Source: Filobasidium wieringae
Lineage: Eukaryota > Basidiomycota > Tremellomycetes > Filobasidiales > Filobasidiaceae
Assembly (NCBI GenBank): GCA_001600055.1
Contig: BCIV01000015.1
Span: 548,448 to 612,447 of the forward strand
Direction of reading: 5' to 3'
DNA: 64,000 nucleotides
The notes under the pieces were generated by a model, which made no database searches, was not told the origin of the DNA, and worked only from the letters and a program-made list of their open reading frames with translations. The translations under genes and the position numbers were made by a program. Positions within the stretch are counted from its first letter, which is position 1; each line of letters starts with the position of its first letter. Positions 1 through 64,000 of this stretch are shown here, in pieces.

Positions 1-303
1 CACTCCAGCCAACTTCCATCGAAATCCAGCTTGTATAGCTCCTTGAACTCGCCCTTCTTGTAGATCTTTGGGTTAAGAGCGAATTGAGCTCGTTCAATCA
101 AGTCTGGCGATTCAAAGCGATATACAGAAAGATGGTGAATAGGATAATGTAGGGGACGCAGGTAGATGATGGTCAGTATAGTCGCAAACACACCAGAGGG
201 AGCAGAACGTACAGAAGATGATGGTATCTTCCAGCCGAATCAGAGTCCCCCGAATCGACTCAAGACTGAGCAGATCATCTACGGTCGACGCAGTGAAATT
301 CAT
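1..303 (-). CDS. ARO7: Chorismate mutase, N-terminal part (cut by the window edge)
   Basis: Converts chorismate to prephenate, the branch point to phenylalanine and tyrosine. Only the first two exons are in view; the gene runs off the left edge. Exon 1 is 303-213, a 109-nt intron follows (212-104), and exon 2 runs from 103 off the edge. The spliced start reads MNFTASTVDDLLSLESIRGT, followed by the hallmark (I/V)RLEDTIIFYLIERAQFA and then FDGSWLEW. The pattern 'R-x-E-D-(S/T)-I-I-F-x-(F/L)-I-E-R' is typical of eukaryotic AroQ-type chorismate mutases such as yeast Aro7. The start was chosen because the protein begins at the usual place for this family; an in-frame ATG at 378 would add 25 unconserved residues. 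The allosteric and C-terminal parts are outside the window. Confidence 0.86.
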
Positions 304-707
304 CCTGATGGTGTATTTGTTAATATGTACTGGTGGTATACGATATGAGCTGGAAACAGCTAGTGAGTCTAAGTGCAAAGCAAGAGAAGTAGGAGAAGAT
401 ATCGTTCGAGCGGATGACGAGACAGGTCCACTTCACCCGAAATCGCGCTTTAATTTCGCCTTATCAGTGCCGGCTCTCAGATCACCGATAACAGGCAATC
501 ACATTGGACGGTGGGAAAGCAGGGCATAGCAGTGAAGCTGAAGAACCTAAACACAGGGGTACGAGCCAATGGTATATGAAAAGTCTAGACGAGGTAGAGA
601 TAAAGGATACAGTGTGGTGGAATCTAAATCTAGGACAAAAGTCGGCCATCAAAGAATCGCCAAACCGAGGCCAGGCTGGTTGTTCTCTGGAAGAACGCCA
701 GGCAAGC
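304..707. other. Upstream region of ARO7, no gene seen
   Basis: These 400 bases separate the ARO7 start from the 3' end of the next minus-strand gene. Short open frames occur on both strands, but none has a conserved motif or a convincing exon structure. Confidence 0.5.
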
Positions 708-1279
708 TCATAAGGCGAGCTCCTTCTCCAGCTCAGCCCAGACCTGTTTGTTGTCCGCTAAAAGCTCGACGTTCTCTTGCACCCCTGTCTGAATGGCATT
801 CTCGATAGCCTCTCTAACTCCACCAGACAGGATCTTGCTCGAGTTCTGGGAAGTAGCGTTCGTTGTGTTACTAAGTGATGAGAGGATGGGGGAGTGTGGG
901 TGAGGCATGTTTGGCATAGTCGCAGAATTCAAAGGAGAAGAGGTGGGAAGGTTGGGTGGCTTGATTAGGTCGAGGTGTTGAGAGAGATTTGTCCGTGCTA
1001 AGATGGTACATGTATATAAGCCTTTCGTTCGGCGCTCGAATACCTGGAGATTCGAAGATGCCTACCTCCAGTCAAACCCTCCTCGACGATCCCGCCAACA
1101 CCTCTAACGCCCATTCCTTCCACTCTAGCGATAACCATCGGACTCTCCTTGACAACCATTTCCTTGACTCCGATTGATCCGCCTGAAGTAGCGGCAGAGG
1201 AAATACATTCCGAGGTGGTCTGGATGATAAGGTTGGATTCCTCCTTGATGACCGTACGGAGGGTGTTAAGGGCAGCCAT
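708..1279 (-). CDS. Small uncharacterised protein, 167 aa, two exons
   Basis: Exon 1 is 1279-1066 and exon 2 is 997-708. The 68-nt intron (GTAGGC...CTTAG) is phase 1 and joins EEGLTG to ARTNLSQHLDLIKPPNLP in one frame. The product begins MAALNTLRTVIKEESN. It has an N-terminal half rich in small and aliphatic residues, a Pro/Ser/Asn-rich middle (about residues 80-120), and an amphipathic C-terminal helix (GGVREAIENAIQTGVQENVE) ending in VWAELEKELAL. There is no signal peptide or membrane segment. I do not recognise the family. It lies in the same orientation as ARO7 and marks the left edge of the accessory cluster. Confidence 0.62.
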
Positions 1280-1722
1280 TGTTGTATAGATTCAATAGAG
1301 GAAAGAGGGGAATTGATGGATTTAAACGCGATTTGCTTGCGGTTTCTTCGCAGAGAGAAGTGAAGATGATTTGGCGTTGAAGGACTAGGACTAGGACGAG
1401 GTACGAATGGAGATTGGTTGATGGAGGGCGATAGGCAATTTAAGAAAGGAAATGGGAGGAGCCATGAGAAATAACAAGAGGGCTCCAAGATTTCGCCTCC
1501 AGGGATTTCCTATTTGACGTCATAACCTGTACTGCGGGAACGCTGCTGATAAGAAAAGGCGACGCGCATGTAACAGTTGCGGCCGGCGTTTCAGGTAGCA
1601 GTTACAGTAACGAAGGCCTTTGAGGAAAAAAACTTCAAATCGTGTCTACAGCCAAGCATGTTTGAGAGCGAGTGATCAACTTTCAATGCCTGTCGTATTA
1701 CGATGCTCTCGCTAGGTCGCAG

Positions 1723-2269
1723 ATGTCAAGTTCGTCGGATCATCGTCTATCTTACCGCCGAGATGAAAAATGGCACGACAAACGGCAGCAAAGCCATCCT
1801 GACACAGCGCAAAGTGAACCGATTGCGGGTGTTCGACGTCCATACCTGAAGCCAGATATCTTGAGCATACACGCGGAGGAGGGGGTCATAGGAGAACGAG
1901 TGCCTCGTCCAGTATACGCATCGCTTGATCCACATCCGTTTACTTCGTGACGGGATCTACCGGGCTGCGTTGTAAACTTTATGTTGTGAAACCAGACGAT
2001 GAGATGATTTACGATAGGAGACCTCATAGATGGTTTGTAGAGTGTGAAAATGAGTCCTCCAGAAGGAAGAATCAAGATTTCCAAGGGACGATGAACTATT
2101 CTATGTTATCAAGTGTATCGTTCATGAATCGAATAACGGCCTCTCATACACTTGCGCACGATCTGATTTCCACAGCTTCATTATCTCTGGGAGAGCAATT
2201 CGGTACTCGTCGGAGCGCTACGTACGCCTCCTTCGTGTCATTCAAGAGAATCCCTCAGCGAAATATTGA
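1723..2269 (+). pseudogene. Possible decayed GYW-family copy
   Basis: A segment reading CKLYVVKPDDEMIYD continues in one frame through a 44-nt candidate intron (GTGTGA...CCAAG) to DDELFYVIKCIVHES and stops at 2269. This resembles the G-x-Y-x-V opening and helix of the neighbouring family. The upstream frame (MSSSSDHRLSYRRDEKWHDK) cannot be joined to it in phase with any splice pair I could find. It is either a broken copy or a gene whose first exon I have not located. Confidence 0.25.
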
Positions 2270-2501
2270 ACGGAACCCGTTCTACAAGTGAAGGATAAGA
2301 AAAATCAGCTTCCGCTCTTCCATGTCGCTTGTGAAGAATCTTCGATTTGATCGGTATCGAGCCAAGCTTGAAGCTTGAAGGGTCAACAGACTTTGCCAGA
2401 GACAGAGAGAGTTTGCATCACGATCCGAACGAAGAAGCCGATGAAAGGAAGTAAAGTAGAAGTCAACTGACTAGGATGGGAAATCCAGCTTTCGCAACGC
2501 C

Positions 2502-2508
2502 TATATAT
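2502..2508 (+). promoter_or_regulatory. TATA box of the 2596 g​ene
   Basis: CTATATATG lies 94 nt before the chosen ATG, a spacing like that of the other family genes. Its presence argues against using the upstream in-frame ATG at 2476, which would put the TATA box inside the coding sequence. Confidence 0.5.
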
Positions 2509-2595
2509 GCATCTGTTTATGGGATATATGACAGAGATAAAAGTCGTGCGCCGATAGACTCTGGTTTAAATCATCCATCAATTGCCTTCCTGATC

Positions 2596-3112
2596 ATGTC
2601 AAACGGACCTACGGTTGAGGCAAAGTTTGATGAGATCCTGCAACGGTCCGGTAATAGTAAACGACCTGACTATGTAGGTCATACCCACACCAAGAGCTAG
2701 TCCCATTCTCACCTCACATGCACAGGTGCCAGGTTTTTATATGCTCAATTTCAACCCGGATGAACCACCGATCGCTATCCTCCTACTCGATTCGGACAAA
2801 AAAATGGGGCGTCTTCGTCACCCAGAAGGGTTCAAAAAGCTAGTTCAAGATACACTTCCGCTAATCAGCCTTCATAAGAGAATTGTCTTACATCATCTGA
2901 AAAGGTGCTATATGATTTCTATAACTCAGAAGGATGCTTATGGTATGGCATTCCAATTGGAAGAAGTCCTTCATGATAGCAATGAAAACCCGGACAGAGG
3001 TTCGAGCCAAATCAGCGCAGATTTGCCTAGTACGGATAGCAGTCTTCCGATTCGGAGCGATACCGGCTCGACAGACAAATCATTTTTCCTCTCACGCATG
3101 ACCGGATTGTAG
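2596..3112 (+). CDS. GYW-family protein, 154 aa, two exons
   Basis: Member of the small-protein family described at 11889-12563. Exon 1 (2596-2673) encodes a short leader ending KRPDY. A 52-nt phase-0 intron follows, and exon 2 (2726-3112) opens with VPGFYMLNFNPDEPP, the G-x-Y motif. The core continues with a helix (PEGFKKLVQDTLPLI), a CYMISI strand and an AFQLEEV strand. The tail from about residue 125 is rich in Ser, Asp and Thr. There is no signal peptide or membrane segment. An ATG at 2476 would extend the protein by 40 residues but overlaps the TATA box. Function unknown. Confidence 0.6.
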
Positions 3113-3390
3113 GATTAACGCACATGGTCCACATTGTATAACCAGGAATCGTATCCTCAGCTAAATGCGTCTTTTCAACTGTTATCATTGCAGCACGAGG
3201 CGCGAACGCCATAGTTGCATCCGGTGTTTCAGCGTACAAACACGTTCATAAGCCTAGATCACCTGACATGCGTGGCTATCGCATCATGAAATATCACAAG
3301 AAGCAAACGTTAAAGGAGGCGTCAATGACTGTGAGATCCGACAGGTGAACAGAGTGAAAGGAAGTAGTACGGTATATACGTTTTTCAATA

Positions 3391-3811
3391 GTGCTGGTGG
3401 ATGTTAGCTATCTCGAACGAACCATACTACGTAGAAATTGTAGAAAGTTGGCATTACTCAGTAATCGAATTATGCTCTGTTACGTGTGCCTTTCGTCAAT
3501 CGATAATACCCCAGTATTGCGGGGAGCCATACATACAGGGTGTGCCTCATCGATCTACAAAGTCTACCCCATGTCAATCGACAGCGAATATTGTTCAGAT
3601 GAAGGCTGCTAGCCGTTGTAGCTGTCAGAACTGCGAGATGTCCGATGCTTATCGTAACGCAACATCTTCTGACGCGACCAATTTGAGAATCAAGATGAAT
3701 TTCTTCGGCTGTACTACTTATCCTGCATCGAATATCCTTTTCGTCAGCTGCCGACTTATCAAAGGAGAGAGTGATGGTAGAATCGAGTCAGGTGTCCAAG
3801 TAGCATTCTAG
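3391..3811 (+). pseudogene. Decayed GYW-family copy
   Basis: A TATA box at 3373-3378 (GGTATATACG) is followed by two overlapping open frames that each carry part of a family-like protein. The first ends ASSIYKVYPMSIDSEYCSDE and stops at 3612. The second, in another frame, supplies a C-terminal half (ATNLRIKMNFFGCTTYPASN) and stops at 3811. No single splice joins them with both parts in frame. A frameshifted copy is the simplest reading. Confidence 0.3.
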
Positions 3812-3843
3812 CATGAGAACCTATCAGTCCGAACGACTATAAA

Positions 3844-3849
3844 TATATA
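3844..3849 (+). promoter_or_regulatory. TATA box of the 3940 gene
   Basis: AAATATATAGC, 96 nt before the ATG. Confidence 0.5.
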
Positions 3850-3939
3850 GCTTGTCCCTGCCGTTTGGTTATGTTATGCCAGTGTTTGTCTAACAAGACA
3901 ACCCGCTCCGCACTTAAGAGAGATATCTTAGCAATCCAC

Positions 3940-4479
3940 ATGTCTACCAACCTCCACCATCGATTGGGGAAAGAATGGGCAGTAGTCCTCGAGCTTTTGA
4001 CGTCTGGACATGGATTTGTAAGCTTGTTTTTTCTACTTAATGGTGGCTGCATACATGGACGGGTTCGAGCTCACTAAAACCGTTAGACGACTGGAAAATA
4101 CGAATTCTTCACTTCGAACGGGATCGTTTCGAAAGTCTTTATCGGAGAGGAGGAAGTGGAGCGAGGAAAGGTTAGGGTCATCAAACCCGGAACCGTAATT
4201 AACTTGATCTCGAGACCGGACGTCTCTCGAATCCCGACTACGGTTTCAAGGACCCACACCTTCGAGATGACAGATATACGCACTGAGTATACCGACGAGT
4301 TTACTAAGCTGACGTTCCAGCTCACAGAAGTCGGAAAACGTGCGAGCCCCGAGGTTAGACGATACTCTCGTTCCGATTCTCTCAATACAGATTCGCTCTC
4401 CAAGGAAGGGGGTTCCAGTATGAGTATTGAGCTGAGTGGCGCTGGTGGATCAGAGATCTCTACAACTCTCTCGGACTAG
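3940..4479 (+). CDS. GYW-family protein, 156 aa, two exons
   Basis: Exon 1 (3940-4017) encodes MSTNLHHRLGKEWAVVLELL and ends in HGF. The 69-nt phase-0 intron runs GTAAGC...CGTTAG. Exon 2 (4087-4479) opens TTGKYEFFTSNGIVSKVFIG, very close in pattern to ETGKYTLSNSDCTFKVRIV of the 11889 gene. A central strand THTFEMTDI and a LTFQLTEVGKR strand follow, then a Ser-rich tail (RSDSLNTDSLSKEGGSS and on to the stop). The phase-0 junction next to the TGKY motif is what fixes the model. No signal peptide. Function unknown. Confidence 0.7.
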
Positions 4480-4898
4480 ATAGCGTTATCAAGAGCTGAG
4501 CTGCCTCCGAGCATCAGCTGACATCCGCCTGCAATGAAACGATTATTTGACTCGATTATACCTCCAAATCATCCGATACATCAGTCATTTGCTGAACAAA
4601 AGTTATGCTTCGCCTATCACACGTGTAAAACGATGGGTTCGGTGACACTGGCGCGTTCTCGCGCGAATCGTACATGAATGGAAGCCTGATCCTGCGTATT
4701 CGCTTCATTGCGTATATCGTCTTTGTTGCATTCCTTTGCACTTGATTAAGATCACAAAGGGCTTGAATATCTACCTATAAATCGGTACATAAGATCTGGA
4801 GCGGACGACGGCTACAGGACCAATGAACCAGAATGAAATGCACTTTACGACAACTAGCTTACCGACGAATCATCTTGAACAATCTCGCTTCATTTCGA

Positions 4899-5489
4899 AT
4901 GTCTAGATCCTATGAAAACTTCGCTGAATTCCTACAAGAGCGAGTAAACAAATCTTAACAGGTATGCACGGTTCGGGATGAGATAGCTCAGCATACGTTG
5001 ATGATTCCATCGTAGCTTCGCGGATGTTACACAGCGATACTCGACAATCACAACTCTTCTAAAGGTGTCATTCAAGGTCATAATCATCCGAAGTACCGCG
5101 AAGGTTGTAAGCCCCAAACCTTCAAGATTGAAATATCCCGACAGAGCGAATCGGCGGAGACGTGGGAGATGATAAAGACTATGAAGGAAATAATTACACG
5201 GAAGGAGGCAGTCTATATCTCAGAGGCGTATTGGATTTCGGCTATGAAGGAAACAGCCACGAAGGAAAACTCTGAAAGCATTGCTCATTTCAAGGTGGGG
5301 AAACGCGGATATAAACGCTCTGTACGCTGTCCCCTCAAGAAAATGGCCGTCGATGACTTGGTACCAGATTCGACTCTCGACTCCAAACAGTCCACTGGCG
5401 CTAGCGGCACGTGTCTATCGGAAGTAGAAACTAAGGAGTCAATGGCAGACTACGATTCAGGTCATGCTAGTAGCTCCGCAATTCATTAA
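4899..5489 (+). CDS. GYW-family protein, 172 aa, two exons
   Basis: A TATA-like TATAAAT at 4776-4782 precedes a 15-codon exon 1 (4899-4943, MSRSYENFAEFLQER). A 72-nt phase-0 intron follows. Exon 2 (5016-5489) opens LRGCYTAILDNHNSSKG. The core shows TFKIEIS, the amphipathic helix ETWEMIKTMKEIITRKE, a YWISAM strand and IAHFKVGKRG. The tail is Ser/Asp-rich and ends SGHASSSAIH. This member has the shortest first exon of the cluster. The next family gene's TATA box lies under 200 nt beyond its stop. Confidence 0.62.
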
Positions 5490-5724
5490 AGTGTATAGTG
5501 GCGCGTTAGGCATGACTCAAGTTCGAGAGAACCGACTAGACATGTCCCATACACCAATAGTCACTGGAGTTGCAATCATCGTTCATAAGATATCTGCTTT
5601 CTCTTCAAGCTCGTTTGATCCTCTCGCAAAGGCATGTATCCGCGTGTCAGTCCGTCGTTACTTATTTTATATAGCGGATACGACCGGGGATTCAGACTCT
5701 TCTGGGAGATCCGCGATCCCATTC

Positions 5725-6103
5725 ATGCTAAGTGAGGTACACCCTCTTCGGTGGAAAAGAACAACGGCTCTTGCTCTCATAGTTTGGACAGTACGTGTGA
5801 CTTCTTGATCTGCAATTCTGTAGTCTGTATCTGTAGACTCTTCAAATTGTCAAGTTGCGGCCGTATGCGATAAGAAAGGGCAGGGAGGACGCGAGGCGGG
5901 TTTATCGGCTTGATTTTTCGGTTATTGGTGAGACATCCTTTCTATATTTCGGGCGACTCCACTCCAATGCGAGAACATATGTCTCTCAGAGCTCGCAGCC
6001 ACTGGGCATCGATATGACGAGTTCGCGGTCCTTTATATTGCACTTCTCAACTGACAAGCTTCTTGTCTCAACAACGAGGCGATTACAGCCAGCAAAAATA
6101 TGA
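5725..6103 (+). CDS. Short GYW-family member without Ser-rich tail, 110 aa
   Basis: A TATA box at 5668-5673 lies 57 nt before the ATG. Exon 1 (5725-5790, MLSEVHPLRWKRTTALALIV) joins exon 2 (5837-6103) through a 46-nt phase-0 intron. Exon 2 begins TLQIVKLRPYAIRKGREDAR, so the usual glycine of the G-x-Y motif is missing. It keeps two later strands (YRLDFSV, SFILHFSTDKLLVSTT) but stops before any acidic Ser-rich tail. It could be a truncated copy that is still open or an early stage of decay. Confidence 0.48.
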
Positions 6104-6211
6104 TATATGTAGCAGCCCATCGACAAACCCATCCGAACCGCTGAGGATCCTTGAAAACTGGATCATAAACTGCTCCTTCCATAACTCTACTCCATCTGGT
6201 AACCGAAGAAG

Positions 6212-6864
6212 ATGCATATCAGACAATCAATCAAGAAGATACTTTCCTCCAATGGCAAATCTTGGCAGGGTCCTCTCACTGACCTCTTTGAGGCTCATCC
6301 CGCCGAGGACGGCAAAGGCACTGTATGTAATGATTAGAGCGCTATCGACCTATACCTGACCGAATGAACGGTATCTCATACCAGCCTGAAGGAATGTACC
6401 AATTCTGGAACACGCATAAAACGGGTGCGCCGCTTCGAATCGACTTCATTCCCCGTCATAGCAGCCCAAAGGCGTACACCGTTTACCTAGAGGATCTCAA
6501 AACTGAATTGATAGAATCTATCGTAGATGCAAGCGAACATAATTCTAATGACCATATCATCGAGATCAAGGGGATAAAATATTCAACGACAGGTTATTTG
6601 AAAGAGAATCATGGCACCGTATTCTTTCTCTATAAGGTAGGGCAGGAGTGGGAGGCAGATGCACGATATAAACATGGGGAGAAGAAGTGGGAGTTTTCAC
6701 GTAAAAACGGACAATGGACTGACGGAGCCAGTCACCCGGAACCGACCGAGAAGAGCGATTCTGCCACTCTCTCCAGTTGTCGTACAACGGATACTACAAC
6801 TGCCGGAACGCAAACCGGTAGTGTAGTTAGTGATGGATGCCCTTCCAATCTTAGTTTCGTTTGA
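6212..6864 (+). CDS. GYW-family protein, 196 aa, two exons
   Basis: Exon 1 (6212-6322) encodes MHIRQSIKKILSSNGKSWQG and ends DGKGT; an in-frame stop just upstream fixes the start. After a 62-nt phase-0 intron, exon 2 (6385-6864) opens PEGMYQFWNTHKTGAPLRID. Then come AYTVYLEDLKTELIESIVDA (strand plus helix), a GIKYSTTG strand and HGTVFFLYKVGQEWE. The tail (about residues 150-196) is rich in Ser, Thr and Asp. The nearest TATA-like element (6034-6038) is 178 nt upstream, farther than in its neighbours, so a 5'UTR intron is possible. Confidence 0.68.
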
Positions 6865-7797
6865 GACTAGCTCGGAGGACTTAGGAGGGGTGCTCCGGGA
6901 AGGTGTTTACTCGCGAGAACGAAGATCATCAAGCAGTTCTCAAAACCATCACATAAATGAGATTTTGCATCGTGCGAGATAATCCCAATCATCTTACAGT
7001 AAACGTCGTTTAGTCGTATTTCTTGCACCTACCATTTTAAGATCACGTAGATTTGTGTTTCAAGACTTGCGAAGGGCTTGCGATCTCCAACAGTCGTTTG
7101 AGACGATGAGTTTAGCCCTCTCCCCCGTCTTCCCTATAAGCGGACGAGCTGCAGCCTAGTCAAGACGTGGTAAGGCATCAATCACGTTATTGATCGTAGC
7201 CGTATGAGAATACAGCTGGCGTTCCTTCAGGTAGTCTGAAGATGGATGAGCCGATTCTACCTATCATAAGCATGTTCCTGACTTGACGGTTGTCTACCTT
7301 TAACTAGTGAACGGCTCAATCGTCTGGAGACTTTAGATTACCGTACTCGTTATGCAATAAAGTTTGTGTGTAACGCGCGGCGTCTGTAGTCTCATTCGTT
7401 CATAGTAGTAGTCAACACGGCCGTGTCGAGTCCATCTACTCTGGTTTGTCGTCGCTTGCGCTATCTTGGTGATTTGAGTCATGCCGACGTTAAATAGCAC
7501 AATATATCCTCCTAGAGCGTCTCCGTTGGGAAGGACAGGGGGTCAAATCATTCGACCCTTCTATCACCTCTACCAGCTTATCGCTAACAATGCACCCGTC
7601 AGCCGCTATGGAGGCGTGAGATAACTCCTTGGTATCCCTTTGTACTCGTGTCTAGACTCAAGCGGGCCTTTGGGTCATGATTCCCTTTCAGGAAGCTATA
7701 CCTATCAGGAATATGGTATAAAGCAAGAGGGAATAGTGAGTCAGGGGGTTTCTGAACAAGGTCTATCAATTACCGCCGATCATAAGCAATACCTATC
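6865..7797 (+). other. Gap without coding sequence, ends in a family-type promoter
   Basis: No open frame of useful length occurs on either strand over about 900 bases, unlike the rest of the cluster. I see no repeat or RNA gene. Its last 120 bases hold the promoter of the next gene: TTCCCTTTCA at 7681-7690 and TATAAAG at 7717-7723. Confidence 0.5.
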
Positions 7798-8415
7798 ATG
7801 AGCGAATCTCAAGGTGACCTAGAGTACCGTAAGCGTTACTTGGTCGAGCTGGTAATCGAGCACAAGCCTAGCAACTCCGTGAGTCTGATCAGTAGGGGGC
7901 GATACTAGTACTGAACAGACGCCCGCAAATCGCTTCTGCAGGAATCCAACAAATTTTGGGTCTTATTAAAGTCCGACGGGGGGAAATACATCGTACTCAA
8001 TTCGGATCTTCAGGGACAACTATGGTACGACCAGGATCCCGAACGACCGTTTCAAGACGCGGACAGAAACTTTATCATACAGGAACTGGAACATCAGGGG
8101 AATTATCAGCAGAAAACTCTAGACATCTTTCCATTGCAGCAGCAGGAAGCCACTAATGTTTCATTCGGTGAGAAGGCCAAGGAAGTATGCAAGAAACTTT
8201 TGGATCGCTCTTCGCATACGGCCATTGCTTCTATGGAAGCTGTCTTGTGCTTCCATTGGTTTGACCCTGGGGATAATGAGGCGACCGCGTCTCAAGCAAT
8301 TGAAAGGGGCTCATACACCTCTGGCTCATCGGGCTCTTTGGGCAGGGAGGACAAATCAGAAGGTTCCGACACCATCTCTGTCGGATCTTTCGGTACAGGA
8401 ACAGCTTCGTTCTAG
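7798..8415 (+). CDS. GYW-family protein, 184 aa, two exons
   Basis: The TATAAAG at 7717-7723 is 81 nt before the ATG. Exon 1 (7798-7878) encodes MSESQGDLEYRKRYLVELVI and on to PSNS. A canonical 63-nt phase-0 intron (GTGAGT...CTGCAG) leads to exon 2 (7942-8415). This opens ESNKFWVLLKSDGGKYIVLN, with the GKY motif slightly later than in its relatives. A helix (FGEKAKEVCKKLLDRS) and a strand (AVLCFHWFDPGDN) follow. The tail (ERGSYTSGSSGSLGREDKSE onward) is Ser/Gly/Asp-rich to the end. No signal peptide. Confidence 0.7.
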
Positions 8416-8842
8416 CAGTGTTACCTACAGAGAGACAGACGGATGACATTCGACATAACTCGGCACTTCGCTTGGTATGACTATGGAATGACGTGGCAGA
8501 TCGTACAGTATCATCGCGAGAAGCCATGTACGAGAATGAGGCCGTAGCCAAGGCTATCTTTGTGAAAGTAAAATTTGGCGGCCAAAAATTATGATATTGA
8601 ATTCGTTTCAGGCGGTAGCACCGTGTCCTCTTGACGATGAATACAAGGTCTAGTGTTCGGATCGTAATTTACGCCCTTTTTACTTGCCATGGAAGTGCCT
8701 TTACTTGCTTTTGGAGCGCACAATGGGTACGCTCATGTAATGCATGTTTATGGTCGATTTCTCAGTAGCCTCTGTCTTGAACGCGGTGACGTTGAACGAT
8801 ATCTCGCTTTGACGAGCATTGTCCATAGTCTGATACAAACGC

Positions 8843-9073
8843 TTGATACAACATCCTTTTGATCATTCTACGAAAGGACCCATGATGCCGCGTCCTGCCA
8901 TCTTTTTGAGGACACCTCCACTCAACGTCTTGAAGCACGAAGGTGTGTATGCCATAATTTTCTTGGAACATGAAATTCGACGAAGGGAATTACGTCGAGA
9001 TCAGAAGAAGCCCCTTCTCACTTCCACGCCTCCAGATGACCTTAAATTGATCGGCCGCTCCACTTACCTCTGA
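8843..9073 (+). pseudogene. Truncated GYW-family remnant
   Basis: The frame reads KHEGVYAIIFLEHEIRRREL, matching the opening of exon 2 in the 6212 gene (PEGMYQFWNTHKTGAPLRID) in spacing and type. It ends at a TGA at 9071-9073 directly after DDLKLIGRSTYL. The second half of the domain and the Ser-rich tail are missing, and no TATA box or first exon is evident. Probably a 5' fragment of a lost copy. Confidence 0.35.
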
Positions 9074-9216
9074 TAGACCGCAGAACCCAATGGATACGTT
9101 GGCGCAGGAGGAAGGGCTCATAGCCTATGGCCGCAGGTTAGATGTATTACAGGTCACAGGGGGGGATCTTCTGAGTGTTTCCCTCGGATTGAAGACAATG
9201 AAAAGGGGACGGCGTT

Positions 9217-9310
9217 TGATGAAACCTATAATTAGCATCCGCATTTAGTCGCGCTGCGGATCGAGGCATGTTCCCTTTGTCCTGTGAGATCGCTCTGTGT
9301 ACATAAAGCG
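9217..9310 (+). repeat. Promoter segment duplicated at 11737-11820
   Basis: Both segments run GATGAAAC..CCTA..ATTAGC.TCCG..., then TTCCCTTTGT, then (T)ACATAAAGC in the same order with scattered differences. Each stands just upstream of one of two paralogous family genes, so gene and promoter were duplicated together. Confidence 0.6.
9271..9307 (+). promoter_or_regulatory. TTCCCTTTGT plus TATA-like promoter of the 9368 gene
   Basis: TTCCCTTTGT at 9271-9280 is followed by ACATAAA at 9301-9307, 67 nt before the ATG at 9368. The exact decamer recurs at 11781-11790 and 13322-13331, each time shortly before a TATA element. Confidence 0.5.
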
Positions 9311-9367
9311 TACAAGCCAAAAGATGGTCCAATATTGTCGAATGCGCCAGTCAGGAAACGGACAACG

Positions 9368-10003
9368 ATGAACAATATGAAACGTCGGTTCCAACCGACA
9401 AACAAGGCATTGCAAATTATAAGAAAAGGATCCGATGAAGCTACCGTCGCTGCATTTACCGCTTTTATAGAAGGTCTGTTTGAAAGCCCTGCGACAATCG
9501 TAAGCATGAGTCATACTTCGACTCTCTTCGTCTCTCATACCAGGCTTCTCAGCGAGAACACATATCGCTTGCTAGTGAACAGGTCAGTAGAAATCACTTC
9601 ACCAGGCGCGACAACTGAGACACGTACGGAGCCGGATTGTGGGACCGCGTTCCAGAAATTTCTTGTGGACAGCTTCAATCGAATATTGGCGGACAAGATC
9701 CACAAAGGTTTTGAGACCGAACTCCAACTGTCAGATGGCAAGGTATGGATCGTCGGCCCCGCGGAATATGAAATCACTTTTTATGCTACGCCGTTTAAAT
9801 TCGACTTGCGGCGAAAAGGTTCGGAAAGATTGTCAGAAAGAAGGCCAATTAAAGAAATTGCGTCGGTGGATCGCACTCTGACTAGCGATTCCTTGGGCAC
9901 TTCCTCTCCGAGATCTTCTATGAACTCTTCTAGGATCAGCCTGTTGTCAAGTAATGATGCAGACACAGGAAGATTGTTATCCGACAGTAGTTCGATCAAC
10001 TGA
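9368..10003 (+). CDS. GYW-family protein, 211 aa, apparently with an exonised intron
   Basis: Tandem paralogue of the 11889 gene. Shared signatures are GKVWIVGPAEYEITFYATPF here versus GHTWIVSNAQYIYPQPYPFE there, and KFDLRRKGSERLS versus FELRRRGTLKLS. The product begins MNNMKRRFQPTNKALQIIRK. A 44-nt stretch at 9500-9543 looks like an intron (GTAAGC...CCAG) at the position where the other members have theirs. It contains no stop, and removing it shifts the frame into an early stop, so it is modelled as retained coding sequence. The family motif follows as LLSENTYRLLVNRSVEI. The C-terminus from about residue 165 is Ser/Asp-rich. The start was chosen over 9284 because of the TATA element at 9301. 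Confidence 0.62.
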   Translation: MNNMKRRFQPTNKALQIIRKGSDEATVAAFTAFIEGLFESPATIVSMSHTSTLFVSHTRLLSENTYRLLVNRSVEITSPGATTETRTEPDCGTAFQKFLVDSFNRILADKIHKGFETELQLSDGKVWIVGPAEYEITFYATPFKFDLRRKGSERLSERRPIKEIASVDRTLTSDSLGTSSPRSSMNSSRISLLSSNDADTGRLLSDSSSIN

Positions 10004-10592
10004 AGTAGTCATGACTGAACATGATATAAATTCACTGTCTGACATCAGGACTACCTAGACGAAAGTGACAGGGTGCATGAGAGGTATGGTTCAACGGACT
10101 GAGAACTTACTTGATCGTTATAGATGGCTGGTGATCCTCGATTAGGAGGTTCCAGATTTGCCAATTGCTATATGCAAGGACCAGTCATAGCTATCTGTTC
10201 CTAAACGACCGCATATCATAGCCGTAAGTCCGAAAGATCAGAAGAGCCTTACCTGGTGGCATTTAGAAGATCTAACCTCCGTCCAGAACTGCTTTGCCTA
10301 CGCTTGTGTGGGCTTTCCATTCTTGTTTGAGTGCCACAACGCATGTAATCCAGGCAAGAAACGAAATAAGAACGCGGCTACCCTAATATGATTATCTTGC
10401 TGTCACTCGCACATGATTGCGAGTAGGTGGTTTCACGCGGACACCTCGATCATTCAGGAAACTCACATCGACATTAGGTCGAACAAAATCAGAATGTTCA
10501 AGGACACAGAACGCCCCCAAAACGTTCGAAGGTCATGATCTAGGAGTACCGAACAAGATCAGACCCTGGGAAGCCCTCTGATCACGAGTATT
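10004..10592. other. Gap, no gene seen
   Basis: About 590 bases after the 9368 gene with only short chance frames and no recognisable element. Confidence 0.45.
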
Positions 10593-11264
10593 TCACGTTT
10601 TGACGCGGATTCTTGGGAATGCGTAATAGAGATTCTTTATGCGCTTGACCACGCATAAGGTTAGGTATAGGATTGCGAGACTCTTTGTTTTTAAGAAGCT
10701 GTTTCGTTTGTACCTAATAACAAGACAGAAAGATCTGGAACTTTTCTCAATTGCAATGCGGTCAACATCGAGATTAGTAGCAAGATGAACCTCGAACACG
10801 ATTGCATCATAAATGATCAGGCAATGAATAGATACTTCGAGATTGTCAACCCGACTTGTTTTGGGTATCATTGACACGGAAGTTCCTCATTCCTCTTCGT
10901 CGTTGTGCTACTAGAATTGAACCCTTGGCTTGCAAATTTACGATATATTGCTTGTCTATAACATCACTCCCGAAAGTGGAATGAATATTGATCACGTCCG
11001 AAAAATTCTAGAAATCAAAGGACAGATTACGATTCATATGGCCGGTGTGCAGCATTTACAGAGTAGGATAGCCAATAAATCAAGGATACCGTTAGCAATC
11101 ATAGGGAAAACATCGATTAGATCGAATTCGATATGAATGGGGACCAAGGTAAAGCCATAATGTCCGCTTCGGAAATGCCGCCCAGGAGTACGATGAAGCG
11201 AACACAATTCACGACTCGCCGCTCGATAGGGAGTCTCGTGAGACTGTTTGTTTTTTCGTTCCAA
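10593..11264 (-). pseudogene. Possible reverse-oriented GYW-family remnant
   Basis: On the minus strand, near 11200-11100, a frame reads FRSGHYGFTLVPIHIEFDLI, like the G-x-Y opening of exon 2. Farther along (about 10760-10690) another frame reads RIAIEKSSRSFCLVIRYKRN, like a later core strand. They are in different, interrupted frames and I found no splice model linking them. A decayed copy in the opposite orientation would explain both, but chance similarity cannot be excluded. Confidence 0.22.
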
Positions 11265-11736
11265 ATACGTTCACCGCAATCAAGGGTAATTCATATGGTC
11301 GATGAATAGCCTGGGGGAACTTATAGCATCTTCTTACTCTTCGAGTGCACAGGGCCATCAGCGCCTTGTTGAACTTCCTTTAGATCCACTGTCGTTGTGA
11401 TCGCCCATTTTTGGATGCCAGTCACTACATACAGTACAGAAAATCCGAAAGCTGCAGATGAGCCCGTACCATATTCTAAGATCGTTTGATTATCAGGATA
11501 AGTTTCCATGTCTCGCTGAGCAGTGCAGCATTGCAATTCGACGGGGAACACGGACCGTCATCATGTCACTGAAGACATAGCTTTCCTGGGACACCACTAG
11601 GTGTGTTCCCGAGTGCACGTACATACTGAACGAACTCAAGACGTATTAAGCTAAGCGGAAAGAGTCCTCCCTCCGTCGTAAGCTGATTTTGTACTGTGCC
11701 AGGAGCGTCAAACGCGCTAAGGGCGATGACGCATCG

Positions 11737-11820
11737 GATGAAACACCTAATTAGCTTCCGACCTTCTCCTCATCAGGTGCTTCCCTTTGTTCTTTACCAT
11801 CGGTTCGCATACATAAAGCT
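11737..11820 (+). repeat. Second copy of the duplicated promoter segment
   Basis: Counterpart of 9217-9310, including TTCCCTTTGT at 11781-11790 and ACATAAAG at 11811-11818, 78 nt before the ATG of the 11889 gene. A GCGATGACG element sits just upstream at 11723-11731; the same nonamer occurs at 16048-16056 before another family gene. Confidence 0.6.
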
Positions 11821-11888
11821 GACGGTCTCTCACCACCTTTGGTCCAATAGCTAAGAATCCAACTTATTTGTCCAATGCCTGGAACAAC

Positions 11889-12563
11889 ATGTCCAATCAA
11901 CAAGCAGGACTTTCAAGATCGACCCGGAAGCATTTCGGAGGCTGGAGACGGTCCCAGAGCAAGGCACCAAAGTTATCGGCCGATCCTCAACGTGCAGCTT
12001 ACGAAGGATTGATCAACAGTCTTGCTAGTCTTAACTCCGGTGAACCTGTATGTTGTTCGGTAGTATACACCGTCATCGTTCCGTTGACCAACGTCCATGG
12101 ATCGTAGGAAACGGGCAAATATACATTGTCTAACTCCGATTGCACTTTCAAGGTCAGAATCGTTAATGAAGAGGAAAAGGAGAATGTTCATGATAATCCA
12201 TGTACGAGGAAGTTTTGCGAGTTCCTTGAGAAAAGGTTCAGAAACAACGAATTTCGACTTACTCTACGCGAGGGAGACAAAGAAGGACAGGAGTTGGAGA
12301 TTGACCTTCTAGATGGGCATACCTGGATCGTCTCGAACGCGCAGTACATATACCCTCAGCCATACCCTTTCGAATTTGAGTTGAGGCGGAGAGGGACATT
12401 AAAACTCTCGAATAGAGACATATCGATCATTGCGCAGGATGACACTCAGTATACCGAATCTATCGGGACCAGGAATTCAACACTTACTAGCTTTGATCAA
12501 GAGAGCTCGGCTAGATCTTCATCCGAGACAAGACATTCAGCCTTCGAATCGCCACAAAGCTAA
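11889..12563 (+). CDS. GYW-family protein, 204 aa, two exons (best example of the family)
   Basis: Family plan, read from this gene: exon 1 (11889-12047, 53 codons) is a variable hydrophilic leader (MSNQQAGLSRSTRKHFGGWR onward). A 60-nt phase-0 intron (GTATGT...CGTAG) follows. Exon 2 (12108-12563) opens ETGKYTLSNSDCTFKVRIVN, a likely beta-hairpin around G-x-Y-x-(V/L). A helix (KFCEFLEKRFRNNEFRL), the strand GHTWIVSNAQY and the strand FEFELRRRGTLKL come next. Then a low-complexity acidic Ser/Thr tail runs to the stop (RSSSETRHSAFESPQS). No signal peptide, membrane span or catalytic motif is visible. I do not recognise a known domain; the fold description is inference from residue patterning. 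Confidence 0.74.
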
Positions 12564-12652
12564 AATGAAATCCGTATCTAGACATACTGCTGTTGTTTAT
12601 GTAACTCAGTTAGGGGAATGTCTCATTGACATCAGAATTCCATATCTCCCGG

Positions 12653-13003
12653 ATGCCATATACAATGATTGATCGCTTCGCCCAATTGATAATTCTGCCG
12701 GATAGATGGTTTGATTCTAGGTTGACATCCAATCACAAGCTTTGGCTACCCCTATTGAAGTTTTCGGGCATGTACAGACTGGATAAGGCGATCCAAGATG
12801 TTCATGACAAGTCATTACAACAATTCCACCACGAAAGCAGAGACACGTTCGAATTCGGCTGCCATGGCCCACACCAAAAAGGTCTAGAGTGGTATATCAG
12901 GCTCTGTCCGCACATCTTGGGAGGTCAACGCAGCGATGGCTTTGCTGAGCATCCCCAATCGCGATACAGAACCGAGATCGATGAATCGATTTTGATGCGA
13001 TGA
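12653..13003 (+). CDS. Possible 5'-truncated GYW-family gene, 116 aa
   Basis: Starts less than 100 nt after the stop of the previous gene, with no TATA box of its own. The frame carries KLWLPLLKFSGMYRLDKAIQ and then RDTFEFGCHGPHQKGLEWYI, which resemble the central helix and the later strands of relatives such as 16193-16782. The opening hairpin, the intron and the usual Ser-rich tail are missing. It could be a truncated copy, or be reached by an exon I cannot identify. Confidence 0.38.
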   Translation: MPYTMIDRFAQLIILPDRWFDSRLTSNHKLWLPLLKFSGMYRLDKAIQDVHDKSLQQFHHESRDTFEFGCHGPHQKGLEWYIRLCPHILGGQRSDGFAEHPQSRYRTEIDESILMR

Positions 13004-13321
13004 CAGTCTAACACGTGCGTTTAACCTGTTTTACCCCTTCTTGTTTCAACTGGAGTTTATCTTCCTTTGCACAGGAGTCCCCTATGACGTATATAGAAAG
13101 AAAATCGTACGCGAATCCTGGCATAATCCGATGGAGAGACATGTATACTTTAGTATCGCAGGCTCAGCTGGATTGTGCTAAAATCGTTCAGTTATCGTAT
13201 TGTGTTGACTTGCTATGACCGAATCGACCAATTTCGTAGTATGTCAGTTGTCAACCGCGAATACGTATGTCCAAGAGCGAAAAGGAGGCGCGTCGTCATG
13301 ACGTTATCTGAGAATCCAGTC

Positions 13322-13378
13322 TTCCCTTTGTTGCTGATGAGGTCACAGGCCCTTTGACCTTTCAGGTCGACATATATA
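13322..13378 (+). promoter_or_regulatory. Family-type promoter upstream of a broken copy
   Basis: TTCCCTTTGT at 13322-13331 and a TATATA box at 13373-13378. The ATG at 13469 lies 96 nt from the TATA box, the usual family spacing. Confidence 0.45.
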
Positions 13379-13468
13379 AGCTTTCACTGATGGCTTACAA
13401 GCAAGATCGAGAAGCAGAAGACCTTACCCTCGAAGACTCCTTTTCATCTAGTTACACCTTCGTGCAAG

Positions 13469-13894
13469 ATGTCATCTGTCAAATTGAGCCAGGAAGCGTT
13501 GATGAGGGAATGATCAGGTATTGTGACTCCTGGTGGTCACTACCATATTGTCAGTACATCTCTATCTGATCACTCGATATTACTAATTAGGTTTCAAAGA
13601 TCGCCGGCCGCTATTATCTAATTTCGAGGTCTGCGAAATCTTGGACCCTCACGTAAGGAAGAGGGAGCAAATGCTTGGTTCAACTACAAGTCTAATGTCA
13701 CTACTGATCCTGAAGCATTTTTCGAAGGGATGCATAGCTGCATGGGTAAAGTCTTCCAGTAATATCCTGAATTGGATCAATATTACTCTGTGTCCTACCC
13801 CGAGAGCGAACCTGGCTTCCTAGCGGTCGACATAACAAGATGCGCGAAACCGAACTACCGGGAGATGGATATGATCCGCAACGGCAGCATCTAA
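13469..13894 (+). pseudogene. Broken GYW-family copy with in-frame stops
   Basis: The exon-2 frame reads WFNYKSNVTTDPEAFFEGMH, then GKVFQ, a TAA at 13760-13762, then YPELDQYYSVSYPESEPGFL and AVDITRCAKPNYREMD to a TAA at 13892-13894. Helix, Y-x-V strand and final strand follow the family order across the internal stop. The ATG at family spacing from the TATA box (13469) reaches a TGA after 14 codons. The Ser-rich tail is absent. An alternative ATG at 13390 lies only 17 nt from the TATA box. Confidence 0.5.
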
Positions 13895-14055
13895 AGTACC
13901 CCAGGGAGCTCATTGATGAGTAGCATGCTCTTCTCTGGTCTCAGCAGTACATATCCGCGAAGTATTTATTCCGCGAGCCGATACTCCTCGTGAGATGGAT
14001 ATGATACCTGGCGTGTATTCTCGTTGAGAACAGACACGTAAACAATCTTCGGTGA

Positions 14056-14427
14056 TACTACAAGTCCAGATTGATAGATATAAGTCCAGATGATGTTGCT
14101 AGTTTCAGCCACGGTTTCCAGGAAGCTTATACGATGTGCGAATCGCTGTTGAATGATGAAAGCTTACGTCCTATTCAGGTCGCGCGCAGACGTGTCCAAG
14201 GTACCAATGGTAATAGTATGTGGTTCCAGGTCAGGAAAGGTGGAACCGGTGAGACCGTACACGAAGAGGATTTAAATTGTACGATGTCCATCATCACAAG
14301 CCATATGAGCACCGATTCCACCACAAACGGGGCATCTGGCATCAGCTCGAGGAGCACATCTATCTCCTCCGCTTTGAGACAGATCAAACGAAGCTTGACC
14401 GGTGATAGCCCGTCATCTGTACGTTGA
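14056..14427 (+). pseudogene. 3' half of a GYW-family gene
   Basis: Directly after a stop, the frame reads YYKSRLIDISPDDVASFSHG, a helix (FQEAYTMCESLLNDESLRP), then GNSMWFQVRKGG, which closely parallels SLWFEIRKV of the 15032 gene. A long Ser/Thr tail ends SSALRQIKRSLTGDSPSSVR. The first exon and the G-x-Y hairpin are missing and no TATA box is seen in the preceding 150 bases. Either a truncated copy or the last exon of a gene rearranged with the broken copy before it. Confidence 0.45.
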
Positions 14428-14943
14428 AGTATCTCCATTGGGTATGCATGTATATCTAGAAGTGATCAAGTAGAAATCTCTCTTACCATATAAGGATTTC
14501 TATTCGGTTAGGAACTCTTGAGCAGGATAAACAATCAATTCAGCTTGAAGTGCGGCGCAGGCCAATCCATCACCCTATATCACTTATCATCGCATCTCCT
14601 ATGAGAATGACGCTCCAGCTCCAATCCGGTGCCTCCTTTGTCGCGAGGTTGATATGCAAGCATAGTCCGCGATGACCTATACCGTGACACCGAATGGTCA
14701 ATTCGATTATCAATGCGCCTGGCTGATCTGATTGTATCTTTGCTGTATATCTCATGTCTAGATTCAAGGTCGCGAGCAAGCGACTAGGCGACTAGGCTGA
14801 TGATGGCTAGTGATGATAGCTGACACTTGCGTTGATGATGCAGAGTTGACGTCTCAACGTTTTACCCCTATCTTCAGAACCCCTCTTCCTTTGACCTCTC
14901 AGGCAGCCGATCAGGGAAAAGTCCGCCTTGCTTTTGTATAGTC
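14428..14943. other. Intergenic stretch, no gene seen
   Basis: Only chance frames. Just before the next promoter lies TTCCTTTGACCTCTCAGG (14886-14903), similar to CCCTTTGACCTTTCAGG at 13350-13366. Confidence 0.4.
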
Positions 14944-14950
14944 TATATAA
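14944..14950 (+). promoter_or_regulatory. TATA box of the 15032 gene
   Basis: TATATAAG, 88 nt before the ATG. Confidence 0.55.
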
Positions 14951-15031
14951 GGACTGGTAGACGTTTACAGGCTTCTCAGGTCAACGATTGACCCTAACTT
15001 TACTGTGATTTCCCTCAAAATCGGTTCTCAA

Positions 15032-15605
15032 ATGCCACTGGAATCAAGCTTGGAATCGAAGTGTTGCGATGTGCGATTGGCGATGGCCATCCTGAGATCC
15101 ACAATCCTGTCATTCAACAAGATAAACCACCCTGAAAGAGTATGTTTGTCAAGTTATAACAGGTGCCCGTTATTAACATGATTTCTGCTAGAGCTTCGAG
15201 GGCCTCTATTGCATGACGTATCCATCGGCCGAGGACTGGTCTCTGGATATTGGCGAAGGAGGTGTGCAGCGGAAGCTGTGCCCGAGCGATTTCAATAAGG
15301 TCGATCGCCATGATTTCTCTGAACTTATCGTGCGAGTTAAGACAATGGATTTCGACCTTCCCTCTCTTGAGGGACGGCATCGTATTGAAGTTGTGCCCCG
15401 TCCGGAAAGCAAATCTCTATGGTTCGAGATCAGGAAAGTCCTGACGCCTGTAGAGATGAGCAAATCGCTGGGAATCAACAGCTCGGAGTTCCAAGCGTCC
15501 TCGCTCGTGACCGATGATGCGAGCCAGAATTGGAATTTCGGATCAGAATACGATAATGATGTCCATAGTTCGATTATGATTTCCAACGGCACCATGATGG
15601 AGTAA
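15032..15605 (+). CDS. GYW-family protein, 173 aa, two exons
   Basis: Exon 1 (15032-15139) encodes MPLESSLESKCCDVRLAMAI and on to NHPER. The 52-nt phase-0 intron is GTATGT...GCTAG. Exon 2 (15192-15605) opens SFEGLYCMTYPSAEDWSLDI, with the motif as G-L-Y. The core continues with a helix containing FSELIVRV, then RHRIEVV and SLWFEIRKV. The tail (about residues 125-173) is rich in Ser, Asp and Asn but shorter than in its relatives. No signal peptide. Function unknown. Confidence 0.73.
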
Positions 15606-16089
15606 TCCATACGCATGTCATTAATGCCTTGCAAAGCTACAAATATTGTCATCGCTTGATCGACAGATCAAAGGGACCGATGTCAGACAAATGATCCAAC
15701 ATATACATGTTATCTTCCCTTGCCGAGATCGCTACACATTCTTGCACTGCCGCCAGTCCCGTATACATCCCATCCTTCAGACATCTGAAGCGCGAGTCGA
15801 CTAGTCGAAACGTCGCTACACCTTCTATCTTTCGAGTCGCCGTCGAATTCGATCAGAATGCATTCACCTGGACGGTTACGATTTGCAGTATAGCGTGATT
15901 ACCTGATCCGACGAGACCCTATCGTCCATAAATAAAATCCCAACGATAATCCCTTCACCGGCCAGAACACACACCCGCGTGCACAGCGAAGATGACGCCA
16001 TCACAACCCCTGTTTGAAGAACCGCCCTTCCTTTAATCCGCGAAGGGGCGATGACGAGGTTTCGGCTGGGTTGCTTCTTATTCTAGGTT
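15606..16089 (+). other. Intergenic region with the promoter of the next gene
   Basis: A short open frame at 15707-15898 (ending SIFRVAVEFDQNAFTWTVTI) could be a fragment of a family core but is unsupported. Toward the end are CTTCCTTTAA near 16027 and GCGATGACG at 16048-16056. Confidence 0.35.
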
Positions 16090-16095
16090 TATAAA
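16090..16095 (+). promoter_or_regulatory. TATA box of the 16193 gene
   Basis: GTTTATAAAGG, 103 nt before the ATG. Confidence 0.55.
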
Positions 16096-16192
16096 GGTCA
16101 GGGAGATCAGGCTTGGTCGAGAGGGTGGGGGAGGTCGGGGTTTATCATTCCTCTTCATACACCTCTTTACATATTTGATCTTATTTAGTCGT

Positions 16193-16782
16193 ATGTCCGA
16201 CGCCGACGTTACGAATCAAGATGTGGCACTTCGAGACGTCTTCAAGCGTATAGAAGCGGAAGATGCTGAAGAAATTGGAACACTCATTGATGATGTATGT
16301 TTCTTCCTCAGGAGATCACGGCTAGACAGGTCCTGATAGGCGAATGGAAGGTTCCAAGCTATTACTTTGCCGGCAATTATAAGTTCGAGTATAAACCTGC
16401 ATACCATGATCGGTGCGATAATTTATATCAGATCGAGACTGACGGCTCGAAGTTAAAAATGCACGATACCATGCAGTGGAATCACTTGATCGAGGAGATG
16501 CGCATAGTCTTGATGAAGGCCATCCCTCAGGGCGCTTTTGAATTTGATTCTAAGAGAGGATACAAATTTCACCTAGAATACCAAAAGCTCAAGGAGGATC
16601 ACGGAGTTGTAGCATGGGACATGACGATTCTCGCTGCGAATGTGAAGGAAGAGGGGGAACTGGCTGCTGACATGCAAAGTATTACACTAAGTGCGGGCTC
16701 GGAACAAGATTGCTCGAGCGGTTCGGGGACGACGGGCGCAGGGACCTATAGTAGTCATGGCAATAGTAACAATACGTACTAA
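16193..16782 (+). CDS. GYW-family protein, 184 aa, with a 35-nt intron
   Basis: Exon 1 (16193-16294) encodes MSDADVTNQDVALRDVFKRI and ends TLIDD, an acidic leader. The intron that keeps frame and motif is only 35 nt (16295-16329, GTATGT...AGACAG). Exon 2 (16330-16782) opens VLIGEWKVPSYYFAGNYKFE, with Trp in place of Tyr. It continues LYQIETDGSKLKM, the helix HLIEEMRIVLMKAI, GYKFHLEYQKL and VVAWDMTILAANV. The tail is Ser/Gly/Asn-rich and ends SSHGNSNNTY. The longest and clearest core of the cluster. Confidence 0.74.
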
Positions 16783-17123
16783 GCGGTACACTACTGCCAT
16801 GGAACGCGAGCTTTACATTTGTAACCTCCCGATGAAACATCCGTCGATATACTCGTATTAGCATCCGGCCCATTCCCCATTCCCTTCCGGCTGCTAGGCT
16901 GACGTGTTGCTGATCTCTGTTCGCCTATTTCCACCTCTCGATTCTTTGCATCGATGATTACGTGTTCATGTACAACGACATTCCACTTCTGCGGCTGCTC
17001 ATTCGATCTGCTCGATTGGCTTCGACTCTTTCTTCTTCCACTTGCACGTTGACCTCGACCTCGACCTTGCCTCTCAGATCACTTAGATAGAACAGATCTA
17101 CTACGTACGATATAGATCTGTCT

Positions 17124-18421
17124 ATGATGACTACCGCCACAGCCGATCTCACTCCAGAACCATCCTCCACCTCGTTCTCCGTCCTCAAGGACAGGATCAA
17201 GGCGCACTACGATATCTGTTCCAGTTATTATCTGTCCTTATGGTGAGTCCGTCTTCCTCCCCTGTACCATGGCCGCACCTTTCGTGGACACAAATCACAT
17301 CTTGTTTGCAACTCGCGATCGATGGGGACTGATCGATCCACCGTCCGTCATGTTCATGTTATAGGGGTCAACATATCCATCACGGTTACTGGACCTCCGA
17401 GACGGACACCATCCCTAAAGACCTAGCTCAAATCCACCTAATCGAGCTTCTCTTGAACCGAGCCGGTCACCCTTGTTCCCCCTCCGTGGCAGGGAAACTC
17501 CAACTCCCTTCCTCCCTCCGGATCGATGCCGAAACTGAGACCCCGGGTGAAAAGAACCTCAAAGTCTTGGACGTGGGGTGCGGGGTGGGGGGTACTACCC
17601 GGTACTTGGCGGAGAAGAGGGGGTGGGATGTGATAGGAGTGACCATCTCTTCCGAACAGATCAAGATCGCATATGATCTGACTAACCAATCCATCCCCCC
17701 CTCCACCCCCGGGAAGGACCTCGATGAGAAACTGGAACCGACCCACCTGACGCTGAGTTCCGGGACGAGGGTCAGGTATGGGAAAGGATCCGTCACTTTC
17801 ATTCAATTGGACGCCGAATTGATCTCCCCCCACTTCGACCCCGACTCCTTCGACCTCGTTTGGATCTCCGAAGCGCTCTCCCACCTCCCCGATAAACCGC
17901 TCTTCTTTCGTAACGCTTCTCAACTACTGAAACCTCGGGGTCGAGTGGTCATTGCCGACTGGCTAAAAGCGCCTAATCTGAAGGCGCAGGAGTTTGAGGA
18001 GGATATCAAACCGATCGAGGAGGGGATGCTTTTACCCCCCCTCGGGACCATGGATGATTATTTAGGCTGGGCGGAGCAGGCTGGATTGAGGGTTAGGAAG
18101 GGTGGGGAAGGGATGGATATTGGGGATCAAGTGAAGAGGACTTGGTACGTCTCTCCCCCCCCCCCCCCCGCCCTGTTTTTCAGCCCATCATCATCGTCCC
18201 ATCCCATCCCATCCCAACTCCCTAACATGTACTAACCCTCAAATCCTTGGTCTGACAGGGACATATCCCTCAACCTGATCCAATCACCGTCCCTATGGGC
18301 CTTCGCCCTGTCCCAGGGAAGAGACGTCATCGCCTTCCTCAAGGCGTTCACCGCGATGAGGAGGGGGTTCGGGAATGGGAGGTTCAGGTATGGGGTGGTC
18401 GTTTTCGAGAAGAAAGAGTAG
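17124..18421 (+). CDS. SAM-dependent methyltransferase, tocopherol/sterol C-methyltransferase type, 353 aa
   Basis: Three exons (17124-17242, 17365-18144, 18259-18421) with phases that close exactly. The N-terminus has the small-molecule methyltransferase signature HYDICSSYYLSLWGQHIHHG followed by YW. Motif I is LKVLDVGCGVGGTTRYLAEK (about residue 100), with WDVIGVTIS after it. Later come the acidic post-I and motif II regions (FDLVWISEALSHLPD) and RVVIADWLKAP. This is the pattern of class I methyltransferases related to gamma-tocopherol and sterol C-methyltransferases. The substrate cannot be told from sequence and fungi do not make tocopherol. The second intron starts with a long C run. The next gene on this strand, GDH2, begins 2 kb downstream. 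Confidence 0.85.
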
Positions 18422-20432
18422 GGCGAGAGGGAGAAGAGGACGGCGAGATGAGGCTGGGATTGGGTTGGTGGTCGGGATTGTGGTCTTAGCTGGTCGACGA
18501 GATAGATGGTTGAATTGAATGGATAGATGGATGGATGGATCATGATATCATGGATCGATACGGATAGAACGGATAGACCGGATAGATGACATACGTGAGA
18601 CGCGGTTGGTTTTGAACATGAAACATGAAATATGGAATACGATAGCATCATCCATCCCTAACACTTCCAAGACCACCAACGTCGAAACTTCCAGACCCTC
18701 TAGACCTTCTCATCCGAAGCCTGAACTGGATCACCCCTCCCCTCCCCTTCCTCTCCTTCCCCAACCGCCCGTCCGGGGAAAAGCGGGGTGAGGGTGGGCG
18801 GGTAAATCACCAACTGCGGGGACGAGCGCACGTGACTGTGGGTTTTCGCTTGTAGGGATTCGAAATCGTTTTCGAATGCTTTGGATGAGGGATGGTTGGA
18901 GTTGGGTTGGGTTGGAGGTAAGGTGGATGAGGTGGGCAAAGTGGGTGGGCTTTCGGAACGTAAGGGTCGGGGAGACGAGACAGCTATGAGCTCGAGGTCC
19001 AGATTGGGAGGAAGTGAGGAATTCTGGATCCTTCAACGAGGTGCTCTGAACGCAAGGTCTCAGCTGGCCCACGGTGATCACGTGTCACGTGTCCTCGGCC
19101 AAGCACAAACAGCTCATCCACCCAGCCCGATCTCCATTTTATTTCGAACCCCCCGTTCAATCATTTCGAACTTTTTTTTCCTCCCCAACGGTTGAGCCGT
19201 CTTCTCACTCGCCCGTCAGCACGTTGAGCACCCTGGGCTGTGTTTATCCCGTACCCGATGGTGGATGTGGGTATGTCGAATGAGTATATATACGGAAGGG
19301 TTATCTAGCTTTGAGCTTTGTGAGGGGGCAGTGCGGGGTTAAGCTCGATTCCATCATATCCCATCATCAACCCTACACGCCTGCACGTTCACGTACAGTC
19401 CGAGGTCCATCTAAGGCTGAGCGACTTGTTATCATTCCAGTCACGAGTCGAGATAAAAATCCAGTCCATCAATCCGTTCACACCACTTCACATCACATCG
19501 ATTCCAATCCGACCGGCTTGACCCTGACGTCTTTACAAAGGAAACCGTACCATTCGAACTGGTTGCTTGTTGACTATTCGGTGAGTCCCGTTTGTTCGTT
19601 GCCTGCACTCTGATATCGACTCGTGATCGGAATGAAACGTGGAAAGGAGCCTCTTGCTCTCGAACGACGATAAAAGTCGAAACACCAATCCCAAACGATT
19701 TCGTCTTCACCACGGACCGACCTTGGAAACCACGTAGCAAGGAACTCTCGGGAAATCTACAGTAGACTTGGGCTCCTCCTCTTCCTGATATCTGAACTCG
19801 ATCCGTACAGCTGTACAATCGATCAAACCAGACTTGAAAACGGGAAGCTTATACCTTGATTTTTCGCTATCGTCTTACGCTTCTTCCTCATCCTTATCGA
19901 CCACACATCCTTAATCTGGCCCGGTTTTCTTGGACATGATATCATCATCGCCTGGATCTTCTTCTCGACGGATGGATGGGTTCTCATCCTCAACCGGCTC
20001 GTTTCGCACCGTACCAACATTTCTCACTATCACGACGATTCGGTGTATCTCTTATCACAACCCCCGTCTTCTGGCTTCTCGAATCCGAACATTCCCGCCA
20101 AAAGACGAGATCCGCGATAAGTTATCTCCCAACGTAGGTTCCGACAAAGGAACCCCCCCACCCCACCCCGCTCGTCTACACGGTTGCGATAACCATCGAC
20201 CGGACGGAGAAGGAAAAGAGAACTGAATCGTTGAGATTTGCTTGGCTGAGTGTGATTGGAGATAAGGATAGGGTATATAACGTTAGTCCGGCCGTGGGTG
20301 TTTGGGGGATTCGGTTTTTGACGTCAATCGATTCGATTACCCCTTTTCGGATTTACTTTACTCTCTCGCACTCGCACTCGCAAACGTAAACGTAAACGCA
20401 CACGCACACGCACACGCACGGAATTCGATCCG
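18422..20432. other. 2-kb region between methyltransferase and GDH2
   Basis: Many short frames on both strands, none with a recognisable motif or coherent splicing. The last 300 bases are the GDH2 upstream region, with TATATAACG near 20273 and a CA/GTAAACG-type simple repeat in the presumed 5'UTR. Long upstream regions are plausible for a regulated metabolic gene. Confidence 0.45.
20366..20420 (+). repeat. Simple-sequence repeat in the GDH2 5' region
   Basis: Consecutive short runs of CTCGCA, CGTAAA and CACGCA units end 12 nt before the GDH2 start codon. Confidence 0.7.
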
Positions 20433-23400
20433 ATGGTTACGATGCCTATAGTCAATATGGAAGCTGTTACTACCAAGATGGAGAATGTGAGTCCCCCACC
20501 CCTTCCCCCTTCCACGGACCAGAACTTTATAAAGGGAACGGGAGCTGACGAGCTGGGGAGATGATAGTTGTTGAAGCCGGGGAACAACCATTTGCCTAGC
20601 GCTTTGACCAAGGATGGGCATGCTTCGACTGGCGGGAGTGGGTGGAGTACGCCCCAGAGGTTGAGGAAGGATACTATGTGAGTCTTTTCGTTTTTCTTCA
20701 CCCGAAGAAAACAAGGAGAGTGGTTGTTGAAACGTATTCACGGCGTCCCATAGCGGTTACAAACAAACGGCTTTCCCTCAAAAGGAACAACAGAAGGCTG
20801 AAGTCGAACGTATCGTCCTCGCCCAAGGATTTATCCCCCAACCTCTCATCTCGGGGGAAGTCAATTGGTACTACCAATCCCTCGGGATCGACAACACCTA
20901 CTTCCTCAACGAATCCCCTACCGTCATTGCGGAAGCCATCTTGTCGCTCTACGCCGCAAAGGTCATGGCTTATACGAAACACGATCCGAACGTCTTGACG
21001 ATCGATTTGGAGAACGTCACGACGCAGGAGATGAGCAAGACTAGTGGCGGGAAGAAGAAGGAGGGGGCGGTTTGGATTCATACCAGTCAACCTGGGGTCA
21101 GTGCGACTGAAGGTCCTGGATCTCAGGTCGAGAAGAAGTGAGTCCGAAGGAGTCGTTCCCTGGGTGGACGAGAGTGCTGATCAGAGGTCGAACGGGCTGG
21201 CAGGATCGACGAGATGTACCTCAACAACTCGACCGTGGAGAAGGCGTTCAGGTTGGAGACTTATCGTTCGACGGGGGCCATCTCTTCCAACTCGAGGCAA
21301 CAGTTGAGGTGTTATTTCCTCGAACGTTGTAGTTTCCCCTCGACCACCCCTCCATCGCTCGATTCCAACGAACCGGTCGATATCCGTTCCGTATCGGACA
21401 AGGGGTTCTTGGAAAAGGCTTCGGAAAACACGTTGGAGATTTATCAACAGGTCATGGATCAGGTCAGGATGAGGAGTGGACCCGTCATCGAGATGTTCGA
21501 GGTGGAGGAGAGTAGAGAGAGGAGGGTCGTCATCGGTTACAAGATGGGCGGGACTAAACAGTTCTTCTCCGCCTTGTCCGATCTTTACCACTTTTACGGG
21601 TTGTAGTGAGTTCAAATTAGGGAGTTGACGAGGTGATCGGCGATATTGACGAGACGATGACTTGCAGCTCGGCACGAAAGTACGTGGAACAGTTCTCTAA
21701 CGGGATCACCATCATCTCCATGTACCTCAACCCGGTCCCCAACACCCGTGCTCCCCCGATCGAGCACTCGATTCATCAAGTCATCAAGGAGACCTCCCTC
21801 TTGTATTGTCTCCCCAACAACCCCTTCTTCTCCGCCAGGGCCAACCCGGATAGGGATCACGCGGTTCAGGAAGCTACTTATGCGTATGTCGGTTGGATCT
21901 TTGCTCAGCATTTCTGTAACCGTTTGGGAACCAGTTATATCGCGCTCAAGAACTGTGAGTGCGAGGTCGTTCGGATGTTGACGGGCAGAAATTGATGCTC
22001 GTTCTCACTTGACAGTGCTCGATGAGAACAACCCATCCCATGCCGAGGCTTTGCAGAACATCAAGACTCGTCTACGTGATGAGACTTTTACTCGTCAATA
22101 CATCCAGGAGACTTTGCAAAACTACCCAGAACTCGTCAGGATGTGTTACATCAACTTTGCCATGACGCACTACCCCGCTCTTGACGAGGCCAGTCAGTTG
22201 ACTCCCACGTTGAGTTTCCAGCGATTGAAGACCGAGCAACCGCTCGAGGAGGGTGAACTCGTCAGGGAAATCCGAAAGAGGTGTAACGATGAGGAGGCTC
22301 AGATCATGGAGGCTCTTTTGGTCTTCAACAAGCACGTCTTGAAGACCAACTTTTACCAGCCTACCAAGGTCGCGCTCTCCTTCAGGCTCAAACCCGACTT
22401 TTTGCCCCAGATCGAGTACCCTCTCACGCCTTTCGGTGTGTTTTTCGTTGTCGGATCCGACTTCCGAGCTTTCCACGTCCGTTTCAAGGACGTCGCTCGG
22501 GGTGGTATCCGTATCGTCAACTCTCGTGGACGAGAGGACTATGCCAAGAACGCCAGGACCTTGTTCGATGAGGCTTACGCTTTGGCCAGTACTCAGCAGA
22601 AGAAGAATTGTCTCATCGTCGAGGGCGGTGCAAAGGGTGCCATCTTGCCCAATGTCGGTGCCAACTTCAACTTGTGTTTCGAGAACTATGTCGACGCCAT
22701 CATCGATCTCCTCATCGCTGGTCAGTCTCCTGGTATCAAGGACAAGATCGTCGACCTGTCCAACCGGACCGATCCCGAGGTCTTGTTCTTTGGTCCCGAT
22801 GAGAACACCGCGAACTTGATGGACTGGGCTTGTTTCCATGCCAGGAAGAGGAACGCTCCTTGGTGGAAGTCGTTCACTACCGGAAAGAGCGCTTCGGCTC
22901 TCGGTGGTATCCCTCACGACGTCTACGGAATGACCTCCCTCTCCGTCCGACAGTTCTTGTTGGGTCTTTACAGGACTCATGGGCTTACTGAGAAGAACGT
23001 GACAAAGGTTCAGATCGGTGGACCAGACGGAGATCTTGGTTCCAATGAGATCCTGCTCAGTAACGACAAGACCATTACTGTGGTCGATGGAAGTGGTGTC
23101 CTTCACGACCCTAACGGTATCGACCGTACCGAGTTGACTCGACTTGCAAAGGAGCGTAAGCCCGTCGCGTTCGTCAACCGTACCAAATTGGGTCCCGGAG
23201 CGTACATCGTCTTGCTCGAGGATAAGGGCTTCGTCTTGCCATGTGAGTGTTCACGTTCTTCCTTGTCACTTCAGTTGCTTACTTACGCCTAACTACAGCT
23301 GGAGAGGTCATTCCCGACGGTATCACTTTCAGGTGAGCCTGGATTGCGTCCCGTCGGACGCTGAGTTCAATACTGACAGCTCCCGATCTGTAGGAACACC

Positions 23401-24244
23401 GCTCATCTCCGTTACAAGGCCGACATGTTCGTCCCTTGTGGAGGACGGCCTCAGGCGATCAACCTTTCCAACGTCAACCAGCTCTTCGATGCTGAGGGCA
23501 AGTGTCACTTCAAGTACATCGTTGAAGGAGCCAACTTGTTCATCACTCAAGAGGCTCGTGAGCGATTGGAGTCCAAGGGGATCGAGCTCTACAAGGATTC
23601 GAGCGCCAACAAGGTGAGTCCACTGAGAAAACGAACGGAAGCAATATGACGCTGAGCATACGCGATCATCAGGGTGGTGTCACGTCGTCTTCGCAAGAAG
23701 TATTGGCCGGTCTGGCCTTGAACGACGAGGAGTACATCGAGAACATGCTCTTCAAGAACGGGTCGCCTACGCCCTTCTACGAGGCTTACGTCAAGGACAT
23801 TCAAGGTCTCATCGCACGTAACGCTTCCGCCGAGTTCGTCGCGCTCAACAAGGAATACGCTCGTCACAACGGCAAGGTCCTTCGTACTCGAATCGCCGAC
23901 GAGCTTGCTAGCGCTCTCAACAATTTGCAGGCCGAGCTCGAGACCAGCGCCTTGTACGAGCAGGTCGAGAGCAGGAAGAACGTTCTCGCCAAGGCTTTCC
24001 CTAAGACTTTGATCGACTTTGTTGGACTCGACAAGTTGTTGGAACGTCTACCTGAGCCTGTGAGTCTGGCCATCGATAGAAATCGTCTCAGTTGACTGAT
24101 TTTGCGTTACCCTATTACTTGCAGTACCTTCGAGCACTCTGGAGTGTCAAGATCGCCTCCGACTTTGTGTTCTCGAAAGGTCTCGGCGCGAGTCAGGTCG
24201 ACTTCTTCCTTTTCTTTTCTTCTCTGTCTTCCTCATCTGGTTAA
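20433..24244 (+). CDS. GDH2: NAD-specific glutamate dehydrogenase, 1074 aa
   Basis: Oxidatively deaminates glutamate to 2-oxoglutarate and ammonium with NAD, allowing growth on amino acids. In yeasts the large (about 115-kDa) form is mitochondrial or cytosolic. Ten exons: 20433-20486, 20568-20677, 20754-21137, 21204-21605, 21668-21954, 22016-23242, 23299-23332, 23394-23613, 23673-24059 and 24125-24244. All phases close to 1075 codons. Landmarks: KQTAFPQKEQQK near the start; the catalytic-domain stretch FKDVARGGIRIVNSRGREDY (about residue 575); the lysine motif NCLIVEGGAKGA; and the nucleotide-binding region KVQIGGPDGDLGSNEILLSN. The length matches fungal Gdh2. One central exon of 1227 nt holds most of the catalytic core and a 34-nt exon follows it. 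Confidence 0.96.
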
Positions 24245-24491
24245 TATAGCTTACTTCCCGTCTCATATCGTAATCGAAAGCATTAGTCAACACAACAACA
24301 ATCTTCTAGAACAATTTCATCGCATTTGTAATCGTCATTCCAACTATCAATACAGTCCCCTTCTCGATGTTTGCGATCGTAAAGGATTTTCGATTGCAAC
24401 CAACGGAAAGTCATTCTCACTGCATGCGGTTCCTTCACCTCGTCCTATATCTGAACTCTGTACGCCCTGCTGTCGCAGTCATATGCCCGTT

Positions 24492-25417
24492 TCATCTTTT
24501 CCATCGGCGCCCAATGCGGGATCGCAGCTCGCCCGTAAGATTGGATGCGAGACTGCTCAAACTGCTCAAACTGAAGCGTGATGCGGAGCTCAGACGACTG
24601 CTCGAATCCGTCGTGCTTTGGTCGTCGGCAATTGAATCCAATAATGCCTCGAATGTGGTATTTGGATTGTAGGAAAAATTGGAAATCGGCGCTCGAGAGC
24701 TGATGGATGGGTTAGTGTCAGACTCAAATCCCGGCGTAGATTCTTCAGGTCCTGTGGTCAGGCAGCTAGACGTTGCTGAATAGGTAACTGGAGATTCTGT
24801 GGCTTCGACGAAGTAGCCATCGTTGGATGAAGGTAATGGTCCGGGCGGTGGCTGGTTGTTTTTCGACAAGACTCTAAAGCGATGTACCTCACTATTGGGT
24901 TCGATGTCCCTGACGTTCTGTATATCGAACATCTCGTAATTCCCCTTGTTTTTGAGTCCCTTGATCAAGGTTTCAACTTCTCGGGAATCGTAAAAGCCCC
25001 AGTACTTGATCAATGGGCCATCGTTGGTATCTTTTGAATGTCCGCTTCCGAAGTTGACCTTGACTTCACGCTCTTGTGGATGGATCGTCCAAACTCCTAG
25101 CTGAAGAGAGCTGGTTGAGTATCGAAACACACGATATCGAGAACAAATAATCTCACTATGATGCCTTCCACCTTGGCCAGTTTCCTTGACGCCTGCGCTT
25201 TCTTCCGTCTCTTACGTTCTTTCCTTCCGCATTGAGCTTGCGCAAAGATCTCGGGGTTATCTACTTTTACTTCGTTGAGACTCATTCTAGCTCTTGCGTC
25301 ATCTTCTGCCTGCCAAACGGCTTCCAACTGCGTGGAGCACTCTCTCAGAATATGCAGAAAACCTTCGCGCTCTTTTGACTGTTTTTTGCGTGAACGACGT
25401 GCAGCAGAGGCTCCCAT
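24492..25417 (-). CDS. Larger GYW-like protein, 289 aa, two exons
   Basis: Exon 1 (25417-25157) encodes a basic, helical leader: MGASAARRSRKKQSKEREGF, and later CGRKERKRRKKAQASRKLAK. A 56-nt phase-0 intron follows. Exon 2 (25100-24492) opens LGVWTIHPQEREVKVNFGSG, then LIKYWGFYDSREVETLIKGL and HRFRVLSK, the same order of hairpin, helix and strand as the cluster family. A long Ser/Pro/Thr tail ends in a short basic stretch (GELRSRIGRRWKR). The basic leader and C-terminus suggest nuclear or nucleic-acid association, which is inference only. It stands alone between GDH2 and the Nit2 gene. Confidence 0.62.
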
Positions 25418-26272
25418 CTCTATCGAAGGTCACGCTGATGTTCCGTCGAGGGAAAACGATGAGTCGGTATGTGCCTTCTTCGCAGATCAGCTAAAACTGA
25501 TTGAACAGCCTTGGAGACTTGTCTACTGGTCAAGGTCTATCCCAAATTTGTTCGCTTGCATTTGAAACGTTTTGACAATGAAAGGATCCGCACTGTCGGA
25601 ACAGATCCAGAAGGGATCCGACACGGGGTAGACTGGAATGAAAACTGTGCATTCGTATTGCTTTGAATGATCCTGGACTGAAACTAATACTGAGCACAAC
25701 CATATCGCTGCATGCTATCACTTCCCTTAGAGCGAGCTCTCCTGATTGCGGGAGGATGAGCGCGAGTACCGACATAGAAGCGGATTCTGATGGTGCGTCC
25801 TTCTCGACCAAGTTGCGAGCAACAAAATGCTAAAGGACCTTCGAATGTGACCACCTGACAAAAGGTCCAAGTGTCTTAACACGGGCCACTCGTAAAGTAC
25901 GTGTACGCAAACACCCCTATACTTCTCGCTTCCCACCTGCACTTCTCATCAAGACTTCGGATACCCGGTTCCTGATTCTCATTACAACTTCGCAGTAGCT
26001 ATATGTCATTGTAGATTCTCAACGATACTCGTATGTTGCCCAAACCCCTTCCAGGAGCGCGACGTGTGGCGTCCGTCGCTGGCGATGATAGCCACGCGCG
26101 GGTCGATCCTTTGTCCTGCACGGATCAAGATGGTACCGAGGAGAGGCGAAGGTAGATCATTGCAAGTCTCTCTATCGCGTTTATATCACGGGTTGTAAGC
26201 TTCTTGACATGATGCTTCTGCCTGTTTGTTGAGAAGCCTTCTTCAGCGAGAAGCTAAAGACTGGCAGATCAG
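25418..26272. other. Gap in the accessory block, no gene seen
   Basis: Chance frames on both strands, no motif. CCTTTGTCCTGCACGG near 26110 resembles CCCTTTGTCCTGTGAG upstream of the 9368 gene. Confidence 0.4.
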
Positions 26273-26280
26273 TATATAAA
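26273..26280 (+). promoter_or_regulatory. TATA box of the 26372 gene
   Basis: TATATAAAGC, 99 nt before the ATG, the spacing of the family promoters. Confidence 0.5.
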
Positions 26281-26371
26281 GCAGAGCTCATAGAGTTTCT
26301 GAGCCCTCTCATTTTGCTCTCTTCACGCAGTGACACTTGAAGTCCAATTAGTATATATCACAACGAACGAG

Positions 26372-26660
26372 ATGGAATCACAGCAAAGCCAGACAAAGGA
26401 CAATGAACTACGAGATTGGGCAGCCGCTATGCCGAAATACGGTCTGCCGTTCAAGCCATCCCCGACGGCACGAGAGAAGCGCGAGATGAGATACCAGGAG
26501 AATCCACCTGCTCCGTTTCATGAATCATCGGGAAGCTGCGCCAGCAGTTTCACTACAAGTACCGCAACAGGACAGGTGAGTGTAATTATCGAAGCACAAT
26601 ATGAAGAGCCTAACGTACGCATGAACTTAGACCTGCACCACTCAGGGATCCCAGCATTGA
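26372..26660 (+). CDS. Small uncharacterised protein, 77 aa, two exons
   Basis: Exon 1 (26372-26575) encodes MESQQSQTKDNELRDWAAAM, a basic Pro-containing middle, and a Ser/Thr stretch (SSGSCASSFTTSTATGQ). A 55-nt phase-0 intron (GTGAGT...ACTTAG) leads to a 10-codon exon 2 ending GSQH. The promoter is of the family type, but the G-x-Y core is missing, so it may be an unrelated gene or a family promoter driving a remnant. There is no signal peptide. Confidence 0.42.
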
Positions 26661-26839
26661 GACCTGAAGAGTAGGTAAAAATCATGTAGCTGTATATCGT
26701 ACATGCAATCTATCACGTGACCGAATTCCGTTTCGGGCTTGACCGATCCCTCTTAGATAAACCATCCATCCATCCCTACCCATTCCTTCACACCGTGAAT
26801 GATATATGGGTTTGTCGACAGTAGCATGAGCGACAGGTC

Positions 26840-28341
26840 ATGCCCAGTCCCCTGAGACACCTCAGCCTTCTTAAGTCACTCCGTCCGCCTACGCAAGCAT
26901 ACACAAAAAGTAATCGAACGATTCACTCAACGGCTAGCTGCACAATGAAGTCGAAAATCGCAATCTGCCAGATATGTTCAACCGGTGATATCGAGCACAA
27001 TCTGAAGATATCCAGCGACGTAGTCAGAAAAGCAGTAGCTGAGGGTGCTCAAGTGAGATTCTCATGCTGGAACATCCTCGCAAAGTGACTAAGATAGCTT
27101 TTCCCGATCAGGCATGCTTCCTGCCAGAAGCGGCAGATTTCATCGTTCCCACGCAAGAGGAAACTTATAACCTGTCTCAACCCGTCTCATCCCATACATA
27201 TACTCAGGGATTACAAAAGCTAGCGAAAGAGCTGAAAGTGTGGATAGCCGCTGGGATACACGAGCTTCCGAATGCTGCAGATGGAGAGGAAGTCATCAAG
27301 GAGAGTAAAGAGGGAAAGAAGGCTTTCAACTCTCATGTAGCTATCAACCCCGAAGGTGAGGTAGTAACGTCATATCGAAAGGTAAGTGGAACTGATTCAC
27401 AGTATCTTGGTCTCATGATTCAACCAGAGTGCTTATTCTCCACGCTATAGCTACATCTATTCGACGTAGCTCTCAAACCCCCAACCTCTTCCACCTCTGA
27501 AGCCCAAGCCCATACACTAACAGGCGAATCCGCTCGGATCCTCCGCGGAACATCCCTCCCTTCTCCCTTCCTCTTCGGCCCCAGCTTGGGTCCAGTAGGT
27601 TTAGAGATTTGCTACGATCTACGGTTCCCGGAACTGCACGAGATATTGGTTAGAAGAGGTGCGAAGGTGCTTGTTTTTCCTAGTGCGTTCACGTTGAGGA
27701 CGGGGAAGGATCACTGGGGTGAGTTGTGTGCCGTATACAACTTCCTCGAGCTTGTGACTTAGGTACATACTTTATCATAGCCATCCTCTGCGTAAGTCAC
27801 TACCCGCGATACAGCGTAGAAAAACATCGATCGACCCTTGTCTAAATAGAAAGCAATAGCGATTCAGTACCAAGTCTACGTCTTTGCCCCTACACAAGCT
27901 GGAGCACATAACGATACCAGATCCAGTTGGGGGGAAGGATTGGCCTTTTCTCCCTGTGAGTAGGCCGCGTCATCTGTCTGTACTGTTTCTTGCCAGTGAC
28001 TGACTTTGCCGTATTGGAACAGGGGGCGAGGAATTGGGACGTCTTGAAAGTATCGATGATTATGAGAAGAGAGGTGGAGATCGGACGGGACCTATGCCTA
28101 GTAGTTATTTCGTCGTGCAAGTGGATATGGCGGAAGTGGAGTGAGTCGTTCACGATCGCGATTGGTTAGGTCGGAATTGAATGTTAAGGATGTTCACGCT
28201 TTAATAGCTCTGTCCGAGAACAGATACCTTTGGCCATACAGAAACGATCAGACAGTGAGTCTCAACGTCATCGCATGTACCTTTGGTCGTACTGATTGCG
28301 ACGCGTCTGCAGTGTATGAGGTGGTTGCGAAAGACAAATGA
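26840..28341 (+). CDS. Nit2-type carbon-nitrogen hydrolase (deaminated glutathione / omega-amidase class), 353 aa
   Basis: Nitrilase-superfamily amidase that hydrolyses side-product amides such as deaminated glutathione; members act in cytosol and mitochondria. Eight exons: 26840-27052, 27112-27381, 27451-27718, 27781-27791, 27850-27955, 28023-28140, 28208-28254 and 28313-28341, all in phase. The Glu-Lys-Cys triad is visible in ACFLPEAADF, VVTSYRK and GLEICYDLRFPELHEIL, and the Nit signature continues as KAIAIQYQVYVFAPTQAGAH. The fourth exon is only 11 nt. The first 36 residues (MPSPLRHLSLLKSLRPPTQA onward) are basic and Ser-rich and look like a mitochondrial presequence; a second Met at residue 37 (MKSKIAICQ) is where cytosolic homologues start. 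Converges with PUS7, 77 nt apart. Confidence 0.9.
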
Positions 28342-28418
28342 GGATACTGGATTGCATGTCGTACCCGTAGAGGACGTTCCATACACAAATCCATCCAAAT
28401 GCCCATATACGGGCCTCT

Positions 28419-31400
28419 TTACTGCTCGTCCATCTTGATATCTTTGTCTTGGACAGTCTGCGCAGCGGCTGCCTCTTCTTCGTCATCGTCATCATCCTCG
28501 ACCTTTTCCTTCTCACCGGTCCCCTTGAACTTTTGATCATCCGCAGCAGCAGTCAAAAGAGTCTGATGAGCCGCGCTCGTATCCTGCTTTGTCAACTCTC
28601 GGAGTGCCATGGTCGCGTAAGAGCTAGTCCCGAGGGTCAAACTCAATTGTAATGCAGCGAATTGACCGTCCGGCTTGTCCAAGTCCAATGCGGGTTCGCC
28701 GAGGAGGATATCCTCGTCCGATTGGGAGAGGGCGATCTCTGGGTCGTCGTATCGGAGATGACGCCAGGAGAGTTCCGAAGGGATATGGATGATCTTTCGG
28801 TACGATCCCTCCAACGAGTATTCCCTAAGATCCGCGATCTGTATCAGCCGTTTGTCCTTTCTCTGACCCAAACCCGATCCTCCGCAAGGGACTCACTTCT
28901 GATTCCTCCTCATCTTCAAAGGATCCAAGCCATCGGTCTGCATGATCTCCTGATACCTCTCGAACAACTTTCCCTCGGGGTAAGTGATCTCGTACCCAGG
29001 CATGGGGATGACGACGTCCGCGATGGTATAGTTTCCCAGATCTTCCTCTTTCAAGACCTTTACGTCGACGCTGGAGGAAGTCTGCCAGCTTCTCTTGACA
29101 TTGCCACGAAAGTCGACGGGTTTGGCTGTGAGAGGGGTAGTAGTGAGTGTTAGTAGATTTTCAGGAAAGCTTTCGACTGGGGACTCACCATCCTCGCCTT
29201 GTCCCTCGAGAGCCTTTTCTTCGGCATAAACGAGGTCTCCGGCGATAGGACTGGTAGCATTCAACCTGATCCTCTCGGACGTGATCAGGTTCCAGATATA
29301 ACTCTGATAAGCGTGTACATAGATGAGTCGGAGGTTTCGAGGGATCTGCCGCGAGTTGGAGGTTCCGTGTCAGTGAAACAACGACAACAACGGCGAACGA
29401 CCCGAACCGACCCGACTCGGCCACTCACGTTCAGCAGCGCTCCATAATAATTGGTCTTCTCCTGATTAGGTCTAGCCCAGAATTCCAACAACGCCCTCTC
29501 CGCCGTGTTCCTCCTAGGCATCAGTTCCAGTGTCTTCCCCGCATCCCCCGTCTCCTCCCAACACTGCCTCGCTTGATCGACATCGGGATGTTCGCCCGGT
29601 CTCCTGGCCAATAACATTTCGCAGGCCTCTTTCCATTGGGATTTGAGGAGGGCCAGACCGACCGTGTGAGTGGAGACGGAGGCGGTCCCGAATCGTTGCA
29701 TGCCGTAGTAGTTGATGAAGCCTCGGTGGAGCATGGAATGGAGGATGTTATCGATCACCCCTGTGTTTTCCGCCTTTACGTTTCTGTCCGAAAAGGATGG
29801 GAATGTTATATCAGTCCCCCCGCGATTTTCATTCACTGACGAACAACACCCGCTGCAACTCACCGAAGAGTGATGGTAAAGTGATTCCCCTTCAACATCC
29901 CCAATTCCAAATACTCATCCGAGTAGCTCAGATCCCCCACCCTAACCCCCCTCTCCCCCCTCTCCTTGAGTACCTCACCCTCTTTCCTCCGTCCCGTAGT
30001 GACCCCGTTGATAGCCCTCCAGACGGTCCCCAGCTTCATCCCGCGTCGCTGGAGACATACCCGCTGGACGGTTATCCCCCGTTTGTCCTTGGTCCCGCAG
30101 GTGGTTATGGATTTAGGGTCTGTACGGAGGATACGGGAGATGTGGGAGAGACAATCTGAAGTGTCCCGGTTGGTCTTCTGGAGCGTAAAGTGGATGTATT
30201 TGGGGATCTTGGGGAGGGAGTCGGTTCCTGATTGTGATTGTGATTGTGATTGGGACTTTTGGGAACCACGTTTATCACCCGGTTTGGAGTACCGGATGGC
30301 GATCCGGGAAACGTTGTCCGTCTCCAGCGCAAAGGTCTCGAAGGTGTTGGGGAAGAGGGAACGGATGGTCTGGTGGAAGACCGTCCGAGCTTGTTTATCG
30401 GGGAGTGGCTGGTAGTCGAATCGATCGGGTCAGTGGGGAAGAGCGTTAGGACGGAGACGTGGACGTGGGCGTGGACTGACATCGGATAAAACCTCCCTCC
30501 CATCCCTCGGTCTCTCGTTCCCCCATCCATGTCCAAACCCACCCGCACCCGCCCCCCCTCTTCCTCTACCACGCCCACCTCGTCCGCCCCTCTCCTCCCT
30601 CCCCCTGCCTCTCGCCCTGCCTTGCGTTCCTCGTTCGGCGGTCTCATCATCAGCACCAGCAGACGAAGGGACACCCGCAGCAGCGACCGGGGCAGAAAGC
30701 GCATTCATAGCTTCCTCCTCCTCGGCGACCTTGTCCCTCCTCTTCATCCCGCCCCACCCCCCATCGGCCCCCCTCGCGTCGAGTTGAGCCTGTTTGATCT
30801 GTTCCCGAGTCAGTTTGGGGGATCGGCCTTCCAGTAGGAGCTCATGCAGGGCGATTATTTGGGGAGCGGGGAGGAGCGGGAGGAGGGTCTGGGTGGTGGA
30901 GGAGGTCCAGAGGGGGTGGGCGGGGAATTGAAGAGAGGGGGGTAGGGTGGGGAGGATGAGGTCGGTTGTGGACGAGGGTTCGATAGTGTCGGTCTGCCCC
31001 TCATCCTGCTTCTCTTCCATCTTCTCCTCCTCCTCCTTCACGTCGCCCTCCTTCACATTCCCCACCCCACTCTCCCCCTCTCCCTCCCCCTCACTACCCT
31101 TCTTCCCCTTCGGCCTATTAAACGGATCCACAGGCAGCCCAATCTCTTTCAACCTCACCACCTTTCCCTCCGTATCGACCTCGTAAACCATGAAATCGGA
31201 AAACCTCTGCTTGACGATCCCCTCGAACGATCCTTCTTGGGAGGATAGGTATTCTTGGATGCCGACATGGGGTTCTAGCAGGGTGCCTGTTAGGGGTGTT
31301 GTACAGAATTTCAGGGTACTGGGGGGAAGATCGGTCGATGAGGAAGTCGGGGTGGGATTGGGTTTGAGACGTTTTACAAGCTGGTCATCGGAGGAGGGGC

Positions 31401-31446
31401 TGGGGGATCTTGCCAACGTCTTCACAAGGGAGGGAGGGTCTGACAT
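28419..31446 (-). CDS. PUS7: Multisubstrate tRNA/mRNA pseudouridine synthase Pus7 (TruD family), 885 aa
   Basis: Isomerises uridine to pseudouridine in tRNA, U2 snRNA and mRNA. Six exons: 31446-30481, 30408-29864, 29783-29429, 29345-29189, 29125-28897 and 28824-28419, totalling 886 codons in phase. Family marks are the N-terminal GSFEGIVKQRFSDFMVYEVD, the catalytic-Asp motif TTCGTKDKRGITVQRVCLQR, GNHFTITLRN, and GFINYYGMQRFGTASVSTHT with its FG(T/S) loop. A lineage-specific insertion before the catalytic domain is Arg/Gly-rich (GRARGRGREERGGRGGRGRG), an RGG-box-like RNA-binding stretch. The C-terminus ends in an acidic tail (KVEDDDDDEEEAAAAQ). The first intron uses a GTCAGT donor, the least certain junction; its phase and the following LPDKQAR support it. 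Confidence 0.93.
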
Positions 31447-31571
31447 GGCTAGGGAGCGGTCTGCAGTGAGGGAGAGGAGGGGAATCGGATGAGAAGAGAA
31501 TGGGCGATCGGATCAGTCGAAAGGTGAGAACAAGTGGTTCTGGTCTGAAATTATCATCCAGGCGCGCGCTT

Positions 31572-32652
31572 TCAATAATCAAATTCATCTTCCCCCAGCT
31601 CGTCGACGTCGTCTGCCCCTGCTACTTGACCTCCCCCTCTCCCTCCCCCTCTTGACCCTCGACCTCGACCTGCTCCCGACCTCGACGCTGGGGCCAGATC
31701 GACCTCGGATTCCGAATCAAAGTACCGATCTTCTGCGTCTTGAGCGGCGATCGGGTCGGGTTCCGAGGGAGGTTGGAAGTCGATCGGGTCGTACGGGATC
31801 GTCTGCGGGGTTGGCAGGTGGGCCAGCAGGTGGGACAGGACAGGTGGGCATATGGGCAGGATGAGATGGTACGGACGATCAACGAGGGGAACCAAAGTGT
31901 AACTGTGACAGCCGACTCACATCCATCCCATCCAAAAACAACTCCAACACCTTCTTCTCGAACGCTCTCTTCAATTCTTCCCCTTCCAGTCCCTCCTCCT
32001 CCTCCCCTCCATCCTCCTGCTCCTCGTCGTCATCGTCATCGCTACTCTCAAACTCCTCCCCCTCCATCTCCCTGACCCGCTCCCACTCCCTCTCCCCCCT
32101 CCGCAGATCCCTGAGTTCTTCCCCTTCTCGTTCCTCCTCGTATGCCCCGAGGAGTCGGTTCAGACGACCCACATGGGGGCGGTGAGTGGGCATGAAGCCG
32201 GAGAGGGCCCAGTCGGATTCGGCCCGGCCCCTTTCGGTCTGTTCTGTAGTATTCCCAGTCCCATTTCCAGGTCCAGGTCCAGGTCCAGGTCCATTCCCGG
32301 TCCCATTTCGATTCTGATCATGGTTGTGAACCCCCCCACCACCCATCCGGGCAAACAACCCACCCCACCTCCGTCCCCCTTCTTCCCACCCCACCCATCT
32401 CCTCCCCTCCTCCGTCCCCGCCCATAAGATCCTTCTCCGCTTGATCCGCCCGATCCTGGACCTCTCCCTAGGGCCGACCAGACGACCCACCAACCCTGCC
32501 AAATCAGCGGGAAGCGCTTCGAGGTACTTTTCGAGGAATTGGGTGGGGGGGAGAGGGAGGTGAGAGCTGGGAGGGAGGGAGAGGTGGGTTAGGATTTGAG
32601 TGACCTCTGTGGGAGATAGGGGAGTGGAGCGGGGCTGAGAGGGGTATGACAT
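31572..32652 (-). CDS. CCDC97-like (DUF2052) protein, 320 aa
   Basis: Two exons (32652-31921 and 31802-31572), phase 0. The diagnostic part is the charged helix ending KRAFEKKVLELFLDGMD, joined across the 118-nt intron to TIPYDPIDFQPP and then AEDRYFDSES. This is the conserved block of the DUF2052/CCDC97 family, which is linked in animals to the SF3B splicing complex. Before it lie a Gly/Pro repeat (GPGPGPGPG), a coiled-coil-like acidic region (EEEREGEELRDLRRGEREWE) and an Asp/Glu run. The C-terminal tail is Arg/Gly-rich (SGAGRGRGSRGGGRGGGQ) and ends in an acidic motif DELGEDEFDY. It lies 125 nt upstream of PUS7 on the same strand. Confidence 0.8.
32267..32292. repeat. Hexanucleotide repeat in the CCDC97-like gene
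   Basis: About four copies of GGTCCA, coding for Gly-Pro dipeptides on the minus strand. Confidence 0.8.
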
Positions 32653-33527
32653 GGGCTTTTATTTGGTTGAAGTCCTTGTGGTCGAGGTCGAGGTCGATTT
32701 GATCGGGTTCACTTTCCTCCCTGGATCTCCCTGTTTCCTCAGTTTCTCTACTTTCTCTGGCTGAGGTAGACGGCCGAATCAGATCTCAAACCAGTTGGTA
32801 CGTTCAGGACGATCCGAACGATCAACGATCAGTAGGTCAGGGAAACGACTGGACGATCCTAGATCCTTGTCGTTGGTCGTTGGGCTTGGTCGCGATATGC
32901 TCAATACCAATAAATTGGATGACGACTGCTCGAACCCCGAACACCTCACGACCTCTCGACCTCTCGATGCGACCTCACGATGGACGACCCGACACGACAC
33001 GACGACTCGATACCACACCCGAGCGACCGTTCATGACCGACCAATGCACATGCACACATGGTAGGTATCGTACACAACTGTTATCACCACCACCTCGTCT
33101 GTCAAACTGCAGCAACCTGTGAATCGGTGGATGTGATTATTGGGGATCGGGACGGGGAAGATGCTCAGGGACCATACACTCGGGAAGGGGGTTTGGGCGG
33201 TTTGCTTTGGTTTGTCTGGGGTTGTCGGATGTGTGATTACGATTTGTAGGTTCAGGTGTAGGTGCAGGTGGTGATGTCGATGTCGATATCAGCAAGACCC
33301 GCTCGAATGAAGGGTAAGGATCATGTCCCCCGCCCGGTGATCCATGATCCAGACCGGTGAGAGATCGTAAACCATGTTTCCCGAGAACACGAGAATCAAG
33401 GTAGACAGGTTCCAACAACTATGTTATCTTCTATAACAAACCAATCGATCAAATCAACTCGACCCCCTTTATCGAAAGAAACCCAAGACTCACCCTCCAG
33501 AGCGAAATCCCCGATCATACGACAGGA
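32653..33527. other. Intergenic region, no gene seen
   Basis: Between the CCDC97-like gene start and the 3' end of the zinc-cluster gene. Short frames only. The part near 32700 carries direct CGAGGT repeats and GACGACTCGA-like short repeats near 32940-33010. Confidence 0.45.
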
Positions 33528-36500
33528 TCAAGTCGACATGGTCGTCCGACCGGGACTAGGTTCTCTACTGGGGAAAACCGATTCCGTCGTAGAAGGCATG
33601 ACCTGTTCCCGTACCGTACCATCATTCACGCCGCTCGATCAGCTCGAAATTCCCCACGTAAAGAAGAAACGCGATAATACGCACCTGGACGAATTGGATC
33701 ATGGAGAACATGTTCCAGAACGATTTGACTTCCTCTGATAATTGGTCTGGCGTGCGTGAGCGGTTCAGTAGCGCTAGGATGATCCGGAGGACTTTTCCTC
33801 GCTGCCGTGAAGAGGGGGGTTTGAGCGTTCCGACCGGTACCAAGAACGTTACGACGACGACGCGAGGGACATACCATGCTCTCCCCGTTAGCGGCGAGGT
33901 GGTCCAAGGGGATACTGGAGAGGAGTCGGTACATCTCCCTAGCGGTTTGTTCTTGCGATTCAGCCACCGTATCCGCCCCCGCGTCCAAGAACGCTTTAAA
34001 GTCGTACTGCCGGGCAAGTAGTTTAGATTCAATCAGCTCGAGCGTTCAGTCGGGGCACACCCAAGGGGACTGCTCACCAAAGCGAATTGAACACTGGCAG
34101 CGGTGATCAAACAGTTGGCCACCTGCATTCCAAAGATGGCGCTCGAATCGGGTGATAATCCTCTCGGATCGATCGTCCCCATCCCCGACTCTCCCCTCTG
34201 CGTGGCCAGATCGGGCGGTAGACCATCCAATACCTCTCGAATCCGATCGTGGGCTCGAACGATCCATTCGGATTCGCGGACGATGATGGATTCCATATCC
34301 GACTGACCCGATTCCCCGGGAAGAGGATCCGATTCCCATACGCTGGAGAGGTTGAATCGAGCTTGGACGCAACGATGGCGGAACAAGACCTCGGACATGA
34401 TCTTGAACAGTTTACTGACCGCTACGAAGCCCACCATGATGCTCGTCCTCTGTGGAGGCTGAGGGAACGATCCTTGAGCGGTGATGAAATCGTCATCCAC
34501 CTCCAACGGTAAGGAACATAACCCCTCGTGATCGTTCATCATGGACGGTGTACCGGAAGAAGCCTCGGTCTTGTCGATCGCATACAGGTGCCAGAACGTT
34601 CGTCGACGGAGTTGGATCTCGGTATGATCCACCCCCGTACTCGCCGTCCGAACGTCATCGTGCATGTTCATTCGGTAGGCCAGAGCGATCGCTTCGGCCA
34701 TGGTAGCCGTAGCCCTAGCCACCTTGCCCGTACTCGCGCAGAAAAAGTAGTCGCTGGAGGGTCCAGACTGTCAGCCGTCCATTCCAACTACCCCCCGCCC
34801 CGCTTCGACTTACCACAACAGCGTCCCCACCTGAATCAAGTTCGGTTCCTTGTACCGTCGACGTTGTAAAAGCTGACTCGCGCGGTAACAAGTATTCTGT
34901 AGTTTTTCCAACTCGGACTGAGTGTAATGCTCTATCATCCTCGATTTGGGGGATTGGGAGATGACGTATGAAGTCAGGGAGAGTAGGAACGCTCGGAATT
35001 CGACGTCCTGCACGTCAGGCTGGTTAGTGCATGTTCTTTTCGACAAACGAGTCGACCCGGAACCCACCTTATGATCCAGCCGGGTAGCAAGACAGACGGT
35101 AAAGTTTGGTTTGTGGACGATCGGGGTCTGTCCTCCGGCACGACGAACTCGATCAGCCCTCCTGCCCCACCACCACCCGAACTGTACTCACCAAAGCGTG
35201 CAGATGCCTCAAATAAAGACTGATGAAGAAACTGACGGTACTCCAACTAGTAACGTCTTCGATCTGAGGCATAGTGTTGAGCGAATCCTGGAGTAATTTC
35301 ATAGGGGGGATGGAGGACGATGGTTGACCTGTACTAAAGCTCGCCGTCCTAGGTCTATCTTCCCCCCTGAACTGATCCCCCGTCGTGGCCGTCGTGGAGA
35401 GCGGAACCGCATTCCCACCCAAGGAACGGGGAGTGAATTGCACAGCCCGATATTGAGGGGAATTGAATTCCTCCATCCCATTCGAGAGGGGACCCGAACC
35501 GACGTTCATCTCTAGCGCGTTTTCCCCCGAGGTGATTCCCGGATGAACATACCCTGCCGTCGAAGCGACCCCATCCTGTCTCCCTCCCTGTCCGTAGTCC
35601 AGGGACATATGTCTCGCCCCATTCCCGCCGGTGGAGAAATCACTGACGAATGATTCCCGATGTTTCAACCCGGGGTTAACTACCGTCCCGTTCGCAGAGT
35701 GCCAACCCCCGTTCCCCTCCATCCCGCCGTTGTAGACGTTCAGATCGGGACTGGTCATCCAGAATCCGGACGATTCCATGCCGACGAGACCCGTATCGAA
35801 AGCCACCTTCATCCGTCCCCCATCATCCCCATTGAACTTTCTCTTCTCCCCCTTTTCCTTCCTACTCGATTGCGATGGTCCGTTCGTCCCCTGTCCCTGT
35901 CCCTGTGCCGCACCCGCCTGCCCCTGACCCTGACCACCTGTCGATCCGATCTCCACCTTGACCCCCCGATCCCCAGTGATCCAACTGTTAGGTCTCCCGG
36001 GTCGTTTATAAACATGATGATAAGTGCATTCCAAACCGATCGCCGTGCACCCCGTACAAGGCGTCTGGGTCGGGTCTTCCGTCGGGTCTGTTTCTGCGTT
36101 GGGGTTCGAGTTCGAGTTGGGGTTGGGGTTGGGGTGAGAAGAGGAGGAGGACGGACGAGGAGGAGGGGTAGGTCGGACGCATTTGATCTACTCGCACGGG
36201 CCGGTCAGAAAGATCATCCCTGGAATTCTAGCTGAGATTGAAGATGACGAGGGGACTCACCTTGCGTTTCCGACAGATATCACAGGTAGGTTTCCTCCCC
36301 CCTGGGACTTTAGACGGTTGTCCGTTTCCCGTAATGCCCGTGTTTGCTGTGTTAGAACCGTTCCCCGTGTTCCCCGTGTTCCCCATGTTCCCCGTGTTCC
36401 CCGTGTGTGCGCTGCTGTGAGTGTTGAACCCAGTCACGCTCACAGAACCGAGGGAAAGGTCGGGATCCATCTTCCTCCCGCTCCCGTCCGATCCCATTTC

Positions 36501-37361
36501 TACGGTGTTCGAGCTTGTATTCGATGGTTTCCCATTACCTTGTCCGCCGTGACCGCCATTCACATTCAGGTTCTTGCCCGACCTCTCACCCTTCCCGTTC
36601 CCATTGAGGAGGGCGGACCGGAGAGGTTTCCTACCCGGTACTTTTGGTGCGTTGAGGTTCTGGGTGTGATGAGTTTGAGTAGGATGGATAGGGGCCAGGG
36701 TAGGGCTCGAAGTTCCCCGTTTTTGCATTTGCATTTGCGTTTGCATTTGCGTTGGCGTTTGCGTTGTTGAGAGAGAATGGGGGTGCTGCGAGTGTTGCGA
36801 CTGCGACTGCGACTGTGACTGCGAATGCGAATGCGATGCTCCTTGTTTGTAAGGGTAACGAGGATCTTGCTGCCATTGTAGGGGCGCGGTCGGGGTTGGG
36901 GTTGATTTGATAGGATGGGGGTGGGGGTGGGGCTCGTTCTCATCGTCGTCGTCGTCGTTGTCGCCCTCGTCGTTGTCGCCCTCGCCCTCGCCCTCGTCCT
37001 CGTCGTCGTCATTCGAATCAGAATCAGAATCAGAACGTCCCACCCCATCCTCCCCATCTCGACCCCGTCGTTCCCTATGACCCTTCGACTTTCCCCCAAA
37101 AGCTAGTCTGGAATTGAGATGCGTGGGGTCGGACAGGGGAGCGTACGGTGGGTTTGACCAGTTGTTCGTGCTCATGGATGGGTCGGGGAGGTGTCGCTCG
37201 AGGTGTCGACCATCATGGCCGTTCAGGTGTTGTTCATTCAGATGTCGACCGTTCAAACGTGGATCGCTGAGATGTTGACCGTTCCCGTTCCCGTTCCCGT
37301 TCAAGTGAATGGGAGCGACAACCCCTGACCCTGACTGAGCGATCATTGTTGGAAAACTCAT
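33528..37361 (-). CDS. Zn2Cys6 transcription factor with fungal-specific TF domain, 1116 aa
   Basis: Eight exons: 37361-36261, 36187-35192, 35127-35068, 35007-34814, 34753-34078, 34006-33875, 33801-33685 and 33602-33528, totalling 1117 codons in phase. A long low-complexity N-terminus (acidic, His/Pro, Ser/Gln and Asn-Thr-Gly repeats) precedes the zinc cluster, which spans the first intron. The first half is CDICRKRKIKC. A 40-residue Pro/Asn/Ser loop follows, then CTGCTAIGLECTYHHVYKRP. The fungal-specific TF domain follows: TPIVHKPNFTVCLATRLDHK, ATATMAEAIALAYRMNMHDD, and RRRTFWHLYAIDKTEASSGT. Such proteins regulate carbon or nitrogen use or stress genes; no specific target can be assigned. 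It is divergent from the acetyltransferase gene, 583 nt away. The C3-C4 loop is far longer than usual. Confidence 0.88.
36361..36405. repeat. Nonanucleotide repeat in the zinc-cluster gene
   Basis: About five copies of CCCCGTGTT (with one CCCCATGTT), coding for Gly-Asn-Thr repeats on the minus strand. Confidence 0.8.
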
Positions 37362-37944
37362 CCTCCCTCTTCCCCTGTACTCTAGAGCTAGATACTCTCT
37401 TGTTCCGGTCCTCGATCTCCCGTGTGCGTGCCGATTCGGATCGACTCGAGACTTTCTGGACGTGTGATCGAGTGGGGAGTACGATCCTGTTACTCTCCGA
37501 GCGCTCAGATGGTCGTAGCGGGCATCATCTAGAGTGTTTTCTGGTCCGAGGCCTCTGAGGTCGATGTCGAGGTCGAGGTCGAGGAATCTGCGAATCCGAG
37601 AAAGCGAGCGATTTGACTGTTTACGGAATTGAATCCGGCAACTCGCACTCTCCGCGTGGCTCCACGTGATCCCCCCTCGTGCACCTGATAACGCATGGCG
37701 GGTGGGTGAGAACGCATGTTGCTACCCGGAGGGGTGTTGTTTGATAACGATATGACGTGTATCGTTGCACGGTGTTCCACGCAGTTGACCGAGGATTGAC
37801 CGGGAACGCCGATACTCAGGTTTCGTTGATATAGAACCTCGACCTCGACTGTTCGTCGTCTCTTCCACGATCGCTCGACATTCTTTCCACATCCTCTCGA
37901 ACAACCCTCCACGCCCACGCCCACGCCCACGCCCAACCATAACC
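37362..37944. other. Divergent promoter region of the transcription factor and acetyltransferase genes
   Basis: The two genes start outward from this 583-nt stretch. It holds CGAGGT repeats near 37560-37585 and CCCACG repeats at 37908-37937 directly before the acetyltransferase ATG. No separate gene is seen. Confidence 0.5.
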
Positions 37945-39963
37945 ATGTCACAGCCACACCCACACCCACACCCAGAGGAATCGGCTTTCCACCAGATGAT
38001 CTCAGGCCACCCTTATTTCCCCGGAGATCCGTTCATCAAGACGAAAGCTCAACAGGGGAGGGACCGCGTCAAACAACTCAACGCCACCTGGGACAAATCG
38101 CAGCGCAAGGAACTGTTGCAGCGGTACTGCGGGGCCTGGGGGGAGGGGAGTTTCTTGGCGTTGCCTGTTTTTGCGGAATATGTGGGTACACTCACTACGC
38201 CGGTGGTGGTCATCCGCAGAGGGAACGTGGTTTACTGAACTCAAGTGGAATGGAATGGATGGGCGGGACAGGTGTTCAACTTGCAGGTAGGGGAGAATAC
38301 TTATATTGGACCTAATAATGAGTTTCTCGACGTCGTCCCTAGTAAGTCCACGTTCTTCTCGTCGTCGCCTTCCTCTTCCTCTTTCTCTTCCTCTTTCTCC
38401 TTCTCTTTGCGTTTCTCTTTCTCCGTCTTTGGTCCATGTCGTACAACGTGTACAACGTCTTTTAGGAAGATCTAAATCGGACGGACTGATCGAACGACGA
38501 CTTGTAGGGAGGAGAGAACACGAACGGGTCACTATCACTAGGTCAGAGATGGGGAGGACGAATGGGATTCCGCGTAGGGGCGGTTGATGAGGGAAAGCGA
38601 GGAATCGTCGCCCGTTACCCGCTGCCCACTGTCCGGCTCGCTTGCGATAACCCCAGACAAGACCCTTTCCCAGGCCGGACATTGGGGTTCAGATCGGTCC
38701 CTCGCCGTAAGAAAATGAACGGGTAGATGAGGATGAAGGTGGAGATGGGGATGGGGATGGGGATGATGAACCGAGGATGGAGGACCGAGAGCAAAGTCGG
38801 GATTGAATTCGAGATCGAGAACCGATCTGGCTCCTCATCTATATTCTTATACTCTAATCGACAGTCGATGACCGACGATCGAAGGGAACAAAACCCCATC
38901 CTGGATCTCATGGTCTACGTCCCGATGAATGTCAAGTTTGGGTTCTTGAGTCGATGAACGGGGGAGTTGAGCTCGGGCTGGACTGGGGTCAGGTCGAGGG
39001 CGAATTTTGGGTTGGGGTCGAGATCGGATTGGATTGACGGCGGGTTACGGGTTATGGGTTATGGGTTACGGGTCACTGATCATCTCTTTTTCCTTTTTCT
39101 CTTTTCGTCTGGGTCATCTATCTACCCCGGTCATCGCGGTCCGCTTGCTCTTCCCGGGTACTTATGCGTGCTCTGCATATCGGCTCTTCCGATCGACTCC
39201 TCCTTTCCACTGTCACTCCGGCGCCGTCTACGTCCTCGTTCCTATCGCTCGCTCACCCGCTCACTCCACTGGCCATCTCACGTGAACCATCGACTCACTG
39301 GCTCACTCGCTCGCTCATCGGCTCACTACGCTCGCAGTCAAGATCGGTAATAACTGCATGATCGGTCCTTCTTGTCATTTCTACACTCCCGTACGTCCCC
39401 CTTACGTCTCCGGTCGATCGGGGTGGTTTTGTTTCTTACCGATTTCCCTGATGTTTGTACTTTTTTGGGATGGGATTGGTTCGATTCGATTTGACCTCAT
39501 TCTCTCCGACCTCATTCTATTCGGTTCGTTCGCGATACAGGGACACCCGGTCGATCCGGATGAGAGACGAACGGAGATCGAATGGGCTACGCCGATCGTA
39601 CTAGGTCCGTCCTTTTTCCACCTCACCCTTTCTTACCTCTATCGACCCCTTGGTTTTATATTCCGCATCCTGACATTCCGTACACCCAATTACAACACAG
39701 GCGACGACGTCTGGTTAGGAGGAAACGTCACCATCCTAGGAGGAGTCCGGATCGGCTCGGGGTCCACGATCGGGGCGGGGAGCGTGATCACCAAGGACGT
39801 ACCGCCCCGGAGCGTCGTCGTTGGGAACCCTGGGAGGGTGGTCAAGACGCTTCCCGAGTTGAGCGGGGAGGAGAAGGAGGTGCTACAGGGAGAGAGGGGG
39901 AGGGGGAAGGAGGCGGAGAGGCAGAGGGAGAGGATGAGGGCGTGGAGGGAGGCGGAAGAGTAG
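37945..39963 (+). CDS. Maltose/galactoside O-acetyltransferase-like protein (hexapeptide repeat), 228 aa
   Basis: Transfers acetyl from acetyl-CoA to a sugar or related hydroxyl; left-handed beta-helix family of LacA, Maa and NodL. Five exons: 37945-38181, 38272-38341, 38338-based exon 39338-39390, 39541-39604 and 39701-39963, totalling 229 codons in phase. The N-terminus has the maltose-acetyltransferase head ([20 protein letters not shown]). Then come [40 protein letters not shown], the catalytic-His region [11 protein letters not shown], and the repeats [20 protein letters not shown] and [21 protein letters not shown] charged helical tail (about 40 residues) is an addition. The second intron (38342-39337) is 996 nt, far longer than the rest in the window. 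Confidence 0.86.
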
Positions 39964-40204
39964 GGTACCGATAGGGGGCTTCATGACCTTGATGGACAGG
40001 AGAGGTTGTTGCGAAGGTCAATATGAATCAAGATGTTTGAAATGGTAAACGAAACACCACAATGCGTATATCAGCTCGAGATACAATTGATCAGACGTAA
40101 CTACATGTCCTCGCGTCAGACCATACTTTTCGTTCATCGTTTGCATCGACAGCTATACATAGACGGCTTGGTAGGAAACAACCGAACGCCGTCCCAATCC
40201 CTCA

Positions 40205-40791
40205 TCAATTCTCCGAGGCTGTACTGACAATCGACGCAGCGCGAGTCCCAAAGTGGTTGGAGGCAGCAGACGAACGCTCATCTACACTATACATGCTACT
40301 ACTGGCGCTCGCACCACTGTGCGCACAGCAAGAGCTTGGCTCTGTCCCATGTATCCCTGCAACAGGGTCGCCAAGGGGACTGTGACTGCCGGACCGTTCC
40401 TCGACTGTACATCCGCCCTCAATGCCCGCAGTTTTGCCACCCAGAAACGCCCAGGTTGGATCTTGCATTTCGGATTTTGACGGACCATCGTCTTCTCCAG
40501 CATCAATAATGACGGCTGCCAAAACCCCAAGAGCCTCCTTCTGCAGCTTCACAACCCAAAAAGTGGCGTTAGTCTGTTTTGTAAGCTTTCCGATTTTTTT
40601 CGACCGGAACTTACTTTGGCTTCCCCATCAAGCCATTCCACTACCCAGGATCGCTTTCCACCTTTTTCGAACGCAGGATAGTCTTGCTTCAATCTTGCTC
40701 CCACGCTGAGACGCTCGGTCCGAGGGCAGGACGTAACGTCAGACGAAGCAACGAACCGATTGTCCGCCTGAGCGATATCTTGGATAGGCAT
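40205..40791 (-). CDS. Small uncharacterised protein with Ser-rich tail, 172 aa
   Basis: Exon 1 (40791-40615) encodes MPIQDIAQADNRFVASSDVT and ends SWVVEWLDGEAK. A 68-nt phase-0 intron (GTAAGT...GTGAAG) joins LQKEALGVLAAVIIDAGEDD. The second half turns into a Gly/Ser/Ala tail (SGASASSSMYSVDERSSAAS and on). The two-exon plan and tail recall the GYW family, but the G-x-Y core is not evident; KRSWVVEW would be the nearest match and lies in exon 1. Related to that family only by architecture. Confidence 0.5.
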
Positions 40792-41492
40792 TTTGATTAT
40801 TCGGGGCCTTTCTCACTGCAATCGATACTGCGTTCAGTAGGATTGGACAAGATTCGAAGGTGAGAATATGTAGAAGGCGCAGCATCGTATCATCCTCTGT
40901 GTGATGACCCTTTTCAGAAGTGTCGCAACATGACGCGGGGGATTGCGCGATGTGGCGAAACGTCGTCTTCGAAGCACGTCAAACCACCTCATCACCGAGA
41001 TCGACTGGAAGTTCGATCACGAACACGTTTTGGCAGACGAAGAAACATCGAAGCAAGCTCTACATTCATAGAATAAGTCTTGACAGAATTTCGGGAACGC
41101 TCCACTTACAGGTCTGAGTGTTGTCCCCCTTCCCTCTTCTCCTGAAGCCAATATTGACACTAATGAAACATGAACTACTATCAAGTCGTCAATCCCGAAG
41201 CCCTCGTACCGACGTCGAGACTCAATGGCGATACAAAGTAGAGGTTAAAAATGCACTTCGGTAAATGTGATCTAGGTTAAAGCTGGAAAGAATACCTCTT
41301 TTACAGGCTCAAAGGAGGACGTCAGGGATCGCGCGAAACTCTACTCAAGAGGAAGGGACGAAACCCAGGCCCACAGAGGCGCCTCGCCTCGATCTCTGCC
41401 CTCATCGATGCAATATGATCATGCCTCGCTCTGACCACTGTCATTACATCTACAAGTAGCGTAGGCTGCTTGGCTTCAGCAGCGTGCGCTGG
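40792..41492. other. Gap, no gene seen
   Basis: Upstream region of the 40205-40791 gene plus about 500 bases after the next gene's stop. Only short frames. Confidence 0.4.
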
Positions 41493-41975
41493 TCAGCTGC
41501 TGCTTACAAACGTTCCATGATCAAGTTTCGTGTTCTTTGAAGAACGTCCATCAGATGTTGCCGCTACCTGTGCCCAGGTAGTGAGGTCGCTCGTCGTTGA
41601 TTGTTTCGTAATGTTGACTGAATAAAGTGATTCACCCTCTTCAACTACGATGGTACTGCTGTCAGAGATGGAGCCGTCGGTCATACCAATTTGCCGGTGC
41701 GGTAAATCCTCGTGACGCCCTGATACGAAAGCGTGCTCGTAATCAAGCTTGGCGTGCCCAAAGAGATTCGGTGGGACCAACGGAAGTGTTGGGAACACTG
41801 GCTTAGGCTTGATTGAGGCTTTACAGGAATTCTGTTGACGTATTGGGCTCGAGGACGATCCAAGAAACTCCTTGAATAGACGATGCAACCTTTCCTGATC
41901 TGCCTTCGCCTCCTCCTTGTCAGCTTGATCTTCCCAGCTGTCAGGTATGGTAGATTGAACGGCTTTTGAATGCAT
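41493..41975 (-). CDS. Small uncharacterised single-exon protein, 160 aa
   Basis: A TATA box (TATATAAAG on the minus strand, 42055-42048) lies 73 nt before the ATG. The product begins MHSKAVQSTIPDSWEDQADK, has a charged helix (EEAKADQERLHRLFKEFLG), a Lys/Pro-rich middle (KASIKPKPVFPTLPLVPPNL), and then a Ser/Thr/Asp-rich C-terminal half ending DHGTFVSSS. The promoter and tail are like those of the GYW family; the core motif is not obvious. A hidden intron cannot be excluded. Confidence 0.48.
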   Translation of the reverse strand: MHSKAVQSTIPDSWEDQADKEEAKADQERLHRLFKEFLGSSSSPIRQQNSCKASIKPKPVFPTLPLVPPNLFGHAKLDYEHAFVSGRHEDLPHRQIGMTDGSISDSSTIVVEEGESLYSVNITKQSTTSDLTTWAQVAATSDGRSSKNTKLDHGTFVSSS

Positions 41976-42047
41976 CTGCTTGATTGATAGATCGCGTTAC
42001 TTGGCCATCGCCATAAATCCAAACGGCCTAAGTGATACAATCGTTCT

Positions 42048-42055
42048 TTATATAC
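42048..42055 (-). promoter_or_regulatory. TATA box of the 41975 gene
   Basis: TATATAAAG on the minus strand, 73 nt before the start codon. Confidence 0.5.
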
Positions 42056-42641
42056 CCTTTATGTTTATGTCGAAACTCCTTTCACGTAACATGTAACAAG
42101 AAGCACGATCAGTCGCGACTGAGAATAACTGTTCGCGACTGCGCGTCGTCGTTTCATCGCTCCATGACAGGCAGGGAGTTGCCACTACATGAGGACGCCA
42201 ATCCAACCAGGGTGTACCACACGATATGCGGTATCTTTTGCGCTTTTGGCACTCGCTACAATCGGGATCATGCCTAGACACCTATCGCGATTAGTCATTT
42301 CGGCTTAGCGATACGGACACTGGTGCTATATCCTTTCATTGTATGCACGAATCCAGAGAAAGAGGTCTTCGGGCGAGAAGGGAATAGTAGTATCGATTCA
42401 CGACGGAGAAGTGAGGAAACTTCTCCTTCGACACAAGAAAGCAATCCTTTGAAAACAAGAACTTAAACTACGGAAATAATATGTAGAATACAAATACGTA
42501 TACGTCTGCGCTTCTTTGTGCTTTAGTATCCTTAAGGGCCAAAGGTTTATACTACTTAAGGAAGGAGAATCTATGAGAAACCGGGAAATTAGCTTCGTTC
42601 ATACTGTACAATACTTTAGCGTGGAAAGCCGTCACAACGGC
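42056..42641. other. Gap, no gene seen
   Basis: Short frames only, A/T-richer than the surrounding core blocks. Confidence 0.4.
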
Positions 42642-43474
42642 TCACTTGATCCCTGGAAAATGACGTTCCACATAACTCAAGTCCGGAGGTGCCGCTTCGC
42701 TAGTAGTCGATTCAAAAGACGCTTTGCCGTCATTTGTTACAATAGATGATTGGGACAAGTCAGAAAGAGGATGAAATTCCGAAGTTCTGTTGACAGTACT
42801 AGCGGAGGTTCTGGGTGGCGTATTACCGGTACTTGCAGGCCGTTCAAGAGAGTCATTCATGAAAGAGGATGCCATCCGGGCCTGTTCCATCGAATTTTGC
42901 TGTGTATCCCAACGATGTAGAGTGGTTTCGAGCCATTCATGGTCGGGATCACCCGGAAATATCGGCATCCAAATCCGCAACCCGTCCGAAATCAATGCAT
43001 TCCCGTTGACCCGCACGACGTTCCTATGCAGATACTGGCCTTGGTGATGGGCGATAGCGTTTCTTACCATTCGTTTCATACGAAACCAATCATTGGCGCC
43101 GTCTCCGTAGAATACATAGCACATCAATGGTTTTTGTTCGGGGGGGTCCCTTTCCCCGATCTTAGTGTCTAACCAGGAGTTTTCGATCACCTTGATCGTC
43201 CACGGAGCGTTTGCAAAGCTTCCTTTGTTCTTTTCGATGACAAATCTCACCGGCATACTGATTTCACCTTGGCCTGTGCAACGAATGGAATGATCAAAAA
43301 TACGTCAATGGAGATATCAAGGAGATGAACAGCAGATCGTTATTCACCCCGCACCTCGGCGCTGACGTTGTTAAAATACTCATACTCCTCCGGGAATGGC
43401 ATCTCGACGTATCTATCTTTTAGTTCCCGCTCTGCCTCTAGGTCAGCGCGTCTCCCGCGATATTCCGAAGGCAT
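42642..43474 (-). CDS. GYW-like protein, 252 aa, two exons
   Basis: A TATATATA box (43563-43555) stands about 81 nt before the ATG. Exon 1 (43474-43348) encodes the acidic leader MPSEYRGRRADLEAERELKD and on to NNVSAEVR. The 74-nt intron is phase 1, unlike the phase-0 introns of the 2-17 kb cluster. Exon 2 (43273-42642) reads GQGEISMPVRFVIEKNKGSF, then APWTIKVIENSWLDTKIGER, LMCYVFYGDGANDWFRMKRM and DGLRIWMPIFPGD, the hairpin, helix and strand order of the family. The long tail is Ser/Thr-rich (TSEFHPLSDLSQSSIVTNDG). Probably a diverged member of the family. Confidence 0.66.
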
Positions 43475-43554
43475 GGTTGTTCGAGAGTGAGTCAGGTTCA
43501 GTGAGGGCGATAGTTCACGCCTGTTCTTGGGTATATCGACGTATAGTTTGGTGA

Positions 43555-43563
43555 CTATATATA
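43555..43563 (-). promoter_or_regulatory. TATA box of the 43474 gene
   Basis: AGTATATATAG on the minus strand. Farther upstream the + strand has paired TGACG/CGTCA elements at about 43647-43668. Confidence 0.5.
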
Positions 43564-43926
43564 CTAGGCTGGGCTAGCGACATCCTTTGTATCCTTGAAA
43601 AAATCAGCCTTCTCCTATACGCTTCCGATAATAGCCCAGCAAGACGGTGACGCAATCCATACGTCACCTAGGGGTACGAATATCCTCGTTTGCGGGTTCC
43701 TTTCAAGGGATTACTAAGGGTCTGATAGGGTTAGGCTTTCTGTACGTGCTACGCTGAGTGATTCTATCATGATCAGTCTAACCATCCCTGGTAAGTCGAC
43801 TCTGTGAATTCCTGTCAAAGCAGGCGCCAAAGGGGCATCTTGACGTGCCTATTCAAATCATCAAATTCGACTCTTCAATTGAAACGGTCTGAGGGATCGT
43901 TGGTACGACTCGACTTCATGAAAGGT

Positions 43927-44460
43927 TTATCGATCGGTTGCATCACGTAGGTATCGTATGTTCGACGCCGGATCTACCGTCGGGCAGGACGAGTGGATGA
44001 TCATCCTCCGAACCTCGCAGATACTGCGCGAGATATAAGCTATAATGCCAGGTGATCGCGACACCAGTATGAACGTGTTATCTTGACACCAGACTTGACC
44101 TGCGGTGACAATCGAAGTTCTGGATTGAATGTTTTCTTGTAGAGCTGAGTACAGATTCGAAATCGCGGGTGATTGACCGTGGTGGAGGTGGTGTTCCATC
44201 TCAATCCGAAAAACTGTCGCTCGAAGGATTGATACGGTATGTTGGGTCAACATCGAAGGATCTGGAATCGCCTGGGACATGGAAGTTCAGCCCATACCAA
44301 ACTTTCCTTTTCACGGTTATCTGTGGATGACACGAGAGACGAGTATGAGGCGTATCGGTCGAGCAATTCGATATCAGAATCGGTTCATCATCATTGACGT
44401 TGGCATTGACGTTGTATCACTCTGATATTAGCTTCGAACGAGTTTATGGCTCAATAGGGA
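43927..44460 (-). pseudogene. Frameshifted GYW-like copy
   Basis: On the minus strand one frame carries ITVKRKVWYGLNFHVPGDSR and DPTYRIN before stopping. A second frame picks up with VFRIEMEHHLHHGQSPAISN, the helix LYSALQENIQSRTSI, and GQVWCQDNTFILVSRSPGII to a stop at 43927. Together the two halves match the order hairpin, Y-x-I, helix, W strand seen in intact members. A frameshift between them is the simplest explanation. No Ser-rich tail remains. Confidence 0.4.
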
Positions 44461-45908
44461 AGTCGTAGACCCGCGGATAGACGAGTTTCAGTTTGACAAT
44501 AGTACACTACACTGCTGATTAGGGTTTGAACAAGCCTTCATGATCTCTTCTTTGAACAAGATAGATAGTCACATGCCTTTAGCTCTAATTCATACAGAAG
44601 TGTTGCCCGATCGACCATAGACAACATAACAGGTCGTCTATTGCTGCGTTCCGACCTCGTATTGACCAATCCGCCGCATTGGCTATCTGTTGATCAGCCA
44701 TATCACGTCTTTCCTTGGCGAAGCCTTATACTCGATGCGATACCAACGACTCTGTGAATCTTGATAGGCATCAGTATCTAGCAAGAGAAACAGAAATGCT
44801 CGAACCATATCGTTCATCCAAGCTGAATTTCTTGCCACCTCTCCCTGACAAATGGTCCTTCCCGATACCTAGCGTGAATCCACACTCGATCATTTTTTCA
44901 GTTGATGTCTCGAACCTCCACATATCGAGTCTAGTATACTGCCAGTATTCTACTATATTCTGCAAGAATATGTTAGTCAGACACAATGCCAAAGGCCGGC
45001 CTTCCCCAAACGCAATCTCGAAAGCGAGATGATCCAATCCTGCGGTGCGTGCGTCACATATTTACTTCCCCCCTGTTCACGTCACCAGAGTAACTACAAG
45101 CCCTTCTTTCCTCTCGTAGGATAATTTCGCTATGCTGACCGTATCGCTTAGAGAGACCCAAGAGCTCTGTTGTCTGTCAATCTTCTTCAATTCGGTCACT
45201 CAGCTGAAACGCGTAGAGTAGTCGGATGCAAACGTCGGATGCAAATGCCGAGGGTTACGTAAGCGATTCCGGCGATGCTCGATCCTTCTTTCTATACGAA
45301 TATCATCAACATCGCCCATCAACTCCACCAACATGTCATCAAGCAACAAATCAATCTCTTAACATATCCCGCCCCAAGAGATCATCGAGATCATAGAGAG
45401 ACCATCTACAAACGGTCAGAACGTTCAAACCTCTTGCATACTGCCTCACGCGTTCTCAAAGAACCTCTTGAGTGGAAACACATTCGTTCAACGGACAAGC
45501 CCCAAGTCTGCTCCTCCAAATCAAGATCCATTGAGGTCCCTACTACTTGCGGGAGTCATTCGGATAACTCCTAGCTTTCGACTCGTAAAACTGCCTCAAA
45601 CCCAGCTCCTGCTAGTACCCGAGGCGGATACCAGTCTCCATCGCCATCTTGTATTCCATTCGAGTAATCGTTTGGCAAACTGTTGGGACAACTACCTCTT
45701 TGGTGAGTTTATCCTACTCGTTATGCTCACGTGTATGAAACTCTGATATCGTTCACATTGCCACCCTAAGAGGACTGAAACTTACCGTCGTAATCTCCCA
45801 AAGTATCCAGACCCATCCCAGTCAACACGCTCGACCCCTATATCATTGGTTTCTTCTTCGACAACAACAACCGTCTATGACAACTTGTCGTTGCATCCTT
45901 ATCATCAA
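44461..45908. other. Gap with possible remnant and 5' region of the next gene
   Basis: On the minus strand near 44990-44780 a frame reads VEYWQYTRLDMWRFETSTEK after an intron-like acceptor (CTAAC...TTGCAG), perhaps another family fragment. From 45275 to 45908 several + frames are open and an intron-like segment (45702-45779) is visible; I treat this as 5'UTR of the 45909 gene. Confidence 0.35.
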
Positions 45909-48010
45909 ATGAACGAGATACTTATCACCCCGCCCAGTAGAAAGCCTAAGATCACCCCTCTATCAAGCGAGACACTTCTCAATCGATTCGGTTTCCCTAA
46001 AAACATCTCCTCATCTACACGTCCCGGACATCCTTATCACAGCCACATCCCTCACCCTCAAGCGAAGTATTATGGGAACAGATCTCCATTCACAAAAATC
46101 CAATCGATCAAGCAACCAGCTACAGGCCAAGGCCCATTCCGCTTACTCGAACGTGAAAGTCGTATTCAACGTATCCGAACTTCTCTCGGCAACAACATCC
46201 AACAAATCAGTCCTGTTAAATTGGGGAAAGAGAATCAAGATCCTCGGAGCAGTAAAGAAGTTGACCCGAAGACCGCTGCTACAGCTCCAACTCGACGAAG
46301 GTTCGCAAGCGTGGAGCAAAGGGAACAGGTTAGGCAATACGTAGCTCGAACAGTTCGGGAGGAAAACGCGAAGCTTTTGGAGCCTGAAGCCCAACCTACT
46401 GTCGGTCATCCGGATCTACTTCGAGAGCATGACAACACTATACCACCTCATTCACCCATCTGGAGCGGAGGTCGGCAGCTTGACGCAATGCAAGATGGAG
46501 GAGGGATAAGGGGTCGGATCATGCAGAGGAAAGAAGAGAGAAATGAGTTGTGAGTATCGGTTTGAGTCCTTTATTCATCTTGAACCATCATTTCGTATAA
46601 TAAGAGATGAATCGTATTTTGGTATGACTTGAGAAGCCCGCTAATCGATATTTTCGCTATCACTTAGGTCAAATCGCTTTATTACCCCTATTCCCAACCG
46701 TACCTTTTCAAGAACCGATCATACCCCTCTGTCTTTCCGAGCTGCACAGGAACATCTGATTTATCTTCCTCGAGATCATCAAGAGGATCTTATTCAGCTA
46801 AATGATGTGGTACCGTTTGAAAATGGGATGGGACGAGATGGGTTGAGGAGGAGTTTGGGACAGGTCGATCTTTCTGCTTCGATGGGTGAATTTATTGGTG
46901 AGTGGACTGGCACGTAGAGTAGGGCATCAGTTAACACCAATATCCTGATTATTTGACTACACCATAGATGCTGAGACACCGGGAGGGTACCGGTTTTTCC
47001 CCAGTCAGCGAGAAGAACAACTTCCAGGGCTCAATCAGCAACCAAGATTCATCGCGTTCACCAATTTCGATGCATACGAGCTTACAAGCAGCACAGACTG
47101 CCCTTCGACTCCACCTAGATCAGTCAAAACGGGAACCGATATGGAACTACTATCTACTCCAGGAGATAGTCCTGGTATGCTCGGACTAGGCATTGTCTGT
47201 CCTACACGATCTCCCTCGCTTATGGACATGTCACCCTCACCGATGCGCATCACGGAGAGCTTGTTCACACCACCACCCCAAACCCAAGGTCCTCGACGGA
47301 GACAAGTCACGATTAAGGATCTCGGCATGTACAATTCAGATGCTGAAACGGACGAAGGGACGGACGAAGAGATGGGTTTAAGCTTTTGTACGCGACGGGA
47401 GCGGGACCGTATCAGGCTCAGTGAGACTTTACCCATTCCATTCACAGCCAGGGAGCTTGTACTCGAGCGCGCTCGATCCCGTACGACTTCTTCTATGTAC
47501 TCTCTACCTCTACCTTTCAACAGGATAGGAGGAAGAAGACAGTATCGAGGATCCTACCCGTTCGGACACCCTATTGGCAAATTCGTCTTTTTTGGGCTGG
47601 TGGTCTTCTTGTTGGCATCGCTCTGTGGGCTAGGGTGCCAAGGAACAGAGGTCAGTATGTCATCAATTAGAGTCAACCATACCGGCTGGCCGCAAATCCT
47701 CATGGGGGACGACCATCAGGTCTTGAACGGACTGCACGGGCTCTCCTCGGGGACGGAACATGCATATGCATCTCCCACTGTCATCAACCTGCCCGGAACA
47801 CAGCTGGATATCACGATCACTCGACCTGCCCTAAAGGACCATACTCGCTCGCATGTATCTCATCGATCCAAGCGAAACTCTTGTGGTACAGCGTCGCGAG
47901 GACGGTTGCGGAACTTGGCCATATTTGATCGTGCGATCTGGACACCCCGCTTGCGACGTTGGGGAACTTTGCTTTGCGAAGGTCACGGCCCTCCCACTGC
48001 TATCAAATAG
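45909..48010 (+). CDS. Large uncharacterised protein with one C-terminal membrane segment, 637 aa
   Basis: Three exons (45909-46549, 46668-46897, 46968-48010), phases closing to 638 codons. The start MNEILITPPSRKPKITPLSS was chosen as the first ATG of the continuous frame. The N-terminal 540 or so residues are Pro/Ser/Thr-rich and basic with short conserved-looking motifs (LLNRFGFPKNISSS; RRRQVTIKDLGMYNSDAETD). A single hydrophobic segment (GKFVFFGLVVFLLASLCGLG, about residue 515) is followed by about 105 residues with no second span. A tail-proximal anchor with a long cytosolic or nucleoplasmic N-terminus is the likely topology (inference). I do not recognise the family; repeated S/T-P sites suggest kinase targets. 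Confidence 0.68.
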
Positions 48011-48398
48011 CGTATACCCCTTCAAACTCGGTATGCAGATTCCAGTTTCAGACTGCTGGATCATTTACTCATGGTCTTTATATGACTTTGTAGCCCTGAT
48101 GAAGCTATCGACTCGAAACAAGACATAGCAAAAGACTTGCTCTGCTACTGATAACGGACTACTGTATGACCTACGGGCAGCCAAAAAACGCTTCGATCGC
48201 CTCATCTTCCCTGTGCATATATATCATTGTGATGTGTGATGTATCTAGAGAGTGTGTGTCTATGTGTCTGAATGTGTGCTGTGGTCATATGATGTTCGAC
48301 CTCTAAGTGCTCATTAATGGGTGGCAACGGTGTATGCCTTCTGTAGTTTCGCGTCGCTATTTCGTCCAACATTGGGGCGCTGGACCATCCATAAGGGG

Positions 48399-49085
48399 TC
48401 ATGTGTTGACCATCTCGGCCAAGGCGAGGATTACTATCTGTGTCTGAGGCTGGCTTGTGTCTGTTGGACCTCCTCGGGAGTGTAGCCATTGCGTCGTGTT
48501 CATCGCTATCGCTTGACGTTCGGAGGGGGATCTATAGGTCAACGGTCGTCAGTATTTAAAACCTGAAGCGACTGAGGTTCGACCCACAATGGCATCCCCC
48601 TTACAAATACTCTCTCTTTGACCTTTCCTGTCACTGAATTAGAAAATGTCAGATAAAAAATAATGCCTTAGAAGATCGGTCTCAACTCACGTATCTGAAC
48701 TTCGATCATCCAGTCACGCATCCCCTTCATTGGCCCGCCTAGTATCGTCATAGGCTCCAATGCTCTACAAAACGAGAACGATCAGCATACTATCGAGAAA
48801 GCAACCGAAGCTGATGACATACCGTCCCAGAGTGGAACACCACCTTTCGATCATCATATGCTGGGGCGATAGGATTCCCGCCCTTTTCAGATTCGACAGA
48901 TCCCGCGTGACGCCCTTCATCATCATCGATGCTTGCTGCTTGATCTGTGGCGGAACGTGGCCCATCGGATACGCTGAAGCCATTCCTGTCATTCCAGCAT
49001 TCGCAAAGGCATGGTGAGGGGAAGGCTGGGTGGAGTATGGTGTCCCGTAAGCTACAGGTTTTGGGGTTTTGGAGAAGAATCCCAT
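48399..49085 (-). CDS. Small uncharacterised protein, 171 aa, four exons
   Basis: Exons 49085-48823, 48764-48691, 48633-48588 and 48531-48399 close in phase to 172 codons. The product starts MGFFSKTPKPVAYGTPYSTQ, has a Met/Ala/Gly/His-rich stretch (AFANAGMTGMASAYPMGHVP), then helical segments: QIKQQASMMMKGVTRDLSNL, RALEPMTILGGPMKGMRDWM, and SERQAIAMNTTQWLHSRGGP. There is no signal peptide or clear membrane span. The third intron could instead be a 31-nt one that gives a longer C-terminus; the 56-nt version with a GTGGGT donor was preferred. Family not recognised. Confidence 0.62.
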
Positions 49086-50226
49086 GCTGTTTTGTTTTCG
49101 TTTCGAGATCTATACTTGATTGGTATATCTTCGGGAGGGGTGTCTTGGTATGTATTCACGAGGTATATGGTTATATCCTCAGTCCAGATGCAAAGGTCCA
49201 CTGAGTTCGAAGCCGAACAAAGGAACGTCTATATTCTAGGGACAGAAGTCGAAAATGACATCAAGTTCTCCTCCCGTGCGTACATCCTTCACACCCTGAA
49301 ACTCACTCGTTGTGTATTATCCAGTGATATGATACTCTAAAGGGTAGTGAGGTTTAATACTCGGCCGGCCTGATCGCCACTTTTCAGGCACTCACGGCAA
49401 CAGCCTTTCAAAGTGAGCCAGGACCAAGCCTTTTGTGGTATCGAGCCGGGGTATTGGATTTTTGATCTGGTAAGATCATCTCACTCGAAGGGAGATCAAG
49501 GAAGTCTTGCTAGATCGACCCATAATCCTTATATCAATTCGATCGAGGTACCTTGCCCTTTCTTCTGTATGAGCTGGATGTTCCTTTGTCGAGATGGCCT
49601 GTGAGCAATAAAGGGACCTGACTCGTTTCGACTGTACTCGACGGGACCGGATATTGTTTCACCTGGTAAACGGTACCGAGTTCTTCAAACGTGATACAAT
49701 ACAATTGCGTATCGAGAGCTTGAAAGGGAAGCTCGGCAAGTGGTCCCAAAAACCCCTTCTTTTTAGACTCGCGCTGCCAACTGACGTCTGAATGGCATTC
49801 CCCGTCACAAGCGATACCCTTACTTAGCGAAGGCTTGTTTAATCCTCGCACAGAGACACTGGATGACCATAGGAAGCATACAGTGCCCGGAGCTTATCCC
49901 GCCACCTGGTATCCGTCGCTCTTCGCACGAGGAGGTGATATCGGAGCGGCATAGCAAAACCTTGACCTGCAATGCCAGGATTCCATTGCCACATGCGGCG
50001 GGTGTTCGTCCTAGCAAAACACGTGTCACGATATACCTTATCCGAGAGAAGAAGTTGAAACGAGTCGTCCATGCCTTCAGCAAAGACCCTGATGAACAAG
50101 ACCTCCCAGCACAGGACGAATCCATACCCTTCATCGAGCAAATCGCAGCAAACAACATAAAATCATCTTCATACAACAATCCCACCCCAAACCCCGCAAC
50201 CCCCCCTAACCCAAGGCGGCAATCTC

Positions 50227-52153
<1,927 letters not shown>

Positions 52154-52462
52154 GGTGGTTGGTTGGTTGCGAGAAATGGGATGAGAGAGGTGGACGATGT
52201 TGAGCTTTGAGTAGTTTGAGTAAAGTGAACGGGGTTGAAGTTATTACAATAATCACACGAGTGGTGAAAATGATGTCATGTCCGGGTGATGATCTGCGGA
52301 CATCTGAGAACGTAGCGGACATACATGTGACAGCGGACATGAGGATATTTCACCTCAACCATCAACGTTCGTCATCCGCAACGACGACCTCTTCTCTACT
52401 TTTCACATCATTTCGACTTTCTGGAACGATAACTCGCAACTCGCAACTCTCAACTCAAAAAG
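52154..52462. promoter_or_regulatory. Bidirectional promoter region of KRR1 and the NAP/SET gene
   Basis: The two start codons face away from each other across 309 nt. A ribosome-assembly gene and a histone chaperone sharing this stretch suggests coordinated, growth-linked expression (inference). No clear TATA box. Confidence 0.5.
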
Positions 52463-53672
52463 ATGTCAGCTTCTCAAGAACACGAGGAACCCAAATACGT
52501 GACTCTGGTGCAAGAATGGTTGGAGAAGGACGAGAGCAACGATCTCGTCGATGAGATAAACAAGAGTGAGCCCTCCTCATCCTCATCCTCCTCTCCCAAC
52601 CCTGACCCTGACCCTGACCCTCGCCTCCCTAGTCACCTCCCTCAGAGACCTCAAAATCCGCCAGACCGAACTGATCGAATCTCTCCGCGTCCAATCTCAA
52701 CTCCGACCCAAGTTCAGGGAGATCCCCGGGTTCTGGCCATGGGTCTTGAGCCGATCGACGACTTTTACGGAACATTGTTCCAGTAAACAGGATTGGGAGG
52801 CGTTGGGGTATTTGAAGGATTTGGAGTTGGTACAGGATCCCAGGGATTATAGGGCTTTCGATTTGGTCTTTGTTCGTCTTGCTTCCTCTTCCTTACGTCC
52901 CCCTCCCAGCCCTTGACTGACCTACTCACTCAACACGCAGCACTTCTCGGAAAACCCATTCTTCTCCAACCCAACGCTGACAAAATCCCTAGTCCTAACT
53001 TCCGGCCCGCTCTCAAACCTGACCGCAAGTGAACAAATCGGCCGACCCAGGCCGGACTTCATCTCCCCCTCTTTACCCGCCTCTGCCGTCCTCGCTTCCG
53101 ATGACGCGGACGACGACAACGCTGCTGCACAAGGAATGGGAGGGGCGAGGAAAGTGAACCCCGCTCCGGAAGGGGAGAGTTGGGATGAGAAGACGGTTTT
53201 CGATGCTCTCACTGAGAAGGATCAGTTGGAGCTGATTCAGTTCGAGGAGACGGAGGATCTTTGTGCCCTCGTACGTCCCCCCCCCCCCTGTTGTCTCATT
53301 CATCTACGTTCGAAACTCATATTCGACCCCCTAAATCAATCCAATTCAATCCCCTTTGAAACCATTCATTCCCCTCGAACCGAACAGCCATGCACGATCA
53401 ACTGGAAATCCCCCTCCCACAACCTACACGCCCTTTTACCTCGTAACGTGCCCTCCCTCCCCACTGCCGAGGACGCGGACGAACTCGAAGACCTGGACGT
53501 GGATGTGGAGGGGGATCAGGGATCCTTCTTCTTCTGGTTCACCGAGGAAGACGATTTGACGGGGTTGGGAGCGATGTTACAGGGAGATATCGTTTTCAAC
53601 GCGATTAGGTATTTCATGGGGACCGGTGAGTCGCGAGTCCCGGGTTGTGCTTGCTTGCTTGCTTGTTTGTTG

Positions 53673-53706
<34 letters not shown>

Positions 53707-53921
53707 TGGCTTGCTTGCACGCCTGCTTGCTGGCTTGTTTTCTTTTCGTGGAGGAGGAATATTAATATGGACGTGTTTGTTCTTGTTGCGCAGGCGCGGA
53801 CGCCCTGGTGGATGAATCAGAGGACGAATTCGACTCGGACGAAGAGGAGGATGAGATCGATCTGGTCAGTGAGGAGGAGAAGGTCGTTGAGAGGCCCGTT
53901 AAGAAGGCTAGGTTGGGTTGA
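52463..53921 (+). CDS. NAP/SET-family histone chaperone (SET/Vps75-like), 345 aa
   Basis: Binds histones H3-H4 or H2A-H2B and supports nucleosome assembly and histone acetylation. Five exons: 52463-52565, 52633-52871, 52941-53270, 53388-53625 and 53794-53921, totalling 346 codons in phase. Family marks are the N-terminal dimerisation helix (VTSLRDLKIRQTELIESLRV), REIPGFWPWVL, EALGYLKDLELVQDPRDYRA, FDLVFHFSENPFFSNPTLTK, and the PSHNLHALLPR / GSFFFWFTEEDD region. A strongly acidic tail (SEDEFDSDEEEDEIDLVSEE) is followed by a short basic end (RPVKKARLG) that could serve as a nuclear signal. Closer in size to SET/Vps75 than to Nap1. Confidence 0.86.
53646..53740 (+). repeat. TTGC tetranucleotide repeat in intron 4 of the NAP/SET gene
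   Basis: About 20 TTGC/TTGT/TGGC units fill most of the 168-nt intron. Confidence 0.85.
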
Positions 53922-56250
53922 GCACGGGGGGTTTTTGGACTTTGGGGGATTGCGAGGGGGGCTGATTGTGGCCGTGGGCGATGTGGGGACTGGGATGTGT
54001 GACTTGGATTGGATTGGTCATGAGATTCTGATGAAATGGTTTGAGAGTCATCATATGCGTATGACTCGTTTGGGCGGGATTGGGTGAACCGTTACGTGCC
54101 TCTCGGGAGGGTATTTTAAAGGTATGCACTAGGTCTGGTAGCTAGGCGAGGGCCGGGTCGGGGATGAGGATGGGGAGGTTTTTACCCCGGTCGAGTCGAG
54201 TAATCGATGTAACGGACCCTCAAGTAGGTCACGCTGATCGGTGACCAGTATGTTCCTCCGCTCGTAACTCAAAGACCCAGCCAGCCCCTTGAAACCTGAA
54301 ACCCTCTGTTTCTTTCTTTCTCCGGCGGGTACGGGAGATAGCGAGTGCATTTAGGTATTGATGTACTGGATTAGCTGTGGTTTTGGCCTGGAGACTTGTC
54401 CCTGTGAGGCGCGTGTTATAATCTCTGGAGAAACGGGTGTCGTTTCGGTGAGGAACTGTCAATAGGAGAAGGCTTGTTCGATAGGTCGATGGCGAGAACG
54501 CGACGGAAAGTTCGGCGACGACAGCAGGCTCAACAACAATACCTCATATTGTCTTCTGTACCTGTCGTACCTCCCTTACCAGAATCTTCGGAAAGAGTCA
54601 GCCTGTTTTCTTCTTTTCAACCGATACTCATGATCACTCGCGGGGTTTTGTGGGTCATCCTCCCTTTCCTTTCCACGCAAGGTCCAGCTCTTAGTTTCTT
54701 CTTCGTACTACGTCAGAGTCGTAAGGGATCTCGAAGAACGGAGAACATACCGTAGAGACCGTCGTGATCGACCCAGTCCTGACTGGTTTTGGCAGAGCTG
54801 CTACTTTTAGACTCCCCTATTCAGGACCTTCACGTGAGCCGATGGAGAGCCACAACTCGTGTTGGCAGATGAGAAGCCGCCATAGAGTCGTCCTCCCCTG
54901 TCGCAGATAATGTTTAATTGGGCAGGGGCACTCTGTTGTCCCGTTGCCTGTCCCGGGGCTGTACTGAGTACATGCCGCACCTTCAACAACTTTCGCCGAA
55001 CCCCCCATTTGCCACTCTCGGCTTCCTTCGCGCCTTCCTTCTCTCCCCATCCGGCGTTGCGTGATGGATTGTTGGATGGTCTTGAGGGTGTATCAGGTGA
55101 ACGACTGACTAGCGGGATCGGTTGACTACGCGTTCCAAGCATTTGCGAGCCTGGATTCCAGGTGACAAATATCCGAATATCCGAACATAGCTGTGTGGTC
55201 GTTCAGAGCAGGAGTCGATAGCTTAGACCCAGGATCGCCACGTATGTTGAACATGCGGCCTTGTATTGCAATATGGATCGCATTGAGCTAGTCAGATCGG
55301 AAGAGATCCGTTTGAAATGGAACAGCGCCAAGGGACTTCGTTCCGACTTTAACGACTGCAAGGACTGCGCTTGTCACATTTCTAATGACAAACAGTACCG
55401 GTCTCGAAGGAAAGTCGATGGGCAGGAGTCGTCCAGGGGATCATCGTCCCAATCTCTTCGTTTGTCACTTCGGGTTGTCTTCTTGGGCGGTGTTCCCCCG
55501 TTTGTTCATAGGTCTCTCTTTTCCAAAAACTTGATCATAGACAATCACGTCCTCAGCAGGAAGTCATCCCCGTCATCGAGCTTCGCAGGCCCATCGAACG
55601 TGATTTGATCGAATGTTGTGATCCAAGCGAAAACTCTCCGCATTCCTGCCCGCGACGTAACTATGTAACCGTTTACACTCGTTCTCCTACAAGTCCGCCT
55701 TGGCGATCCACATTCAAACCTGTCATAATAGAACCTCTTATCAAGCCGTACTGCTACAAAGGATCATCGCTTGTTGTTTGTTATAGCCTCCTCAGGCAGT
55801 GGACCACAATAGAATCGTGTACTCATCTGGGCTTTGACCAAAAGCCATGACTATCGTTACGATGGAACGGCCTCGAGGCGCAGGAGTGCTAAAGTTGCGC
55901 GCGAAGTCAACATTCCTCAAACGGGAGGTTGAAGGATCTCAGTAACTCAAGTATTCGAACAAGTATTGACCCTTGTAATTCACCGGTACTCTCATCGTAG
56001 AATCAGGCTTTTGCGTTCTCCTGCTGAACCCGTTAGGCCGAACATGGTCCGAAAAAGATTCCGTGACAGTCAATTGGTCCTTCAATCGTGAACGTTTTGT
56101 ATGGGTAAATACAACTCGACGAAACGACGAAATATCGTCCGAAGAGACTTCTGTGACTGACGTTACATGACGATCCGCAAATGTCTTCCGCTTGATCAAA
56201 TAATAACGGCGCTTTATGATACATCCTACCAAATCTACACTCTCAGTGTT

Positions 56251-56661
56251 TCAGGATATAGTCAATCTCACGCGGTCACGACCATGCCGTGCGCCTCTCG
56301 TCGTGCCGTCCCTATCTTCACTTACGAACTTACCCGGTAGGAAACGTTCGACGCAGATGGCCATTGATTTATCCTTGGAAGCATAAGAAGTGGGAGCTTT
56401 TCCATCGATTCGAAGTTCAGCAAACCGGAAGGGCTTGGAGAGAACGGTATTGGAAGCGATGTACGAATCGGGAAGATGCTCTACATCGGGGAACATAGCG
56501 AGCCCGAAGGATTCACTGGAAGCGAATTCGCAGTAGCGATATTCTGCGCTTGTGTGCTTAGAGATTCCGTCCTCGAGCTTCATTGTGGAAAGAGATTGGA
56601 TAGCGATCTCGGTATTTGAGGGCTTTCCCTGATCAAAGGGGTACAGAGGAAAGCTTCGCAC
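56251..56661 (-). CDS. Possible exon of an uncharacterised gene
   Basis: The frame reads MRSFPLYPFDQGKPSNTEIA, SSESFGLAMFPDVEHLPDSY and KPFRFAELRIDGKAPTSYAS without bias toward simple sequence. It reaches a candidate donor (GTGAGATT) at about 56273. Downstream on the same strand another open frame (SVTEVSSDDISSFRRVVFTH ... GQYLFEYLSY) ends at 55939. The phases of the visible donor and acceptor do not match, so either a splice site is misplaced or the gene is broken. Confidence 0.3.
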   Translation of the reverse strand: MRSFPLYPFDQGKPSNTEIAIQSLSTMKLEDGISKHTSAEYRYCEFASSESFGLAMFPDVEHLPDSYIASNTVLSKPFRFAELRIDGKAPTSYASKDKSMAICVERFLPGKFVSEDRDGTTRGARHGRDRVRLTIS

Positions 56662-57996
56662 GATAAAGTATGAGTATGAGTTTCTATCGAGACGACGAGG
56701 TGAGGTGGCAACGATCCGCGAACAGCTATAGTAAGGAAGATACCGACCTGGTAGAGTTGCCGCGATTCATCTTGACTATCGCAGGGGAAAGTTTAGCACG
56801 TCAAGCTCGACCGTCAATCCAGCCCAGACTCGCTCGACAACGAACTTGCCGATCCTTTTAAAGATCTTGCCAGAGCGTTGACTTATGGATCTCCTCGGAC
56901 CTTTGAGCTGTCTCGATGTGAACCGAAACGGGTGATGCCAGGCAGGAAAGTCCGAGCGAGACGAGTTCGTAGATGTGCGAAGAGTAAGTCTTGTGACCTT
57001 TTCCTCCTGCGTATCATCCTTCCATTTTCGCCGAACAGGCGAGCAGATCCTGTTCTTGGCTGATTTCCATAGAAAATCTTGATACATCACCCTTATTAAT
57101 TTGACGCTCCAGTCGGTTCTCAAACCATGATTCCACTAGACCTTCTGATCGAGCTTTTTTCTGGTGTATGGAGGTATATCGAAGCGTTGTTGGGTGCGTC
57201 GATAGGAGCTACTTGAACGTTGATGTTTGACCTACACTACGAGCTCTGTATGAACAGCGCCAATGCTATGTTCTTGAGCAGCTTGTGAGTCGTTGGCTTG
57301 AATCGTCGACGGAGATTTCGGTGAAGAGGAATACTCCAAAGAAACGTTGAGACGGCCGTTTCCTCTTCTCGGTAAGGTCGTCTACATCATCCCGGCTGAT
57401 CGTGTTCCAAGCGGTGGTACTTCCATCTCGGAACGTTTCGACCGTACAACTTGCCGAGCTGGTTCATTGTTCTCGCTGCATCAAGAAACGTTCCAATCGA
57501 TATGAAATTATGAAACGTGCATTGATCGTCCAAATGGTCGTCGCGTGGAAACGGATTCACGTGATTTTATCGCTCAAAATAGACACAGCGAGAGGCACGT
57601 TCTTGGCCCCGCATGTGAGTTGTCTTGGCAGTCAGGATTTGCAGCCGGGTAAGCGTAAATTACTTCCGATAGACGTGCTAGGGATCAGGGCTCGACGTTC
57701 TGTGTATGATAGGAAAGGTATGCACCTGCGGATAGTCGTAAAGCCACTCAGAAGCTACTTTGAACGTAAACTGTCCAGCTCCAGACGGTTCAGAAAAGCG
57801 ACGACTAGAACGAAAGTGCAGGACGAAACGATCGAGACCCGATCAAACACGTTTGAAACAGTCGCCGAAGCGACTTGAATCTCTAAAAATAGCATTCACC
57901 GGGTTTCCACGCTGCGGGGGAATATCGTTTGAAACAAGCCACTATACCGAACGATGAGGTTGCTAAACACACACGTTCGTCCCAGAGCCCACAGAA

Positions 57997-58003
57997 TATA
58001 TAA
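57997..58003 (+). promoter_or_regulatory. TATA box of PHO84
   Basis: AATATATAACATG, about 120 nt before the start codon. Confidence 0.55.
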
Positions 58004-58120
58004 CATGATCTAGGTGCACTCGTTCAACCATCGTCTTCTTTCAATCCTTTTCTCTCAGCTCAGACTCACTCACTCTCTCAAACGACAACTCCTCCCTCCG
58101 CCCCGCCTCTTTGCCTCGCC

Positions 58121-60035
58121 ATGTCCTACTCTGGAGAAAAAGACCCTTATCAGGGGGACGATTACATCTCCCCCGTCCTCGCCAAAAAGCTCGACGATGC
58201 TCCTCAACTCACCATGAGGCAGCAAAGGAAGGCCGCTCTCGATGAGCTCGACAATGCCGCTTTCAGCAGGTACCACGTCAAAGCCGTCGCTGTCGCTTGT
58301 ATCGGTGAGTTCGCGCACGCACTGGCGAAAACAGCTTTCGAGAAACTGACCTCGCTCTCGTTGATAGGATTCTTGACCGACGCCTATGATATTTTCGCCA
58401 TCTCCATGGCCGCTACCATGATCGGTTACGTGTACGGTAACGGTGGAAAGAACTCCGCAAACCAAGATCTCCTATTAAAGGTCGCTCATTCCATCGGAAC
58501 GTTCATCGGACAATTGTTGTTCGGTTGGTTGGCGGATCGATTGGGAAGGAAGAAGATGTACGGGTTGGAATTGATGATCATCATCGTGGGGACTTTGGGA
58601 ACTGCTGTAGCTGGAAAGTGAGTTTCTCCTTGTTTGTCTCTGACTTCTAAGCGTTGGGCGCGCGGGACTGACATGCCGTGCTATCACCAGGGGATCGGCC
58701 GTTTCTATCTACGGTGTACTCGTCATGTGGCGATTCATCATGGGTCTCGGAATCGGAGGTGATTATCCTCTCTCCGCTACCATCTCTGCCGAATTTGCTG
58801 GAACTAGGATCAGAGGAAGGATGATGTGAGTCCACTTGTCAAATCCTTATCAGGCGATGAGCACACGGACTAACCATTTCTTGACTCACGCAGGACCGCT
58901 ACCTTTGCCGGTCAGGGTTGGGGTAACTTGTTAGCTGCCATCGTCGGACTCTGTGTTACCGTCGGATTCAAGAACCATATCATCAACGATACGGCCGGTG
59001 ATCACAAATACGTCGACATCTGTTGGCGTATCTTGCTCGGGTTCGGTGCCGTCCCCGCCCTCTTGGCTCTTTATTTCCGATTGACCATCTCCGAAACCCC
59101 TCGATACACTTTGGACGTCAAACAGGATGTTGGACGTGCTACTGCCGACGTCCAGACTTTCTTGGCTAGTGGGACTTACGAGAAGGACGAGCCCGCTACT
59201 CAGCAGAGGATCGAGGCTCCTAAAGCCACCTGGAAGGATTTCTGCCAACACTTTGGACAGTGGAAGAACGGAAAGGTCCTGCTCGGGACTTCGTTGTCTT
59301 GGTTCGTCTTGGACGTGGCTTTCTACGGTCTCGGTTTGAACACCTCGATCATCCTGACCACTATCGGATTCGGATCGCCCACGACTGGTTCTGCTACGGA
59401 AAAGATCGCCAAGAATCTGCAAAACATTGCGATCGGTAACATCATCCTCTCCGTCGGTGGTCTCGTTCCCGGTTACTGGGCGACATTCTTCCTGATCGAT
59501 AAATGGGGAAGGAAACCTATTCAATTGATGGGTTTCGTACTCCTCACCGCCATCTTCTGTGTAATGGGTTTTGGGTACCACAAGCTCCAAAGCACTACTG
59601 CAGGGAAACACGCCTTTGTAGCGCTTTACTGCTTTGCCAACTTCTTCCAGAACTTTGGACCTAACACTACGACGTTTGTGATCCCCGGTGAAGTCTTCCC
59701 TACTCGTTACCGATCCACCGCACACGGGATTTCCGCCGCCAGTGGAAAGCTCGGAGCTATTATTGCTCAGGTCGGGTTCGCTAGGATGATCGATATCGGT
59801 GGAGCGACCGGTAAACATGCCTTCTTGCCCCACATTCTGCAAATCTTTGCTCTGTTCATGTTGATTGGTGAGTCGAGGTCTCATCAGATACAAGCTACGC
59901 TCCGAATACTGACACGTCCGTTCCCGCTTAGGTGTCTTCACCACTCTCCTCATCCCTGAACCATTGGGCAGGTCTTTGGAGGATCTTTCTGGAGAGAACG
60001 ACGAGGACGAGTACGAGCACAACAAGTCTTTGTAG
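58121..60035 (+). CDS. PHO84: High-affinity inorganic phosphate:H+ symporter, 548 aa
   Basis: Plasma-membrane MFS transporter (phosphate:H+ symporter family) importing phosphate. Five exons: 58121-58304, 58368-58617, 58691-58825, 58894-59867 and 59932-60035, totalling 549 codons in phase. Marks: HVKAVAVACIGFLTDAYDIF at helix 1, GQLLFGWLADRLGRKKMYGL, the family signature MGLGIGGDYPLSATISAEFA, a cytosolic loop (about residues 250-310), and the second-half signature NTTTFVIPGEVFPTRYRSTA. The acidic C-terminus SGENDEDEYEHNKSL is typical of Pho84-type transporters. In yeasts such genes are induced by phosphate starvation through Pho4; I did not confirm a Pho4 site (CACGTG/CACGTT) near the TATA box. 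Confidence 0.94.
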
Positions 60036-60616
60036 ATCGTTTAGGATAGATGGGCCTTTATTGGATTTAGAATGTTTTACGGTTATATGAATAATGTTAT
60101 AGTATGGTTCGCGACAGAAAGACGCAACAGCAGTCAAGCCATTTCAATTTCTGGCTCAGGGTGGATACAATAGATATGCGGTTGTGAAGTGATGGTCGTA
60201 CGAGGAAGCAAAGGTTTGCTTCAGCTTTTCGAGACACCCGATTGTCCACACTATGCTTTATGGCGTGCAAAGTGCAGCTGCACAGCATATGCAGACTGCT
60301 ATGACTGAGCAGGGCTGCTCCCCGCGCCATCTTGTGATTCTCTAACTGATTCTGTGGATCCTGTGAGTTCTGCGTTGGCATTCGCTTGAACTCACTGTTG
60401 TTCACAAGACCCTCCGAGTTGGGTGAATGCCTTGTTTGCCCAGCTTGATCGAGTTTGCAAGATGATCTCGTAACGTCCCGTCCTCCAAAGCACCCGCTGC
60501 TGCCGTATTCCGACCTATGGCTAGCAATGTGTGTAACGAACGGTTTGTTTTCCTTGTATACGTTGGTCGACGATCGTTGTACTCTAGCGAACTGTCACTA
60601 GCGCTGCCTAACCTCG
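60036..60616. other. Gap after PHO84, no gene seen
   Basis: Short frames only; includes the presumed PHO84 3' region. Confidence 0.4.
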
Positions 60617-60973
60617 ATGAAGCTGCCCCTGCGCCAACGGAAACAAGGGCTCGGGGTAGCAGCGGATCCGAGAACAGGTATCTGGAAAGTTGAAGGGGAG
60701 GGGCCAGATATCTCAGGGCCGGGAAGGTTACCCATGGTCCGGACAGGCGAGTTGTTCCTTGAAACTGATCTGGATGCGATCAAAGGCGAGTTGAATTATG
60801 TTCTGCGAATTTGTCTTGATGTAGTATTAGTACACATAGTGCCTCAGGCCGATGTAAGAGAACGCCAGGGCACAATGGGGGTCTCAAGACCAGTTTATCG
60901 CCAAGCATGTAGACGATCCTCCCGAAAGCACGGTCAAAGGCTCGTCGATCTGGATTTGATCGAGACTAGGTAG
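60617..60973 (+). CDS. Possible GYW-like fragment, 118 aa
   Basis: The frame reads VAADPRTGIWKVEGEGPDIS, then TGELFLETDLDAIKGELNYV and LRICLDVVLVHIVPQADVRE. This is the same order as intact family members: G-x-W-x-V hairpin, a strand, a helix, a strand. There is no TATA box, first exon or Ser-rich tail that I can attach. The similarity is by pattern only. Confidence 0.33.
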   Translation: MKLPLRQRKQGLGVAADPRTGIWKVEGEGPDISGPGRLPMVRTGELFLETDLDAIKGELNYVLRICLDVVLVHIVPQADVRERQGTMGVSRPVYRQACRRSSRKHGQRLVDLDLIETR

Positions 60974-61468
60974 TAGCCAGAAGCCGCAGCCATAGAGAAC
61001 GGGATCAATCCGCGTAGTGAAGACATCAGTGTAGCATTTCCCGTAAATCGATTGTCAGGACTGCAATGCTGGCTCGCAGTCCGTGAAGGGAAAGGAGCGT
61101 AGGTAGTGATCCGCCGCGAGCCTGTTATGTTGTGTATCCTCGCTACAACTTAGAAAGGCAGACAGTCAAGATAGTTTCCGTTTAGGAAGGAAGGACGAGA
61201 TGGCGGTCACTAGCGTTCGTTGTGACGGCTAGGATAGCTTTGAGTTGGCAATGGGGGTTTATACTTGTCAAGCTGGAGGTCGATGACGAAGTTACCGGTA
61301 TTGAGGTGGATCACGCGGACATTGAACCGGACATCGGTCTATATTTCAAAGCATGAACGGCCGGGTTTCGGTCACTGCTTGACAGCAACATGAGATATGA
61401 GATCCCTATGATGATCTAGGCAGCAGCAACTCTCACGTTATCATTCAATATAAAAGTACATGCATCCT
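60974..61468. other. Gap, no gene seen
   Basis: A short frame at about 61255-61360 (KLEVDDEVTGIEVDHADIEP) may be a further fragment but is unsupported. Confidence 0.35.
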
Positions 61469-63057
61469 TCAATCTGACCCCGAATCTTCTGACAGTCTCT
61501 CCCGTCCACGACGTCTCTTGTATCGGTACTCACCTACTTTTACGATATTCTCTAAACCCTCTTGCTCGAATAAGCTGCGTGGGGGAGTGGGGTGGGTAGC
61601 GATCCAATCCGTGGTAACCCCGGTGATATCGATCCTGACCGCTTCTAGGGTTAAGAAATCTAGAATGGTCTCTTGCCAAGGCTGGACGATCTGAGCGCTC
61701 GTGGTCGTCTTCAATACCTGATGTAGCTCCTTTTCCTTGGCGATCGCCTTCGTCGCCCCTCGGTTCACAGCGATAACGAGACGAATGAGCATTGCAAGTC
61801 CTCGATCGGGAGTAGCTGAACGACGGAATGAAAGGGGAAACGAGTTTACCCCTTTGAAAGCGGTCAGTGCCGTTCGAGCGTCGATAGTGATCTTGTCATG
61901 ACCCTGTTGGTCCGGTGCATGAGCTTGAATGAATGTTCTGACGGAACTAGCTGGGATCCAGGTGGTCATACTTCCAGGCGCTGTCATCTGAAACGGGCGG
62001 AATTACGGTCCGTCTACCGAAAGACCAAAGACCGTTCCATCCAGCATATGTGCTATAGGGAGGGTCACCATCATCTGTGAGAATGACTGGAGGGACGGAT
62101 ATAAGTTTCAATGAGAATCAGCGATACGGGACGTTCCTAGAATTGTCATGGTATCTGACTCACCAAAGCCGGTGTCCCTTTACTTTCAATCACCAACGCT
62201 ACAAGCGCCCGGGACAACTCCGGTTCACTCAAGAGTCCGTGGAAGCAAAATAACCCATCGGTATAAGCCTTTCCAATGAGCCTTGTACCATCGGTCTCGA
62301 GCGATACACCTTGAATCGACGTTGTGTTCTGCTTGCACTTGGGCTGGGGACCAGCTGCGCTTGAATCTCTCGATTCCTCAGCACGAGTGAGGTAACGTTT
62401 ATAGTCTTCCGGGAATGCTACGTTGCCTTGATATAGAGTTTGGTTGCGTACGGATTCGAGGATGTCGACTCCGGGCGAAGCGAACAGGGGGGACTGAGTC
62501 AGTTCTTGGATCACCTCGACCCGAGCGACAGAGTGCACAGGGGGGTATAGAGTGGGTAGATGCGCTCCTGATGAAAGTGTGTAATGTTGCGGTCTTGCCA
62601 AAACGGTCGAGAATTGGGTTTTATCGGGGAGACGAATGATACTGTCTATCAGTTCGTAGGAATGATGGAGTGATTCGCTTTGAGTCCATTCGAGATCGAC
62701 TAGGACTCGCCAAGCTCGATTACGGGATGTGTTAAGGACGAGTTGAGACTGGAGTTTTGTCAACTGATCTGCCGTGAAGGGCAGACAGACGATCGGCTGG
62801 AGGAACTCGGTAGGTATACTCAGCTCGTCCTGGATTGCGGTGTCGACTGCGGACCATCTGTCCATAGAGTCGCCATCAGCTGCAGCTGTCGGCGGAGCAT
62901 AATGAGCTCCTGCAATCCAATCGCCAATGTCCGGAGTGTGGGTTGGTCCAGTCTGCCACGGGAAATTTGGTTGAACGTAGGGCGGAGGTTGAAATCTGTT
63001 TGGGGGGTTCCGACTGCCAGAAGGCATTTCTCGTGAAGATAGATTGTCAGGATGCAT
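61469..63057 (-). CDS. Uncharacterised protein, about 470 aa, two or three exons
   Basis: Exon 1 (63057-62164) begins MHPDNLSSREMPSGSRNPPN, a Pro-rich N-terminus. It continues with an ordered-looking domain (FLQPIVCLPFTADQLTKLQS, RAWRVLVDLEWTQSESLHHS, YELIDSIIRLPDKTQFSTVL) and ends KGTPAL. The last exon (61987-61469) reads MTAPGSMTTWIPASSVRTFI, DKITIDARTALTAFKGVNSF, and ends in a basic stretch (YRYKRRRGRERLSEDSGSD). Both junctions are phase 0. The 176-nt intron is long and contains a possible 42-nt extra exon (MMVTLPIAHMLDGT). No signal peptide or membrane span. Family not recognised. Confidence 0.58.
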
Positions 63058-63781
63058 TGAGGTATACGAGGTTGATATCTATAATATCTGTCGCTGTCGA
63101 TTACCTGGCGATTTGAGGCTTTTTGGTGTGAACGACTGAATCAGGAGAAGCTAAGAAGATAAAACCTGAAGAGCTTCGAGCTCTATACTACTGTATCGTG
63201 AGATTCAGCGAATCAGCCGGTTTCTATGACACGTACCGGACATGATATCGTCTCGGATGTCCGCAAGGTGGTACCTTGTCCATCTTGAACCGCCTCAGTC
63301 GGTGTTCGACGTTCACCAAACCCACACGGCTTCAAGTACCGAGGTGTAACCGGGTTCGAGGCATTTCAGTCGGCCTGCGGATGTCATGAACCGCAACTCG
63401 AGGACGAACCCCCATTGTCCTCTTTGCCTCTCCCAATCCACCTGTTCCCGGATACGTAGACTCCAGTTTGATAACCGCCACTCGGGAACTCCTCGCACAG
63501 TTAACATCGCCCTGAGTTTCTAATTATAGCGGTACATCAATAACCCACTCTTCATCGACAGGCAGGACGAGCAGGAGACAAAACCTTCCGGACCGAATCG
63601 TCCGTGCGCTTGATATAATGCCCCGCGGGTCTGAGCAGTGCGGGGAAGCGATCCACATTCGGTCAACACCGATGTGATCTCGCTTTGACTGATCACCGAG
63701 GCGGAGGACCCACGGGGGAAGCACCACTCGCCTGTTCGTCAGCAGCGACAGCAGGATTCCGTCTGAGCCTATCCGGGGACG
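63058..63781. other. Divergent intergenic region
   Basis: Between the starts of the 61469-63057 gene and the gene at the right edge. Short frames on both strands, none convincing. Confidence 0.4.
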
Positions 63782-63787
63782 TATATA
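63782..63787 (+). promoter_or_regulatory. TATA box of the gene at the right edge
   Basis: CGTATATAGTC, 100 nt before the ATG at 63882. Confidence 0.5.
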
Positions 63788-63881
63788 GTCTACCAGCGGG
63801 TCGATCGTGGTCAAGACGTGTCGCCTACTGTCTTTCAGCGCTCTCAAACGATCCCGATCTAACGACCTTACACGATCTACA

Positions 63882-64000
63882 ATGAACGAACCGATGTACG
63901 CAGACAAGGAGAAAGGTGTTACTCAACACTTCGAAGACGCCTCGCAACGGGAATTCGAGGATCCTCAGACTTTCGCCTACGATGAAGAGCAAGAGAAAAT
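63882..64000 (+). CDS. Start of an uncharacterised gene, cut by the window edge
   Basis: The open frame from the ATG reads MNEPMYADKEKGVTQHFEDA and then SQREFEDPQTFAYDEEQEK. The N-terminus is hydrophilic and acidic, as in many fungal MFS permeases, but also as in exon 1 of GYW-family genes. The TATA spacing suits either. Too little is visible to assign a function. Confidence 0.5.
   Translation, partial: MNEPMYADKEKGVTQHFEDASQREFEDPQTFAYDEEQEK

Follow-up and report, generated by a model that had tools for sequence, protein, structure and literature searches.

We find that a 64,000-nucleotide stretch of Filobasidium wieringae DNA (hereafter the window) carries an array of 10 neighboring copies of a gene, nine of them intact with two exons and one broken. 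That the ten constitute one tandem gene family is well supported, and our results support its reading as a family of unknown function without a recognized domain. The case for common descent is built on the exon junction, where the opening 12 residues of the second exon align beyond random anchorings; ordinary similarity is not its basis. Among six of the eight genes that our scan finds (copies 6 and 10 left out), this alignment beats 5000 of 5000 random anchorings. When eight copies are anchored on the exon junction (copy 6 left out), none of 3000 random anchorings is as good. On the exon-1 side, by contrast, similarity stays short of significance, with 206 of 3000 random anchorings reaching it.

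All copies lie on the + strand. The array begins with copy 1 (exons 2596-2673 and 2726-3112, phase-0 intron 2674-2725; 154 amino acids; TATA-like box at ~2502) and copy 2 (exons 3940-4017 and 4087-4479; 156 amino acids; TATA-like box at ~3838). Copy 3 (4833-5489; exons 4833-4943 and 5016-5489; 194 amino acids; TATA-like box at ~4776) is a tenth member, missing from the list in an earlier note on this DNA. Its second exon opens with LRGCY, and its donor, GTAAAC, is outside the donor list of our scan. It was at one point a candidate broken copy, an idea dropped when an intact, open, phase-0 model was found. Copy 4 (exons 6212-6322 and 6385-6864; 196 amino acids; TATA-like box at ~6104) and copy 5 (exons 7798-7878 and 7942-8415; 184 amino acids) follow. 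Copy 6 (9368-10003; exons 9368-9499 and 9557-10003) is also open when unspliced, but intron loss was rejected because a 57-nt intron fits, with its acceptor at 9556 rather than 9543. Its nearest relative is copy 7 (exons 11889-12047 and 12108-12563; 204 amino acids). Copy 8 (13469-14427) is broken: its pieces lie in different frames, several stops interrupt all three frames, and it is similar in its final part to the next gene, copy 9 (exons 15032-15139 and 15192-15605; 173 amino acids; second exon opening SFEGLY). Copy 10 (exons 16193-16294 and 16351-16782; 177 amino acids) closes the array. The earlier note had spoken of broken copies, and one such copy exists, but only one of ten.

The shared gene plan is strongly enriched in the array. 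Our scan required a TATA-like box, a 60-199-nt first exon, a 42-79-nt phase-0 intron whose donor was on a set list, and a second exon of 90 codons or more; these settings and the TATA pattern are post hoc, having been set once the copies were known. Between 1300 and 16900 (15.6 kb), the scan returns eight models (copies 1, 2, 4-7, 9, and 10, starting at 2596, 3940, 6212, 7798, 9368, 11889, 15032, and 16193), all on the + strand with a TATA-like box upstream. The 47 kb to the right (16900-64000) hold four models, none with a TATA-like box, and 199 kb of control sequence from this genome hold 18, one with such a box. The single gene plan, strand, and promoter type claimed earlier are thus borne out by eight scan genes against one per 199 kb, although the list was one copy short. 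Each stop has a single intron model, except 15602, which has two acceptors. The nine intact copies agree in their number of exons and in the phase and place of the intron; the broken copy 8 is outside this comparison.

Other signals are more variable. Five of eight introns contain a branch-like YTRAY site 9-45 nt ahead of the acceptor (absent in 2596, 3940, and 7798), against a rate of 0.22 in random 36-nt stretches. A pyrimidine run is missing at the acceptors of 9368 and 16193. Among the six frames, the reading frame ranks first by codon score in 8 of 10 second exons, a comparison in which stops penalize the other frames. Codon scores are under background in 9 of 10 second exons. The array is an AT-richer island, with a GC content of 0.45-0.47 in 2-kb bins; in the sequence to the right of 16 kb, 0.50 is reached or exceeded by 17 of 24 bins (range 0.46-0.59).

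The earlier note had also described a second exon opening with G-x-(Y/W). We observe G-x-[YWF] at residue 3-4 in five of the eight scan genes, while the other three open with ESNKFW (copy 5), NTYRLL, and VPSYYF. The opening is absent from the four models in the rest of the window and from the single control model found when a TATA-like box is required (181 kb), and occurs in 1 of 18 controls without that requirement. An unsupervised motif search places the last-strand motif inside a 24-residue band in seven of nine cores. Of 500 shuffles, 3 equal it in both score and position and 79 in score alone. The common order of hairpin, helix, strand, and strand proposed earlier is demonstrated only in part; profiles fail and structure models differ in the order of elements, as described below.

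Similarity between whole proteins is very low. Median identity within the array is 23% (36 global alignments), and BLASTP among the copies finds one significant pair, copies 6 and 7 (9368 and 11889; E = 2.4e-11). Leave-one-out profiles, whose rows included a minus-strand gene at 24495, fail to recover copies. In hhalign comparisons of 66 pairs with 132 reversed controls, only 6/7 and 8/9 stand clear; the next two pairs score 17.2 and 17.1, just above the best reversed control (17.0). The last part of copy 8 matches copy 9 at E = 5.7e-4, a value for one comparison. Upstream regions share short matches between copies 6/7, 8/9, and 9/10, with E values of 0.008-0.04 each, uncorrected for 91 region pairs. 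Protein searches of the organism's own genome covered copies 2, 4, 7, 9, and 10 and two minus-strand genes (copies 1, 3, 5, 6, and 8 were left out). Copy 7 found copy 6 (E = 2e-9), while the second exons of copies 2, 4, 9, and 10 and the two minus-strand genes found no second place. The earlier expectation that each copy would look like an orphan therefore largely held, with one of five array queries finding another member.

Searches of protein databases recovered one relative, P0001, encoded on a 71-kb JGI metagenome contig and related to copy 10. The queries were copy 10, copies 6 and 7, and a profile of copies 1, 2, 4-7, 9, and 10 plus the minus-strand gene at 24495 (A2); copies 3 and 8 were outside them, and copies 1, 2, 4, 5, and 9 were represented solely through A2, a poorly aligned profile. 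P0001 and copy 10 share 69 of 93 core residues (74%) without gaps, and 23 of 36 tail residues with 8 gap columns. Because the core is so conserved, we conclude that copy 10 is a constrained gene. This sole cross-species pair does not bear out the description of the genes as fast-diverging, and the low identity within the array may instead reflect old divergence. The family seems confined to F. wieringae and close kin.

No domain was recognized. Pfam returned nothing above a cut-off for ten exon-2 frames (E up to 10) or for eight full models (copies 1, 3-7, 9, and 10, with copy 6 unspliced; E up to 1), in line with the earlier reading. The best NCBIfam match of the nine A2 sequences had an E value of only 0.012, and the best match of two profiles to PDB sequences only 0.16. 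A literature search in general terms found no description of such a family, though one may exist under another name. Copy 7 (residues 48-73) has a weak match to the lipocalin-like PF13648, but it reaches 15.3 bits against a cut-off of 22.4 (E = 0.037), and the other seven full models have no match to it. A helix followed by G-x-Y-x-L recalls the G-x-W start of lipocalins.

AlphaFold2 gave no trustworthy fold for the two exon-2 frames modeled, copies 10 and 7 (mean pLDDT 39.4 and 49.6), and the order of elements differs between these low-confidence models. For the copy-10 model, which has a helix and then three strands, Foldseek ranked PAS/LOV domains first. This was set aside as evidence of fold, because model confidence and scores are too low (pLDDT 39, best E = 0.03, TM ~0.3) and the copy-7 model has no such match. 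Two compositional claims of the earlier note are confirmed. Serine and threonine make up 0.24-0.42 of the last 45 residues in nine copies, whereas 25 other long frames average 0.15 and exceed 0.3 in two cases. Furthermore, the proteins have no membrane span, because 19-residue hydropathy peaks at 1.03, or at 1.35 if the 9368 frame is left unspliced. In this they differ from wtf-type drivers, which have several membrane spans. As a simple hydropathy check for the signal peptide of secreted fungal effectors, the N-terminal 12-residue maximum is 1.59 in copy 9 and at most 1.13 in the other eight.

The promoters share further features. A TATA-like box lies 30-150 nt upstream of all 10 copies, against a background in random 120-nt stretches of 0.21 in the array and 0.07-0.11 elsewhere. 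Exact ACAAAGGGA precedes copies 5-8 at -96 to -163 from the start codon, always on the minus strand: at 7635-7643 (copy 5; the + strand reads TCCCTTTGT), 9272-9280 (copy 6), 11782-11790 (copy 7), and 13323-13331 (copy 8). Controls hold two exact sites in 181 kb, and the other 48 kb of the window none. A site with one mismatch precedes copy 3 by 79 nt, and a site precedes copy 10 by 525 nt; copies 1, 2, 4, 9, and 10 have no site with at most one mismatch within 300 nt. This lead comes from a k-mer screen in which the copies were compared with randomly placed stretches, not with other promoters. Random sets do as well in 10 of 2000 cases with 9-mers (in 4 of 2000 if one strand is considered), in 101 of 2000 with 10-mers, and in 73 of 300 with 7-mers. 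Copies 6 and 7 may share the element by descent. Three TTCCCTTTGT sites lie on one strand inside a 4.1-kb stretch. Genome-wide, this 10-mer is not enriched (81 sites versus 110 for the reversed control).

In grass smuts, ACAAAGGGA is described as the pheromone response element (PMC3248468). Mat2 binds pheromone response elements in Cryptococcus, the relevant portion of that source not stating the element sequence (PMC3744442). The array resembles basidiomycete genes with such elements (those targeted by Prf1 in smuts and by Mat2 in Cryptococcus) in the placement of exact ACAAAGGGA before 4 of 10 copies, but differs in that no pheromone or receptor gene is recognized in the window. A link between the array and a mating-type receptor was dropped, because the STE3-type loci lie on other contigs, C9 and C5; the stretches around them hold only one-mismatch ACAAAGGGA sites. 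The window also has one CaaX-ending frame, which is due to chance.

On balance, we lean toward a tandem family of inducible intracellular binding or adaptor proteins, some of them driven by an HMG-box factor. It is well supported that the array grew by local duplication and then diverged to the point where only gene plan, promoter, and short motifs still betray kinship. Each intact gene encodes a small soluble protein of 154-204 residues. Its short first exon looks helical by eye, the first strand (G/N/S-x-Y/F) of an alpha/beta core would begin at or just past the conserved phase-0 intron, and the Ser/Thr-rich tail is probably disordered; secondary structure and tail disorder are read from sequence. 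The TATA promoters suggest an inducible set, of which at least some copies may answer a Prf1/Mat2-type HMG-box factor through ACAAAGGGA. Binding partners of the core might vary between copies, and phosphorylation might regulate the tail.

An alternative is an ordinary lineage-specific tandem family induced by stress or nutrients, with copies that would be weakly constrained and partly redundant. The TATA boxes, the low codon scores in 9 of 10 second exons, the AT-richer island, and a possibly old divergence are consistent with it, and we consider it plausible, if short of an even chance. A pheromone-induced mating set controlled by an HMG-box factor via ACAAAGGGA would account for the four exact sites, their rarity elsewhere, the three TTCCCTTTGT sites, and the grass-smut and Cryptococcus precedents. 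However, the motif is post hoc, half of the copies have no near site, and exact sites are absent around the STE3-type loci, so we judge it improbable. If the lead is true, the array is an unstudied set of sexual-cycle genes.

We also consider it unlikely that the family serves conflict or self/nonself recognition, its copies diversifying against a changing partner (strain, virus, or driver element) and leaving dead copies as by-products. The tandem arrangement, low identity, broken copy, and single database relative point that way. In the tail of copies 6 and 7, the closest pair, dN exceeds dS (1.36 versus 0.91), over 53 codons whose alignment is unsafe. In their best-conserved 41 codons, however, dN is well under a saturated dS (0.55 versus 2.8). 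The scarcity of broken copies, the constrained, ungapped core of copy 10 and P0001, and the lack of a membrane span or known domain also argue against conflict. An intracellular recognition system limited to some basidiomycete yeasts, mating-induced via the HMG-box element, partner-diversified, and built on a new small alpha/beta domain, is a long shot. That unrelated orphans or chance ORFs were grouped by a loose pattern is very improbable: leave-one-out profiles and nearly all pairwise comparisons are at noise level, but the gene-plan enrichment, the junction-anchored similarity, and the constrained relative of copy 10 all stand against it. The array shows a family nearly invisible to sequence search, with kinship preserved in exon junction, promoter, and order among proteins of ~20-25% identity. 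Hidden families of this kind may lie behind other fungal "orphans."

A transposon origin was rejected, in line with the lack of transposon features noted earlier: repeats over 1-18000 are three short imperfect matches, and 3900-5200 occupies a single place in the genome. Rfam and tRNA scans of the window found none. The models of three minus-strand genes (43474, 41975, and 40791) come from reading by eye. Two minus-strand genes with Ser/Thr-rich tails, at 25417 and 43474, were rejected as members: the first lacks a TATA-like box, and the second seems, by eye, to need a phase-1 intron. Both were among the hhalign rows, and later tests included neither.

We find that the ten tandem + strand copies of the array very probably form one genuine family. 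A scan for their gene plan required an ATG, an open exon of 60-199 nt, any of 13 listed hexamers as phase-0 donor, and a 42-79-nt intron; exon 2 had to span 90 codons or more, and the protein no more than 260 residues. In the array it returned genes at eight stops, each of them on the + strand and with a TATA-like box. The scan settings, donor list, and TATA pattern were fixed only once the copies were known; therefore, the argument rests on the controls. The 199 kb of control DNA, drawn from the same genome, gave 18 models, one with a TATA-like box, and the 47 kb rightward of the array gave four, none with the box. When the box was required, in a separate run, the scan found eight genes in the array, one in 181 kb of controls, and none to the right of the array. 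A single intron model fitted each array stop, save for 15602, where two acceptors were possible. A branch-like YTRAY preceded the acceptor in five of eight introns checked (rate in random stretches, 0.22). The phase-0 intron and shared promoter type described in the earlier note hold for all eight scan-found genes. A G-x-[YWF] opening of exon 2 (at residue 3-4) is present in five; the others begin ESNKFW, NTYRLL, and VPSYYF. Among control models, this opening is found in 0/1 (TATA-required run), 1/18 (199 kb), and 0/4 (right of the array).

Tests anchored on the intron indicate that the copies are related. For six of the eight genes from the scan (all but copies 6 and 10, at 9368 and 16193), the opening 12 residues of exon 2 have a mean BLOSUM62 score of -0.05, versus -0.96 (sd 0.17) for random anchors, and none of 5000 random anchorings reached it. 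With eight copies (3, at 4833, and 10 included; 6 left out), none of 3000 did. The exon-1 side of the junction was not significant (206/3000). An unsupervised motif search of nine cores (copy 6 left out; 100 restarts for the real set, 40 for shuffles) selected the last-strand motif in seven, inside a 24-residue band (e.g., LTFQLTEVGK, LWFEIRKVLT, and FEFELRRRGT), and other places in copies 5 (7798) and 10. Its score alone is not unusual (79/500 shuffles); score and position together are (3/500).

By comparisons blind to gene structure, the copies mostly appear unrelated. BLASTP among the nine intact proteins gave a single significant pair, 9368/11889 (copies 6/7; E 2.4e-11; next E 0.88), in agreement with the very low identity noted earlier for most copies. 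Among the 66 pairs that hhalign compared from twelve cores, just two, 6/7 (E 2e-8) and 8/9 (13469/15032; E 6e-4), stood clear of 132 reversed controls, whose best score was 17.0; the next true pairs scored 17.2 and 17.1. In a leave-one-out test on a hand-made block alignment of nine copies (copy 5 left out) and a minus-strand gene at 24495, left-out members ranked behind 8 to 794 of the 2508 non-member frames, and that minus-strand gene was missed altogether. Short matching stretches in the upstream DNA of 6/7, 8/9, and 9/10 (each E 0.008-0.04 among 91 region pairs) are insufficient by themselves to convince.

The nine loci originally listed are borne out, with copy 3 (4833-5489) missing from that list; it matches the gene plan with a donor, GTAAAC, outside the 13 hexamers. 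Copy 6 requires the acceptor at 9556. Only copy 8 (13469), whose pieces are scattered across frames with many stops, is broken, and therefore nine of ten copies are intact as judged by sequence; "broken copies" stands in the singular. Copy 8 (13469-14427) is perhaps two fused remnants: its pieces, among them a GRYYL start and a second stretch, YYSVSYP, look as if they came from at least two ancestral copies.

The array encodes proteins of 154-204 residues. In codon scores, where stops count against alternative frames, the reading frame beats all five others in 8/10 exon 2s; at 6212 and 15032, a minus frame is slightly higher. A single public JGI metagenome protein (P0001, on a 71-kb contig) is the relative of copy 10 (E 2e-47). 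Their cores are identical at 69/93 positions without gaps, and their tails at 23/36 with eight gap columns, the pattern of a constrained protein whose tail is looser. For the closest array pair, 9368/11889, dS is saturated; in the best-conserved 41 codons, dN is 0.55 versus a dS of 2.8, and part of the core is therefore probably under purifying selection. In the tail (53 codons), dN exceeds dS (1.36 versus 0.91) on an unsafe alignment, and we neither claim nor exclude positive selection there.

As the earlier note held, the tails are Ser/Thr-rich (S+T 0.24-0.42 over the last 45 residues) and no membrane span was found, nor a strongly hydrophobic start. Its "no recognised function" also agrees with our searches: no Pfam family exceeded the cut-off, and the best NCBIfam match had E 0.012. 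AlphaFold2 models of copy 10 (input with P0001; mean pLDDT 39) and copy 7 (with six others; 50) were both of low confidence and differ in the element order proposed as common: copy 10 reads strand, helix, three strands, and copy 7 reads strand, helix, strand, helix, three strands. Fold matches of these models (copy 10 to PAS/LOV, E 0.03; copy 7, best E 1.6) carry no weight as evidence.

Most economically, the array would be a set of small, soluble, inducible binding proteins confined to a narrow lineage, the narrowness resting on protein-database searches with uneven coverage of copies. Divergent, lineage-specific genes in tandem arrays are a known kind of object, and this family had no named match in the libraries searched. 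The array may instead act in conflict or in mating. Pheromone-response control of the array is a lead. In the 250-nt stretches preceding the ten copies (copy 3 start set at 4912), the commonest 9-mer is TCCCTTTGT, the complement of ACAAAGGGA; it lies 96-163 nt from the ATG of copies 5-8. PMC3248468 names ACAAAGGGA as the grass-smut pheromone response element. Four occurrences of some 9-mer arose in 10/2000 random sets of ten stretches (on one strand, 4/2000); other lengths were less striking (10-mers, 101/2000; 7-mers, 73/300). The exact element is present four times in the array, twice in 181 kb of control loci, and nowhere in the remaining 48 kb of the window. The longer TTCCCTTTGT has 81 sites genome-wide (a reversed control has 110), and three of the 81 fall on one strand inside a 4.1-kb stretch of the array. 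Against this lead, the motif emerged post hoc, one copy pair may hold it through descent, five copies have no site at up to one mismatch within 300 nt upstream, and the stretches retrieved around the STE3 loci have one-mismatch sites only. Mat2, an HMG protein of Cryptococcus, binds pheromone response elements that precede mating genes, including those for pheromone and receptor (PMC3744442); the passages cited give no element sequence.

The genome (19.76 Mb, 33 contigs) has fungal traits: a gene with a fungal transcription-factor domain and two STE3-type receptor loci (C9:678958-682947 and C5:735036-738509). The C9 matches lack internal stops; the main C5 match crosses two, perhaps introns. 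The array is flanked on the left, at the window's end, by minus-strand ORFs without Pfam match (998-1291 and 708-1061) and on the right by a methyltransferase (~17.3-18.1 kb). Its GC is 0.45-0.47 in 2-kb bins; rightward, 17/24 bins reach at least 0.50 (range 0.46-0.59). Read by eye, four minus-strand small genes with Ser/Thr-rich ends (24495-25417, 40205-40791, 41496-41975, and 42642-43474) resemble the copies in style, with intron phase different or unclear; a protein search of their own genome found no second place for those at 25417 and 43474. The window spans C15:548448-612447, and the array lies ~68-82 kb from one end of this 632,860-base contig. By eye, sequence at the end of C15 apparently recurs in inverse orientation where contigs C1 and C7 start, which appears to be a contig-end repeat, subterminal or dispersed.
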